Shown here piece by piece: positions 1 through 64,000 of a DNA stretch of 64,000 bases. The notes beneath the pieces were generated by a model. That model ran no database searches and was not told the DNA's origin. It saw only the letters and a list, made by a program, of their open reading frames with translations. Made by a program: the position numbers and the translations under genes. Source of the stretch: Imbricaverruca yamaguchii (lineage: Eukaryota; Arthropoda; Thecostraca; Neoverrucidae); contig JAOTOL010001268.1 of the NCBI GenBank assembly GCA_034440575.1, positions 62,001-126,000 of the forward strand. Reading direction: 5' to 3'. Position 1 is the first letter of the stretch, and every line of letters begins with the position of its first letter.

Positions 1-192
1 CGGCGGTCGACGGCGCCGGGGTTGCAGATGCAACTTGACCGGAGGGGAGGGGTCACAATAGACACTGGCCTCGACAGCCCGGCTGGCGGCGACTGCCGAG
101 TGAGCAGGGACGACGACTTCCGTCGCGGTACCTGCCGCTACATGAACGAGGGGGCATTTTTGTGTTCCAAGTGTCCCCCACAAGAAGCTTTT

Positions 193-459
193 TTACAACT
201 TGTATATATTGGGGTACTTCTGGACTCCATCCGCCATCTTCTTCTCCCCCACCTCCCACCAGAACTTCTCCTTGTCCACCACAGGTCCGTCAGCCGTTTT
301 TCTTTTTTTCCTCGAGGCGATCACGGCTTTGCAGCACTTGCACCTCGCGTGAAGGTCATCTCCTTCCACAGACTGAATCCAGCCCCTGAAGATGTGCTGG
401 CTTTGCCACTCCTTATATTGTTGGGTGTATTGCTGATGCTTTCCCATTTTGTGACTCAA
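193..459 (-). pseudogene. Decayed BED-like zinc-finger fragment
   Basis: The 88-codon minus-strand frame has an aromatic-rich start (YKEW, then FRGW), a GDD turn and a C-x2-C pair (ARCKCCKAVI). This order resembles the first half of BED-type fingers found in hAT transposases and related host proteins. The distal His/His or His/Cys pair is not visible in register, and no transposase domain follows, so this is at best a broken fragment. The rest of 1-560 holds nothing else I recognise. A chance ORF is a real alternative. Confidence 0.3.
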
Positions 460-572
460 AATACTTTAAAATCTCTACAGAGCACAAGGCGACATAAAAC
501 CCTATTTATTTTGATGTCATGGGGGAAATTGCTCCCCTGCCGTGAGACTGGGGGCTCCGCCACCCCTGAAAC

Positions 573-1620
573 TTGAGGAGGTTCCCAGGACGAAAAGGAG
601 GCCCCCAGGACGAAAAGGTAGCCCCCAAGACGAAAAGGAGGCCCCAGGACGAAAAGGAGGCCCTCCAGGACGAAAAGGAGGTCCCCAGGACGAAAAAGGA
701 GGACCCCAGGACGAAAAGGAGGCCCTCTAGGACGAAAAGGAGGCCCTCCAGGACGAAAAAGAGGCCCTCCAGGACGAAAAAGAGACCCCCAAGACGAAAA
801 AGCGGTTATACAAATTAGGGGCCTCCAGGAGGAGGCCCATAATTTGTAAAAGTCACCTAGGAGAGGGTAGGAGGCCCCAGAAATCAAGGAACTGTCAAAT
901 ATTGGCACAGAGGCCCCCAGGACTAAAAGGCCACCAGGACAAAAAGGAGGCCCCCATGATGAAAAGGAGGCCCCCAGGACGAAAAGGAGGCCCCTGGACG
1001 AAAAGGAGGCCCCCATGACGAAAAGGAGGCCCTCCAGGACGAAAAGAAGGCCCTCCAGGACGAAAAGGAGGCCCTCCAGGACGAAAGGGAGGCCCTCCAG
1101 GACGAAAAGGAGGTCCTCCAGGACGGAAAGGAGGCCCCCAGGGCGAATAGGAGGCCCCCAGGGCGACAAAGAGGCCCCCAAGACGTAAAGGATGCCCCAG
1201 GACGAACAGGAGAACCCCAGGACGAAAAGGAGACCCCAGGACGAAACGAAGGCCTGAGGACGAAAAGGAGGCCCCCAAGACGAAGAAGAAATTCTAGAAA
1301 TTATGGACCTCCAGGAGGCCCATAATTTGAAAAAGAAGTCTCTTAGAGGAGAGTAGGAGGCCGCAGAACTCAAGAGAGTGTCAAAAATTGGCACGGAGCC
1401 CCCCAACATTGCAAAGGAGTATACGGCAAGGGAGGCCCAATAAAATGAAAGGAGGCCCTAAGCCGGAAAAGAAAGCCGGTGGATATGAAATGAGGTTTCG
1501 GAGCAGGGACGTCGCTACCAAGGTGGGGGCAGCGGAGGCAATCGTCTCCACCCCTTGCCTTGAGACTTGGGGTGTGGGGGGCCCTGTAATTTGAGGAGAC
1601 CACTATCCGGAAAGGCATGA
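573..1620 (+). repeat. Degenerate 20-21 bp purine-rich minisatellite, block 1
   Basis: The unit is close to GGAGGCCCCCAGGACGAAAA, repeated about 35 times between 573 and 1280 with indels. From 1290 to 1620 it becomes more divergent and includes a longer non-periodic segment (around 'caaaaattggcacgga' at 1382). That segment recurs near 885 and 2565, which shows a larger unit above the 20-bp period. Open frames with collagen-like GGPPGRKG translations are by-products of the period. Confidence 0.9.
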
Positions 1621-1654
1621 AACAAAAAGGTGAGCAAGGAGCCCGACGGAACAG

Positions 1655-1975
1655 ACGATCCGGTAGCTCAGTTGGTTACAGCGCTGGCCTGCACTGGTTT
1701 CCCCTATACTGGCAACACAGGGTTCGAGTCGCTTCGCGCGCTCGCATTTAGCCCCCGGCTGGGAGTGTCAGTGGGCAACTGGCCCGATAAAGCCGGGGAC
1801 GAGCCACCGGGCGGCCTTGTCGGTGCATTGGCGGCACGTTAAACTTTCGGTCTAAATTCTGCCGTTTAACTGGAGTTCATGGACCGGGTGGTGGGGCCAG
1901 GGTTCACGCAACAAGCTCTGCTTAGCAATAGAACCCTGGTTCCTCAGGCCACCCCAACAACTCGGATTTTAAAAA
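1655..1975 (+). mobile_element. tRNA-derived SINE
   Basis: The head carries an RNA polymerase III A-box-like TAGCTCAGTTGG (about 1670) and a B-box GGGTTCGAGTC (about 1720), spaced as in a tRNA with an enlarged middle. A GC-rich body follows with 'cattggcggcacgttaaactttcggtc', and the element ends in an A-rich tail near 1968-1990. It interrupts the purine-rich satellite, which resumes at about 2035. A free-standing tRNA gene is unlikely because the acceptor stem is not closed. Confidence 0.7.
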
Positions 1976-3490
1976 AAATTAAGAAGAAAAAAAAAAGATG
2001 ATGCTGTCAAGGTGGATCCAAGATTGATTACGAGGCCCCCAGGAAATATAATCACGTTCCTATAAGAGACATAAAACAGAGATTGTGAGGAGGCACCCAG
2101 GATGAAAAGGAGGACCCCAGGACGAAAAAGAGACCTCCAGAACGAAAAGGATGCCACCGAGACGAGCAAGAAGCCACCCAGGGTTACACGAGAAGGCTTC
2201 CGATGGGTGGCAAGATATTCTTAATTTGGAAAACGAGGTCCCAAGATGGAAGAGAAGTACCCTACAATAGAAAATAATGAAAAGATATATTTATCCGGAC
2301 GCAAAAGGTGGTCCAAAGATGGGTAAGAAGGTCCCCCAAAGAAGGAGAGAAGGCCACTGAGACCAGCCAGATGAGGCCCACATTTTAGAAGACGGAAACC
2401 CTAGAAGAGAAGATTTAAGACTAGGATGCAAAAACAACCCGCTAAGAGAATAATGGGGCTCCAAACACAGATGGGGAGGCCTTCCAGACGTGAAAGGAGT
2501 CCCATAAGTTTAAAAAGGAGTCACCTAGGAGAGTGCAGGACGCCCCAGAAATCAAGAGAATGCCAAAAATTGGCACGGAGGCCCCCAGAATTGTAAAGGA
2601 CGCCCCAATAAGGGAAGGGAGGACCCAGGTAAAGTGAGAGGAGGTCCCAAGACGGAAAAGAAAGCCATTGGATATGAGATGAGGTTTCGGAGACGCAAAA
2701 ATAGGCACCAAAACGAGTAAGGTTCCACCAAAATAAAAAACGATGATCCAGAGACATGGCAGTAGGCACCTAATACGGAAGAGGACGACACAAGGTTGGA
2801 AATAAGACCCCATGATGAACGAGGAGGCCCTAAAATTGGAGAGAAAGGCCATTGGATAAGAGAGATAGCTCCCATGCGGAAAATAAGGCTTGCAGATGTC
2901 CAAAAAGGTCCCCGTGAAATAACAAGGCCACTGAGATAAGAAAGGTTGTGTATAATTTGGTAGGGGAGGAACCTAGGAGAGAAGAGGAGCCCACCAGGAG
3001 ATAGGATAACACCCTTAAGATGGGCGAAGTTCGAATCAAAACGCAGAGCAAGAGGTCCCCAGGACGTGAGAGGAGGCCTCCAACCTGACAAGGGACTCTA
3101 GAAGAGAAATAAGGGCCCTATCGAACTCGAGAGGAGTCCCCAAAAATGGAGTAGGTCTACAGGACTGAATGAGGCCCCGAAGACCAGAGAGATTTCCAAG
3201 AAAATGAGAGGAGGCCCTTCAGATGGAAGTGGTAACAGGTATGAGGGGTGTGAGGTTTCCAAAATTGAAGATTCCCTCAAGACTGATAAGGCTTTGCCAC
3301 GATAAAGGAGGAAGCCCACGAAGCGTGGCAGGAGGCCCCTAATTTGGTAATAATACCCCTGGGACATGAGAGGAAGCCCCATGCCATGATAAAAGGCCCC
3401 AGGATGCAAGAGAAAGCCTTTCAAGACGAGGGTGGAGGATAATGAATATGGAGGAGGATAGGAAGATGAGGCCTATAATTTGCAAGAAAC
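1976..3490 (+). repeat. Degenerate purine-rich minisatellite, block 2
   Basis: This continues block 1 with stronger divergence: short units built on 'ggaggcccc' and 'agga(c/t)gaaaa'. The segment 2505-2700 matches 1335-1505 over about 170 bp ('aaaaattggcacgga', then 'gatatga(a/g)atgaggtttcgga'), so the block contains diverged copies of a unit of roughly 1.1 kb. Confidence 0.8.
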
Positions 3491-3499
3491 CCCTAAGAG

Positions 3500-5230
3500 A
3501 TGGTAAAAGTCGTCCCGGGGTGTTTCAAATTTACGACATGGACCAAAAAAAATCCGGCCGGGAACCTTGAAAAGCACGCTAAGCCTGCGTGTACCAGACA
3601 TTTAACACCGGACCATGAAAATATCTATAGTGTAACGACGGGTCGTACCATTCAAAAACAGTTTCATTTGGACCAAAACAAATGAAGCCAAAGCAACGAA
3701 AACACTCCGGACATGGGTCCAACTCTGAAAAACACTCACAAAAATACACAAAAACACAAAAACACTCCAACTTTGGGGCCCAAAAATGACGCCAAAAGAC
3801 CTAAAACGTTTTAGACCCAAGAAAGATCCGAGGCAGCTAGGGGATCCAAGAAAATGACGTCGGGGCCCAAAAGATCACATTGGACTATGTAAAAAAATCA
3901 CGTCGCGGCCCTTGAAAATAACCCTGGAGACCCAGAAGGGCGCGCCGGGCCCCAAAGGTCGCAGCTGCTTCAAAAATCAATTTTTAACCGGAATGTCACT
4001 ATGGGACAAAAATATACTCCTTCAGTGGCCGCAGTGGCATATCAAAGGGGCAAATGCCCCCTCTATCCTGAGAGACATAAACTTCCAAGAATCGTGCCGG
4101 AGCTCCAAAACTCGCGCTGGGACCACCAAAATTCGCGTCGGTCCGCCAGAATTCGCGCAGGGGTCTCCAAATAAGTACTTCGGGCCTCCGAAAACCCGTT
4201 CCGAGGCTCGAAAACTTGCAATAGGAACCGCCAAAATTGCGTTGGGGCAACAGCTAAATACAATGCTTCCCACAAACTCAAATCTGTTCCCAAAAATATC
4301 GGGCTCGGGACCCACAATTCCTATCGGTAGTCCCGTCGAAGCTCCACAAAATTGACGTTTAGGCCCACACGTAAGAACAGTGTGACCACAAAAACGAAAT
4401 CGGTATCCGAAAAAAATTCAAGCTGGAGCTTCCAAAATAAGAATGTATGTAACAAAAGAAATGGCCTGTTCAAGAACATGGCTCTGGAGCCCCGAACATG
4501 CAACCAGATACCTTCACAAATTGCGTATGGCACTGAAAAACATACCGTAACTTTAAAAAATCGAGGTGAGATGCAAAAACGTGGCGCCAGGGGCTCGAAA
4601 AGTCAGGCCGGGATTCAAAATATACAACAACAACAAAAATCCACGAAAATCTCGTTGAGACCAGAAAACTGGCGTTTGGGTCCCCGGAACCACACGCTTG
4701 GACGCGATAAATCGCGCTGGGACTAAGAAGCACCGCACCGAAGGCACAACATCGTACTGGACCACCACAAACGTGCGTAAGCAGCCCCCAAAAACACAAC
4801 AGGAACCTAAGAGCATAACGGGGGCCGACAATACAACTGGCCCTCGAAAACGCACTTAGTCTCCCAAAAAACGACAGGGCCTTAACATACCTGGACCTCT
4901 AAGAAAAATGTACAAGAAGCTCTTATGGCACACAGAGGTCATAAGGCGCACCAGGACCTGAAAAGAGGCTTGGGCCGCAAATGGCAACATGGTTCCAAAA
5001 CGAACAAAAACGCCGGACGTTAAATGGAGACATCGGGATCTTCTAAAACGCCCTGACACATAACAAATCATCGATGCCCAAAAAAACCAGGGGTTTCTGA
5101 TACGAGGAGGGGCTACACACTGAAAGGGGTCATCGTTACACACAGAAACGAGGAGGGGTTTCGAAAATGCATTAGGCCGCTACGCAGAAAGACGCAGCGG
5201 GCCCAATAAAGAACACTGAGGAAGGGCCTC
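3500..5230 (+). repeat. Satellite-like repeat family, forward orientation
   Basis: Loose units of about 20-30 bp centre on 'ccaaaa(t)tcgcgctggg(g)cc'. Stretches of this block match the inverted blocks to the right: 4440-4830 is the reverse complement of about 5930-6320, and 4010-4250 of about 8690-8910. No open frame has a recognisable domain. 5231-5689 shows nothing I can name. Confidence 0.7.
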
Positions 5231-5689
5231 GGTTCGACAGCCATTCTCAGAGGATAGCAGCAAAGATATCAGGTGCGTCAAAGCTGAACGGAATCTGTAC
5301 TTCATAACTACCAGTAAATGTGGGAGGTAGGAAATTAATGATCGGATTTAATTACTCGACTTCTCGCAGCGAGCGCCCATACTAAGCATTGCAGCACGTG
5401 AAATATGGCGCAAGTTTACCATGTGACAGCAATTAGCAAAAGGCAGAAGGCCTAGCAGAAAACGTAGCATCGCACGAAGTGTTGCGAATGCGCCAAATGC
5501 GCGCACGTGCACGGACATTGGCGTCGTGGCGACCGGGTGATATGAACCTATATGCCTGAAATTGGGAAATTGCATATTTGAAAGGGATGGGTAATATATT
5601 TTAAGTTCAAGTTATGGGTTTAATACATTTTCTAAACCCCTGCTCGTTTTAGGGTTTTGTTGCTTTTTATGCACCGATGATATTTTTAC

Positions 5690-6330
5690 TTGTTAGGGCG
5701 TTTTCGAAAATCCCGATGTGCTCATTTAACCCCTGGTCCTTTTGTTCGATTTGGAACCATTTTGCCTTTTGTCGTTCCAGACACTTTTTTCAGACCCTTG
5801 TGCGTTAGCATGGTCCCTGCGTGCCTTGAGAGCTTCCGGTTTATTTTTATTTAGAGCTCCATGCATGTTTATTTAGGGCTGCAACGCATGTTTTGAGGCC
5901 CTCCCGCTTTTTGGGAGATTGTGTGCTTCAGAGCGTCAGTTGTATTTTCGGATCCCGTTGCTCTTGGGGTCCTGCTGTGCTTATTTGGGGCTTCTAACGC
6001 AAATTTGTGGGCGTTCGGTTTTGGGGTTTCTGTGCGATTTTTCTGTGTCCCAGCCGGACTTATCGCTCTCAGGCGCGTGGTTCCGGTTACCGAACGCCAG
6101 TTTCCTGGGCTCAATGCTATTTTTGTGTATCTTTTCTGATTTTTTTATCTCAAGAGTCCGAATTCCGGCCCGACATTTCGAGACCCTGGCGCCATGTATT
6201 TATATCCCATCTCGATTTTTTCGAGATTCTGTGTTTTTTCGGCGGCGTACACAATTTGTGAAGGCATCTGGTAATATGTTCTGTGCTCCAGAGCCATTTT
6301 ACCGACTCTGACATTTATTTTTTTCGGAAT
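5690..6330 (-). repeat. Satellite-like repeat family, inverted copy 1
   Basis: This is the reverse complement of 4440-4830 with many substitutions. Matching landmarks in order are 'gtcccagccgga', 'gcgcgtggttccgg', 'cgaacgccagtttcc', 'gaccctggcgcc' and 'gaaggcatctggtaa'. The arrangement is head-to-head with the forward block. Confidence 0.7.
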
Positions 6331-7599
6331 CCCTCTTTTTGTGGAGGGCTCCAGCTTGACATTTTCGAATACCGATCCGGTTGTTGTGGTATGGGTGTAA
6401 TTTCAGCAGTGTGAGTTGATTTATCAAGGAAAACAAAAAAAAAACCAAAAAATTGGGGGGAGTGGGCTGAATCCGACGACTCAGGAAAGATAGTGGTAGA
6501 TTGGTCCGGTAATTTAGTTGATCACTAAGCATTTATTTCGATAAGGAATCCCCTTTGACAAAATTGAGTCAAGGAATCCCAGCGGTGAATTATTCGAAGA
6601 ATTTGTTATTTTAACTTGTTTGGTAGGTGCCTTGCAACCAGCACCAAATATTAGACAAATTCGCAAATTCCTGAGATTCCGATCAGAAAACCAATGTAAC
6701 TCACTTCTTGTTGTCACCTTCGCGAAATTATCGTCCTAGGACTGAAAAATTATCGCTTAAGCTTTTCTTAGGATGTCAACCTGGTGGTAATAAATAACAG
6801 TAATGATGAATCTAGCCATATTCAGTTATTCTTGGAGGACATAACGGTGGGTTGATCAATGGGAGACAGGGGTGTCAATTTTAAAAACATTGGGGGGGCG
6901 AAGTGCCAAAGCACGCACCCCACCCACAACCAAAAACTCATCGGATTTCGCACACTATATTTTCAGATCTCAGAAATTGTGAGTTTGCATTCAGCGATGT
7001 GTATGTTTATGTTTATTCAGCTTACGAACGAGGAAAATCGTCCAATAACTGGTGAAGGCACACAAATAAAAGAGCGGTACACAGTACATGCCAACATAAC
7101 AACTCTGAGCAATGGCATGCGACTGTAGTTCCATACAGTGGGCTCGGATATATCGTCATCGTCATCGTCACCGTCAGCGCCTTCCCCTCACTCCACACAC
7201 CAACAAGCACACACCGGCTTAAATAAAAATGTTTCAGCGGTCAGATGCAGGCTAAAACACACAGGCCTTGATGGAGTATCGGAGCACAGCAGACCTGAAC
7301 TGTGACGACAATCGGTGAAAGTATTTCCTTTGCGCCAAACATTAGGGAGGGGCGAAGCCAAAGTTGTGATTGGGCGAGTTCAGGGTCGGGGAGGATATTT
7401 TCATTCACACCTGTGACATCAGAATATCACTTTCCAGTTTCCAGTGAATCTGGAGCACTTTACCACAGGGCAATTCATTGTCGAATAACACCATTAAACG
7501 TCCAAATGGAAAACGCGGAGAACAATTTTGTGAAGATGATCATGCTACGGATGGAAAAAAATCCAGGAAAAAACTGTTTTCTCCAGCCATGAAGTCCAC
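6331..7599. other. No recognised gene or repeat
   Basis: AT-richer unique-looking sequence. ORFs are short and without motifs. There is a short CGTCAT microsatellite near 7151-7175. Confidence 0.5.
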
Positions 7600-7790
7600 T
7601 GTGGCGAACCAGGGCCGCGGAGCACACCGTCTACTGTGGTGGACGAGTGCCCAGGAGCACACCGTCTACTATGGCGGGCCAGGGCCGTGAAGCACACGCC
7701 GTCCACTGTGGCGGGCCAGGGTCGCGGAGTATACCTTCCACTGTGGTGGACCGGGACAGCTGAGTCCATTATGGCGGATCAGGGCCATCA
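7600..7790 (+). repeat. Minisatellite, about 44-48 bp unit, four copies
   Basis: Units follow 'gtggcgggccagggccgcggagcacaccgtctact' with substitutions; four imperfect copies lie between 7602 and 7790. Confidence 0.75.
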
Positions 7791-8009
7791 GCAGGTCAAA
7801 TTATATCATGTCATGGTAGTGGCATACCTAGGATTTGCGATGGGGGTGGGCAAACTGATTTGGAATTGTCGCACATACTCCAATTTTTTAAAAATCCACG
7901 GACGTTTGTCAGTGAGATACTATTTTATTTTATTTTTTAAGTATAATTACTGACCAACTTAGCTGCACTGGCAAGGGGGCAAAATGTGCCACCATCATTT
8001 CTCAATCAC

Positions 8010-9595
8010 CGGTCTTTATTTCGTGCCCGGTTCTTTTGTTCTTTTTTTACGACCAATTCGCTTTTTGTGGTCCAACCATATTTTAAGGTCCTGCCGCTTT
8101 TTGCGAAATCCGGGCTTTGGAAGTCCCGGCGCATTTTCGGCCTCCTGTTGTGCTCTCAGAGCTTCGCTGTTTATTTGAAGCGTTTATTTACGGCACATTT
8201 GTGGAACCACTGCATAACCTTGGTTCCTTCGGTATAATTTCCGGGGTCACGGTGCGACATTTCGTTCCCAGGTACATAGTTCCGGGGGACTCGGAACAGT
8301 TTTCTGGGTTCGACGCAACTTTTCGTGACTTCTGAATTCTTTTTTTAAAGTCCGAGTCTCGGCCTGATTTCTCTGGCACCTGGCGCTACGTGTCTCGCCG
8401 CAATTTTTCAACTACTGTGCGCTTTTTTCGGGGCCGTATGCAATTTTTGAAGGCATCTGGGGCATGCAAAGAGCTTAGGTAAATTTCCCTGACTCGGACA
8501 TATATTCTTCGGAATTTCTCCTTATTTTAGAGGGCACCGGCTTCCTTTTTATCGAGTTCAGATGTGTTTTGTGGGGCCACGCTGTGCTTGCAGAGGGGTA
8601 TTTGTGATGCGTCGACTTAAATTTTTGGTACTACCGCCGGAATTCTGGGTCCAGTACGCGATATTTGGGGGCGTCGTCGCGAGTCATCAGGGCGTGTTGC
8701 AATTAGCTCCGCCCCAGCGCGATTTTGGTGGAATCAGATGAATTTTTTTGGAGCCTGGTGTAAGTGTTACGGTGACGCTGTATTCACAGCCCGCTACGCG
8801 AATTATGGGCCCCCGATGCGAATTTATGAGGCCCAGCGCGATTTTTGGGGAACCGGCGCGATTCTTGGGAGCATACCCATTCAGGATGGGGGAAGTATTT
8901 TCCCCTTGGTACGCCACTGCGGCTGCTCAGCGTTGTTTTCCCGCAGCTGGCACCATCGAGAGTAGAAAGGCCCTTCGGATAATTTTCTTTCGGGACCTAT
9001 TCTGATTTCTTCCCGGTGCTCGAGTCGACTCGATAGAGTCCCATTGTGGTTTTTGGCGTCAGATCTATTTTCTGTAAGGCCCCTGCAGCATATTTTTGGA
9101 CCCCAGTACGATTATTCGGGCTCGCGGTGCCTCGTTTTTTTTCGGTGCCCCAGCAGGATCTTTTCTGAGGTCCGATGCCTTCTTATTGTGGATCCTTGGC
9201 GCAATTTTTATTCTCGCAGGGTGACATTCCGGGTAGATATTGGTTCTTGGGAAGCCAGCTGCGATGTGCGGGGCTCCGGCGCGGCGTTCTGGCCCCAGCG
9301 AGATTTTCAAATGAAGCAGCCTGAATTGTTTGGTCTAAGCGCGATTTTTTTCGGCACCGTGGTCACTTGTTTTGATACCTTGCGCTAGTTTTAGTGGCTC
9401 CGGCACTTTTTTTTTGGGGGGGGGGGGGGGGGCAACACGTCTTATGAACTCTGGAGCCATTGTTGTGGAATCTTTGGATCCAAGAGTGATTTTTCGTGTC
9501 CGGTCTGTTTTTCGTTTCCCGTCCGGTCTGCTTCATTTGTTGGGTGATCCCAGGGAGACTTTTAAAGCCCCGGTGTGACCTGCCATGCATCTAGT
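8010..9595 (-). repeat. Satellite-like repeat family, inverted copy 2
   Basis: Units of the form 'gcgcgattttt(c/t)ggggcccc' are the reverse complement of the 3.5-5.2 kb family. 8240-8480 matches inverted copy 1 and the reverse of 4480-4740. 8690-8910 matches the reverse of 4010-4250. It contains a T9G17 homopolymer at 9407-9432. The block ends where the LINE 3' end begins. Confidence 0.7.
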
Positions 9596-9702
9596 GGGGG
9601 CGGATTGGAGTTTAGGGGCGCGTCTACATCAAGTGTCACTTTGCGCCCATAACTAAATTTTAATCACTCTACGGTGCTGTAATCATATCTTACAATCTAT
9701 CT

Positions 9703-12700
9703 TCACGGGTTGGGGTATATCATGTCAAAGCGAGCTTGTCGAATGAACGTAAAAATATTCCCAGACGCCACGACCTCAGAGTCGTTCCCTATAAGCATAC
9801 GTAATGAGGAGTCGGTATTCAACCGCCATAAAATCTGGCGTCGTAGAGGATCTAGTAGTGTACAGCCAACTAAGACATGGTAGACGGTAAGCGGGTAAGA
9901 GCAGCGCGAACATAGAGGTTGGTCGTCACCGGTAAGCATGCAACTGTGTGTTGCGATGTATGACCTATTCTCAATCGGCAGAGTATTACTTCTTCCCGGC
10001 GTTTGGTTCGGTGAGAGGACAGCCACTTTCCTAGTGTCGGTTTTAAAACTCTGAGCTTACTACACTTGGAATTCCAGGCCAGTTGCCATTCTGACCGTAT
10101 ATTTCATAATATAGTGGGGTATAGATCCCTTGGAGGGAGCCGTAGATGGACCACACCGCCATTGCCAATGGCGTGTTTGGAGGTAATGTCGGCAGCTTCG
10201 TTTCCCGCGAGTCCAACATGACTGGGAATCCAACAGAACACGATATTTCTGCCGACGTCATCTATGGATTTTACGACTTTGGTAATCCTCCGAACAAGTC
10301 GGTTATCCTGGTTAAATGTGTTCAGTGCCAGGAAACTGCTCAAAGAGTCTGTGAGAACCACGTGTTTTGTTGACCGGTCTTTCTGTATAAAATAGAGGGC
10401 TTGCAGAATGGCATACAGTTCGGCAGTAAAATTCGATGTTTGCGTCGGTAAACAAAAAGATCGAACACCTTGTCTACTTACGAAAGCACACCCGACACCA
10501 GAGGCCGCCTTTGAGTCGTGTGTGTAAATGCGTGAAAAGTCGTGATATTCGTGTATTTTTTCCAATGCTAACATGCGGAGTTCCTCCGGGCTTACATGCC
10601 CTTTCTTTGAGCAGGTTAGAGTCATGTCAGTTTTCACTGGGACAACATTCCAAAGGGGAGTGCTCGGAGTGATTACACGTGGTATGGAAGCGGCCGGATA
10701 CTACATTCTCGAATAATCGGGATATACGAGTGGAAAACGGTAATCCACGCTGAGTAATGTGACGTGCACTTGACGTCCCTGAGAAAATCCAACGATAGGC
10801 TGGACGATTCCGGTTTTGAGCAACATTGCATGCATATCTCGCGCCCAATAACCTACAGCGTAGTGCAAGAGGTGCCTCGTCTACTTCTACCATTACACTA
10901 GCAACCGGTGAGGTGTGGAAGGCTCCAGTAACGATGCGAAGGGCTGAATTGTGGATCACATCAAGACAGTGCTTGGATGTGGCACTCGCTCCGTCATTAA
11001 TAAAAGATCCATAGTCAATTTTAGAACGCACGAGCGATCGGTACATGATAAGTAAAACTGATCTGTTAGCTCAATATGAGCACCTAGAAACGGTGATCAT
11101 TACCTGGAGACCTTTTGTACATTTGTTGATAAGGTCAGTGATGTGAGTTTTATACGTAACATGGCGATCCATCCACACCCCCAGAAACTTGACTGCAGGT
11201 CTGAAAGGTATGAGGTGACCGTTCATGCTTATCGTTGGGTCTGTGCAACGGCGTTTCCGACAGAAGTGAACAGCGATAGTCTTCGAGGTGGATAAGGTGA
11301 AACCAGTTCTATCACACCACTCCATCAATTTCACTACAGTTAAATGGAACTGTCTTTCCACCGCCCGCACCGTACGAGAGGATAACCATACTGTAAAATC
11401 ATCCACGAATAGCGCTCGTCCTACCGATGTTGGCAGTGCATCACCCACATCATTTATGGCAATGGCGAACAGAGTCACACTCAATGTACTTCCCTGCGGA
11501 GCCCCATACATCTGTTGGAAGGTGTCAGAGAGGTAGCCACCTATTCTGACCCGAAATGTCCTGTTTATTGAACAATTCGTCAAGAAAATCCCATCGGGCC
11601 TCTTATGCCTATTTGGTGCAACTTCATGAGTATACCATGACGCCATGCGGTATCATAAGCGCCGTCAACATCGAAAAATATGGCAGCGGTATGACATCGT
11701 TTCATGAAACTCAGGCGTACAACGAAATCGAGAGCTAAAATATGGTCAAATGTGCTACGATGTCTGCGAAAGCCACTCTGTATCGAGGCAAGTACATGGT
11801 TGTGTTCTAAAAACCACATGAGTCGCAAGTTCACCATTTTTTTCAAACAATTTGCAAAGAGAACAGGTCAATGACATGGGTCTATAATGAAGTGGGTCCT
11901 TTCCAGTTTTGTTTGGCTTGCAGATATGGACTACAAGCGCCCTCCGCCATGTCAATGGAAATGTTCCCCTTTCCTACATTTCGTTGAACACTTGCAGAAG
12001 TGTGTTTAAAGCTGTAATCGGCAGATGTTTAATAATATCATTGTGTAACGTGTCGGGTCCTTCAGCTACGTTCCTAAGGGCGCTTAAAGCAGCAGTCAGT
12101 TCTGAAATAGAGAATGGACTGTTGTAATGGGTAGAATCTTTTGTTGTAAAATCAAGGGGTAGTGCCTCACACCGGGCATTGTATTCTCTGTTTTTATTTT
12201 TGGATCGTTCTGAGAAGGCCAATACAATCTCGTTAGCGGCATCCTTCAGATTGATAATATCTTATCCATTTATATGCAGCGTGAGGAGTGGGGTTCAGGT
12301 AAGTTTGCCTGAGATACGTTTGATGCGGGACCACACCGATGACAGTGAAGTGGAACGGTTGAACGTGTTGACATAAGCTTTCCAGGATTGTCGCTTGGAG
12401 TCAGCAATTGTGCGCCTCGCGTGTGCCTTTGCCTTGCGGAAAGCTACGAGATTCGCCATGCAGCTGTCACGACTGAAAATGCGGAATGCCTTCTTTCTAG
12501 CACGTAATGCATCTCGGCATTTATGAGACCACCAGGGGACTGGTACACGTCGTGGCGTGCCCGACGAACGATAAATATATTGCTGAGCACTTTGTACCGT
12601 TGTGGTTGTAAACATCTCTATGGAAGCCAATCCTTCGGAGCACTCGCCGAGTCTCTCCTCGACATCGGACTGGAAGGAACTCCAGTCAGCTTTTTTAAAA

Positions 12701-13339
12701 ATCCACTTGGGGGTCGTCGACCAGCTTCCACACCATCAATAAAGCGAGTCCAAACGGGAAAATGGTCACTTGTACCTGGATCATCATCCACCGACCCCTC
12801 TAAACAGGGAGAAAGCTCAGGGTTGCAAATCGTCAGGTCCAGCACAGAGGTCTGTTCTGTTTGCAATGTAATGTGTGTTGGAGTTCCAGTGTTAAGAATA
12901 CCAAGTATAAAATTCCGGATTAAACGTTCCAATGCACGTCCACGACCCGTACTATTCGCTGAGCCACAAACATGGTGATGTGCGTTAAAGTCACCGCATT
13001 AAAATCAGCGAGGGAGCGAGCTGATTTACTACTTACTATGGTGGTAACACGGCGATTAATTATTATCCGAGCAGCGACAGCCTGGATGTTTGATCTCAGG
13101 TGTACTTGTTGGAAGGGGACTGAGTGATGGATGGCAAGAAGCACACCACCATGTGCCACAGTGTGGGTGACGACGTCTTTGCGTAAAGCAGAGTAGTTTC
13201 TTAAATAAAAGGAAGCACCAGGAGATAGTTTTGTCTCCTGTAGGCAAATTACGGCCGGTGTACGACGGTGCAAAATATGTTGTAATTCGATAATGCTAGT
13301 TCTCACACCTCTACAGTTCCACTGTAGAATATTACTCAT
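9703..13339 (-). pseudogene. LINE ORF2: endonuclease-RT-RNase H, frameshifted
   Basis: The endonuclease starts at 13339 with MSNILQWNCRG and contains ICLQETKL, the usual N-terminal AP-endonuclease signatures. The RT fingers include RPMSLTCSLCKLFE (about 11900), motif A with FFDVDGAYDTAW (about 11690), motif B with GAPQGSTLS (about 11490), and the catalytic box FVDDF (about 11400). RNase H lies at 10140-10560 with THDSKAA, TAELYAILQAL and LTDSLSS, followed by a C-terminal segment with CSRCSYPLTVYHVLVGC. Pieces fall into all three frames (changes near 12930, 12620, 11850, 11640, 10630 and 10030), so no full protein can be made. Family order and motifs are clear; the exact clade is inferred from RNase H alone. 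Confidence 0.85.
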
Positions 13340-13399
13340 TTGTGAGTAAGCTAAAGAGAACTCCTAAGCTAAGAGCGTAAAAGGCCAAGAGTGACTAAG

Positions 13400-15038
13400 T
13401 CATGGTCCTGTAGTCGGGGGGTTTTGGCTTCGTGGGCGTGAACGCGGGCTCCCAAACTCACTTGGCGACACCACACCGGGAAGAGCACGCTTCATAGCGC
13501 GATTTGGGGATGGGGAGGATATTGGGGGGTGCACGGTTCGACGGGAAGGTGTCTCCGGCGGTCTCGTGGCCGCTGCGGGTAATGGCGTGGAGTGAGGTGT
13601 CGCCAGTGGGCGCTGGCCCTCAGGCTTGGAGGTCGAGGGTGTTGGGACATGTCGGGCGGTGCGACCCTGTGCTCCTAAATCTGGGGCTCCAGGGCGCACA
13701 TGCACCATAGGATGTCCAAGCTTTGGATCTGAGATGGTTGGTGGTGGTGGGGGTGGGGGAGTTGGCGTGGTTTTGGAAGGCTGGATAGGAGTGGGTTCGG
13801 TGGGTATGGCGGGTAAGGATTCGAGTTCAGTGGAGGTCTTGGGGGGCTTCTTCGTCCGCGGAACCCGATGCCATTCTTCTGCAGCTCGCTCTGTAACGGG
13901 TGGGGTAACTGCGACTTCCTGGGCCCGGCGACGAAGTAACGCGCTCTGCCGTGTCGGTTGTGTCATGTGCTTTACTTTACTTAGGGTTACTTATGGTGGC
14001 GGGCATTTCGGTGGTCTCAACGCAGTCTTGGGTTGGCTGCCCGTCACTTGTTGGTATCGTAAGAGGCACTCCAAAGGAACGAAGTAGGACTATCATTTGA
14101 GAGATGAGCTCAGAAACCTTGTCGGGCTGAATATGTTGTGGGATCACGGTATGACTTTTGGCTTTTGATGCGTAGGTGATTCTGGGGTGAGTGTGTTCAT
14201 ACACATCTCTGGCCTCGAGGAAGGTTACTTTTTGTATGTGTTTAATAGCAATAATTTCCTTCTCCTTCAGGTAGATCGGGCAAGTCCTGTCATACGACGA
14301 GTGGGGGTCCTGTCCTGGGCCACAGTTTGCGCAACGGATGGTCTGGGAAGAGCAATGCTCACTTCCGTGCTCTTGGGAGGCGCACTTGCCACATGCAGGG
14401 CGATTACGACAAAACTGGTTTGTATGACCGAATTTCTGGCATTTAAAACACCATAGGGTTGTGAAAGAAAATACGAACCTTAACCCGGACATATCCCACA
14501 CGAATCTCACCAGGAAGATCGCTCGTGTTCAATGTTAGTACGGTGTTGTTGGTTGTGACCATCTCTGCACCTCTCCTCACCTTCAACTTTCTCGCTCCAA
14601 TCACTCCAAATTTTGCTAGTCCATCGACAATCTCTTCCTCCGGTACATCCCTCAAGTCAAAACAATTGATGATACCTCTCGACGAGTTCTTGGTTTTATG
14701 GGGTTCTACGTATATTGGAATAATTTCGTCTACCTTACCTTACTATTCTCTCTCACACTATAAACAAACTTAGTCATCGACAACGCTCTCTCCGCTTCCT
14801 TAGCCACCGCAAACTCCCCCTCCAACCCTCCATCCTTCAACTTCTCACAACGAACAACTTTTCCAAACCGGCCGCATCCGTTACGTCTATGAAAGGGGGA
14901 CAAAGAACCAAGAGACTTTGTTTTCCCTCGAAGAATGAGGACTCGTGGGGTAGCGGAAAACGTGTTACTTCCGCCGGAGCAGGTGGTCTGGCCCTCACGA
15001 GAGGGACCAGGGGTGTTTTTAGTTGGTCTGGATGCCAT
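13400..15038 (-). pseudogene. LINE ORF1: RNA-binding protein with CCHC knuckles, frameshifted
   Basis: The start at 15038 (MASRPTKNTPGPS) follows the GC-rich leader. A region of RRM-like character (about 14440-14900) leads to two or three zinc knuckles at about 14340-14440, including CFKCQKFGHTNQFC (C-x2-C-x4-H-x4-C) and CGKCASQEHGSEHC. The C-terminal part (13966-13400) is rich in Pro, Thr and Ser. Frame changes occur near 14730, 14500 and 13970. ORF1 proteins of this group package element RNA; the gap to ORF2 is about 60 bp. Confidence 0.75.
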
Positions 15039-15054
15039 GTGTTGTGTTTTGTTT

Positions 15055-15142
15055 CGGCTCCTCGGGCGCCCTACCCCATAGGGGCCCTACCGGGGGGACG
15101 CCTGGGTCCCGCGGACGGGAGGTCGCCAGGCGCCCGAGGAGC
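15055..15142. promoter_or_regulatory. GC-rich inverted repeat in the LINE 5' UTR
   Basis: 15057-15070 and 15129-15142 are perfect 14-bp inverted repeats (GCTCCTCGGGCGCC and its complement) separated by 58 bp. They sit just upstream of ORF1 in the 5' UTR, where I/Jockey elements carry internal promoters. A role in transcription or translation is only a guess. Confidence 0.35.
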
Positions 15143-15704
15143 TATACGGGGCAGGCGGCGCCTTCGCCCGGCCGGGAGAGAGAGACTCACCACCCTGACC
15201 AGGATCCAGCGCCGCCCACCCCTTGACCCTGGCCGGCCGGGCCGGCAGGCACTGGGAAACCCAGGCCCCAGCCCGAGGCGACCTGCCACTTGACCCGCGT
15301 GAGGCCCCACGGGCCCGCCCGCCCCTCCGGGATATCAGGACCAAAGAGGTGTGTTGGTCCCCTGTCACAACTAGCACCGTGCGACGGGGACCTCAACCTC
15401 CAGGACTCCGTCAACCCCGGGGGACGGGCCAAGGGGGCGCGGCTACCCCGATAAAACTGAGCTTGTGGGCAGGGCCGGGGAAGTTGTCATGCCTGCTCAT
15501 AGTATGGATAGTTGGTGTTGCAGGATCACGTGAAGGACATGGATGTTGGGATGATATGGGAATTGGAATGGGAGCGTATGGATGGAAGGACGAGTGAGGC
15601 ACTCCTGGTCTCACCCCTCGCCGGTATGATGGTCGCCGGGTCATTGGGGCACTCAATCCCCCCCCACCGCGTAAAGGTGGTGCCTCATCGGGGGAGGGCG
15701 GGGG

Positions 15705-18003
15705 TTGGTGTTGTGGTCTGCTAAGATGAAGATACAGGTTACGTTGGCTGATTTTCCTCAAGAAGAATAGCAAGAGGAGGCATGCAGGTATTTAGATCCT
15801 GAATATGAAATAGCTGGTGGGCTCGCAGGCAAGGGGGATTCGGGTGGTAGGACGGGGCTATCAAACGTTAAGGGTTTTATTTCAGTTTAAGCTAGGTATC
15901 TATGAGACAAGTTTTACATATATGCCCTCATGAAGCAAACAAATAGGTTAGATTTGGTTAGGTTGGGTTAGGCTAGACTTCTGTTTTGTGTTGGAAAAAT
16001 TATTTATGAGAAAATTGTTGGGATATTTTCCCAAAAACATTATCCTTAACAAATGGGTCACAGTAGGTTAGGTTAGGCAAAGTTTTTATGTTCATTATTT
16101 TAGTGCAATAGGTTGTTTGGAAATTTTCCATTTTAAAAAAATTGCTTTCTTGCGTGGAAGGTTAGGCTAGGTTGCTTAAAGTTAGGCTACATTTTTTTTG
16201 CTACTTTGGACATCACTTTTCATGCTATCTTATCCAATTCCAAGCCCCTTTTTTAGTGTTACTTTGCCTCCAACTGAAAAAGTGTGCCCTTGCAGAGGAA
16301 ATGAGTAGTTGCATCATGTTGACAATATATGTTATAATAACATTGGCATCAGAAAAATAAATTCCAAGAACACAAAATTTACCCTACACTGCAACTTTGC
16401 CCCTTTGGTGATACCACTGTATACTTGGATGGTGATTTGGATAACCATCCTCAACAAGGAAATACCCTGATAATAGGTTGGTCTTTGCTTTGGACTCTGT
16501 TGGATGAAAATTGTGTTGGCCTGTGGAAAGCTTCATCACCTTTTGTTCTGAAAAGTTTCAAATTTGATAATACCAGACAAGCTTTGCCTATTACTTAGTA
16601 CCTACCTTAGTTGGCACATAGGTGCCTTCCTAGAATCTTGTGATTAGTGTCTTATGTTTTGAGTATTATTGCACTTTAAGGTATCCACAAAAAGTTGTGC
16701 ACATTTTACCTCCATGAAGCAAGCATATAGGGTTATATTTGGTTCAGCGTGGTTAGATTAGGAAGGTTAGGTTTTTCCTTTCATTGGAAAAAAGAAAATC
16801 AAAAACTTTTTCAGATATACTGTCCGAATAAATTTGTTTTCTGCAAGAACAGGTCAGGTTAGGCTATATTTTGACATTTTTTGCCGAGTCGTCCGACTGC
16901 TCGGTTGGGCGACTCGGCGCAATCGGCTTCGGGACGAAAGGAGTGAAGTATATGAATAAAGTATTGAAACGCTTGGGTACCCAATGACAAACAGTACTTT
17001 TCAGGATGTGTGGGGAGTAACATGCAAAGTGACATCAAATGCATGACGGTCATTTGCATTTCTGACAACATTTCAGTTGACCAAGTTTGATTTCATTAAC
17101 CTGTCATGAACTTGACCTGACTTGACCTCCGTGACCAAACATAACTTTGAAACTATAAAGCATAACAATACACACCAAATAAATCGCAGGTGTTGTCATG
17201 GACACTTCCCTTTTGCCAATATACGGGATGCGCATCAGCACCGATTTTTGTTAACTGATGCTGCGACTTTTTTCACTTTAACGGCCCCTTTTCTAACTCG
17301 AAAAAAATGTCGGCCGATTTCTGAGTTGCTTGCTTTAAACAACGTGACGGTCATTTCTAGACAGTTACGCAAACAATCGTGTATATAAGCCGGTAAAATC
17401 TGTAGTTATGTATTAAAAAACGGATGGGTGGGCGGATTTCGACCCCCCCCCAATCCAGGGCGCGTGCTAGCCTAGCCAAACCTCCAATTGGAGATATAAT
17501 CATGGATTGATAATCAAATGGGGCATTTTGATAGATGCAATACTTTGTTGTTCTTGTTGTGGCAAGATAATTGCCGAAACTAAGATGCCTAGGAATATAA
17601 TGTTGTAAACTCGAAGGTGCATATTGAAGTATATTTCTGTCCTTATTTTCATTCTGGATTCTCCATCTCAACCTTCTCCTGAAGGGTAGCTTCTGGCTCC
17701 AACTTCTCCTGTCTCGATCTTCTGCCTGCACCATAAGTCGGCCTCAGCCCAGCCTCTGTCTACTGGGATTTTATATCTATTATAGGGTCGACTATTTTAT
17801 AACGAATGATTATCTTGGAGATAGCTGCTAATGTGGTCAGGTAAACAGCAGGTCAGGGTTTTCGCACTGTGGAAAGAGTGGGAATACAAGAAATATGCAA
17901 CCGGATTAATGGTTCTAGCTTACCATGCAAGATTGACAAATTTTACACACTTTTTCTTGAACAAAGTGAAGTCCATGGCTGATGCCAAAATAATTTGGCA
18001 TAG
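15705..18003 (+). repeat. Dispersed noncoding repeat, copy 1
   Basis: This segment is collinear with 45555-49707. Shared landmarks include 'agcaagaggaggcatgcaggtatttagatcctgaat', 'ggtatctatgagacaagtttta', 'cctccaactgaaaaagtgt', 'gtatccacaaaaag', 'ttggagatataat' and 'ataatttggcata'. It lacks one MITE present in copy 2 and has a deletion removing the left half of the second MITE. TTAGG-like clusters lie at 15952-15975, 16051-16075 and 16160-16190. There is no long ORF. Confidence 0.8.
16866..17466 (+). mobile_element. MITE of the CACGCGCCCTGGAGG family, left end deleted
   Basis: It matches 48530-49103 (shared 'gcggctcggcgcaatcggcttc', 'gacggtcatt', 'gggtgggcggatttc') and ends in ccagggcgcgtg, the same right terminus as the intact copies. 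Its left terminus and adjacent flank are missing compared with copy 2. Confidence 0.7.
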
Positions 18004-18417
18004 GCCATGGTGAGTGTATACTGCAAATCCTAGGCACGCCATGGTGGAGAGTGGCGAGGGTTGACGCTAAAATCCAAAAGTTGCCCCCCCCCCCCTAAAC
18101 CGGTGGGGTAGATCCCCCAGTGCCCATCTGGAGCTATCATGGCGCCTTGTAACCAAGGATTTCACTAATTATTTTCATCATTTCAACTTCCGCCCGGACC
18201 GATAATTTCAAACCAGAAGCGAGAAGAGGTGTTGGCAACATACCTTCGACTATGATTATATTAGGCGAATTTCTGTCCAAAGTTATTTACATACACCGCA
18301 CCACTGAGGCAGTTTGTAACAACTTAGAAACTGCACCCCAAATAAATTGGCGGGGGAATTTTTTATTTTGCGATTATATTTGAGGGGGAGTTTCTGGACG
18401 TTTTTACTCTTGTGATA

Positions 18418-18556
18418 AGTGGGCCGATTCTGGCAGTATTATAACGTATTATAACGCTAGATCAACCCACAGGGCAGAAGGCGGCACCGAAAACCCCGTT
18501 ATAGTAGGAAAATCAGTTTACTATTTCGGTCCCCATGTAGGGGACGTATCAAATAT
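18418..18556 (-). pseudogene. U2 snRNA pseudogene, 5' truncated and diverged
   Basis: The reverse complement runs from ATATTTGATACGTCCCCTACATGG through an Sm-like ATTTTC to GTTGATCTAGCG and a final CCAGAATCGGCCCAC. It is collinear with the U2 3' part at 18949-19098 but carries many substitutions, a duplicated 'ttataacgta' block and no first ~55 nucleotides. Flanks of the two U2 copies are also similar ('ccgaccgagaatttc' against 'ccggaccgataatttc'), suggesting a diverged tandem U2 repeat about 530 bp apart. Confidence 0.75.
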
Positions 18557-18948
18557 TATGCTTCTTCCGTACCTCTGGTGTGCCAGACGTTCAGCTGATT
18601 ACAGAGCAATCGACACCCTGTCTGGAGCTAAGGAGGCGCTTTTAATGGCAACTGGGAATCTCACTGTGAATGTCAAAGTTCCAACTTTCACCCGACCGAG
18701 AATTTCGTACCAGGTGTGATACGAGGAATAGGCTACCTTCGAATACGCCACTCAGACTGTCGAACATTATTCATACTACACACCATCGTAATCCAAGCGA
18801 ATGAAATAGCGCCGACCAGCTTCATTCAGGCTGGAACCGAAATTCAAGGACTAATTACCGATGAAAAATATGAGCGCCGAGGATCTTACCCCACCCATTT
18901 CTTTAAAGGGCTGAACTTTCTGTCGCTTTGTTTTTCAATTTCCGGTAA

Positions 18949-19098
18949 GTGGGCCGATTCTGGCTGCAGTGCAACGCCAGATCAACCCGTGGAAGGGTAG
19001 GAGCGAGCTCCGAAAACCCTACCAAGGTCCAAAAATCAGTTTAATATTCTGGCCCCCATGTAGGGGACGTATCAGATATTAAGCTGATAAGAACAGAT
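18949..19098 (-). ncRNA. U2 snRNA gene, 3' part (split by a retrotransposon)
   Basis: The reverse complement continues U2 from ATCTGTTCTTATCAGC and GATACGTCCCC through an Sm site (ATTTTTGG at about 19038) to the stem-loop GGAGCTCGCTCC, then GTTGATCTGGC and an end near GGCCCAC. The first 42 nucleotides lie 11.6 kb away at 30692-30733. The two parts share the 6-bp duplication acagat (19093-19098 and 30692-30697). Without the insertion the gene would be about 186 nt, normal for U2. Confidence 0.9.
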
Positions 19099-19866
19099 TT
19101 TTCCTTTATTTACCAATAAATGCTTGATCATCAGTGTTTACAAAATAACAACGACATCCACCAGTGCCCTGGCACCACGCTGGTGCCCCGGCATACACAA
19201 ACCTGCTCAGGTGCGCTCCCGGCGACCGAATCCAGGCGCGGTAGGCCGCACGGGAGCGCACCACACTAAACACACAAATGAAAAGAAAAAAACAGAGCAA
19301 AAACATTAATAACTGGTGCCACACGGCCGCGGCCGCACGCCAGTGTATCATGTAAAAACGTTAAAATTGCATGTAGAATGCCGGGCGGGCCGCCCTCTAA
19401 TTAAACAATAATAACAAAAGCAAAAACAATACAAAAACAAAACAGTACAATACATTCATACATATGAATAAAGGACAGGGGTGGGCCACGGCGGCCAAAA
19501 TGGCCATAAAAACCGTGGCCCGAGAGACGGCCCGCCCTAAAATAAGAACACATATTATGACATTTAAAATGCACCTCCCACGCCGCGGCCCGCAAGACCG
19601 GCCCGGCGCGGGTACCAGCGTCCCAGCCCGGAGCGGCGCGCCAACACAACACAGTCGGCGCGCCACCCCGCGGCCCGGCCGTCCCGTGGCCGGGCAAAGG
19701 CTGGGCCGGCAGCACCCAGCGCTGCTCCAGGCAGCGCCAGCCGCCGCCGCAACGACCGAGGGGTAGTTGGGTCCTGGGAAAGGACAAGGAACCCCCAGGG
19801 CGGAGCCATCGAGAGTCCCCCGCTCCCTCCACCCAGGGCCCCGCATGGTATGGCGTAACACCCTGC

Positions 19867-22800
19867 CTATCCGCGGTCGTGACGTACGACCGCGGGTTGC
19901 TGGTACTGGCGGCGCCCGGTGACGTGTTCGACGTACACGTCACGGGACCACCTCAGGGTGTCACTCACCATCAGCTGACGCATAAGCTTCGCATAGAAGC
20001 GGCTAACGCGCAGCTGTTTGAGGGCGGCTTCATTCCCCCGGCACCAAGTGCCGAGGGAGCCCACGACGAAGGCGTGGATCGAGGCCGTTTTGCCCTGCAG
20101 GCGGAGCTGCTCCACAAGGGGGGCATACTTCGCCAGCTTCCCGTCGGCAGCGGCACGCAGCGCGGCGGCTCGGTTCTCGAAGGCGATGGTAACATCGACC
20201 AACGAGACCTCGTTGCCACGCGTCACGACCAGGTCCGGGCGGAGAGCCGAGTCTACGCCCGGCACCCGCCGATTGACACGCAGCTCCGTGCCACCACGCT
20301 GCGGCACCGCTTTGGTGAGGCGGGACAGCACTGCGTTGTGGCGCAACTGAAACGCAGCACTGTGTGGCCTACAGTGGTTGAGGACATGAGGCAGCGTCTC
20401 TTTGGCGTAGCCACAGCGCCGGCAGCGCCGGTCCCGTGCGCCACGCTGGTAGCCGTTAAGCGGCACGAGGCCCAGCCTTGCCCGGTGCACAAACCGCCAC
20501 TCGGCAAACCGTGTGAAGCTCCCACTATACATATAGTGGGAGCTCACAGGCTGGCTGGCGACACACTCCATGACCTTACCCTGGTGGGGCTTGGCCAGGA
20601 GGTCAGCCAGCGCGCGTTGGCGGATCGCATCCCGGACAGTGCGGGCCCCCCTGCGCGGCTCGACAGCCGCGGTGCCCACGTGGAGCACCGGGCCGGGGAC
20701 GGCAGCATGCCACGCAATGGCCACTCGGGAGGCCAGCGCCACGGTGGCGACACGAGTACGCGTGAACCGTGAGGACACGTCACCGCCATCTCGCATCCGC
20801 TCCCCATTCAGGTAGGCTGCCAGGTCAGCTGGTGTGGGTGCCCGGCCGAGCCGACGTCGAACCACAGTCTCGAGCTCGACGCTGGCGAGGCGCGCCGTCT
20901 CGGGGTCGCGGGAGTGGAGGAGCTGCGACGTGGCAGCCGCCATTAAGACGTCCGCCTCCGCCACATACTCCGTCAACCCCACGCCACCCGACGAGACAGG
21001 CGCGTACAGGTAACCCCCGGCGGCACTACACGGCACGCCGAGGATCCCCTTCACTCGCCAGCGGAGCGCCACGTCGAACGCTCGAAGTGGCCCCTTAGGC
21101 AGCACGCCGAGCCGCAGGCAGTGGGTGAGTCGCGGGACGATGAAAGTACGCAGTGCGTCCAGCTTTTGCCAAGGGGCAAGAGCCGAATCGCACAGCCTCT
21201 CAGCATCCCGACGCGCTTCAGCCAGCACCTGTAGCGGCGGCTCCGAGAGTCGGGTGTGGCCCACCTGTCGGCCCAGGTACCGGTAAGAGCTGCCCTCCTG
21301 GATGGCGGGCAGCGGCACACCACACAGCGTGAGGTCGGGCGGGGCGACGGCCCGCACCGACAGCAGTCCTGATTTTGCTGGGTTCGGCTGCAGCCCACAC
21401 CAGTGGCAGCCGCGCTCGAGCACGCCAAGCCCACGCCGAGCAGCCTCGGCGGTGGGGAAGATCATTGCCAGGTCGTCCGCAAACGCTAGGCACCTGATCT
21501 CCGCGCGCTCCAGCGCACGCAGCAGGGGCTCCATTCCAATATTGAAAAGGAGCCCACTGAGCGGACAGCCTTGCCGAACGCCCCGCAGGGTGTCAACACG
21601 GGCCGTCAGGCCTCCACCAGTGCGGAATCTGGTAGCCGAACCCTCGTAGAGGTCACGTAGAATGCCCAGAGCCTCGGTCGGAAGACCGAAGGCGTCCAGG
21701 ACACTCCAAAGGTGTGAGTGGGGGACCGAGCCGAACGCATTGGCCAGGTCGACAAACGCCACATGACACCCCTCATTGGAGCGACGGGCCCCATTGACAG
21801 CACACTGGATCACAAAGTTGTGCTCCAGCACACCATCAAAGGACCTGAAGCCCTTCTGACCGGGCGACAGGACGTCTCCCGCCTCTGCCCAGGCGCTCAT
21901 CCGGTCCGCCCACACCCCAGCGTACAGCTTGGCAACCGTCAAGCCTAGTGCTATCGGGCGCCAGCTGGCAGCCACGCTGGGGTCGCCACCCTTGTGGATC
22001 AGGACCGTCTCGGACTCCTTCCACGACGGTGGTACACGCTGCGCCCGCCGGCACAGCTCAAATGCCGCCGCCAGGAGGAGACAGTCGGGATCCAGGGCGC
22101 GCCACGCGGCATAGCGCAGGCCGTCAGCACCCGGCGCCGTGTTGGAGGCACGGCGCAAGCGGCGCAGGACCTCGTCTCGGTGGACGGGCGCCGTCAGGTG
22201 CGGGCAGTCGGGGGCACACCCCAGCTGGGGGGCCCCGGCCGGCCAGTCCGCCCACGGTTCCCGCTCCTCCGGCTGGGCAGCCAGGGGCGCGGCAAAGTGA
22301 GCTCGCAGGTCGGCCTCCGACACCTCACACCGCGGCACCGTCCCCTCGAGAAGGCCCCGCACCGCCCTGGCGCGATCGGTCCTGTAAAGCCGCTGGAGTC
22401 GGCTGGCCTCGCGAGGGTCGTGCATCGGGGCCCGCCAGGGCACCCGGTGATTCTCCCCGCGCGGCAAAGCCGCCCCGGGAGGGGGTTGGGGCGGGGGTCC
22501 GTGGACGGGCACACGTCCATGCGGGGCCCCAGGGGGACGAGGGGGGCGAGAGGGAGGTCTGTGGCCGGGCGCCCGGGCGGTAGTGCCCGGCGCACCAGCA
22601 CCGTTGCGGCCGCCGCCCGTACGGCCGGCCGCGCGCCTGAGGTGATGCTCGGCGTTGAGCTCCTCCGCTCGGTGGCAGAGCTCCTCCAGGGCCGGCTCGA
22701 CCTCCGTCCAAGAGGCCCTGCGATCGAGGAGGCCCCGAAGGCGCTCCAGGAGCTCCTGCTGGAGAGGCGACAGGCGCCTCTCCGCCGGAGCAGGGGTCAC

Positions 22801-23351
22801 CGCCCGGGGGGTATCGGGTGTCCCTGGGGTAGGGCGGGTCGGGCCAGGAGCCGTCCCACCGGCAGCCGCCCCGCGGCCGCGGCCACGACCCCGGCCACGA
22901 CCACGGCCCCGGCCACGGCCACGGCCACGGCCACGGCCACGGCCACGGGGCGCCGGCGGAGACCCACGCGGGGACCGGGACCCGGACGAACGAGACGTGA
23001 CGGGCCCACGGTTCCCCGCCAGGGTAGACCCCGGGGAGGGTAGGTGAGGAACGGGTGACGAGACAGCGCCGGACGACCCCGAGTCAGGGTCGGACACCGG
23101 CACCGGCACCGCCCGCCGGGGGGAGGATAAAGTTGCGGCCTGACCGGTCGCGGCCGGCGGCCCGCCACAAGCACCGACAGGCCGCGGCACCAGGGAGTGC
23201 GGCCCGCCAGACGAGCGGCCCGCAGCCCCAGCGCCACCGCCGGCCGGCACACGGCAGCCGCGGCCACGCACGGCCTGGCCAACGGGCGAAGCGGCGGGCC
23301 CGCGACGGGCGGGGAGGGGACGGGGAACGCGGGCCGCAAGGGGGATATAGG
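19867..23351 (-). pseudogene. Utopia-like ORF, C-terminal half: RT and restriction-like endonuclease
   Basis: Open on the minus strand from the Gypsy insertion to a stop at 19867, about 1,160 codons. A low-complexity GR-repeat and Pro-rich linker comes first, then a basic segment RLQRLYRTDRARAV typical of R2-group proteins. RT follows with NTAPGADGLRYAAW, motif A AFVDLANAFGSV, motif B GVRQGCPLSG and catalytic FADD at about residue 628 of this half. A C-x2-C-x8-H-x4-C knuckle lies at about residue 975. The restriction-like endonuclease residues follow in PDLVV (about 1043) and VSLVDVT. The half is free of stops, so it was intact when interrupted; its N-terminus is now beyond the 3.8-kb Gypsy element. 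It would nick the U2 target and prime cDNA synthesis there. Confidence 0.88.
23347..23351. repeat. Target-site duplication ATAGG, left copy
   Basis: ATAGG directly precedes the left LTR, and the identical ATAGG follows the right LTR at 27140-27144. A 5-bp duplication is usual for Ty3/Gypsy integrases. Confidence 0.9.
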
Positions 23352-23563
23352 TGTGATGGTGCACGCTCAGTCCTCACTGTCTCTTGAGATGCACTGCTCT
23401 ATCACGGTCTCTATATTGTGTACGGCTCGACACACACGCTGCTGCCTCTGGCCTTGCCCTGACGCGACTGGGCCCTGCCAGGGCTCGCAGTCGGAAGTGG
23501 GTCGCGCGACCGTGGTGCCATAAACCACGGCCCGCGCTCGGCGCATGCGACACACGCACAACA
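23352..23563 (-). repeat. Gypsy element 1, 3' LTR
   Basis: 212 bp, differing from the right LTR only by A instead of G at 23356. The polypurine tract lies immediately inside at 23564-23573. Confidence 0.93.
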
Positions 23564-23667
23564 CCTCCCCTCCAAGTTCATGGTCAGGTTCCAGACTATG
23601 CCAACGACTACTACACACTTCCACCTCCCCTCCGAGTCGACGACGACGGCAGACGGTTGGTGTCGAC

Positions 23668-25281
23668 TCACAACACCCTGCCGCCACAGCTCGTGCTACA
23701 GCACAATGCTGCACAACATGCACAATGCTTCACAACACATCGTACCGGCGAGTGCGTGAAGGCTACTCGTAAGAGGGAAGCCTGGGGTCGATTTGGAGGC
23801 GAGCGGGGCGGTGAGAGCGTCTGCCGCTGCGACGGGGAACCGGACTGGTCGGTGGCTGTGGGGGGCGGTGACCTTTGGTCGGTCAACTCGTCCGCAAAAC
23901 GAACAGTGCGCGGTGGGTGGGTCGGCGCGGCCTGACTGGGCGGCGCGGACGGACACGGCGGTGTGTACTCGAACACGAGCGGGCGGAATGGGCGCAGGAA
24001 ACGGCGATTGCGCCAATATATGCGGCCACTGGGGAGCTTCACTAGGAAGTCACGCCGTCGGCCTACACCTACAACGGTGCCTCGCCGGTCCCATAACCCG
24101 GTCGAGGGGTCCTGAAGGGACACGTGGGTCCCAACGCGCAGGCTGGGCAGTGGCATGGCCGCTCGATCATAGCGGTCACGGGCCGCTTGCCGGAGTGAGT
24201 CGGCGCGGGCGTCACAGTCGTCAGCGGCTCGCTGCCACTCAGGTGCGAAGGCACGGTGGTGCATGGGGACCGCTGAGCGCAGAGGACGGCCGTAGAGGAT
24301 TTGAGCGGGTGACCGGTGGTCCGCTCGCGGGGTGTTGCGAAGCTCTAGCAGCCCACGAGCGAACGCATCACAGTCAAGGTCCCCCGCTACGGTCACTTTC
24401 TGCACCAGTCTCTTCACTAGTTTGACGGCCGCCTCAGCGTGGCCGTTGGACTGCGGGTAGTGCGGGGTAGACATGTGATGTGTTACGCCCCAGCGCCGCA
24501 GGAAGTCTCTGGTGAGATGAGCAGTGTACTGTGGGCCACCGTCGCTGCGTAGCACACAGGGAACACCGGTGGAGGCGAAGATTTCCCGCAGGTGCCGGAT
24601 CAGAGTCCGGGCGGTGGCGTCGCCGGCGCAGTGCACAACTGCGGGCCACCCGGAGAGCCGATCAACGTACACCAGGTAGGTCTTGCCTGCGTGACTGAAG
24701 GAATCTGTAGACACAGACTCGAAGACTCGGCTCGGCGGGGGGTCCGACATCAGCGGCCCTCGCTGCTGGCGAGGCAGCCGTTCACGGCATACCTGGCAGG
24801 AGCCAACGGTGTCGGCAACATCGCGGTCGATGCCGGCCCAGTATACAGACTGGCGTGCGCGGCGCTGTGTGCGTTCGATGCCTTGGTGCGAGTCGTGCAG
24901 GCGCTGCAGAGTCTCTGCTCTGAGGCTTCTGGGGATGACCAGCCGGGGACCACATACCAGGATTCCGTCGTCAACGGCCAGGCGATCTCGCACGCCCCAG
25001 TATGACCTCAGGGCAGCAGGCAGGTCACGTCTCTGATCAGGGAAGCCGTGTGTCACGGCCTCGCACAACGCTATGTACTCGGCGTCGGCGCGGGCGGCGT
25101 CGCGGACGCGGGTCAGCGTGGCATCCTCGATGGGAGACACCCGGGCTCCGTCTGGATCCAGCTGGGTCACTGAGCGCACGACGAGACTGTGGAGCTGATG
25201 AGTCACGTCATCTTCGGCTTCCTCGTCGTCTGGTGTGGGGTCATCCACGGGGGCTCTGGAGAGAGCATCTGATTTGTGCAC
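23668..25281 (-). CDS. Gypsy element 1 integrase (with RNase H remnant at its start)
   Basis: About 537 codons read from near the deletion junction. The first residues (HKSDALSRAP) are the end of an RNase H domain. An HHCC zinc domain follows (HDSHQG, then CQVC, about residues 134-170). The core has the D, D, E catalytic set in VSTDSFSH, RSDGGPQYT and PQSNGHAEAAVK. A basic GPY/F-like C-terminal module ends in YWRNRRFLRP, and a Pro/Ser-rich tail reaches almost to the 3' LTR. It inserts element cDNA into DNA. No ATG start is available; in a complete element it is cut from a pol polyprotein. The first codon given here is GTG. The catalytic core looks intact. Confidence 0.9.
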   Translation of the reverse strand: MHKSDALSRAPVDDPTPDDEEAEDDVTHQLHSLVVRSVTQLDPDGARVSPIEDATLTRVRDAARADAEYIALCEAVTHGFPDQRRDLPAALRSYWGVRDRLAVDDGILVCGPRLVIPRSLRAETLQRLHDSHQGIERTQRRARQSVYWAGIDRDVADTVGSCQVCRERLPRQQRGPLMSDPPPSRVFESVSTDSFSHAGKTYLVYVDRLSGWPAVVHCAGDATARTLIRHLREIFASTGVPCVLRSDGGPQYTAHLTRDFLRRWGVTHHMSTPHYPQSNGHAEAAVKLVKRLVQKVTVAGDLDCDAFARGLLELRNTPRADHRSPAQILYGRPLRSAVPMHHRAFAPEWQRAADDCDARADSLRQAARDRYDRAAMPLPSLRVGTHVSLQDPSTGLWDRRGTVVGVGRRRDFLVKLPSGRIYWRNRRFLRPFRPLVFEYTPPCPSAPPSQAAPTHPPRTVRFADELTDQRSPPPTATDQSGSPSQRQTLSPPRSPPNRPQASLLRVAFTHSPVRCVVKHCACCAALCCSTSCGGRVL

Positions 25282-26912
25282 CAGGGTCTGGTTCGTGCTG
25301 ATTTGTCGTCGGCGCGGGGTCGCGCCGGCGCCTCCTCTCGCGTCCTCGTAGAGGTGTTGTCATCCAACGGCGGTGACAGCCCCTCTCGTCTGACAGTGCT
25401 GCCGCTAGGCGGCACGGCTTCCGTATCCGTTCCACCGGCGGCCACGCTCGCCACCTGACTGGGGAAGTCCGGTGGCAGAATTCCGAGGGCGATGGAGTCG
25501 TGCCAGGAGAGCAGGGCGCTGTCCAGGCCCTGTATGACATGCACGGTCACTGTCGCTGTGATTGCACCCAATGTCAGGTCACACTGCACAGTCCCAAAAC
25601 ACTGGAGCTCATGGCCACCAGCTGCATACAGCTTGTCCGCGGGCGGAGACAAACGACTTATGTCCACGTGCATTTCCGCAGCCTGTGCCACGCCAATGCA
25701 GGAAGTTTCCGCTCCGGTATCGGGTGTCCAGAGCGTTGAGCCGGCACCATTATGGTGGGTCGTAAACAGCCGGATCCTGGGAGAGCGGCGGGACGACAGG
25801 CCGTAAACTCGTATGTCGGACACGTTCGCACGATACTGGCCCGAGTCTCTTTGTCTGGAGCTGTCGCGCTGTGTTGGGGCTGTTCCAGATGTCGCGCCAC
25901 GCTGACGACACCTGGCCCGAAAATGGCCGCGACGGTGACACAGGTGACACGTGGCCGTCCGGGCAGGGCATGGCTGCCCGTCGGCGTGCGGGTAGCGACC
26001 GCAGGCGGGACACCTGTCCAACGTCGGATGCGAGTCTGTCCGACGGGTGTTTGAGCCGCTGGGATCCCTGCGACGAGTGCCTGGGCGGCTGGAGTCTGAC
26101 TGACGGGCACGGGCAGTCCTGTTCCGACGATATGCGGACACATGTTGGACGTGGCCGTTTGTCATGGCAGCCGAGTTCTGACGGGCGTTTTCTTGCGCAC
26201 GGCAGATGTGGACTGCTGACTGCAGGGTGAGATCACTTTCGCTCAGAAGCGCACGCAGGGTGTCCTCATCCCGGATCCCAGTGACGATGCGGTCGCGAAG
26301 CTGTGGGTCCGTGCAATGCGGACAGAAGTCGCAAAACTGGGCGATTTCGCGCAAAGCCATAAAAAACTCATCGAATGTCTCACCGTCCGCTTGCTGACGG
26401 CGGAAGAACTCTCGTCGGTCCAGGATCACGTTACGCTGCCGACGCAGATGGCGCTCCATACCTCGGATGATGGTCTGGATGTCGGACGTGGAGACGTCAA
26501 TATCCAGACCGTGACGGAGGGTTCGCGTCCACTGGTCGTCGAGCAGGGCGACGAGGGCGGCGGTTTGACTCGCCGGCGGGAGGTCATACAGACCGGTGAG
26601 AATGGCGTACCCCTCGAATTTGTCCCGCCAAGAGGCGAACTCGCGCAGGCTGGCACCTTCCATCAGCCTGGGGGCAGGCGTGGCTGTCGCACCCAGCCGT
26701 CTCGTGCCGCGGGTGGCTGAACCAGGGTCAGCACCGGCGGCATCGGTGCGGTCGGCAGCGGAGTCGGTCAGCGTGCTGTGCTGCGGTCTGGTCTGGGCGG
26801 CCGATTCGGCCAGCGCCAGAAGCCGTTCCTCTCTCCTGGCGGATGCTGTGGCTTGCTCCGTAAGCAGATCCGTCAGGCGGGAGAGGGTTTCGGTGAGAGC
26901 GTCCGGATCCAT
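25203..26912 (-). CDS. Gypsy element 1 gag-protease polyprotein
   Basis: 569 codons from the ATG at 26912, only a few bases after the primer-binding site, so the leader is unusually short. The N-terminal two thirds is a capsid-like region (LREFASWRDKFEGYA, FFRRQQADGETFDEFFMAL). A Cys-rich pair follows with the knuckle CHLCHRRGHFRARC (about residues 327-341). The aspartic protease active site WTPDTGAETSC lies at about residue 395, with a hydrophobic flap region and LLSWHDSIALGI. Gag and protease are one frame here. Beyond about residue 500 the frame is low-complexity and overlaps the integrase frame by 79 bp, which marks the deletion that removed RT. No stop or frameshift is seen. Confidence 0.9.
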   Translation of the reverse strand: MDPDALTETLSRLTDLLTEQATASARREERLLALAESAAQTRPQHSTLTDSAADRTDAAGADPGSATRGTRRLGATATPAPRLMEGASLREFASWRDKFEGYAILTGLYDLPPASQTAALVALLDDQWTRTLRHGLDIDVSTSDIQTIIRGMERHLRRQRNVILDRREFFRRQQADGETFDEFFMALREIAQFCDFCPHCTDPQLRDRIVTGIRDEDTLRALLSESDLTLQSAVHICRAQENARQNSAAMTNGHVQHVSAYRRNRTARARQSDSSRPGTRRRDPSGSNTRRTDSHPTLDRCPACGRYPHADGQPCPARTATCHLCHRRGHFRARCRQRGATSGTAPTQRDSSRQRDSGQYRANVSDIRVYGLSSRRSPRIRLFTTHHNGAGSTLWTPDTGAETSCIGVAQAAEMHVDISRLSPPADKLYAAGGHELQCFGTVQCDLTLGAITATVTVHVIQGLDSALLSWHDSIALGILPPDFPSQVASVAAGGTDTEAVPPSGSTVRREGLSPPLDDNTSTRTREEAPARPRADDKSARTRPWCTNQMLSPEPPWMTPHQTTRKPKMT

Positions 26913-26916
26913 ATTA

Positions 26917-26927
26917 CCGACGCGCCA
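26917..26927 (-). promoter_or_regulatory. Primer-binding site of Gypsy element 1
   Basis: TGGCGCGTCGG directly inside the 5' LTR begins with the TGG that pairs with a tRNA CCA end. The donor tRNA cannot be named from the sequence alone. Confidence 0.6.
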
Positions 26928-27139
26928 TGTGGTGGTGCACGCTCAGTCCTCACTGTCTCTTGAGATGCACTGCTCTATCACGGTCTCTATATTGTGTACG
27001 GCTCGACACACACGCTGCTGCCTCTGGCCTTGCCCTGACGCGACTGGGCCCTGCCAGGGCTCGCAGTCGGAAGTGGGTCGCGCGACCGTGGTGCCATAAA
27101 CCACGGCCCGCGCTCGGCGCATGCGACACACGCACAACA
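26928..27139 (-). repeat. Gypsy element 1, 5' LTR
   Basis: 212 bp, the promoter LTR for the minus-strand element, followed on the plus side by target duplication ATAGG (27140-27144). Confidence 0.93.
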
Positions 27140-30100
27140 ATAGGGACTCGAAGACGCTCCAGAACTGGACGACGAGGGGCAGCGGGGGCCCGCCGCAGAG
27201 GAGGTCCGGCCCCCACCAGTAACCCCCACCCGGCCCACACCCGCGCCGGATGCCAGCACGGGGACGCCACCAGCCCGTCTGGACAGGAGGCGCCCGACCG
27301 CACGCCGGCCCGGCGGCACGGGGGGCGGTGCAGGGCGGAGGTCACGGCGGTGCCAGGTCCCCCCATCGCGGACCGGGTCCAACCGCCTGCAGGCGGCAGG
27401 GGAGCCAGCCACGGCGACGGGCCGAACCGCAGCCTCCAGCGGGGGGAAGCCCTCGAGATCGGTCGAGGCGGCAGCGGGCGACGCCGACGAGCGGCCCACC
27501 GAGGGCAGCGGGCGCCCCCATACACTCACGGGAGGCGCGGGCAACCGCAGCCGGACGCTCCCCTCCCCACTCCTGGAGGAGGAGATGGCGTCGGGCCCGC
27601 CCCCGGCAGGCCCGGGCCCGCAGGCACACGGCGCAGGAGCGGCCACGTCACCACCACCGACCGGGCCGCCACGCCGCGGCCCGGCCACCACGCCGCTGAG
27701 CCACCGGGTGACGCGCGCGCTGACACTTATGCTGCGGTGGGCGGGCGGCACCTCCGACGTCGTCCTCTCCTCCACCAGCCGCCCGCCTAACCGCAGCTCC
27801 CTCCACGGCCGCCCCGGGGCCGAGCCAGGGGCGGCCACCGCGCGCGCGTCCTCGTCTTCTTGTTGCTGTTCGCCGCGGCGGCCGGGCGGCACTTGGCGGG
27901 CCTCGTCACTGGTACGCCGCCCGGTCCGCCGCGGCCCATCCTCCAGCCGCCCCGGGTGTGGCGGCAGGGGCGCGCCCTCTCCAGCCACGGAGAGGCGGCG
28001 CGACCGGAGCCGAGGCGGCGATGGCGGCGGCACCGGCGATGATGGCGACGATGCAGAAGATGATGATGCTCTCGGCGGCGGCGGCACCGGCCCGCGAGGG
28101 GGGCGGAGAACGGGTGCGCGGGGTGACGGGCGCGAGGGCAACGGGCCGCCACCACGTGGTGCGGTGTCGGCCGACTCCCGCCGCCCACCCACGTTGTCCT
28201 GGCCACCCGCTCCGGGGCGGGCCGGTCGTCTGTCCCGGGCGTGCTCCACCGAAGGGGCCGCCGATGGTCGCGGTCGCTCGTCAATCACACGCTGTGGGAC
28301 CGGGGGTCGCTCTCTACGCGCCGTGACTCGCCTTCCGGTGCCTTCATGCGCCGGCCGGTGGTCACCAGCTGGGCAGCGTGGTACGGGCGGAGGCGCTGCT
28401 GCTGGTGCAGCTAGAGTTGCCGCGCCCCGGCGTCCACCCCTGGGCGATCGATTACCGGGCGGACGCGGTCGCCGGTTTCCGGTGTGGCCATTCACAGGTT
28501 CAGAGGCCGGCGGCCGCGACCGTTGCGCACGCCGGCGGTCCCCGGGTGGGGGGTCATGGCCGGGGACGCGACACCGCGTGGCTGGTGCAGCTGTTGGGAC
28601 GGTGGGGGTTGGTCTGCCCCGGCGCTCCGGTCTGGCAGACCGATTGCCTTGGAGGGGGTGCCGATGTTTTGAGTTCCCGTCGGCGGGTAATGGGCACGGT
28701 CGGCCGGGCCGGGCTGGCTGACGAGCAGCCGCGACAGGGCAGGTCAGCCGCTCGGCGGGCCGGCGCCGCGCCGATGTGAGGCTCCGGGACCCAAGGGGCG
28801 GCGACGCAGACCCCCGAACGTCTGGGGAAGCTCGCTGGGGGGTGGGACTGCAAGGTGTCGGCGCCGCTGACACCACCCACCGACCTCGTCGTGGGGACGG
28901 CGACCGGGGCTCCCCGATTCCCGGCGGCGTCAGCCGAGGGCTGGGGCCGACAGGGGTCGGGGACAACAACTCCGGCTCGCGCTCCCGTCCGGTCGGCAGC
29001 GCCATGGGCTCCAGAGGCTCTGGGGCGGCGCGCTGGGGGGTAGGGATGCGGGGTGTCGGCGCCGCTGACACCACCCACCGATTTCGTCGTGGGGACGGCG
29101 ACCGGGGCTCCCCGACTCCCGGCGGCGTCAGCCGAGGGATGAGGCTGACAGGGGTCGGGGACAGCAACTCTGGCTCGCGCCCCCGTCCCGTCGACGGCGC
29201 CGCGGGCTCCAACGGCTCCTGGGCGGCGCGCTGGGAGACAGGGATGCGGGGCGGCACAACGGCACCACAGGCACAACACGGCACAACTTCCGTCTCCGAC
29301 AGCGAGCGGGCTCGCCGCGCCGCGGCGGCGAGGCCGACGGCAGGCGACGGACGGCGACGGTGAGCCTCCAGACCCCAGAACCAGTCGCCGAGCGCGCGCA
29401 GGTCGGGGGATCCGGTCTCGGTGCGCCGACCGGCCGGTGGGTCCGGCTGCTCCCAGCTGGAGTTCCAGGCCACCGGCAAGTCGGTGTGGCTGGAGTCGGA
29501 GGCGGCGGATCGGCTGGCCGGTGACCTCAGCAGGGCGGCGAGGCTGGGCATGCTGAGGCCAGGCGTCGCTTCCAAACTTGCGGTGGCGTCGGCGTCCTCG
29601 ATGGGCTCGGCACTGGCACCCCGCCACTCCTCGACCCCAGAGTCGGGGTCCGAGTCAGAGTCAGTGGCAGCGGGCGGCGGTGTGCGAGGAGGCGGTGTCC
29701 AGGAGGGGGGTCGCAGCGGCGGCGGCGGGGTCATTGGCGCGAATTCCGGCATCGCAAACCGCGGCGACGGAGAGGGCGAGCGGCTGCCAGCCACCGGAGC
29801 CGGGGTCACCGGGGACGGCGACGGAGAGGGCGAGCGGCTGCCAGCCACCGGAGCCGGGGTAACCGCGGACGGCGACGGAGAGGGCGAGCGGCTGCCAGCC
29901 ACCGGAGCCGGGGTCACCGGGGACGGCGACGACGACCGGTGACGGTCGGCACTCCTCCGGTGGACGGCATTTTCGTGGGCCGGGGCCTGGCTGGGATGCG
30001 GAGCGGTCTGTCGGGCGGCTGGTTCGGCGGACGGCGGCGACGGGCGACGATGGTCGGCGTTCCCCCGGCGGACGACCACTACGTTGGTCGGTGCCGGGCT

Positions 30101-30532
30101 GGCTGGCGACGCGGCCGGTCGTGCGGCGTTTGTCGCCGACGGACGCCGGCTCGAACACTGGCGCAGGTGGTTATAGAGTCCTCGTAGGTTCTCGAACCGG
30201 CGCCGTCGGCAATGTGGGCACTGCACTGGTGGTGGTGTGAAGGCAGGCTGGGCCGGTCGCGGTGTTCGGCAGACGTGGTTTGATGGTCGGCGACCGAGCC
30301 CGGCCTGGCACCCAGCACACACCCATATGGTGCGGAACACCTCGGTGGCATGGGCGGCTCGGAGGTGGCGCAGGATGCTGCCGCGACGCGTGGTGAATGG
30401 CTCCACCGTGTACCGCGTCGCGCAGCCCTGGATAGGGCATCGCGTCGGCATCGGTAGGGGGAACGGCAACAACAGCCGCCCCCCATCCAGCACCACAGCG
30501 TCGGGGGCGACGACGGCACCGGCACTCGCCAT
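27140..30532 (-). pseudogene. Utopia-like ORF, N-terminal half: zinc fingers and Pro-rich region
   Basis: Open from ATG 30532 to the Gypsy insertion, about 1,130 codons. Zinc fingers come first: C32-x4-C37-x18-H56-x4-H61, then a Cys-rich WVCAGC segment and CPHCRRRR...HLRQC. Such fingers bind target DNA in R2-group proteins. Most of the rest is Pro/Arg/Ser-rich with internal duplications (SRSPSPSP at about residues 215-260; a module around GVSGADT-type sequence repeated near 28.8-29.2 kb). Subtracting the 3,788-bp Gypsy element and one 5-bp duplication (3,793 bp) puts this frame in register with the C-terminal half, a single frame of about 2,290 codons. In the present genome the frame runs on into the LTR and stops at 26987. 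Confidence 0.85.
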
Positions 30533-30691
30533 CGCGCGCCCTCTACCGATCGCGTGAAGTCACATTTACACACTTCACTTATCACCGCTCTCCACACACC
30601 GTCTCACCACTCAGTCGCGAGGTTCGCCGCCGCACCTATTTTCACCAATGTAGTGAATGTCCGGTCGCCATATCGGTGCGTGTTCCAATCG

Positions 30692-30733
30692 ACAGATACT
30701 ACACTTGATCTTAGCCAAAGGCCGAGAAGCGAT
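30692..30733 (-). ncRNA. U2 snRNA gene, 5' part (split by a retrotransposon)
   Basis: The reverse complement begins ATCGCTTCTCGGCC and reaches the branch-point recognition sequence GTAGTA, then ATCTGT at the insertion point. It has GGCCTTTGG where U2 normally has four nucleotides between GGCC and GGC, so one base is missing. The remaining U2 sequence is at 18949-19098. Split this way, the locus cannot make normal U2. Confidence 0.9.
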
Positions 30734-32509
30734 GCAATTTGGGGGTCCTGTTCGAATTTTTGGAAATTTCCATGTTGACGTTTCGTTTAGGAACTAAAAA
30801 AAAAAATTCCCATTGACGGTTGGCGTCGAAAATCAGGTGAAAGTTTGATTTCTACACGAATAACTGCTCATATTTGTCCATCACGAACAAAAAACCCTTT
30901 CAAAAAACATTTTGGGAAAAATAATTAAAACTTGAGTCTGCCCCAAACAGCACTGCAGATCCTACACGGGGCGGACCGTCAGGCCGGCTGGACGAGCGGC
31001 GCCCATGTCGGGTCGACAGCAGCGCAGAACCAGTGCTGGGATTGTCCCTTCTCCTTCACCACAGCATGGACCGTCCTAGTTAATTAAACTGCCTACCAAA
31101 CCGCATTTTCACCATCAATTAGCATAAAAACGGGTTTTCGCGTAGATGGCGCCACTGTTCCGCTTTCGACGCGATAGGAGACGCTTTGCTGCTGCCTTCG
31201 TCGTTTTGCCAAGGCTGGTCGTGCGCTCGAACACCAGCTCGCCGTCGTACCAACAGATGGCACGCCACACTGCAGTCATCGACCTGTTTATCACGTGACG
31301 TAGTGCAGCAGGCACCGCCGCCGGCGCCGGCCGCCGCCGCCCAGGCCACAGTCTCTCGCCGGCGCCGCTTGATACAGAGTTGGGGGCGCGGCCGCCCGGA
31401 CGCAGCTGTGTCGGTGAGATTCACATGCGGACCACACATCGGCATGCTGGATTAGTCATGGACCCGCACTGAAGGTAACAGGGCAGCACATAAGCTGCAG
31501 CAAACACCACCATCCTCCATGTCTTACCTTCAGGTATTCCAAAAGGTTTTTTTCCGTTGCCATTTCGATAACGTCTCCATTCCGGTGAGTTTGTACATGA
31601 AAGTTCAGAGGGTAAAAAGAAACCCACCTCCTCCTTCATACAGCAGCATGGAACATGATACATGAAACTTTGATGTATGTACTGGTCAATGATTTTGTGC
31701 ATTATGAATCCTCTGTCCCGAGTGAACCGGCTGGCGGCCATATAGAGTGGCGCCCATACCGTGTTTGGAGAGGCCACCAGACAGTCTTGGGATTGGCTTC
31801 CTCCATCCACACAGCACCAACAACCCGAGCTATGTCATTTTCCAATACCTAAAGAATAATATACAATAGAGAAAACGTGTAGGAGCATTCCTCACTTTCC
31901 ATATTTTCTCCAGATCCCACGATATCCCACCGCAAGATTGATTAGCGAAAGCAGCCTTATAGTAAAGACGTTCTTGATTCAGCATGCATATCAAATCAAG
32001 CGTCATATATAGCCAGGAGCGCCTATCTCCCTCGATAGCCCACACCGATTTCGATTCGGCAGCCAATACCCGGAGCCGATTATGCTACATACCCAGGGCC
32101 GGAGACACGATTTTCTTTCATCCTCCTCCCCTCTCCCAGGACAAACCAAGAAGCATGGAAGTAAACGAGGAAAGATTCCGGCGTGCGAAGCTCGTAAATT
32201 TATATTTTTGCGTCGCGAAAATCTAAAAGAATTTCGTTTGATCTGGTGTATTTCGGTTGCTAGTGGTCGGCCGCCACCACTGGCTGCACCTGTTCACACC
32301 AACCTTGCATCCCAAAAACACTCCTCGACAACACAAATAATTTGCTAGTTATGCCGAAGTAACCAATGGCAAAACCGCTACCTCCCTCAGAATGAGGAAA
32401 CTTTAAAGACATACTGGTAGTTCCAGCAGGCGCCCTAAAAACTCGATGGGAACGCCTTTGTATGTAGCTCCAGAATTACCACCTAATACGTTAGAATAAA
32501 TTATTTGAC
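30734..32509. other. No recognised gene; upstream side of the U2 locus
   Basis: 30734-30960 is the 5' flank of the split U2 gene and would hold its proximal promoter; I cannot place a PSE with confidence. 31115-31440 is a GC-rich stretch. 31420-31860 contains a 130-codon minus frame without a motif I recognise. Confidence 0.4.
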
Positions 32510-32796
<287 letters not shown>

Positions 32797-32986
32797 TATA
32801 CATGTATCCATATATACATTTCTTCATATCTCCATCCATCTGTTCATGTTCCACTTCTGTATCGAACACCTCAGATGTCCCGAACACATGAGCAATCTCA
32901 GACACCTCAAATGTCACCGGGCACCTCAGCTGCGTTTGGCCACCTCAGCTGTCGCCCAGACGCCGGCCGGCGCCGACAGCGGCGCC

Positions 32987-34300
32987 ACATTGATCTCAAT
33001 CACGGCCAAATCCATTTGGGGACCCTTCCAAGTTCATTTGAGACGGGAAAGGGCGACTCGCCTATGTGGATGAGGGATTATCACACAATGGAACCGGAGG
33101 AAGCAATTCCGACTTGAATAGGTAGGTGGAGACGTTAATGACATCCTGTCTGGCCTCCAGACAGATGCCGGCAGGCGAAGTCATTATGAACCCCGGACGG
33201 GGCACGTGGGGAACATGGCGGGAGGAGGGGGACATACGGGTACCATACCCCACAGCATGGTACCATACCTCACGACATGGTACCATACCCCACAGCATGG
33301 TACCATACATCACGGCATGGTACCATACCCCACAGCATGGTACCATACATCACGGCATGGTACCATACATCACGGCATGGTACCATACCCCACAGCATGG
33401 TACCATACATCACGGCATGGTACCATACCTCACGGCATAGTACCATACATCACGGCATGGTACCATACCTCACGGCATGGTACCATACCACACAGCATGG
33501 TACCATACATCACGGCATGGTACCATGCCCCACAGCATGGTACCATACCCCACAGCATGGTACCATACCCCACAGCATGGTACCATACATCACATGGTAC
33601 CATACCACAGCATGTCATCCACAGCATGGTACCATACATCACGGCATGGTACCATACCCCACAGCATGGTACCATACATCACAGCATGGTACCATACCCC
33701 ACAGCATGGTGCCATACCTCACAGCATGGTACCATACCCCACAGCATGGTACCATACCCCACAGCATGGTACCATACCCCACAGCATGGTGCCATACCTC
33801 ACGGCATAGTACCATACCCCACAGCATGGTACCATACATCACGGCATGGTACCATACCCCACAGCATGGTACCATACCCCACGGCATGGTACCATACCTC
33901 ACGACATGGTACCATACCCCACAGCATGGTACCATACCCCACGGCATGGTACCATACCTCACGACATGGTACCATACCCCACAGCATGGTGCCATACCTC
34001 ACGGCATAGTACCATACCCCACAGCATGGTACCATACATCACGGCATGGTACCATACTCCACAGCATGGTACCATACATCACGGCATGGTACCATACCAC
34101 ACAGCATGGGGCCATACCTCACGGCATGGTACCATACCCCACTGCATGGTACCATACCCCACGGCATACTAGTATACGAGTAGCGGACCGCCACTCATCA
34201 ACGACGTCTGTTGACTCTGATGTGAGATACCTCACCTCACATTGAGCCTTTCACACTCACAGTTTGCATTCTGATGCTTTCCGTTAGACTTGCTGTTCAG
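32987..34300 (+). repeat. VNTR locus, copy A (flanks plus array)
   Basis: The left flank 32987-33240 and right flank from 34163 are nearly identical to 63412-63665 and 63800-64000. Homology begins abruptly at 'cattgatctc'. The flanks have no coding signature. Confidence 0.9.
33242..34166 (+). repeat. 20-bp minisatellite, about 46 units
   Basis: The unit is CATACCCCACAGCATGGTAC with variants cctcacggc, catcacggc and ccacacagc. A 60-bp higher-order unit is visible twice at about 33852-33971. One short break (33590-33627) contains truncated units. Because 20 is not divisible by 3 and the unit lacks stops, long ORFs arise in several frames. Confidence 0.98.
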
Positions 34301-35329
34301 ACTATCAATCTTTCCTCTCAGACTTGCCTCCAGGATGCACTCTGAGAGGCTTACTGTTAGACTTGCTGTCCAGACTATTAGTCTTTCCCCTCAGACTTGC
34401 TTTCAGTCGTTTCTCTCAGTCTATCAGCCCTGCCTCTCAGACTAACTTTCAGTCTTACCGTTTATACTTCCCTTTCAGCATGAGTCAGCAGGCTACCGCT
34501 GGTCAAATTGTTAGTGTGCTCTCCCATCCGTCAAGATATCATAATCATAATCGTCATAATCGGTCTGCCCTGTTAGACCTTCGATAGGAGAATCCGCGTA
34601 GCTGGGGGTAGGGAGCGGTGGAGTCAGCTTGCTTCAGGGGCGTCTTTTCCAGTCTCGAGGACTATCATACATTTTGTTGAGCGAAGTTCGGGTGATAAAC
34701 TCGATCTTCCCATAGGGACGTCATTTCCACCTAGAGGGACGTTCCATCTCCTGAATAGCACTTGGAAGTAAGGACGTGACAAGAATGTTCGTGGCATAAA
34801 ATAAAATGTCTACATATATTGTGCTTATTACTCCCACTCCTCCCCCTAAAAATATCAGGTCAACACTGTAGTTAGGCTTAGACTGCTTTTGGAATTAAGA
34901 CTCACACAGTTTAAAATATCAGTGCAATTTGCATGCATTGGACAGAGCAAGAAAGTTGATGTGGGTCATTTGGTAGAGCAAAGCAAAAGCCAATTCTGAC
35001 AACATTTCGAACTCCTTTGTTTGGGAAGCTTATAGCTTACTAAGGAATGAACTTAGAGCAGCATTATCCTCTAAAATGCTGCAAGTTTTTGCACTCATTC
35101 ATATTCAAAACGAATTCTACTCCAAATCAGACTGTTATTGGGCGTGGGGCAGAGGTGTCCGCTGGATGACATGCCCCACCCGGATGTGACAATTATAGAG
35201 CTGCCGAGCATCACATCAAGGCCCAGTCCCAAGGCCTGCCACATGCGTATGCATGTGGCAGAATTCCGGCAAAATCCTCGTGCTTCGGCAGACCCAACAT
35301 TCGCAACATCAGTGACAGAAGTTGACGGG
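34301..35329. other. Degenerate pyrimidine-rich repeats, then no recognised feature
   Basis: 34259-34480 repeats 'cagacttgct(t/g)(t/c)cag' type units of about 40 bp. 34481-35329 shows nothing I can name. Confidence 0.45.
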
Positions 35330-35896
35330 CAGCGGCAGACGTTTGGCAGACTGCGGCAGACGTTTGGCAGACTGCGGCAGACTGCGGCAGACGTTTTGCA
35401 GACTGCGGCAGACGTTTGGCAGACTGCGGCAGACGTTTGGCAGACTGCGGCAGACTTTGGCAGACTGCGGCAGACTGCGGCAGACTGCGGCAGACTGCGG
35501 CAGACTGCGGCAGACTGCGGCAGACGTTTGGCAGACTGCGGCAGACGTTTTGCAGACTGCGGCAGACGTTTTGCAGACTGCGGCAGACGTTTGGCAGACT
35601 GCGGCAAGACGTTGACTTTGGCAGACTGCGGCAGACGTTTGGCAGACGTTTGGCAGACTGGCAGACTGCGGCAGACGTTTGGCAGACTGCGGCAGACGTT
35701 TTGCAGACTGCGGCAGACGTTTGGCAGACTGCGGCAGACGTTTGGCAGACTGCGGCAGACGTTTGGCAGACTGCGGCAGACGTTTGGCAGACTGCGGCAG
35801 ACGTTTGGCAGACTGCGGCAGACGTTTGGCAGACTGCGGCAGACGTTTGGCAGACTGCGGCAGACGTTTGGCAGACTGCGGCAGACGTTTGCAGGC
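35330..35896 (+). repeat. Minisatellite of 10-21 bp units (cagactgcgg / cagacgtttgg)
   Basis: About 570 bp built from cagactgcgg and cagacgtttggcagactgcgg units. The right part (35705-35890) is regular at 21 bp. Arg/Ala/Asp-rich ORFs on both strands follow from the period. Confidence 0.98.
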
Positions 35897-37199
35897 AGCG
35901 CCAGAAAGCATCAGGCGGCAGCAGACTGACGTCACGTTTCATTCATGAAACTAGCTAACTGACGTCATTTATGCAACGCGCTATGAAGCGTCTCGGTTGC
36001 TTGTATTCTGCGCCATAAATGATCCGCTGCAGTGCTAATGCACTCAAGTGGTACCACTCACGGTAATGCCAAGATATAATTAATTCCTAGATATTTGTTA
36101 CGAACTCATTACAAGAAGGGCTCTTGTACGTCCATGTTAATGGTTTTCTATGGAGGGCGTGGTGATGAGATTACGATGACAGGGAAGCAGAGGAAGCTAT
36201 CTTCCAGTTAAAGAGTTGAGAAGGGTGCCGGAAACTGAAGTGTCGAAAACTGCTCGTTCCTACCAGGATGAGGGACCAGGGTACAGGAACCGAATGTGGG
36301 AGGATGGGAGTTAAGGGGGTAGCGACCCAAACTTTGAAGAAAAAAAGTTGATCATTTACTGCATGGGTGTTGCATAGAAAGAATCGAATTCCCAACATGA
36401 TTGGTGTTCCCAAACTACATTTTGAGTTCATTTATTCCATGGGACAGCGAAGGCCCAATGCTAAACTTGCCAATTGGTGTTGCATCAACAACACCAGAAA
36501 TGCACAAAGTTCATTATTTTAGAAGACTTCATTTGGTGACATGAGCCTCCTTCCAAAAATATACACCCGCATTGGGTATATCATACCATGGTTTGCATAC
36601 CATATTCCATGTCCATATCATATCACACACCATCTTCTGCGTTTATTTGGATTGCCGTGCAGTGCGTGTTACAAACGGAAAGTACAACTTAGGTACTCAC
36701 AAATATGTTCATCCACAACACTCACAGCGTTCAGTTCCAACAGACGTAGCTACCGAAAGGCCGAACAGCAGCCACCAGATCCGTCCGACTCCCGCGGCAT
36801 ACGGCGGGACGCGACAAACAACTGTGCACATTTCAAGTTATCCTCCGCCGACATCGTCGACGTTCACAAAGCCACTAAATCACGAGCGCTGTGGCTAATG
36901 CATTGCATGACGTCAACAATATTTGCTGCGACGTCAGAGGATGCGGACGTTGTCGACGTCAGGTTCTGCTCGATTCTGCTCGGTTCTGGTAGATTCCGCT
37001 CAGTCGTGCCAACGTCACGATTCTGCCGGCAGTCTGCCGAGTTTTTCTGCCGAGTGCAAACAGGCCTAAGAGCCTACTGGTGCTGAATAGACTCCCTAGT
37101 TGGCTTTCCTCCGTACCTGCACTTCCCACCTTCCGTATCTACCTAAGTTGGAGAAGAGCTGGGAAGAATCCCTCTTCCCAGGTGCAGTTCTGCCAGGGC
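35897..37199. other. No recognised gene; palindromic TGACGTCA sites
   Basis: Perfect TGACGTCA 8-mers at 35927, 35960 and 36908, plus gacgtca near 36937 and 36955. No ORF with a known domain. Confidence 0.4.
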
Positions 37200-37545
37200 A
37201 AAAGTGTAATATGTCTGTTTGTCTGGCAGGGTAAGAGTGTATGTCTGACTGTCTTTTTGTCTGTACCGTTTGTATCTTGGGCCAAGAGTGTCTGTCTGAC
37301 TGTCCTGTCTGTCTGTCGGGGCAAGAGTGTCTGTCTGCCTTCCGAGAAAAAAGAGTGTCTGTCTGTCTGTCTGCTGGGGAATGTGTCTGTCTGGCTGTCC
37401 TGTTTATTTATCGGGCCAAGTGTGTCTATCCGACTGTCCTGTCTGTCTGTCTGTCCTGTTTATTTATCGGGCCAAGAGTGTCTGTCTGACTGTCCTGTCT
37501 GTCTGTTGGGGGGTAAGAATGTCTGTCTGACTGCTTGCCCGGATG
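37200..37545 (+). repeat. CTGT-rich minisatellite of about 40 bp units
   Basis: Imperfect units 'gggcaagagtgtctgtctgactgtcctgtctgtctgt' occur about eight times. Confidence 0.85.
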
Positions 37546-37746
37546 TCTATTAATGTCGCATTCCCTATTGTTTCAGGTTCATCAGCCGGGCTGCGTACTG
37601 TCCAAGACAACCATGCGTCGGCCTGTGACCTGTGACCTGTGACCTGTGGTGCGGTCACCACACCGACATCCCCCGACCGAGGTCCTGCCGTTGCCGGCGG
37701 CGTGGTCGAGGTGCTCACTCCTGAGCCAGAGGCCGGGTCGGCCGTT

Positions 37747-37751
37747 GCCGG
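37747..37751. repeat. Target-site duplication GCCGG, left copy
   Basis: GCCGG precedes the left LTR and is repeated at 42267-42271 after the right LTR. Confidence 0.9.
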
Positions 37752-37987
37752 TGTAGTATGGTGACTGGGCTGTAGTTGCACAATGGATGAGTCAGGGTAT
37801 GACCGGGGGGGGGACCGTCGATCGCGCCGTATTAGGGCATGGCCCAGCGATGACCGCGTCACGTCTGGGTGGGGGGTGACGCGCCTGAGGCGGGGAGATA
37901 GCCCCCGGCTGTGGTGTGAGTCAGTCGGTTCGCAGGCTCCGACGCGAGTACATGAACCCGGCACGTGAAAGAGACTTTGCAGCTACA
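37752..37987 (+). repeat. Gypsy element 2, 5' LTR
   Basis: 236 bp, TG...CA ends; four bases longer than the 3' LTR in its G run near 37805. Confidence 0.93.
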
Positions 37988-38022
37988 AGCTATTTCGGCT
38001 TTACCGTAACAACGTGACAGCC

Positions 38023-38811
38023 ATGCCGGGTTCCGGGGAGGAGGAGACAGTGACCAGTGCTGTGCCGGTGGAGCAGGGCGGACAGGCTCGGTATTTCGAC
38101 ACGCGATATATCCCGGAGTTTAGTGGTACCGGTGATAACGTGTCGGAGTGGTTCGTGAGGGCGGAGAAGCTGTGCCGTCGGCGGGGAGTGCTGTTCACGG
38201 ACGTCCTACTGGAGCGGCTGACGGGCGCCGCTTTTGCGGTGTGGGAGCAGATGTCTGAACAGGCGCAAGGGTCACTGGAAGCTGTCCGCGCTGCGCTGTA
38301 CGACGCGTTCGCTCCCAATCGCTACGTGGCGTTCGCGGCGTTCCAGGCCAGAGAACTACAGCCGGGAGAGTCGCCGGACGCCTACCTGGCTGACCTCCGC
38401 CGGCTGATGGATCTGGTGATCGGCTCGGGGGAGGCGTTCCCGGAGACGGTTATGGCGACCAAGTTCGTGTCTGGCCTGCCGCTGCGCGTGCGGACACAGC
38501 TGAAGGCCGGGACGCGAGCACAGGCGGTGCCGCTGGCGGAGCTGGTCCGTGTGGCGCGGGAGATCCTGAGCGATGAGGCCGCCAACGCGACCGCTGCCGC
38601 TGCCGTGGCTGGCCAGCATCAACATACGGAGGCCGCGTCGGCGGTTGTGGCGGCGGCCCGCCCGGACGACAGACGGCCGAACCCGACCCCGCGGCGGCGC
38701 TGCTGGACCTGCGGCGCCTTCGGACACCTGGCCGCCTCCTGTCCACGTCGTGCGGCGGGAAACGCTGCCGGGGGCGGTGCGCGAGCGCAAGCGCCGTCTC
38801 CGGAGGCGTGA
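38023..38811 (+). CDS. Gypsy element 2 gag (capsid-nucleocapsid)
   Basis: About 262 codons. The first ATG is at 38023; an in-frame GTG lies nine bases earlier. The capsid-like part contains YIPEFSGTGDNVSEWFVRAE and WEQMSEQAQGS, with ESPDAYLADLRRLMDL matching retrotransposon gag domains. A single knuckle CWTCGAFGHLAASC (C-x2-C-x4-H-x4-C) lies near the C-terminus, after an Ala-rich stretch. It would form the particle and bind element RNA. It overlaps pol by 4 bp in the -1 frame (gcgtgagc), so pol is probably made by -1 frameshifting or reinitiation. No damage is seen. Confidence 0.88.
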   Translation: MPGSGEEETVTSAVPVEQGGQARYFDTRYIPEFSGTGDNVSEWFVRAEKLCRRRGVLFTDVLLERLTGAAFAVWEQMSEQAQGSLEAVRAALYDAFAPNRYVAFAAFQARELQPGESPDAYLADLRRLMDLVIGSGEAFPETVMATKFVSGLPLRVRTQLKAGTRAQAVPLAELVRVAREILSDEAANATAAAAVAGQHQHTEAASAVVAAARPDDRRPNPTPRRRCWTCGAFGHLAASCPRRAAGNAAGGGARAQAPSPEA

Positions 38812-40781
38812 GCGCGCTCCCCGTGGTACCAATGCAAGTGGACGGGGTACGGCGGAACGCGCTTGTTGACACTGGGTGCACTGATGTGCTGCTGTATCGT
38901 GGGTGCTGTGTGTCGGGGTATGACACTGCAAAGAGGGCGTTGCTGCACACTGTGGATGGCGGTTCGCTTCAGTGCGTGGGAACTGTGCGGGTGACGGTGG
39001 CCTATCAGGATCGGCGCGTTGTGCTGGACGCGTTGGTAGTGCCAACCAGGCCACTGGGGGTGGACATGGTGTTTGGTATGTCGGGCGTGCGGGCCCTGAG
39101 GGGCATCCAGGTGCCGGCACCGGCCGAGGTGGCGGTGTGTGCGGCGACAGTCGCGGGCGGCGGGGCAGCACGGCGACAGCAGGACGTGCAAATAGAGGCC
39201 GCGGATTTTAAGGCGCGTTTTGATGCGCAGACAGGCGAGTGGACTGTCGGTTGGAAGTGGGCCGCGGGCGCCGGCCCGGCCTGTTTGCGAAACAGGACCG
39301 CACAGTATGCGGTGCCGGCGGCGGCCCGGGAGGCCTACGAGGCGGAGCTCGACCTGTGGGTCAGGGAGGGGTGGCTCGTCCCGTATGACGAGGAGGCGGA
39401 CGGACCGGCGCGCGGCCTGATACCGTTGATGGCGGTACAACAGCCCAACCAGCACAAGGTGCGCCCTGTGCTGGACTACCGCGAGCTGAATGGGTACGTC
39501 ACAGCCCACACCGCGGACGCGGACGTGTGTGCCGACCAGCTTCGTCGCTGGCGACGGCACGGCGCCCGCGTCGCGGTAGTGGACCTGCGAAAGGCGTACC
39601 TGCAGCTCAGGTTGGAACGGCGGTTGTGGCCCTATCAAACGGTGGAGGTCCGCGGGCAGCGGTACTGCCTGACGCGCGTCGGTTTTGGGCTCAACATCGC
39701 CCCACTGGTGATGAAAGCCGTCGTGCAGGCTGTGCTGCGCCGCGACCCGGCCGTGTCGCGCGGAGTGTTGCCCTACGTAGATGACCTGCTCGTGGACGAG
39801 ACGGTCATCAGCGCAGAGTATGTAGTGGAGCACTTCGCGCGGTACGGCTTGGTGTGCAAGCCGCCCGTGCGGGCGGCTGAGGGCGCCCGTCTCCTCGGTC
39901 TGTGGGTGGGTGAAGGCCCCGACGAAGACCTGCGGTGGCAGCGGGACGGTGCGCCGGCGCTGCCGCCTGCGGTCCTGACACGGCGCGCCGTGTTTGCGTG
40001 GTGCGGCCAATTGGTGTCGCACGTGCCGGTTGCTGGCTGGCTTAGACCGGCGGCTGCTTGGCTCAAGCGGCGCGCTAACGCTCTGTCGGCCGGTTGGGAT
40101 GACCCGATCGGCGACTCGGCGCTGCGCAGCCATGTGGACCAGGTGGCCGAGCGGCTAAGTGCGGCTGACCCGGCGTGCGGGCCGTGGTGCGTGACGGGCG
40201 ATCGGATGGTTGTCTGGACCGATGCCAGCTCGCTTGCAGCGGGCGTGGTGCTCGTGGATGCGGCGAGTGGCGGCGTCGTGGAGGACGCGAGTTGGCTGCG
40301 GCCGGAGGCGAGGGCCGCCATGCACATCAACATGGCGGAACTCGACGCGGCACTCAGCGGCGTCAACTTGGCAATCGCGTGGGGGATCACTAACATCGAT
40401 CTCCGCACCGATTCGGCCACGGTCCATAAGTGGATCGACGACGCCCTGAGTGGCCGCTCGCGCTTGCGCACCAAGGCGCACGGGGAGATGCTGATCCGTC
40501 GGAGGATCGACGTGATTCGTCAGCTGGTGGACGAGCTCCAGCTCACGATGAGCATCAGTCTGGTTCGATCAGCGGACAATCCGGCGGACGCGTTAACCCG
40601 TGTGCCGCAGGTGTGGTTGCGCGAGACGGCCGCAGCTGACGTGGCAGAGATCGACGATGGAGGCGAGGGCGCGTTACCCGTGGTAGCGGCCCTGGTGGAT
40701 CCGCGCGACGCGGCTGACCCGGCCCAGGTCCGTGCGGTGCATGAGAGTGTCGGGCACCAGGGTGTGCGCCGGACGCTGTGA
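38808..40781 (+). CDS. Gypsy element 2 pol: protease, RT, RNase H, start of integrase
   Basis: 657 codons in one frame ending at TGA. Protease LVDTGCTDVLL is at about residue 18. RT has VLDYRELNGY, motif A VVDLRKAYLQL and catalytic YVDDLL at about residue 322. RNase H has VWTDASSLAAG (about 468), NMAELDAAL and LRTDSATVHKW, ending DNPADALTRVPQ. The last residues (VHESVGHQGVRRTL) are the His-His half of an integrase zinc domain. The TGA therefore cuts the integrase after its first two zinc ligands; the frame continues unchanged beyond it. Readthrough is possible in principle, but a point nonsense mutation is simpler. Confidence 0.9.
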   Translation: MSALPVVPMQVDGVRRNALVDTGCTDVLLYRGCCVSGYDTAKRALLHTVDGGSLQCVGTVRVTVAYQDRRVVLDALVVPTRPLGVDMVFGMSGVRALRGIQVPAPAEVAVCAATVAGGGAARRQQDVQIEAADFKARFDAQTGEWTVGWKWAAGAGPACLRNRTAQYAVPAAAREAYEAELDLWVREGWLVPYDEEADGPARGLIPLMAVQQPNQHKVRPVLDYRELNGYVTAHTADADVCADQLRRWRRHGARVAVVDLRKAYLQLRLERRLWPYQTVEVRGQRYCLTRVGFGLNIAPLVMKAVVQAVLRRDPAVSRGVLPYVDDLLVDETVISAEYVVEHFARYGLVCKPPVRAAEGARLLGLWVGEGPDEDLRWQRDGAPALPPAVLTRRAVFAWCGQLVSHVPVAGWLRPAAAWLKRRANALSAGWDDPIGDSALRSHVDQVAERLSAADPACGPWCVTGDRMVVWTDASSLAAGVVLVDAASGGVVEDASWLRPEARAAMHINMAELDAALSGVNLAIAWGITNIDLRTDSATVHKWIDDALSGRSRLRTKAHGEMLIRRRIDVIRQLVDELQLTMSISLVRSADNPADALTRVPQVWLRETAAADVAEIDDGGEGALPVVAALVDPRDAADPAQVRAVHESVGHQGVRRTL

Positions 40782-41522
40782 CACGCACGGCGGGTTTGTG
40801 ACGGGCGGGTGACGCGGTCGGTGGTGCGGGAGGTGGTGGCGGCTTGCGACGTGTGTCAGTCGATCGACCCGGCGCCCGTGCGTTGGAGGCACGGCCATCT
40901 GAGCGTGCCCCGGTGCTGGGAGCGCCTGGCAATTGACGTGACTCACGTGCGCGGCGCTGCCTACCTGACGATCATTGACTGTGGGCCGTCGCGCTACGCG
41001 CTGTGGCGCCTCCTGGACTGGGGTGAGACCGCAGAGGCCATTGTGGGCTTGCTCGAGACCGTGTTCCTGGAGCATGGTGCCCCGGCGGAGGTGCTGCTGG
41101 ACAATGCTACAGTGTTCCACGCGCGTCAGATGGCGACGCTCGCGGCACGCTGGGGAATTCAGCTGCACTTCCGTGGCGTGCATGAGGCGGGTGGGAACGG
41201 AATTGTGGAGCGACACCATCGTACCGTCAAAGTGATGGCGGCACGACAGGGCTGCTCCGTGGCTGTCGCAGTGCATCGGTACAACGCCACGCCGAGGGAC
41301 ACCGCTGACGCAAATTCCGCCCCTCTCGCCTGCCTGTTCCGGGAACCCGGCCGAGACTTGCCAGTCGATGCGAGTCCTGTAGGACAAGGCGCGCAGCCAC
41401 GGTTGCGATCCGGTTCGCTGCGGCCGGGCGAGCCGGTATGGGTGCGCCGCCGCGGTAACACGCCGTGCATGACGGTGTCTCGTCCCGGCGTGGTGACGCG
41501 GGTGCTGGCACCCCCCTGGTAG
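40782..41522 (+). CDS. Gypsy element 2 integrase, downstream of an in-frame TGA
   Basis: Same frame as pol. It supplies the Cys-Cys half of the zinc domain (ACDVCQSID), then the catalytic core with LAIDVTHVRG, LLDNATVFHA and GNGIVERHHR, the D, D, E set. The C-terminal module GEPVWVRRRGN then runs into TAG at 41520 right after a C6 run. The continuing homology (VEVDGTPWHRRNIRRR) is one frame away, so a 1-base loss in the C run is likely. Confidence 0.88.
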   Translation, partial: HARRVCDGRVTRSVVREVVAACDVCQSIDPAPVRWRHGHLSVPRCWERLAIDVTHVRGAAYLTIIDCGPSRYALWRLLDWGETAEAIVGLLETVFLEHGAPAEVLLDNATVFHARQMATLAARWGIQLHFRGVHEAGGNGIVERHHRTVKVMAARQGCSVAVAVHRYNATPRDTADANSAPLACLFREPGRDLPVDASPVGQGAQPRLRSGSLRPGEPVWVRRRGNTPCMTVSRPGVVTRVLAPPW

Positions 41523-41989
41523 AGGTGGATGGCACCCCGTGGCATCGCCGGAACATCCGTCGGCGGTACCCAGCGCGCAACCCGGTCGCGCCCGATGAGC
41601 GGGCACCAGCGGATGACGACGAGGCCGGTCCTGACCCGGTGCCACCACCTCTGCCGCCGCTGGAACCCGCGCCGCCAGCACCGCCGGCAACGCCGCCTGA
41701 GACCGAGACGGTGGAGGTAGAGCGGCCGCCGCGTGCGCCGCCCGATCCTGTGTCGCGCGAGGTGTCTGGTGTGCCGCCATGTAACATCACTGCGGACACG
41801 ATGTCAGATCTGGACTTGACGGTTGAAGACTCGTCTGATGACGACTATGTACCCGACGTGCGGCTGCGGCATGCGGCGCGGTGGCAGGCGACGCCGCGTC
41901 GCAGCGAGAGGCTCGCGCGGGCCAACGAGCCGACAGCCGTGCCGGGCTGTTCCAATGTGGATCCGTATGCATGGGTTGATAGCGAGTGA
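41505..41989 (+). pseudogene. Integrase C-terminal tail, out of frame
   Basis: This open frame contains VEVDGTPWHRRNIRRRYP, the expected end of the integrase C-terminal domain. A Pro-rich, acidic tail (DDDEAGPDP; SDLDLTVEDSSDDDYVPD) follows, with stop at 41987-41989, 45 bp before the 3' LTR. It is reachable only by a frameshift near 41511-41516. Confidence 0.75.
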
Positions 41990-42020
41990 ATATGTGTTCT
42001 GTGTTATGTGTGATCCTTGA

Positions 42021-42034
42021 AGATCAGGGGGTGG
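42021..42034 (+). promoter_or_regulatory. Polypurine tract of Gypsy element 2
   Basis: AGATCAGGGGGTGG ends at the base before the 3' LTR, where plus-strand DNA synthesis would start. Confidence 0.65.
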
Positions 42035-42266
42035 TGTAGTATGGTGACTGGGCTGTAGTTGCACAATGGATGAGTCAGGGTATGACCGGGGGGCCGTCGA
42101 TCGCGCCGTATTAGGGCATGGCCCAGCGATGACCGCGTCACGTCTGGGTGGGGGGTGACGCGCCTGAGGCGGGGAGATAGCCCCCGGCTGTGGTGTGAGT
42201 CAGTCGGTTCGCAGGCTCCGACGCGAGTACATGAACCCGGCACGTGAAAGAGACTTTGCAGCTACA
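42035..42266 (+). repeat. Gypsy element 2, 3' LTR
   Basis: 232 bp, identical to the 5' LTR outside the G run; followed by GCCGG (42267-42271). Confidence 0.93.
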
Positions 42267-42271
42267 GCCGG

Positions 42272-43864
42272 CTTTACAGCTGACTGCTGGGTCCTCTGGC
42301 GGCCGCGGCCGGCGGCGACTTGACGGCCAACACTATGCGGTGGTCGGACTTGTGACGTCACAACGGCGCTTACTTCGCCAACGATCAAATACCAATGTCG
42401 TGGCGGACACTGTTCGTGGATAAGCACCAGGGGCTCGCCGACGGAGCCGCAGCCAAGAGGAGACCGGGAGCTCGGGACTCCCCTTAGCGGATAAAAATGC
42501 ATTACATTTTAACGGTTATCCTTGATTTCATGCTGTTCCCCACCAACCATTCGCGAGGTTCGTTTCACGGCCGTTGCCAGCTTCCCGACCCCTACTCTGT
42601 ATGATTTGTGCCGCCCGGCCTGCGAGCCGGGCCGACGCCGGTCCATCTCTTCTCATAAAAGGGAGTAATGATTCTGCAACTTTGCCAGTCTATCGGAACG
42701 GTTTCAGAATCAGTAAGGACATTTTTGTACTTGCACCACTCCAAACGAGATGTGTTCATCTGCTAACATTTAATTCCTTACAATGCATTTACTCGTCCCC
42801 ATTCCTATTGGCGCAGCCCAGGAGGGAATCAGCTGCATCCCCTCGGCAGCTCCGAGGACGGCCCTCCAGCCGACCGCTTTGAGGTGGAAGAGTGCCTCCG
42901 CTTTGAGTGATACGTAAGAGCCTTTTGAGTTGCAGGTACCGATATATAGCACAATAAAAATGAAATGCATCTAGCAGCTTGTGTTGAAAGATCCCTTGAG
43001 ATGTGAAGACGTCCACCCTGAGGGCTGACGAGGGCCGTGAAGACAAGAGGGGACACGGTCAGTCTGAGATCTGAAATATCCATGCCCGGCTGAAAAAGGC
43101 CGTTTGGAAGGTGACATCCCCTATCAGCTAAGGCACGAACAGGGCCCTGAAGGTCGCGAAGCGTAGTTGGAGCTAAATAAGAGGCAAATATGAATAGTGA
43201 GGACCCATCTCAGAGCTGGAATTATCCAGAGAGGGGAGCTTCACAGAGCTTTTGAGCTGAGAACTAACTGAGCTGAACTATTGAGTTACATCACAGAGCT
43301 GCGGGCTCCTATAAGGGCAGGAGAGGGCCCTAATGGATGAAGTGGGCCCTTGGGAGCCAGAGAGGACTGGACTGTGATGCCCTGAGTTTGCGATTGGCTC
43401 CTGAAAGATGAGCAGGACCTCCTGGGCATTGCGTCTTTTCACTATTGTACAAGGCAACCGACTAGCGGAAACAAAAACGGCAATCGAGTTCCTTTGAGGA
43501 CCAAAATTTGAGGGCCTCGTTTGCAATGTTCGCTCACTTCGCGCGCCCGCGCACGGTTCCTGTTATTCCTGGTGCTTGGTTACATTTCACGCCTCCCCCT
43601 CCCCGGAGTCCCATCTGTCGATCTGCGCCGGGGCGGTGACGGGGCCCACCACCGGCCGGCTCGGGTGATGACCGCCACGGCGCCAGACGACCCTCACGTT
43701 CCAGCAGCAACAGCGGTCGGCGGACTGCTGGGTAGAGTCCCGGCTACTATCCCACTCTACCCCGTGCGGCTGGCCCTGCTCTTGGTTGCCTGTAATTATA
43801 TCCGTCCGTTGCATTCACGGTCTCTTCAGCCGCTCTTCACGGCTGTTCACCTTCGCCAGCCGTG
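42272..43864. other. No recognised gene
   Basis: Purine-rich, vaguely repetitive between 43080 and 43400 (recurrent 'cagagct'). No motif-bearing ORF. Confidence 0.4.
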
Positions 43865-44180
43865 TTAGCCCTCTCTCCAGCGGTGCTGGCCCTCTCTCCA
43901 GCGGTGTTGGCCCTCTCTCCGGCGGTGCTGGCCCTCTCTCCGGCGGTGCTGGCCCTCTTTCCAGCGGTGTTGGTCTCTCCCCAGCGGTGCTGGCCCTCTC
44001 TCCAGCGGTGTTAGCCCGCTTTCCAGTGATGTTGGCCCTCTCTCCAGCGGTGTTGGTCTCTCCCCAGCGGCGTTGGCCCTCCCTCCAGTGATGCTGGCTC
44101 TCCCCAGCGATGTTGGATTTACCCAACAGTATGGGCTCTCCCCAGTGGTTTTAGCTCTCTCCAGCGGTGTTGCCCCTCAT
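43865..44180 (+). repeat. 21-bp minisatellite (ccctctctccagcggtgttgg)
   Basis: About 14 imperfect units of 'ggccctctctccagcggtgtt', decaying to the right. Confidence 0.95.
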
Positions 44181-45554
44181 CTGCCCAATGCATTTCCAGT
44201 TTTTTTTTTCTCATACAGGTTACCCAGATACACAATAGCAATGGAGGTCGAAAGTTTGGAGATTTTTTAAATAATACTTTTGAGTTAATACATTTAAAAC
44301 AACAATAGAAATTACATCATGGCACCGGCGTGGCTTTCTTGCAAATATGCCTCGGTAACAATTATGAAAGCCAGTAACTATTTCATATTTTCCAAATATA
44401 ATATTTTAAACTAGAGTTTAAGTGAACAGAGTAGTACAGTACTCAACAACGAGAAAATGGTGGGAGTGTCCAGGTGCGTCGGTTATGTCACAGATCATTA
44501 CATGCACCGCGCTGTGACACCTTGGAAGCCACGTGTGGGCAATAATCATCCAGAAACTCCAGCCATAATTTTTCGTTAGGCGTCAGACGCAATGTTAATG
44601 CGGACATCAGGGGGACCCTCAGTAAAGAAAGAAAACAGGTAGGTTCTTGATGCCATTCAAGAACTTTGAAGCGTGCCCACGCGACAAGCGCGCCCGGATG
44701 TTCATTAGTGTGTGCGCGAAAAATATAGTTACAATTTATGAGACTCTGTCTCCATAAAATATGGTGCGAATTACATGTATGAAAGCTAGTTTGCATTCAG
44801 ACGTAAATTTCATTGCCATTTACAGTGATATATTGCGCATATTGTTATCTTGCGCATTGCATTCTGGAACTTTCCACCATAGACAGCCGGACGCTGGCGG
44901 CGATGCTGGCGGCCCCAGGCCCGTCTCCGACCGCCTGCCGCCATTCATAAATGGTGGGGCGCAAACCAAATGTCAATGGGCCCAAACGATAAAGTAATAG
45001 TAGATTTTCAGATTTGAAACACTAGGCGATGTACCTGGCACGAGTTCTGCCACTAGTACAGTGGAGGCCGACAGGCTTCCTCGATATTGTCTAAGAACAT
45101 TGCGCTCATGGGCTTGACACTGGCGGATCCAAGGGGGGGGGGATTCCGGCCATGCCCCCCCCCCCCTCGAAGCGCCTTAAGGTGGGCCATTGTGTCTTTT
45201 GGTCCCCCGAAACCAACAGAAGTAAACTAAATTAAAATACGGTAACTGAAAATAGCGCTCCGTGTGAAAGAATCTCCACTTTTAAAGGTACTTTCATAAT
45301 TGTTTGGAAACTCAATATGGTAGCATAGTAGATTCTGACGCATATCGAGGGTTCTATGCTGTTTACGTTCTGCTTACAGCAAGAGTTGACAAAATCAGCA
45401 GTTTCATTATTCCTCAGTCACACAGCTTCATGAATTTAGTTTAGCCAGTGACAGGCAAGCAAACCCAGTGAGCCAGATTTCGAAAGCGAAATTTGAACAG
45501 GATGTTTTGTGCGTGTGTCCAGTTAAGCCCAGTTGAGCAGCATGCTTCCTATGT
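44181..45554. other. No recognised gene
   Basis: AT-rich to 44860, then mixed. A segment at 45120-45180 has 'ctggcggatccaag', a G run and a C13 run, like the end of a widespread DNA transposon, but no matching second end was found. Confidence 0.4.
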
Positions 45555-47001
45555 TGATGCTGTGGGTCGCTAAGACGAAGAGACAGGCTACGTTAGCTGT
45601 TTTTTTCTTACAAGAATAGCAAGAGGAGGTATGTAGGTATTTAGATCCTGAATAAGAGATAATTAGTGGGTTCGCAAGTAAGGGAGATTCGGGTGGTAGG
45701 ACCGGACTATCAACCTTTAAGGGTTTTATTGTAGTTCAAGGCAGTGATAAATTATTCGTGGAATAGGGTAGAATGTACCACCTATTGAACAATGAAAAGA
45801 CATCCTTTCCAAACAACTATCGACATCTTGTTTCTTGATGTGCTTGTGAAGTCTTCATGTCTCGTTTCTAACCGTGGTCTGTCTGTAAGTATCATGCTTA
45901 TGCTTACCATTATAGATTGTGATACGTCCTGTACCGAACACGATTTCAAGTAGAGATTACTCATCGTATGGTTTACTGTTCAAGATAATTTACTGATAGT
46001 ATGCCATTCTTATCATTGTCATTAGCATTAGTATCCCTATAATAGGCGTCTCCAAAAATAAACGAAACAGGTGCACATATACCGGCTATTGGTTCAAAAT
46101 TGAGTTTCAAGGACGTAATCGATATTGTAAATGGCATCACTTCCATGGGCAAGATCGACATCTTCGTGGACTCCTTTAGACATCTCACACCTAACGAAAA
46201 AGCAATATTTTAACGCTGGTAGGCATCTATGAGACACACTTTGTGCATACACCCTAATGAAGCAAACATATAGGTTAGGCTTGGTTAGGTTGGGCTAGGC
46301 TAGACTTCTGTTTTAAGAAGAAGAAAAAGAAAAAGAACAAGTTTGGGGAATATTTTTTCCAAGAAATTGATCCTTAAAAAATGGATCAGGCTACGTTAGG
46401 TGAAGTTAAGTTTAGTAAGTTGAATCTTTTTATGCAAAAAGTTCGAAAATGTTTCCATTTATTAAAAAAGTGTTTTCTTGCATTGAAGGTTAGGCTAGGC
46501 TAGGTTAACGTAAGCTGCATTTTTCTTACTTTGAACATCACTTTTAATGATATCTTACCCAAATCCAATCCCATTTTTTGGTGTTGCTTTGCCTCCCAAC
46601 TGAAAAAGTATACGCTTCCAGAGGAAATGAGTGGTTGCATCATATTGACAATATTTACAAGCATTGCAACAGGAAAGGAATTTCTAAGAACTCAAAAAAT
46701 TACCTTGCACTGCAAGTTTACCACCATGGTGATACTACTGTACACTTGGTTAATGATTTGGATGACCATGCTCAACAAGGAAATACTCTGAAAATAGGTT
46801 AGGCTTTTCTTTTAAGTCTGTTGGATGAAAAATGTATTCGCCTTTGGTGAGCTTCATCACCTTTTTTCTGAAAACTTTCAAATCTGATAACACCAGACAA
46901 GCTTTGCCTATTACTTAGTACATACCTAGGTAAGTACATAGATGCCTTTCTAGAATCGTGTGATTATTTCCCTATATTTTGTGTATTATTACAATTTTTA
47001 A

Positions 47002-47669
47002 CACGCGCCCTGGAGGGGCGGGGGAGGCGAAATCCGCCCACCACTCCAGTTTTTTGTACATAACTCCAGATTTTACCGGCCAATATACGTCATTGCTTGC
47101 GTACCTGCTTAAAAATTCACGGAGCGTTGCTTAAAGCACGAAAAACGAATATCGGCCAAAAATATTATCAGCACCAGACTACAAAAATCGGCGCTGATGC
47201 GCTTCCAGTGTATTGGCAAAAGGGAAGTGTTCTTGGCAACACCAGCGGCTAGTTTGATGTATATGGTTATGCTATATAGTTTCACAGTTATGTTAGGTCA
47301 CGGTGGTTAAGTCAGGTCAAGTTAATGACAGGTTAATGGAGCCAAAATTGGTCAACTGGAATGTTGTCATAAATGCAAATGACTGTCATACGATTTATGT
47401 CACTTTTTAGGTTACTCCCTCCACATGAAAACTACTGTTTGTCATTGTATACCTAAACGATTCTACACTCTATTTATGTACTTCCTTAATTTTTTTGCGA
47501 AGCCGATTGCGCCAAGCCGCCAAACGGATCAGTGGGGCGGGCGGCCTGGTTCCGGTAACTGGAGCAGGTAATGGCCTAATAAAGCGCTGCTATGTAGGTG
47601 ATCTGCTATGTAGGCGAAATCCGCCACCGTCCAGTGCGCGTAATCTTCAGAGTTCCTCCAGAGAGCGTG
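47002..47669 (-). mobile_element. TTAA-flanked MITE (668 bp)
   Basis: It starts cacgcgccctggagg and ends cctccagagagcgtg, imperfect terminal inverted repeats of about 15 bp, flanked by TTAA on both sides (46998-47001 and 47670-47673). Copy 1 has a single TTAA at 16676-16679 at the same point, a paralogous empty site. TTAA duplication is the mark of piggyBac-type transposases. No transposase is encoded. Confidence 0.85.
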
Positions 47670-48157
47670 TTAAAGTATCCACAAAACAAGTTTTACACAT
47701 TTTACCTTCATGAAGCAAGCATATAGGGTTGGGCTTGGTTCAGCTTGGTTAGATTAGGTTAGGCTACGTTTTTCTTTTTCTTTGAAAAACAATTAGTACA
47801 AACTTTTAAAAAATAATTTTCACAATCAATCCATTTTCTGGAAGAACAGATTAGATTTGGCTAGGCTTTGGTCTACTTTTATTTGATTTTGAGATTAAAA
47901 CAAAAATAAATCCTTTCAACAAATTCTGACATCGAAGGTTAGGTTGTGAATTCATGGTTGAAGGTGTTTTATGAATCCTTGGAATGTACCTTTCCAATGC
48001 AATGTTTATGAATGTGACTGACACCAATTAGGGCCACTCATTTTCTGTGCAATTGTTTATTTTTCAGTTTGTGAGCAAAGTAGCACCAAAAGGAGGCTTT
48101 GAGTTTGATAAAAAGCAATGTTTATAAAACATAAAATAAAAATGCAACAGAACCTAA

Positions 48158-49103
48158 CACGAGCCCTGGAGGGCCTCTGAAAATTACATGCACTGGAGGT
48201 GGCGGATTCGCCCCCTAAGATCTCGGCTCCCATTAAAGTTGGAGCAACGAAATTCGCAGGGTGGATGGATACAATAGTGAACACTATTGTGTTCAAATTT
48301 CATGACCTTAGGTCAATATTTTTCAAGGTCAAATGGGGTCCAAATGGCAACATTTTCTGGTTTTGCGTGGATTGACTTGTCATTGTTAGGGTTCGCGGTG
48401 ATTGTGTTTAAATGGTGCTCCAACAATGAATCAATGATTACTAATGATGCAATACAGATGTTAGACCATTGCATGCCAGAAGCATTTAACCTGAAGTCAC
48501 CTATATAGCAGCACTTTATCGGGTCACTACTTGCTCCAGTTACTGAAACCGGGCAACCCGTCAGACTGCTCCATTGGGCGGCTCGGCGCAATCGGCTTCC
48601 CAAAGAAAGGAATGAAGCACCTACATGAATACAGTATTGAAACTCTTAGGTACACAATGGCAAGCAGTACTTTTCAAGATGTGTAGTGAGTAACATGCAA
48701 AGTGACATCAATCGCATGACGGTCATTTTCATTTATGACAACATTCAAGTTGACCAAGTCTGGTCCCATTAACCTTTCATGGACTTGACCTAACTTGACC
48801 TCGGTGACCAAACATGACTTTGAAATTATATAGCATAACAATACACATCAAATAAATCGCTAGTGTCACCATGAATACTTCCTTTTGCCAATATTTGTGA
48901 AGCACATCAACGCCAATTTTAGTTGTCTGGTGCTGCAAATGTTTTACTTTAACGGCCCCCAACTCGAACTTCGGGCTTTAAACAATGTGCCGGTCATTTC
49001 TAAGCAGGTACGCGAAGAATGGCGTAAATCTGCCGATGAAATCTTGAGTTATGTGCGAAAAACCGGACGGGTGGGCGGATTTCACCCCCCTCCAGGGCGC
49101 GTG
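48158..49103 (+). mobile_element. MITE of the same family (946 bp)
   Basis: It starts cacgagccctggagg and ends ccagggcgcgtg with ctaa on both sides (48154-48157 and 49104-49107), a TTAA variant. It is inverted relative to the 47.0-kb copy and carries about 265 bp more internally (about 48225-48490). Confidence 0.8.
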
Positions 49104-50104
49104 CTAAGCTAGCCTAATCTCCCATTGGAGATATAATTATTGATTGATAATCAAATGGAGGAATTTTGAAAGATGGAAAACTTTGTTGTTCTTGTTGTGG
49201 CAAGATAATTGTCTAAACTAAGATGTTTAGGAATAAAATGTTGTGAACTCAAAGGTGCATATTGAAGTATATGTCTGTCCTTATTTTCAGTTTGGATACT
49301 CCATCTCAACCTTCCCGTGAGGGGGTAGTTTCTGCCTCCAGCCTCTCCTGTCGCGATCTTCCGCCTGCACCAGAAGTCAGCCCCAGCCCAGCCTCTGCCT
49401 GCTGGGATGCAGAGTTCCACCACCATAATGAGACTGAGATCAGCTTGCTTGCTGTTACTCCAAGGAAGAAGTTCACATTAACAATTTTCTCAATAATGAG
49501 TATCTTGAAGACAGCTGCTAATATGGTCATATAAACAGCAGGTCATGGTTTTGCAGTGTGGAAAGAGCGGGGATACAACAAATATGCAACTGGTTTATTG
49601 GTTCTAGCATACCATGCAAAAGATTGACAACTTTTAGATACTTTTTCAATTTTTTTTCCTTGAACAAAGGTAAGCTTATTGATGCAAAAGTAATTTGGCA
49701 TAAGTTAAATATTGCTGGCAATACAGTGCATTTTCCAGCATTGCCATTAAACCAAAAATAATGACAGGATGCCAATTGACCAATCACCACCAGAGTTGAT
49801 GTTTACTGTGGACAGTCCGTATGAAGCGACATTTCATGAAGTTTATACCTGGCAGATGGGTCACAGTGTCGTTATAGCAAGGTCTCGCAATCAGCTGATG
49901 CCATGCACTTGGCGGTTACATACATATTGAGACATATCTTAACACGGGAAAATGAATCAGTTGTCGCTTTCATGTACAGCATTTCGTGCCGTTAGAGGAA
50001 TCAGCAAGAACATCTACAAAACCAGCACTAAACAGGCGAGCAAAAAGTACATTTCTTGCGCTCACGTATAGACCGGTGTCAACGTAATTGCCGACAACTT
50101 CGAT

Positions 50105-50200
50105 CAGATCCAGGACCACGGCAGCCGTGGTCATGGCAACCGTGGTCATGGCGACCGTGGTCATGGCAACCGTTGTCATGGCAGCCGTGGTAGGCAAATT
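50105..50200 (+). repeat. 15-bp minisatellite (gtcatggcaaccgtg)
   Basis: Six imperfect units of 'gtggtcatggc(a/g)acc'. 49708-50104 has no recognised feature, and 50456-50640 is A-rich low-complexity. Confidence 0.85.
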
Positions 50201-50639
50201 CGTTTCGTCTGACAGTGATATTCCAGGATTTGCCGTGCTTGTACGACGACTGGTTCTCAAATCCAAGTTACGTTACTTCTCAACTGGCCGGGCTGATAAT
50301 TACCAATACGGCGCCAATTTGTGCAGAGATTTCAACAGCAGATAAATTTATTTATTTATTTATTTCACAAAATATCTCCAAAACGCAGTGGGGGTTACGG
50401 AGAGTCTGGGTTGAACTCACAGATATTTGCAAAGAAAGGATAGATTTGTGGTCAAAAGTAGAAGAGAAAAAAACCAAAAAAAAATAAAAAAACAAAAAAA
50501 AATATAAAAACAAATAAACCCCAACTTTAAAAAACACAATTAAAAGGAGGGTTATAAAAGGGAGGGATAAAAAAATGGAAAAAAAACTATATGCTAAAAT
50601 GAAAATAAAAAAATTCAAAAATTTAATTTGTGCGACTAG

Positions 50640-53600
50640 CATTGTTCGTCGAGAAATGCCGGTGCGTTTTTCTTGAAGCTTAACAGCCTCGATGTTTTTT
50701 AGCAGGAAGTTTGTTGTAGTGGAAGACAGACGAGTGCATACATTTTCTGGTGCCCGCCTCTCTGTATATGGCCAGCAGGTGCAGGTGGTCGTCTGCACGT
50801 GTTTGACGGTTTCGAGAGGGTAGAGTTTGCGATGATTTGGCCGCTGATGGTCGTGGGCCCACCCGTCAGAATGATCTTGTGGGGCAGTGTAAGGATGTGA
50901 AAAGGTGCAGATCAGCTGCGGTGACAAGACCCAGCTCGTTACGGGCATCAGAAACGTGAAAAAAAAATTCCTTACACCTGATACGACTCTACTGGCGACG
51001 TTTATGACCTTGTCTAGTCTGTGGGTGTTTGCTGCCGACACGTTCCCGTAAACAGATACGCAGTAGTGAATGCTGGATGCCAGGCTAGGATGTTGTATTA
51101 TAGAGATGAAATACAACGGCCTAGCTCTAGGCTGTTGACTATAGTGAAGAAGGTACTGGTGGGCAGATGGTGTCGCAGATGGGTCAGGGTCAGGAGTCCA
51201 GTGCACTTGCGGACCACGACAGCTATAATGGAATCACATGGCATGTACGATAAAATATCACTCCCAGGTTCCTACCCGACTGGCTTTCATTTATCATGGC
51301 GTCTCTAAGGCACGCTCGTGACGGAGTAACTTTGCAAAGATTTTGACGAGATCCGAATGTGAAAAGCTTACTTTTGGTCGGGTTTACCTTCGAACCGTTA
51401 TCCAAAAAAGTAGTCGAAAACATGTCTGGTTCAAACATAAACCAGATATGTCTGCGAGGTGGTTCAGACATGTCTCCATCTGACTTAGCAGACTGGGATA
51501 TCAGATTTGCGACCGGAGATGAGGACCTGGGTGTCGTTCCCGAACTGAGTGGCATGTGCTATCGGGACGTGCAAGCTGAGATGCTTCGGAAAGGTGCAAT
51601 AGAAAAGTGGACCTAGTGATGAGCCTTGAGCTATATAGATCTAGTATAGAGCCTTGAAAAACACCTATTGGACCCGGGAGAAAGGAGTTGCCTGTTTCCG
51701 AGTTGACCTGAAGGTGCTAACAGCCTGCATGTGTATGTTCAGGTATGCCTGAAACCAATCAGCATCGATTTCATTGAGTTCTAGTTTAGTGAGCGGTTTG
51801 GTGTGGTCTATTACGTGGAAGCATTTATTGAGGTCCAGAAGACAAGAGAGCTACTTCTGAAAGATTCATTGCTGCTATTATTTTGTATGTGACTAAAACG
51901 AGAGCGGTTTCCATAGAGTGGCGGGGTATGAAGCCCTGCTGAGTTTGGTATAGCAGGTAGTTTGAGTTCAGGAAGAAACAGTTGTTTTTGCACTACTTTC
52001 TTTGGGATCTCAGCGATAATCCGAACCAGTCAGGTGGGCTGAAAATTAGAGGGATCCGAAGGAATTCCTGCTTTGTGACTGGGACTTACTATTGGCTATT
52101 CACGAGTGGAGGGGATATCAGCAGTAGTCATACATGTGCTCATAACGTCTAGCAGCACTTATCCGATGAAAAAGAACAGAAATTTGACAACCTTAATACA
52201 GATCCCGTCGGGTCCGTAAGACTTGTGCTTCTCATGTTCATGACAACTTTGGCTGGCTGTTCGAGGGATATGGGTGATACTCTATAGTAGCTGGTAGAGA
52301 CGCGCGGCAGCCGGCAGCTGGGAGGTATGTGTTCAGGCATGTTTGCTTGGTTGGTTGGCTATTTGGGCTTGCGGGCGCATCGACTGCGTTGGTTATACAG
52401 CGCCCGCATGTTTGCTTGGCGTTTGACCTCTGCTGATACTTTAGGTCCGACACATACAAAGTACTGACATCGCTGCTCAGATAAGACCTGAGGTTAGCTC
52501 TGTGGGAGCCTTTTTTGGTGTCGAAAATAGGCTTGATAGCACGCCACGCAGCTGATGGGCAGTTCTGCGCCATCTTTCGCTGATTTCGTTCCCGTAATCA
52601 ACTCCAGTAGTTGAGCGAACTTGTGTATTAAGTAATTTGTATGTGTTCATGCCATCCGAGGGTAAAGCTACATATCGCCTATGCATGAGCAATTTGGTAG
52701 CTTCGCTACCATGTGGTGCTGTTGGGTTCTAAATTTGTATGCCTCTGAGTGTCAGGTGCTCGTCGAAAATAGGTGTTAGGAATCTTGGAAGGGTGTCCAA
52801 TTTGTCAGCTACTGAGATACGACCAATGACCTAAGCCCAGTCGACCTCCCCAGGGTCAAGGGTCAGTTTTGAGGCATCTACTTGTCCGAAAGAAAATGAC
52901 TTTATCACGGTGTTGACTGAGGTCGGCCTGTTTACCTGAATCTAACATCTAATGCGTGGATTGGATTGGATTGGAGTTTTTGGGCGCGTCGACATCTAGG
53001 GTCATTTTGCGCCCATATCTAATGTGCGGGAACTGTAGTGGCAGAAACTCACTGGTCTTGCCGACAGATATGGGAGAGTTTGCTATTACATCCAATAAAG
53101 AGCCTGCGGCGAACGCAGGGCGCTTCGCTGTCATATGATAAGAAAATAGTTGCTAACTAACTCAACCAGGTGCGTCTTGCTGTGGTCATAAGCCGTATCG
53201 AGGCGGTTGCAATTAGATCACCTTTGAGGTAGTAAGCACAGGTAAGGTTCAGTGTCGCCAATTAAACCTGTCTTATGAGCTCAGCGAAGTCATCATTTAA
53301 GGCAGGTAGAGTGTTATAAGAGGATGAAAATATATTCGAAAAAAAAAAAAATTCCTTTTTTTTTTTTTTTTTTGGTCCGGAGTGATTCTAATTTGGAGCT
53401 CGAGTTTGGAAGCGTAGAAGTTTTCAAAACGGTAATAGTAAGCGCTGACTTGGCGATAATCCCCACTCCACCTTCGTCACTAGAGTTAGGCCTGTCCGCA
53501 CATTTTAACTGGTAACCAGAGAAGTTAATGAGACGCGTCGGGGTGCTAGGTCGCAGCCAGGTCTCAGCACCACAGCTAGGTCTAGAGAGTAAGAAAGGAG

Positions 53601-53640
53601 GTGGTGTTATGGCTCAAGTAGCTTAGGTTTCATAGATTGG
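50640..53640 (-). pseudogene. Decayed LINE (CR1/Jockey-like): endonuclease and RT
   Basis: Minus-strand pieces in family order. Endonuclease: ETWLRPS and ADRPNSSDEGGVGIIAKS (about 53560-53410), and its end near 52880 (FGQVDASKLTLDPGEVDW). Linker: MHRRYVALPSDGMNTYKLL and WRAIKPIFDTKK (about 52680-52500). RT: VSPISLEQPAKVVMNMRSTS (about 52260), motif A LLDLNKCFHVIDH (about 51820), a broken motif B region GVFQGSIL (about 51650), NPTKSKLFTFGSRQN then GRNLGVIF (51380-51270). C-terminal: VYGNVSAANTHRLDKV near 51030. The catalytic YxDD segment is not clear in the decayed sequence. Many stops and frameshifts make it dead. Confidence 0.75.
52958..53110 (-). mobile_element. 5'-truncated LINE 3' end with pentanucleotide tail
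   Basis: 'ggattggattggattggagtttttgggcgcgtcgacatctagggtcattttgcgcccata' matches the 3' end of the 9.6-kb LINE ('ggattggagtttaggggcgcgtctacatcaagtgtcactttgcgcccata'). Minus-strand orientation gives a tail of repeated AATCC. It lies inside the decayed CR1-like LINE. Confidence 0.65.
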
Positions 53641-55939
53641 GTATTGATGAGTCCCAGGTGCAGCTGCCCTTTGCGCTGCTGAGCCGTCACCTGGCTTGTT
53701 CCGCCCCGTGATCCCCGTCATCTGCCACCCCTGGCGCCGCGCCTGCCCCGTCGTGTTTTCTTTGGCGTTGTCATGGTAACGCCGACGGTCTGGCTTCACG
53801 CTCTGCAGAGGCGAGTGTGGTGACTGGTGGGAGTTAAGGTCGCGTGGTTGATGGCGTCGCGGACGGGGCGGCTTCGTGCGCGCTGCTGACCGGGGGACGT
53901 GATGGCGTTGAACGTTTGGACCAGGGCGATGGTTACCAGAAGCCTGATGATGTCTGTATGCATGGTAGAGCTGAAGATGGAAGGCTGGTAGAGCTGAAGA
54001 TAGACGATGTGAGGTAGACGGTCACTGTTGTTGGAGAAACAGGAATTCCGAGCGGCACCAAGTCGTCAGTCAAATCAATTCCTTCTCAGCTACAGTGTAG
54101 AAAAGAAGACTGGGCACGGGCAGTAGCTGATGCTTGATGTAAGGGCAGTCACTATGGAGAAGGGCGCTGTCACTTCTGCACTCACTCAGTTTTTCAGGAG
54201 TTCAATCACTGCTGTGTAAACTTTGCGCACGTAGCGAACACCAGTGCGCCCCTGTCCAAGTTCGTGCCTCCAGTCTCTTCGCAGCCGTGACGGGCAATCA
54301 TCCAACGTTTATTGCTTGACGTCCATTGTTATCCAGCGTCCGTTGTTTGGCCATATTCCAGGGCTGCAGCTTACCGCGTCAACCGCTCAATTCTGTCTGG
54401 GGAGTCGCGCGTGAAAAGGGACCAGTCGCTCACGGGGAGGGGGCTAAACTGGCCAACGCCCTGGCCTGTCACTGGTCGGCATCACGCATTGCAACATGCA
54501 GCGCACCACGAAGGGAGCGGTCCGGTCGTCGCACCCCAGACACGCCCCACATGTGGCTGGTTACATGGTACATGGGTGTCACGATCCCATGACGACAGAG
54601 CATCCCCCGACCGACCGTCGCTGCCCGGCACCGGCGATGACCAAGCGAAACATTCGGCTCACACCGGGACTGGAGGCGTCAGTCTGCCGACGTCGGCGGT
54701 GGCAGGAGCCGGCCGACCGGCTGCTCTGAGCGCGGAGTCCTGATCCCACGATTCAGCCATATTTTGTAGCCAAAGACTTTCGTGGATTTATGATTTTCAG
54801 ATTTAACATTTCAGATATCTCAGATTTGTGATTGCTCCGAGGGGAATACGAAACGAAACGAAACGAAAGGCGCCTGTTTGGCATGCTCCAGTGCATCCTC
54901 TGCACCGCATGAATCCTCCCACCGAGGGCGCTCTTCCGACGAGATGAATATATCTGGATCCGCCCATGAGAGCACACGGGTATTGCGGTGTTTTGTACCA
55001 TTAGGGCAGCCGTTTCGCACGATCCCGTCAGTTGAAGTTCATTATAACCTTGGGGGCTGCCAACATTTGATTCCCAAACGGCTGGCTGGTTCGCGCCATA
55101 GGTTTCCATATGGCGCATCTCTGGTGACATTCTATCCATGAGGTACACGGACAGGGGAGGGTCGATGGTGGCCAGGCGATGTGACAGCCGCCAGTGGGGG
55201 AGGGGAGGGGAAGTGTCGGCGGGAGGCGGCGGACGCGCCAGGTGGTCCCCCTCCCCCCGCCGCCGCCAGCTGCAGTCCCAGAATGATTGGCGTGCTGGGC
55301 CACCAGAGGTCTCAACGGATGCTGCCAAACATGTGTGGAACATCTGGGGAGAATACCAGGTCCTTCGAGCGGTGCAGTATACTAGGCGTGGAGGGGGGGG
55401 GGTCCTCAGACCACAGGATCCGTGGCCGGGGGAACAACGGCACGCCGCCGTGGTCAATGGGAAAACGGGACAATTCGCTGTCGCATCGTGCGGGTTGCCA
55501 CGGCGACGCGTTCAAACCAAGTCGCTGAAAACCTGCGCTCTCCACATCGTTCCCCGACAGAAGACAAAGTTCGTCACTTGTCGCCGTGTCGCATTGGCCG
55601 ATTGCCGCGCAAACTGGGCTTGTGTCACGAAATTCCCCCCTCGTCATCGCACCAGACACCATACGGTCGCGTCGCGTTGGGCGCTGTATAACCACTGCAG
55701 TTGATGCGCCCTAACTAACCATACGGTCGCGTCACGCCTGGCACAGTGCCAAGTTTTTCACGCTGCACCAGACCTGCCGCGAATTGGTTGGTCACATGGG
55801 CTTCAGGGCGCGTAGACCGAGGTACATCATTCGCGCCCGCAGGTCTCTCGCGAGCGCGCACACAATAGACACGCGTGTCAGTTGTACAAATGTATTATCA
55901 AACACAATTTACAAATATGACGTCGGTCGCCTCAGATGA
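53641..55939. other. No recognised gene
   Basis: GC-rich in parts. Several ORFs of 90-240 codons overlap on both strands without motifs. 'ccatacggtcgcgtc' occurs twice (55660 and 55719). Confidence 0.35.
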
Positions 55940-55942
55940 AAA

Positions 55943-56080
55943 GCACGGCGATTCAGATCAGCAGCACGGCGATTCAGATCAGCAGCACGGCGATTCAGAT
56001 CAACAGCGCTGCGATTCAGATCAGCAGCACGGCGATTCAGATCAACAGCGCTGCGATTCAGATCAAAAGCGCTGCGCAGA
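55943..56080 (+). repeat. 21-bp minisatellite (cagatcagcagcacggcgatt)
   Basis: Seven units alternating agcagcacgg and aacagcgctg variants. Confidence 0.95.
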
Positions 56081-56516
56081 CAGCATGCAGACACACTTAC
56101 AAAATGAGGAATGTCGGAGAGCACACGTCTCGACGTTTGTGCGAGACAAGACCATCACCGTCCGCTCTCTACCCCTCCCCTCCCTTTCCCTTCTCTCAAC
56201 TGAGTATTGCTCCCTGAAGAATGTGGACTACCGGTAGTCGTGGAAGCGGTCGGGGGACGGCCCCGAAATGGGGACGGGCAGACGCGCACGCCCGGCACCT
56301 GGAGCGGCAACGCTGAACAGCCCAGCGACTACCAACTGTGTGTAGCTGCATCACTGGCTCTGGCAGGGCCTGAACGCATCGTGAGGTTCAGTGGTACGTC
56401 GCCTCGACCTCGAGGGGCAAAGTATCGCGTGAAACCCAGCATCTCGCAACATGGAGAACAGGTTGCCGGCCACCCTGGTCAGCATCAGCACCACACCGCA
56501 CATAGGTGCCAGACGC

Positions 56517-56737
56517 CTGCCAGCCTCAGAACGGCTGCCTGCCTCAGAGCGGCTGCCAGCCTCAGAACGGCTGCCAGCCCGAGAACGGCTGCCAGCCCGA
56601 GAACGGCTGCCAGCCCGAGAACGGCTGCCAGCCCCAGAACGGCTGCCAGCCCAACCGGGCGGTACCCGGCGGTACCTGGCGGTACCCGGCGGTACCTGGC
56701 GGTACCTGGCGGTACCCGGCGGTACCGGACGGGAGGC
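56517..56737 (+). repeat. Two adjacent minisatellites (18 bp, then 10-15 bp)
   Basis: 56517-56652 repeats ggctgccagcccgagaac about eight times. 56657-56737 repeats cggcggtac(c/t) units. The long ORFs over them are periodic artefacts. Confidence 0.95.
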
Positions 56738-56865
56738 CGTCCGGACCGCCACACACGGCTGAAGGTACAGCACATTACGTGCAACACCGAGATCAAACTA
56801 TACAAATACTCGGCGGCCGCAGCGTGGCGGCCGCAGCAGCGGGTACGGTTCAGTAAGTCGTCAAA

Positions 56866-57120
56866 GCAATCCCGGCAACACGGACAGAGGTTCCAGATCA
56901 GCCAACGAACCCAATCCCGGCAACACGGACAGAGGTTCCAGACCAGCCAACGAACCCGAGGTCGTCGGAACCGGACAATTCATCACACTTGAGCAGGGCA
57001 GTGTGTAGTAGTGGTATGTAGCATGACTGTGTGTAGCATGGTACGTAGCATGACGGTGCGTAGCACGGCGGTGTATAGCACGGCGGTGTGTAGCACAGCG
57101 GTGTGTAGCACAGCGGTGGC
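56866..57120 (+). repeat. 42-bp duplication followed by a 16-bp repeat
   Basis: 'atcccggcaacacggacagaggttccaga' is duplicated at 56867 and 56909. 57005-57118 repeats 'gtgtgtagcacggcggt'. Confidence 0.85.
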
Positions 57121-57473
57121 ATACAGTGCCAGATGTTAGTCACGTGCAGAAAAATATCGACCCGCTGAACACACACATGCGTGTGCACACGCACATGTAG
57201 ATTTGCAGAAGTCGAAGCAGCTGCAACTGACGGGATAGTCAGGATCGCTGGGGAAGTGGGATGGGACGACGAAGAGGTAGCAGCCTCGCCGTCGAACAGG
57301 ATGAGGAAGATATTTTTGTCCCCCATTTCGAGAACCCAGGCGACTCGAGACATAGGTGGAGGCTCTAGCAGGAGTAGCTTATCAAACGTGTTGTAGTTAG
57401 CACGCCAACTTATGCGTGGGACGATGGGTCCCCACAATACACCACTGAAGGATAGCATACTGAAGGCTAGTTT

Positions 57474-58025
57474 TCACAACGGTTCACGGGGAACACTCAT
57501 AAACCGCAGAACCCCGAGTATACGGGCGGGAAATTGCCAGGAAGTCGACAGTTCCTCTGCATGCTCAGCTGGTATGTCAGTGACCAGATGGTAGATAGGC
57601 TCCAAGTCTGACAGGGAGACTGTATGTACGCGGCGAGTATGACAGAGGCTTCGCAATGGTGTAAACAATGCACACTCCAAACAGTACGTCAAACCGACGA
57701 AACGCGCGGGTGCCTCTGGAGCACAGGCATCGAAGACCGATGCGCATTGTTCCCCTACCCCCACCCCATACAAAAGGCAGGTGGTGATGCTGCTGCCCAC
57801 AGCCAGCACCCGAACGCTTGCGTCCGACTGGGTGGCCGCACCCACCAGCAGAGCCTGGCAGTGACCCCTGGCACGCCTTGCGGACACCTCACGGACCACC
57901 AGGCTAGCTGACCCTCGGCATGGAATGTACAGGCCGACTGGCGGGAGGAGCTGGCGCCACCCGCCAGCGACCCGGCAAAATACACACCGTGTACAAGTTG
58001 GTGGCATGTTGGCGGGCACCAGCAC
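57474..58025 (-). CDS. Unidentified open frame, possible exon
   Basis: 183 codons on the same strand as the ankyrin exons and downstream of them. The translation is not low-complexity (VVREVSARRARGHC, FVGLTYCLECALF, SLSDLEPIYHLV), but I recognise no domain. The region is GC-rich, so chance openness is plausible, and the last exon upstream already has a stop at 58418. It may belong to another transcript or to none. Confidence 0.25.
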   Translation of the reverse strand: MLVPANMPPTCTRCVFCRVAGGWRQLLPPVGLYIPCRGSASLVVREVSARRARGHCQALLVGAATQSDASVRVLAVGSSITTCLLYGVGVGEQCASVFDACAPEAPARFVGLTYCLECALFTPLRSLCHTRRVHTVSLSDLEPIYHLVTDIPAEHAEELSTSWQFPARILGVLRFMSVPREPL

Positions 58026-58417
58026 AGCCCAGACGGCCGCGAGCCCGCCCCGGCGCCAGGCGTGTCACGCAGGAATGAGGCGGCAGTGTCCAGAGCGCAC
58101 GTCCACCCGCCGGACGCCCACGCACTCACGCTCTGGATATTCAACACACTCCCTAGTGCGAGGCAGCCAGGACGAGCTCGCGTCTGCAGGCGCAGGCCAG
58201 CCTTTGAGCTGCCAGCAGTCTGAGTCACCTGCCGTCACCATCGCCCCACGCCTGGACGGCGCGCCGGCGGCAGCGAGCCCGAGGTCACCGCGGCACGGCC
58301 GCAGGTCCGCCCACTTATGGGCGTGGCTCGTGTCCAGGTTGGTCCAGATTGTCGCGTCGGCCACCCAACACCATATATTGACACTACGCGCAACTGCGCA
58401 CCGTCTGACGCCGTCCG

Positions 58418-58627
58418 TCAATCGTCGCCCGCCGTCTGTTGGCCGGCGGTGTAGCTGGAGTTCACGTCGGCGCCGGCAGATGTCAGCTGCATCTGGCGCA
58501 GTTGGTTGCTGAGTTGGACGGCGGCGGACGGCTGGTCGGTGATGCCGAGACCCTCGATTTGTCTGAGGACGCTGGCGAGATCCGGCCGATTCGAGGGGCG
58601 CCACACCAACTCCAGCATCTTGACAAT
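58418..58627 (-). CDS. Putative C-terminal exon of an ankyrin-repeat gene
   Basis: The frame begins after an acceptor-like CCGTTAG at 58628-58634 with IVKMLELVWRPSNRPDLASV, continues through RQIEGLGITDQPSAAV, and ends in TGA at 58418-58420 after 69 codons. Non-repetitive and helix-like, with no interruption. The W-RPSNRPDLASVL segment could be the last helix of a kinase C-lobe or part of a death-domain-like helix, but neither is secure. It is phase 0, compatible with the phase-0 end of the exon at 59375, yet no intermediate exon was found. Confidence 0.45.
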   Translation of the reverse strand: MVKMLELVWRPSNRPDLASVLRQIEGLGITDQPSAAVQLSNQLRQMQLTSAGADVNSSYTAGQQTAGDD

Positions 58628-59262
58628 CTAACGGCGGACATCGCTGTCAGCCGGTGTACTCTCACCGAGGACATCGTAGCATGACAGGAGCCACTACACC
58701 ACAATATTACAGCATGTAAATATCAATTGCCATACTGCCATTATACATCGTGTTCAAATCGTTTTATCAGTGTCAAACGACGGCCCGGAAAGCGCTAATT
58801 GTTGGTATCACGAAATCAGAATTGGGTGCAGATATATTGCATGGATCGTGGAACGCGTAAGCAACGTAGGCATCCCAACTGAACACGCCACAACTCTAAG
58901 AACACAGCCACGTAGTTCAGCTGCTAGTCAGCTTCACCAGAAAACATATGAGACCATAAAATTGCATAGGGCACCAGTTCTCAACCTGCTAATCTCCCTC
59001 AACCAGTTCAGCTAGAAGACTGTTGCCGCTGAGCGCCGCCCACTCCCTCCCATCAACTCCGTGATGAAACCCGTTCTGACCACACCCCATACATCAGTCA
59101 GTTGGCAGAGCCTAGTGACGAGACTGTTGTTTGACCCTGCCCCATATGCCAGTAGACAGAGCCTAGTGATGAGCCAGCTGTTGGACCCTGCCCTGGATAA
59201 GTGTCAGTGGACAGAGCCCAATAATGAGCCTGTTATCCCACCCTACCCCACACCCCATGACC

Positions 59263-59383
59263 CCAACTGACCTGCAGTTCCGTCAGGTGCTGCCAGCCCG
59301 GCTGGGGACCGGCGTCAGTCGACGGTTCCCGGTAATGAGCCTGTTGTCCCACCCCACCAAAGACCCCAGCTGACCTTCTGCAG
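59263..59383 (-). repeat. 103-bp duplication of the exon B end with its donor
   Basis: 59266-59325 repeats the last part of exon B (GWQHLTELQ) and its GTCAGT donor 103 bp downstream of the primary donor. 59080-59260 is also repetitive ('gacagagcctagtgatgagcc'). Confidence 0.7.
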
Positions 59384-59647
59384 CTCCACCAGGTGCTGCC
59401 AGCCCGGCTGGGGGCCACCTTCAGGAGACAGCGCCCGGTGCATCTCCAGCCGCTGCGCCGCCAGCTGCATCGGCGTGGTGCAGTCCCCGCACGGCAGCGA
59501 CACACTGGCGCCGCCAACCAGCAGGTGGCGCACCGACACACTACAGCTGCGCCGGATGGCCACGTGCAGCGGCGTGGCGCGCGCCTTGTCCAGCACATCC
59601 GGCACCGCGCCGACCGCCACCAGCGCCGCCACCATGTCGGACAGGCG
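59375..59647 (-). CDS. Ankyrin-repeat exon B
   Basis: 91 codons in phase 0, bounded by CGACAG (acceptor) and AAG|GTCAGC (donor). It encodes VPDVLDKARATPLHVAIRR, VRHLLVGGASVSLPCGDCTT and PMQLAAQRLEMHRAL, the TPLHxA and LLxxGA signatures of ankyrin repeats, which bind proteins. Its start and end both lie in tandem duplications. It follows exon A in order and phase. IkappaB/Relish-type or other ankyrin proteins are all possible; I cannot choose. Confidence 0.6.
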
Positions 59648-59960
59648 CTGTCGGACACCCGGCACCGGGTCAGGTCAGGTCAGGTCAACACTTACCACCA
59701 GCGCCGCCACCATGGCGGACAGGCGCTGTCGGACATCCGGCACCGGGTCAGGTCAGGTCAGGTCAACACTTACCACCAGCGCCGCCACCATGGCGGAGAG
59801 GCGCTGTTGGTCACCCGGCACCGGGTCAGGTCAGGTCAACACCAGGTCAGATCAGGTCAGGTCACCGATAACTCAGCACTTGCCACCAGCGCCGCCACCA
59901 TGTCGGATAGGCGCTGTCAGACACCCGGCACCAGGTCAGGTCAATACTGGCCACAGGCAA
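59631..59960 (-). repeat. 78-bp tandem array duplicating the start of exon B
   Basis: The 'gccgccaccatg' landmark recurs at 59631, 59709, 59787 and 59897 (steps 78, 78, 110). Each unit holds a CGACAG-type acceptor, the first 30 nt of exon B, and in two units the donor GTAAGTG (59690-59695 and 78 bp on). Branch-point-like CTGAC repeats lie in between. Confidence 0.85.
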
Positions 59961-60683
59961 TGCGACCATTTCGGACCCCCAGCGCCAGGCCAGACCAGGT
60001 CAACGCTTATTCAACACTGGCCACAAGCAACGCCAGCTCATCACATAATTAAATATAACAAGCACCGTTCTTTGTATACAACACACAAAAATCCTTGTTA
60101 CGATGCACGACGTATAGCAGCAGTTGGACAGGTCTACGGCGAACATGAGTCACTGCAAGGTGTGTCGATGAACTGCTCAGACCACCCGGTGGAGGGCAGT
60201 CCAACCAGTGCTACAATAATTAATCTTCGTTGGGTGAGATGCCAAAATGAGTACAGCAGGATGTCGAAATTTTGTCATGGAGACATGCCAATTAAAATAT
60301 CGTTTCAGTTCATGAAACTCAATTTTGAGCCAAAAGTGCACTGAAGTTCATATTTTCATTCAATTTGCGAAAAATCCAATATATGGGTATATATACTGAC
60401 AATAACGATTGAAATATCGTGGTATCGGCAGATGACGCTGCTCAACAGACATGACAGACAGGCTCTGTACCCGAAATTGCGTTCAGAGATGCTTGTGATC
60501 ACAATCCGTAACGGTGAGAATAAGCTTTATACCTTGACATGGAATACTCAGAAACGAGTCATGGGGACTTCGCAAGCACATATCAACAATCATGATGTTG
60601 GCACCTCCTGGGAAACAGTTACTATTCATTGCTCTGAAAGTGATATATTGCACCATATTTCATGAAAAAAAATAATCTCCGAG

Positions 60684-60987
60684 TCTGACCCGCCCTGATA
60701 CTGACCTGCTCGACGGCCCTGTGCAGGGCAGTCCGACCCGCCCCGGTACTGACCTGCTCGACGGCCCTGTGCAGGGCAGTCCGACCCGCCCCGGTACTGA
60801 CCTGCTCGGCGGCCCAGTGCAGGGCAGTCCGACCCGCCCCGGTACTGACCTGCTCGGCGGCCCAGTGCAGGGCAGTCCGACCCGCCCCAGTACTGACCTG
60901 CTCGACGGCCCAGTGCAGGGCAGTCCGACCCGCCCCGGTACTGACCTGCTCGGCGGCCCAGTGCAGGGCAGTGCGACCCGTCTCGTC
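60684..60987 (-). repeat. 48-bp tandem array duplicating the exon A end and donor
   Basis: Six units step exactly 48 bp (donor positions 60700, 60748, 60796, 60844, 60892 and 60940). Each encodes GRTALHWA(A/V)EQ followed by GTCAGT. 48 bp is 16 codons, so every donor is in the same frame. Confidence 0.92.
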
Positions 60988-61064
60988 CCGCTTGTTCACG
61001 TCGGCTCCCATGTGGACCAGACCGCGCATGCGCACAGCGTTGTTGCTGCGCACGGCACGCATCA
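60946..61064 (-). CDS. Ankyrin-repeat exon A
   Basis: 119 nt from a strong acceptor (CTTCATTCTGTTCCAG at 61065-61080) to GAGCAG|GTCAGT. It encodes MRAVRSNNAVRMRGLVHMG then ADVNKRDETGRTALHWAAEQ, one ankyrin repeat with the DxxGRTALHWA hallmark. It ends in phase 0, matching exon B. Downstream donors in the 48-bp array could extend it by 16-codon steps. The upstream part of the gene is not recognised in the window. Confidence 0.6.
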
Positions 61065-61385
61065 CTGGAACAGAATGAAGCACCCCATAATGGAGGACCG
61101 CACTGTAGCATAACCGCAAACCTGCACCTTCCACATTTTGTTTGGACAGCTGCCAATACATCACCTCTTGCAATTCCTGCCTTTTAAGAGAAAGTGATTG
61201 AAGCCATACTTCAGAATTATTTGGAGATGCGCACCAAAGTGAGCCTTGAAACGGCTGTGCGTGTGCACGCAGTGGACTGTGTCCAGCTGTCCTGGGCCAG
61301 CCACGTCGCCAGCTACGACCAGCCCAACACGCTTCCCACACTATGCCGTGCAGACACACGTCACTTCGGACCTCTCACGAAGGGG

Positions 61386-61456
61386 ACGAGTAGTCTAGAG
61401 GTAAGTTGTTCGTCTCACGATCGAAAGGTTGTGGGTTCGGGTCTCATCTGTCGCTG
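61386..61456 (+). tRNA. tRNA-like sequence, probably a SINE head
   Basis: GTAGTCTAGAGGTAAG (A-box position) and GTGGGTTCGGGTCTCAT (T arm and B box) are spaced as in a tRNA. The possible anticodon loop CTCACGA would read CAC (Val). Acceptor pairing is poor, and the sequence abuts a minisatellite, so a tRNA-derived repeat is more likely than a working tRNA gene. Confidence 0.35.
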
Positions 61457-61470
61457 TTCTTCGCTGCGAC

Positions 61471-62330
61471 CACTCACTGTTGTGGTGCAGGTTTTAGGTG
61501 CGCCGCAGCCACCGGGCCAGGGAGTGGACTCGCGCCCCGGGCCACTCACTGTTGTGGTGCAGGTGTTAGGTGCGCCGCAGCCACCGGGCCAGGGAGTGGA
61601 CTCGCGCCCCGGGCCAGGGAGTGGACGCGCGCCCCGGAGCCACTCACTGTTGTGGTGCAGGTGTTTGGTGCGCCGCAGCCACCGCACCAGGGTGTGGACT
61701 CGCGCCCGGGCCAGGGAGTGGACTCGCGCCCCGGGCCACTCACTGTTGTGGTGCAGGTGTTTGGTGCGCCGCAGCCACCGCACCAGGGTGTGGACTCGCG
61801 CCCGGGCAAGGGAGTGGACTCGCGCCCCGGGCCACTCACTGTTGTGGTGCAGGTGTTTGGTGCGCCGCAGCCACCGCACCAGGGTGTGGACTCGCGCCCG
61901 GGCAAGGGAGTGGACTCGCGCCCCGGGCCACTCACTGTTGTGGTGCAGGTGTTTGGTGCGCCGCAGCCACCGGGCCAGGGAGTGGACTCGCGCCCCGGGC
62001 CACTCACTGTTGTGGTGCAGGTGTTTGGTGCGCCGCAGCCACCGGGCCAGGGAGTGGACGCGCGCCCCGGGCCACTCACTGTTGTGGTGCAGGTGTTTGG
62101 TGCGCCGCAGCCACCGGGCCAGGGAGTGGACGCGCGCCCCGGGCCACTCACTGTTGTGGTGCAGGTGTTAGGTGCGCTGCAGCCACAGGGCCAGGGAGTG
62201 GACGCGCGCCCCGGACCAGGGAGTGGAATCGCGCCCCGGGCCACTCACTGTTGTGGTGCAGGTTTTTGGTGTGCCGCAGCCACCGGACCAGGGTGTGGGT
62301 GCGCCGACTTTCGTTCCTCTTCACGCGGGA
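61471..62330 (+). repeat. 72/96-bp minisatellite, ten units
   Basis: Units begin 'cactcactgttgtggtgcaggtgtttggtgcgccgcagccacc' at 61471, 61543, 61641, 61737, 61833, 61929, 62001, 62073, 62145 and 62242. A 24-bp subunit (ccagggagtggactcgcgcccggg) explains the 72/96 alternation. Long ORFs exist in several frames on both strands. Confidence 0.95.
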
Positions 62331-62372
62331 CACGTGCGAACACTCGTCGGCAGCTGGCGGACACAAACACGA

Positions 62373-62562
62373 CAATCATGTGGTGAACACAAACACAACA
62401 ATCATGTGGTGAATGCAAGCAACAATCATGTGGTGAACACAAACAACAATCATGTGGTGAACGTAAACAACAATCATGTGGTGAATGCAAGCAACTATCA
62501 TGTGGTGAACACAAACAACAAACATGTGGTGAACACAAACAACAATCACATGGTGAAGACAA
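62373..62562 (+). repeat. 24-bp minisatellite (aacaatcatgtggtgaacacaaac)
   Basis: About eight units; similar degenerate motifs reappear at 62780-62890. Short CAGT repeats lie at 62950-62990. Confidence 0.93.
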
Positions 62563-63059
62563 GCATGGGCAGAGGCAGGAGGGGGTGGGTGGGGGTGGGG
62601 GGCATGTCTCTCAAACCATCTTAACCATTAACCCTATGCTTGCTGTTAGTTATTCCAGCTTCAGGGCGCGCTGTTCATGTTGATTATATAGCACCCATAT
62701 AGTGCTTACTGGAAAAAGTAGACATAAAAGCAGGTTCTCCGGTCTAATTTTTTTTGGTCCGCTCCCACGGCCATGAATGCAAACATAAAGCACACCTGAT
62801 GAACACAAACATAATTTTCATTTGGTGAGCATTAACATAAAACGCATTTGGTGGACATAAACAGAATACCCTCATGGTTAACACAACCACTACGCCGGCC
62901 TGGTGAGTACAAATTGCACAGGCATTGTCAGGCAAAAGGATAACCCATGCCGTCAGTCAGTCAGTCAGTCGGTCAGTCAGTCGGTCAGTCACGGCGGACA
63001 CATAAGCAGCTCGCTGGCCACTGTTGTGCTTGGACTTTAGCCGAAAGCTTTTCATAAAC

Positions 63060-63411
63060 TTCAAAAGGGAGGTTAATTCATAAAATAAAAAAAAAAGGGG
63101 TTTTAAGAAAAATTTATTATATTTTTAAAGAATGGTTGGGGGGAAAAAAAAAAAGAAAAGTATTAAATGGAATAAAAATATTTTTAAAAAATTTTTTAGA
63201 GGGGAGCGAAAAAGGGTTTTTTTTTTTTCCCTTTTTTTTTTAAAAAAAATAAAAAAAGAGGAAAAGGGAAAAGAAAATAAATTTTTTAAATTAATAAATG
63301 AAAAAAGGGAAAAAAAAAAAATAAAAATAAAAATAAAAAAAATAAAATAAAATAAGAAAAAAAAAAAAAAAAAAAAATTAAATAAAATAAAATTATAATA
63401 AAATAAAAAAA
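63060..63411. other. Extreme A/T homopolymer-rich stretch
   Basis: Almost only A runs with some T and G runs, ending exactly where the duplicated VNTR locus begins. It resembles low-quality consensus more than a biological feature. Confidence 0.6.
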
Positions 63412-64000
63412 CATTGATCTCAATCACGGCCAAATCCATTTGGGGACCCTTCCAAGTTCATTTGAGACGGGAAAGGGCGACTCGCCTATGTGGATGAGGG
63501 ATTATCACACAATGGAACCGGAGGAAGCAATTCCGACTTGAATAGGTAGGTGGAGACGTCAATGACATCCTGTCTGGCCTCCAGACAGATGGCTGCAGGC
63601 AAAGTCATTATGAACCCCGGACGGGGCACGTGGGGAACGTGGCGGGGGGAGGGGCACATACGGGTACCATACCCCACGGCATGGTACCATACCCCACAGC
63701 ATGGTACCATACATCACGGCATGGTACCATATCCCACATCATGGTACCATACCACACAGCATGGTACCATACCTCACAGCATGGTACCATACCCCACGGC
63801 ATACCAGTATACGAGTAGCGGACCGCCACTCATCAACGACGTCTGTTGACTCTGATGTTGTGAGATACCTCACCTCACATTGAGCCTTTTACACTCACAG
63901 TTTGCACTCTGATGCTGTCCGTTAGACTTGCTGCTCAGACTATCAGTCCTTCCCCTCAGACTCGCTTTCAGTCGTTTCTCTCAGTCTATCAGCCCTGCCT
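63412..64000 (+). repeat. VNTR locus, copy B (flanks plus about 7 units)
   Basis: Nearly identical to copy A in both flanks, with the 20-bp array (63663-63805) reduced to about seven units and small differences ('gatgttgtgagat' against 'gatgtgagat'). It runs off the window end. Confidence 0.93.

Follow-up and report, generated by a model that had tools for sequence, protein, structure and literature searches.

A Utopia-type retrotransposon in a U2 snRNA gene of the barnacle Imbricaverruca yamaguchii, a probable mosaic of two lineages

Utopia elements are U2-specific non-LTR retrotransposons that encode a restriction-like endonuclease (RLE) (Kojima and Jurka 2015; PMC4640811). As described there, the 5' boundaries differ between Utopia families, and in some hosts insertions into U2 occur together with insertions elsewhere. 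For R2, a 2026 study considered it possible, from old divergences, that lineages capture N-terminal regions from one another (PMC13188248).

The window analysed here, a stretch of 64,000 nucleotides, very probably contains a Utopia-type, single-ORF, RLE-encoding non-LTR element inserted in a U2 gene, composed of parts of two lineages and with its reading frame later split by an LTR element.

The split U2 gene and the inserted element

The U2 gene was found cut in two, with nt 1-42 at 30733-30692 and the remainder at 19098-18949, both flanking an insertion of 11,593 bp on the minus strand. The following features were assigned.

30734..30843, minus: U2 upstream region, undisplaced and oriented towards the element (15 upstream regions aligned)
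30692..30733, minus: U2 5' half, nt 1-42 (Rfam RF00004, 46.1 bits, match 30671-30733)
30692..30697, minus: target duplication ATCTGT, upstream copy (sequence; plus strand acagat)
19099..30691, minus: Utopia-type non-LTR retrotransposon, split by an LTR element (junctions; identical ends in other genomic copies)
28086..30691, minus: 5' third, W-type, with 5' UTR, zinc fingers and a Pro/Arg/Ser-rich linker (sequence comparison with copies)
27140..30532, minus: N-terminal part of the ORF, 1,131 codons, ending at the nested element (ORF list, sequence)
30155..30439, minus: three zinc-finger-like motifs, C-x4-C..H..H, C-x2-C..H-x-C and C-x2-C..H..C (motif search)
27140..27144, no strand: ATAGG, 5-bp duplication at one flank of the nested element (sequence)
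23352..27139, minus: nested LTR retrotransposon (ORFs, Pfam, LTR comparison)
25203-26912, minus: gag-protease-like ORF of the nested element (ORF list, Pfam)
23668-25281, minus: integrase ORF of the nested element (ORF list, Pfam)
23347..23351, no strand: ATAGG, the duplication at the opposite flank (sequence)
19867..23346, minus: C-terminal 1,160 codons of the ORF, stop included, with linker, reverse transcriptase (RT), CCHC and RLE (ORF list, sequence)
21271..21999, minus: RT domain, FADD at 21472-21483 (Pfam RVT_1, E 1e-26)
20371..20424, minus: CCHC zinc knuckle (motif search; inside the second stretch aligned to the R2 structure 9nl2)
20125..20241, minus: RLE core, RPD ... LVDVT ... K (motif search; second stretch aligned to 9nl2, i-Evalue 1.5e-11)
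19099..19866, minus: 3' UTR, terminating in AAATAAAGGAAAA (sequence; other copies)
18949..19098, minus: U2 3' part, from (A)TCTGTTCTTATCAG onward (RF00004, 119.2 bits, match 18944-19126)
19093..19098, minus: target duplication ATCTGT, downstream copy (sequence; plus strand acagat)
18416..18562, minus: older, degenerate piece of U2 with the 5' part missing (72% match to 18946-19085)

Both U2 pieces reached the RF00004 gathering score of 46, which bore out the split of U2 around an 11.6-kb insertion given in the preliminary description. The 5' half corresponded to nt 1-43 of the Rfam consensus, with one T absent in the stem I loop, and the downstream U2 started at nt 39, which placed the 3' junction at U2 nt 38/39 by sequence and Rfam. 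At the 5' end of the element no Rfam match was listed beyond the U2 pieces. The duplication, previously given as the 6-bp acagat, was present at both ends; its exact length was 5 or 6 bp, since the A of ATCTGT may belong to the element tail. The U2 upstream region of the window aligned with those of the other U2 genes of this genome, the exceptions being L008 and L010. The degenerate fragment at 18416-18562 was considered as a second Utopia junction and rejected, as it starts at about nt 52 and not at nt 39.

The zinc fingers, the RT with its FADD motif, the CCHC knuckle and the RLE residues claimed earlier were all located, the RT by Pfam and the others by motif search. In the Pfam search of the two ORFs the zinc fingers gave no hit and were known by motif alone; local matches of this region covered parts of 10 homologues (for example P0068, 36.5% over 115 aa). 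The same search of the two ORFs listed no apurinic endonuclease (APE) domain. The N- and C-terminal parts of the ORF shared one phase across the nested element by arithmetic on the coordinates, with the duplicated 5 bp discounted. The proposed frame of about 2,290 codons without the nested element thus held as an arithmetic sum (1,131 + 1,160, stop included), not as a joined sequence. In another genomic copy, C517, the frame that covers the RT was open for 2,412 aa.

The nested element carried two LTRs of 212 bp each with 1 mismatch between them. Its RT/RNase H was searched for and was not found. The LTR element was inserted later and split the Utopia-type reading frame.

The related R2 element mobilises by target-primed reverse transcription. 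By analogy with R2, the N-terminal zinc fingers would guide the protein to U2, the U2 bottom strand would be nicked between nt 38 and 39, and the nicked end would prime reverse transcription of the element RNA. The second strand would then be cut some bases downstream, leaving a short duplication. Two 5'-truncated copies retained 11 and 13 bp, hence the top-strand cut was not fixed at 5 bp. The element transcript is probably supplied by U2 readthrough, because the element lies in U2 sense behind an undisturbed U2 upstream region.

Occupied U2 genes and variants at nt 39

The census covered 66 read U2 3' segments out of 70 in the source genome. A Utopia-like tail preceded 49 of the 66, the U2 5' half was kept in 13, and 4 showed neither; this is a genome with few whole U2 genes. 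All eight interrupted U2 5' halves were read, and five joined the element 5' end as TCTGT|CGATT. It had been asked whether every copy sits at the same U2 nucleotide. Among the 40 3' ends scored out of 133 candidates, 34 adjoined a U2 3' segment and one a U2 remnant, whereas five, 80-83% identical, lay elsewhere. Moreover, for 25 of 64 RT rows no U2 3' segment was listed on the contig; these rows were 79-98% identical, and one of the contigs (C44) carried a U2 remnant. Since copies were also found outside U2, targeting was strong, not strict. Copies at unrelated sites, named beforehand as a refuting observation, were thus found in part, although mixed targeting of this kind is itself published for Utopia in some hosts (PMC4640811).

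Ten dispersed 3' ends, picked by hand, were inspected. The tail was not found at C1238 and was unclear at C1372. At the other eight the first non-A base past the tail was T; five of them resembled TCTG/TCTA and three (C1346, C1399 and C1030) differed. At C1357 the tail was followed by TCTGT and then by the 5' end of another element. This pattern is no more than suggestive.

Uninterrupted U2 genes varied at nt 39 (alignment column 41), where three states were present in the 11-gene alignment; those altered there had C, A or AA, their stems were intact and most retained the conserved upstream block. The base at nt 39 is a capital letter in the Rfam U2 consensus, and capitals there stand for strong conservation. 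These variants make it testable whether a one-base change in an essential snRNA lets a host escape a site-specific retrotransposon.

We considered that the uninterrupted genes are protected by escape alleles, altered at nt 39 next to the nick, and judged this rather unlikely. Three counts spoke for it. Nine uninterrupted genes were altered at nt 39 versus five with T39, a tally that leaves out a two-mismatch match at C1218 and the interrupted gene at C711. All seven uninterrupted genes of class G (CCCCG in the second hairpin region) were altered at nt 39. A Utopia tail was found in 3 of 10 class-G cases versus 46 of 52 of the rest (two-sided p 3e-4), in a test that omits four 'other' rows (two of class G) and four unread places, assigns six rows of unclear class to the rest, and uses counts that are not independent, since loci differ and arrays duplicate. 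On the other side, class-G U2s with C39 stood directly behind Utopia tails at C83:20210, C309 and C1421:1315224, and a fourth class-G U2 (C1421:1584696) stood behind a poly-A end. Target-site escape was thus weakened as a main account by the census, and because C39 genes were also hit, resistance at nt 39 stays a candidate only. The cases at C83:20210 and C309 are perhaps copies of one event.

A more speculative and likewise unlikely proposal is that repeated Utopia cutting shaped the host U2 genes: the nt-39 changes would be repair scars of abortive cuts that lower susceptibility and do not abolish it, while co-resident Utopia lineages would swap their DNA-binding front ends. If true, the changes would represent naturally occurring analogues of cut-site resistance alleles. 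A literature search of titles and abstract openings gave no report of U2 escape variants or of barnacle Utopia.

Origin of the 5' third

The window copy is a hybrid, a feature absent from the preliminary description: its 5' third, with the zinc fingers, matches a second U2-inserted lineage and the rest the common lineage, with the break near 28085/28086. The 5' third (28086-30691) was 98% identical to C517 and 93% to C62, a U2-inserted copy representing the second lineage; this W-type 5' third was absent from those copies of the common lineage that were fetched. The RT of the window was 99% identical to that of C517 and 71% to that of C62. Over the 946 bp beyond the break, 40 of 48 candidates were scored; common-lineage copies matched at ~97% within positions 131-946, and C62 was not among the rows listed. 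In the zinc-finger part, only 33% identity was recorded between the window and common-lineage copies. The mosaic arrangement of the window was shared by C517, one other full-length U2 insertion, which suggests that the hybrid was mobile.

Alternatively, the window type of 5' third could be ancestral, having been lost or replaced in the common lineage and not swapped into it. The direction of exchange lacks polarisation by an outgroup, and both types have three zinc-finger-like motifs (in the common type judged by eye), which is compatible with such a history. We nevertheless hold it to be distinctly unlikely: W-type 5' thirds were paired with an RT of ~70% identity (C62) as well as with one of 99% (C517, and the window itself), therefore at least one exchange took place between lineages, whatever its direction. 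At the DNA level, the copy documents how two lineages that share a target exchanged the zinc-finger region while the site and the junction were kept.

It was also considered that the W-type front serves altered U2 genes. This idea was dropped, as the W-type 5' junctions of the window, C62 and C517, the three that were read, all had the canonical GTAGTATCTGT.

Identity of the element and comparison with known systems

The RT tree had 32 rows, namely 29 hand-chosen from 102 proteins found, two R2 proteins and the window, with R2 as the only labelled reference family. The window RT grouped with Pollicipes and Amphibalanus in a clade of nine rows (support 100/99), and the closest named relatives of the element were barnacle proteins. 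The 30 non-R2 rows stood apart from R2 (support 100/100); they also included proteins of Pelodiscus, Camponotus and Dendroctonus, and none was labelled Utopia, NeSL, R4 or HERO. These three genera are among the hosts in Table 1 of the Utopia paper (PMC4640811). An earlier 46-row tree with APE outgroups was set aside, since long branches joined and the outgroup did not form one side; the window was still placed with barnacle rows. A protein search from an alignment of distant homologues gave nine proteins, none a labelled R2 or NeSL reference.

It is very improbable that unrelated U2 pieces came to surround the element by chance or misassembly. U2 genes do lie in repeated clusters, and the degenerate piece at 18416-18562 is directly downstream; however, across many contigs, dozens of copies had an element end of one kind joined to one and the same U2 base, both U2 halves joined at a shared 5-6 bp, and C517 had a window-like upstream region and an identical 5' junction.

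Keno, of the Tx1 clade, has a U2 3' junction identical to that found here, and the U2 sequence flanking its 3' end is the one found at Utopia (PMC4640811), but a Keno-like element at the U2 site is hardly credible and already refuted, for Keno encodes an APE, while here no APE domain was listed, an RLE and a CCHC lie C-terminal to the RT, and R2 structures match better than those of LINE-1.

With R2 the element shares the RT, CCHC and RLE architecture, and its RT and CCHC/RLE parts aligned to the R2 structure 9nl2, LINE-1 structures matching less well. It differs in its target (U2 instead of 28S rDNA), in its RT, split from the two R2 structures at 100/100, and in that a Myb domain was absent from the Pfam matches of the two ORFs, the only search made for it. 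The earlier label 'R2-type' is hence right in the broad sense only, as the RT stands apart from the two R2 proteins. NeSL, YURE and R5 form one clade with Utopia in the published tree, but their targets are other or weaker, and no Ulp1 protease was listed by Pfam in the two ORFs.

The insertion site, the endonuclease type, the zinc fingers and the RT fitted the proposed membership in Utopia. The published traits found here (PMC4640811) are the 3' junction at U2 nt 38/39, a single ORF with 1-3 N-terminal zinc fingers, a central RT and a C-terminal zinc finger with RLE, an excess of disrupted over intact U2 genes, the presence of some copies at short motifs resembling U2, insertion in tandem, and several families per genome. 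The element differs in the 5-6 bp duplication at 5'-complete ends, where the paper reports no duplication for arthropods, one of 20 bp for reptiles and an unclear state for oomycetes (PMC4640811); since 5' boundaries vary among Utopia families, this mismatch is no family-defining failure. The long ORF, about 2,290 codons by arithmetic, may be a further difference, and the window copy mixes two lineages. The host is a barnacle, a group absent from Table 1 of the paper (PMC4640811) and thus a new host group for U2-specific retrotransposons. It was confirmed that the element is of a known kind, Utopia-type, with new variant features.

The split U2 gene and the inserted element

On the minus strand the U2 gene was interrupted by an insert of 11,593 bases, which starts with CGATTGGAAC and finishes with AAATAAAGGAAAA in the window sequence. 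ATCTGT was present at both ends of the insert; because the last base of the element is A, the duplication can be counted as 5 (TCTGT) or 6 bp.

Features of the split U2 gene and the Utopia-type element
30733-30692, minus: U2 5' piece, nt 1-42 (sequence and U2 match)
30532-27140, minus: upstream ORF part, three zinc-finger-like motifs at its start, then a long Pro/Arg/Ser-rich linker
29762-29931: tandem repeat in the linker, three 62-nt copies, 54-bp spacing
28797-29192: tandem repeat in the linker, two 198-bp copies
23352-27139: nested LTR element with gag-protease-like and integrase frames; its 212-bp LTRs differ at one position, and ATAGG is duplicated around it
23346-19867, minus: downstream ORF part with RT, CCHC and restriction-like endonuclease (RLE) residues
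19098-18949, minus: U2 3' piece, rest of the gene (sequence and U2 match)

Downstream on the same strand, the split U2 was followed after 0.4 kb by a second, degenerate U2 fragment (18416-18562), without nt 1 to about 52.

Two long minus-strand frames were found, one on either side of the nested LTR element. The three N-terminal zinc-finger-like motifs were detected by a motif search, and Pfam gave no match in this region of the upstream ORF part. A sequence search against solved structures aligned both the RT and the CCHC/RLE parts with the R2 protein 9nl2 (residues 322-824 and 924-1144). The 1,131 codons 5' of the nested element were in the same phase as the 1,160 codons (stop included) 3' of the duplicated ATAGG, and the copy on contig C517 of the same assembly had an ORF of 2,412 aa with a match free of stops; hence the ORF of about 2,290 codons without the nested element, given in the preliminary description, holds as arithmetic.

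No RT or RNase H was found in the frames of the nested element. Whole-length matches of 95-100% to its 3,364-bp interior were recorded in 22 of 42 rows, the window counted (40 of 277 candidates scored). The remaining rows included matches restricted to interior positions 1-1665 or 1657-3364, and for C1261 and C438 both pieces were listed with a gap of about 1.46 kb. These matches point to an RT-lacking, non-autonomous LTR family, which would have kept gag-protease-like and integrase ORFs and spread beside longer relatives. Such relatives have about 1.46 kb extra in the middle. Elsewhere in the window (37750-42266), two direct repeats of 234-238 bp, 98% identical, surrounded a GC-rich 4-kb stretch, whose two large minus-strand ORFs gave no Pfam match; the whole is probably a further LTR or composite element. 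Two AT-rich repeats of about 880 bp with 82% identity to each other lay one on each side of the insertion (16890-17769 and 48559-49408), and their neighbouring repeats were likewise on both sides.

U2 loci of the assembly and the insertion mechanism

The window's own assembly (767 Mb, 1,430 contigs) was searched. The covariance search scored 46 U2 matches from 13,851 first-look candidates, and a pattern of U2 nt 44-72 with <=3 mismatches was recorded at 70 places. Among the 66 readable 3' segments, 49 were preceded by a Utopia-like tail, as defined by a loose motif that also accepts diverged tails, 13 kept the U2 5' half and 4 were other. The 5'-half pattern was present at 20 places (12 uninterrupted, 8 interrupted), and TCTGT/CGATT joined U2 to the element 5' end in five of the interrupted halves, all 8 of which could be read: the window, C62, C517, C484 and C1349, the last with a rearrangement just inside its 5' end. 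At C1101 and C711, U2 continued 11 or 13 bp beyond nt 38 and was followed by 5'-truncated copies. The locus L068 (C794:81663-81843) read at C794:81747 GTAGTA, then 15 nt of element tail lodged precisely between nt 38 and 39 of U2, then TCTGT and an element 5' end; it is a tandem insertion, the second element lying behind a minimal first one. At C794:56147, in a U2 stretch whose first part is missing, ...TCTGTTCTCTGT led into a further element 5' end. Disrupted units with an identical truncation point were recorded on C1184 (two) and C544 (one). Some disrupted units thus duplicate one another, so the copies outnumber the insertion events.

The position, orientation, domains, shared junctions and copy number of the element were observed directly. 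RLE nicking and target-primed reverse transcription are established for R2-type elements. It was proposed that the zinc fingers would position the element protein on U2 and that readthrough from U2 may provide the element RNA. At 5'-complete ends, the constant TCTGT could be set by top-strand cutting or by the 5' end of the RNA, and the longer truncated junctions fit either.

Exchange between lineages and U2 variants

The first 2.6 kb of the element (28086-30691) was unmatched in the 20 U2-cluster stretches fetched, where the zinc-finger part had 33% protein identity to that of the window. Genome-wide, two other full-length matches, C517 (98%) and C62 (93%), were found in addition to partial ones; the RT identities to the window were 99% and 71%, respectively. 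Over positions 131-946 of the adjoining 946 bp, copies of the common lineage matched at about 97%, and no C62 row was among the matches listed (40 of 48 candidates scored). The junctions of C62 itself fell at the same U2 bases as those of the window. In C62 the 5' stretch accompanies an RT of ~70% identity, whereas in the window and in C517 it accompanies the common RT. Judged from these alignments, the lineages must have exchanged sequence at least once, with the 5' stretch probably passing into the common lineage. An additional mosaic seems to be present at C1421:1584791-1590595.

Five uninterrupted U2 genes had GTAGTATCTG (C682, C848, C1274 and two, otherwise degenerate, at C1214), and nine were altered at nt 39, the base beside the cut: CCTG (4), ACTG, ACCG, AACAG (2) and AACTG, a two-mismatch match at C1218 being left out of the variant counts. 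In an 11-sequence U2 alignment the nt-39 column had three states; the other variable columns among the first 66 were the stem I loop (16-18), 24, 43 and one-base-shift columns (two genes). Pairing-preserving two-sided changes were found in 4 of 57 predicted pairs, every one in stems III-IV. U2 function is reported to require the pseudouridines within nt 34-46, and every U2 mapped is reported to carry those at 41 and 43 (PMC1276797). The variant U2 at C1421:1356148 was changed at nt 41. Two structurally intact U2 genes altered at nt 39, L008 (C1430:1680913) and L010 (C1345:1097562), were without the upstream block common to the other aligned U2 genes.

To see whether an altered nt 39 lets a U2 gene escape, class-G U2s (CCCCG in the second hairpin region) were compared with the rest: the Utopia tail was present in 3 of 10 versus 46 of 52. 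These counts are non-independent; they exclude the 4 rows classed as other and the 4 places that were not read, and 6 rows of unclear class are counted with the rest. Protection by a changed nt 39 is at most partial, because the three tail-bearing class-G U2s include C39 junctions.

Target specificity and relatives

When 40 of 133 candidate 3' UTR matches were scored, 34 adjoined a U2 3' segment, the C44 match adjoined a U2 remnant and five (80-83% identity) lay elsewhere. In addition, 25 of 64 RT rows (79-98% identical) came from 19 contigs, C44 included, for which no U2 3' segment was listed. TCTG- or TCTA-like junction bases were present in five of ten hand-picked dispersed 3' ends. U2 targeting is therefore strong but not strict.

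The protein search yielded 94 proteins at E 1e-3 or better (7,993 candidates scored), and the best named relatives were barnacle proteins of Pollicipes pollicipes (72% and 58%) and Amphibalanus (58%). These neighbours point to a barnacle host. A metagenome protein with a distant Utopia-like RT, P0090, carried a precomputed PF13532 domain and is called AlkB by its source. The RT tree comprised 32 rows: the window, two R2s and 29 chosen by us from 102 proteins found. The window grouped with barnacle proteins (9 rows, support 100/99), and the 30 non-R2 rows stood apart from the two R2 proteins (100/100). On the evidence of this tree, in which the only labelled references are the two R2 proteins, the window's RT is excluded from R2. 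The non-R2 rows include proteins of Pelodiscus, Camponotus and Dendroctonus, which are hosts in Table 1 of the Utopia paper (PMC4640811). The same paper places the U2 junction of Utopia, and also of the unrelated Keno, at nt 38/39, the site at which the window's 3' U2 piece starts, and it likewise describes non-strict targeting by Utopia in some hosts (PMC4640811).
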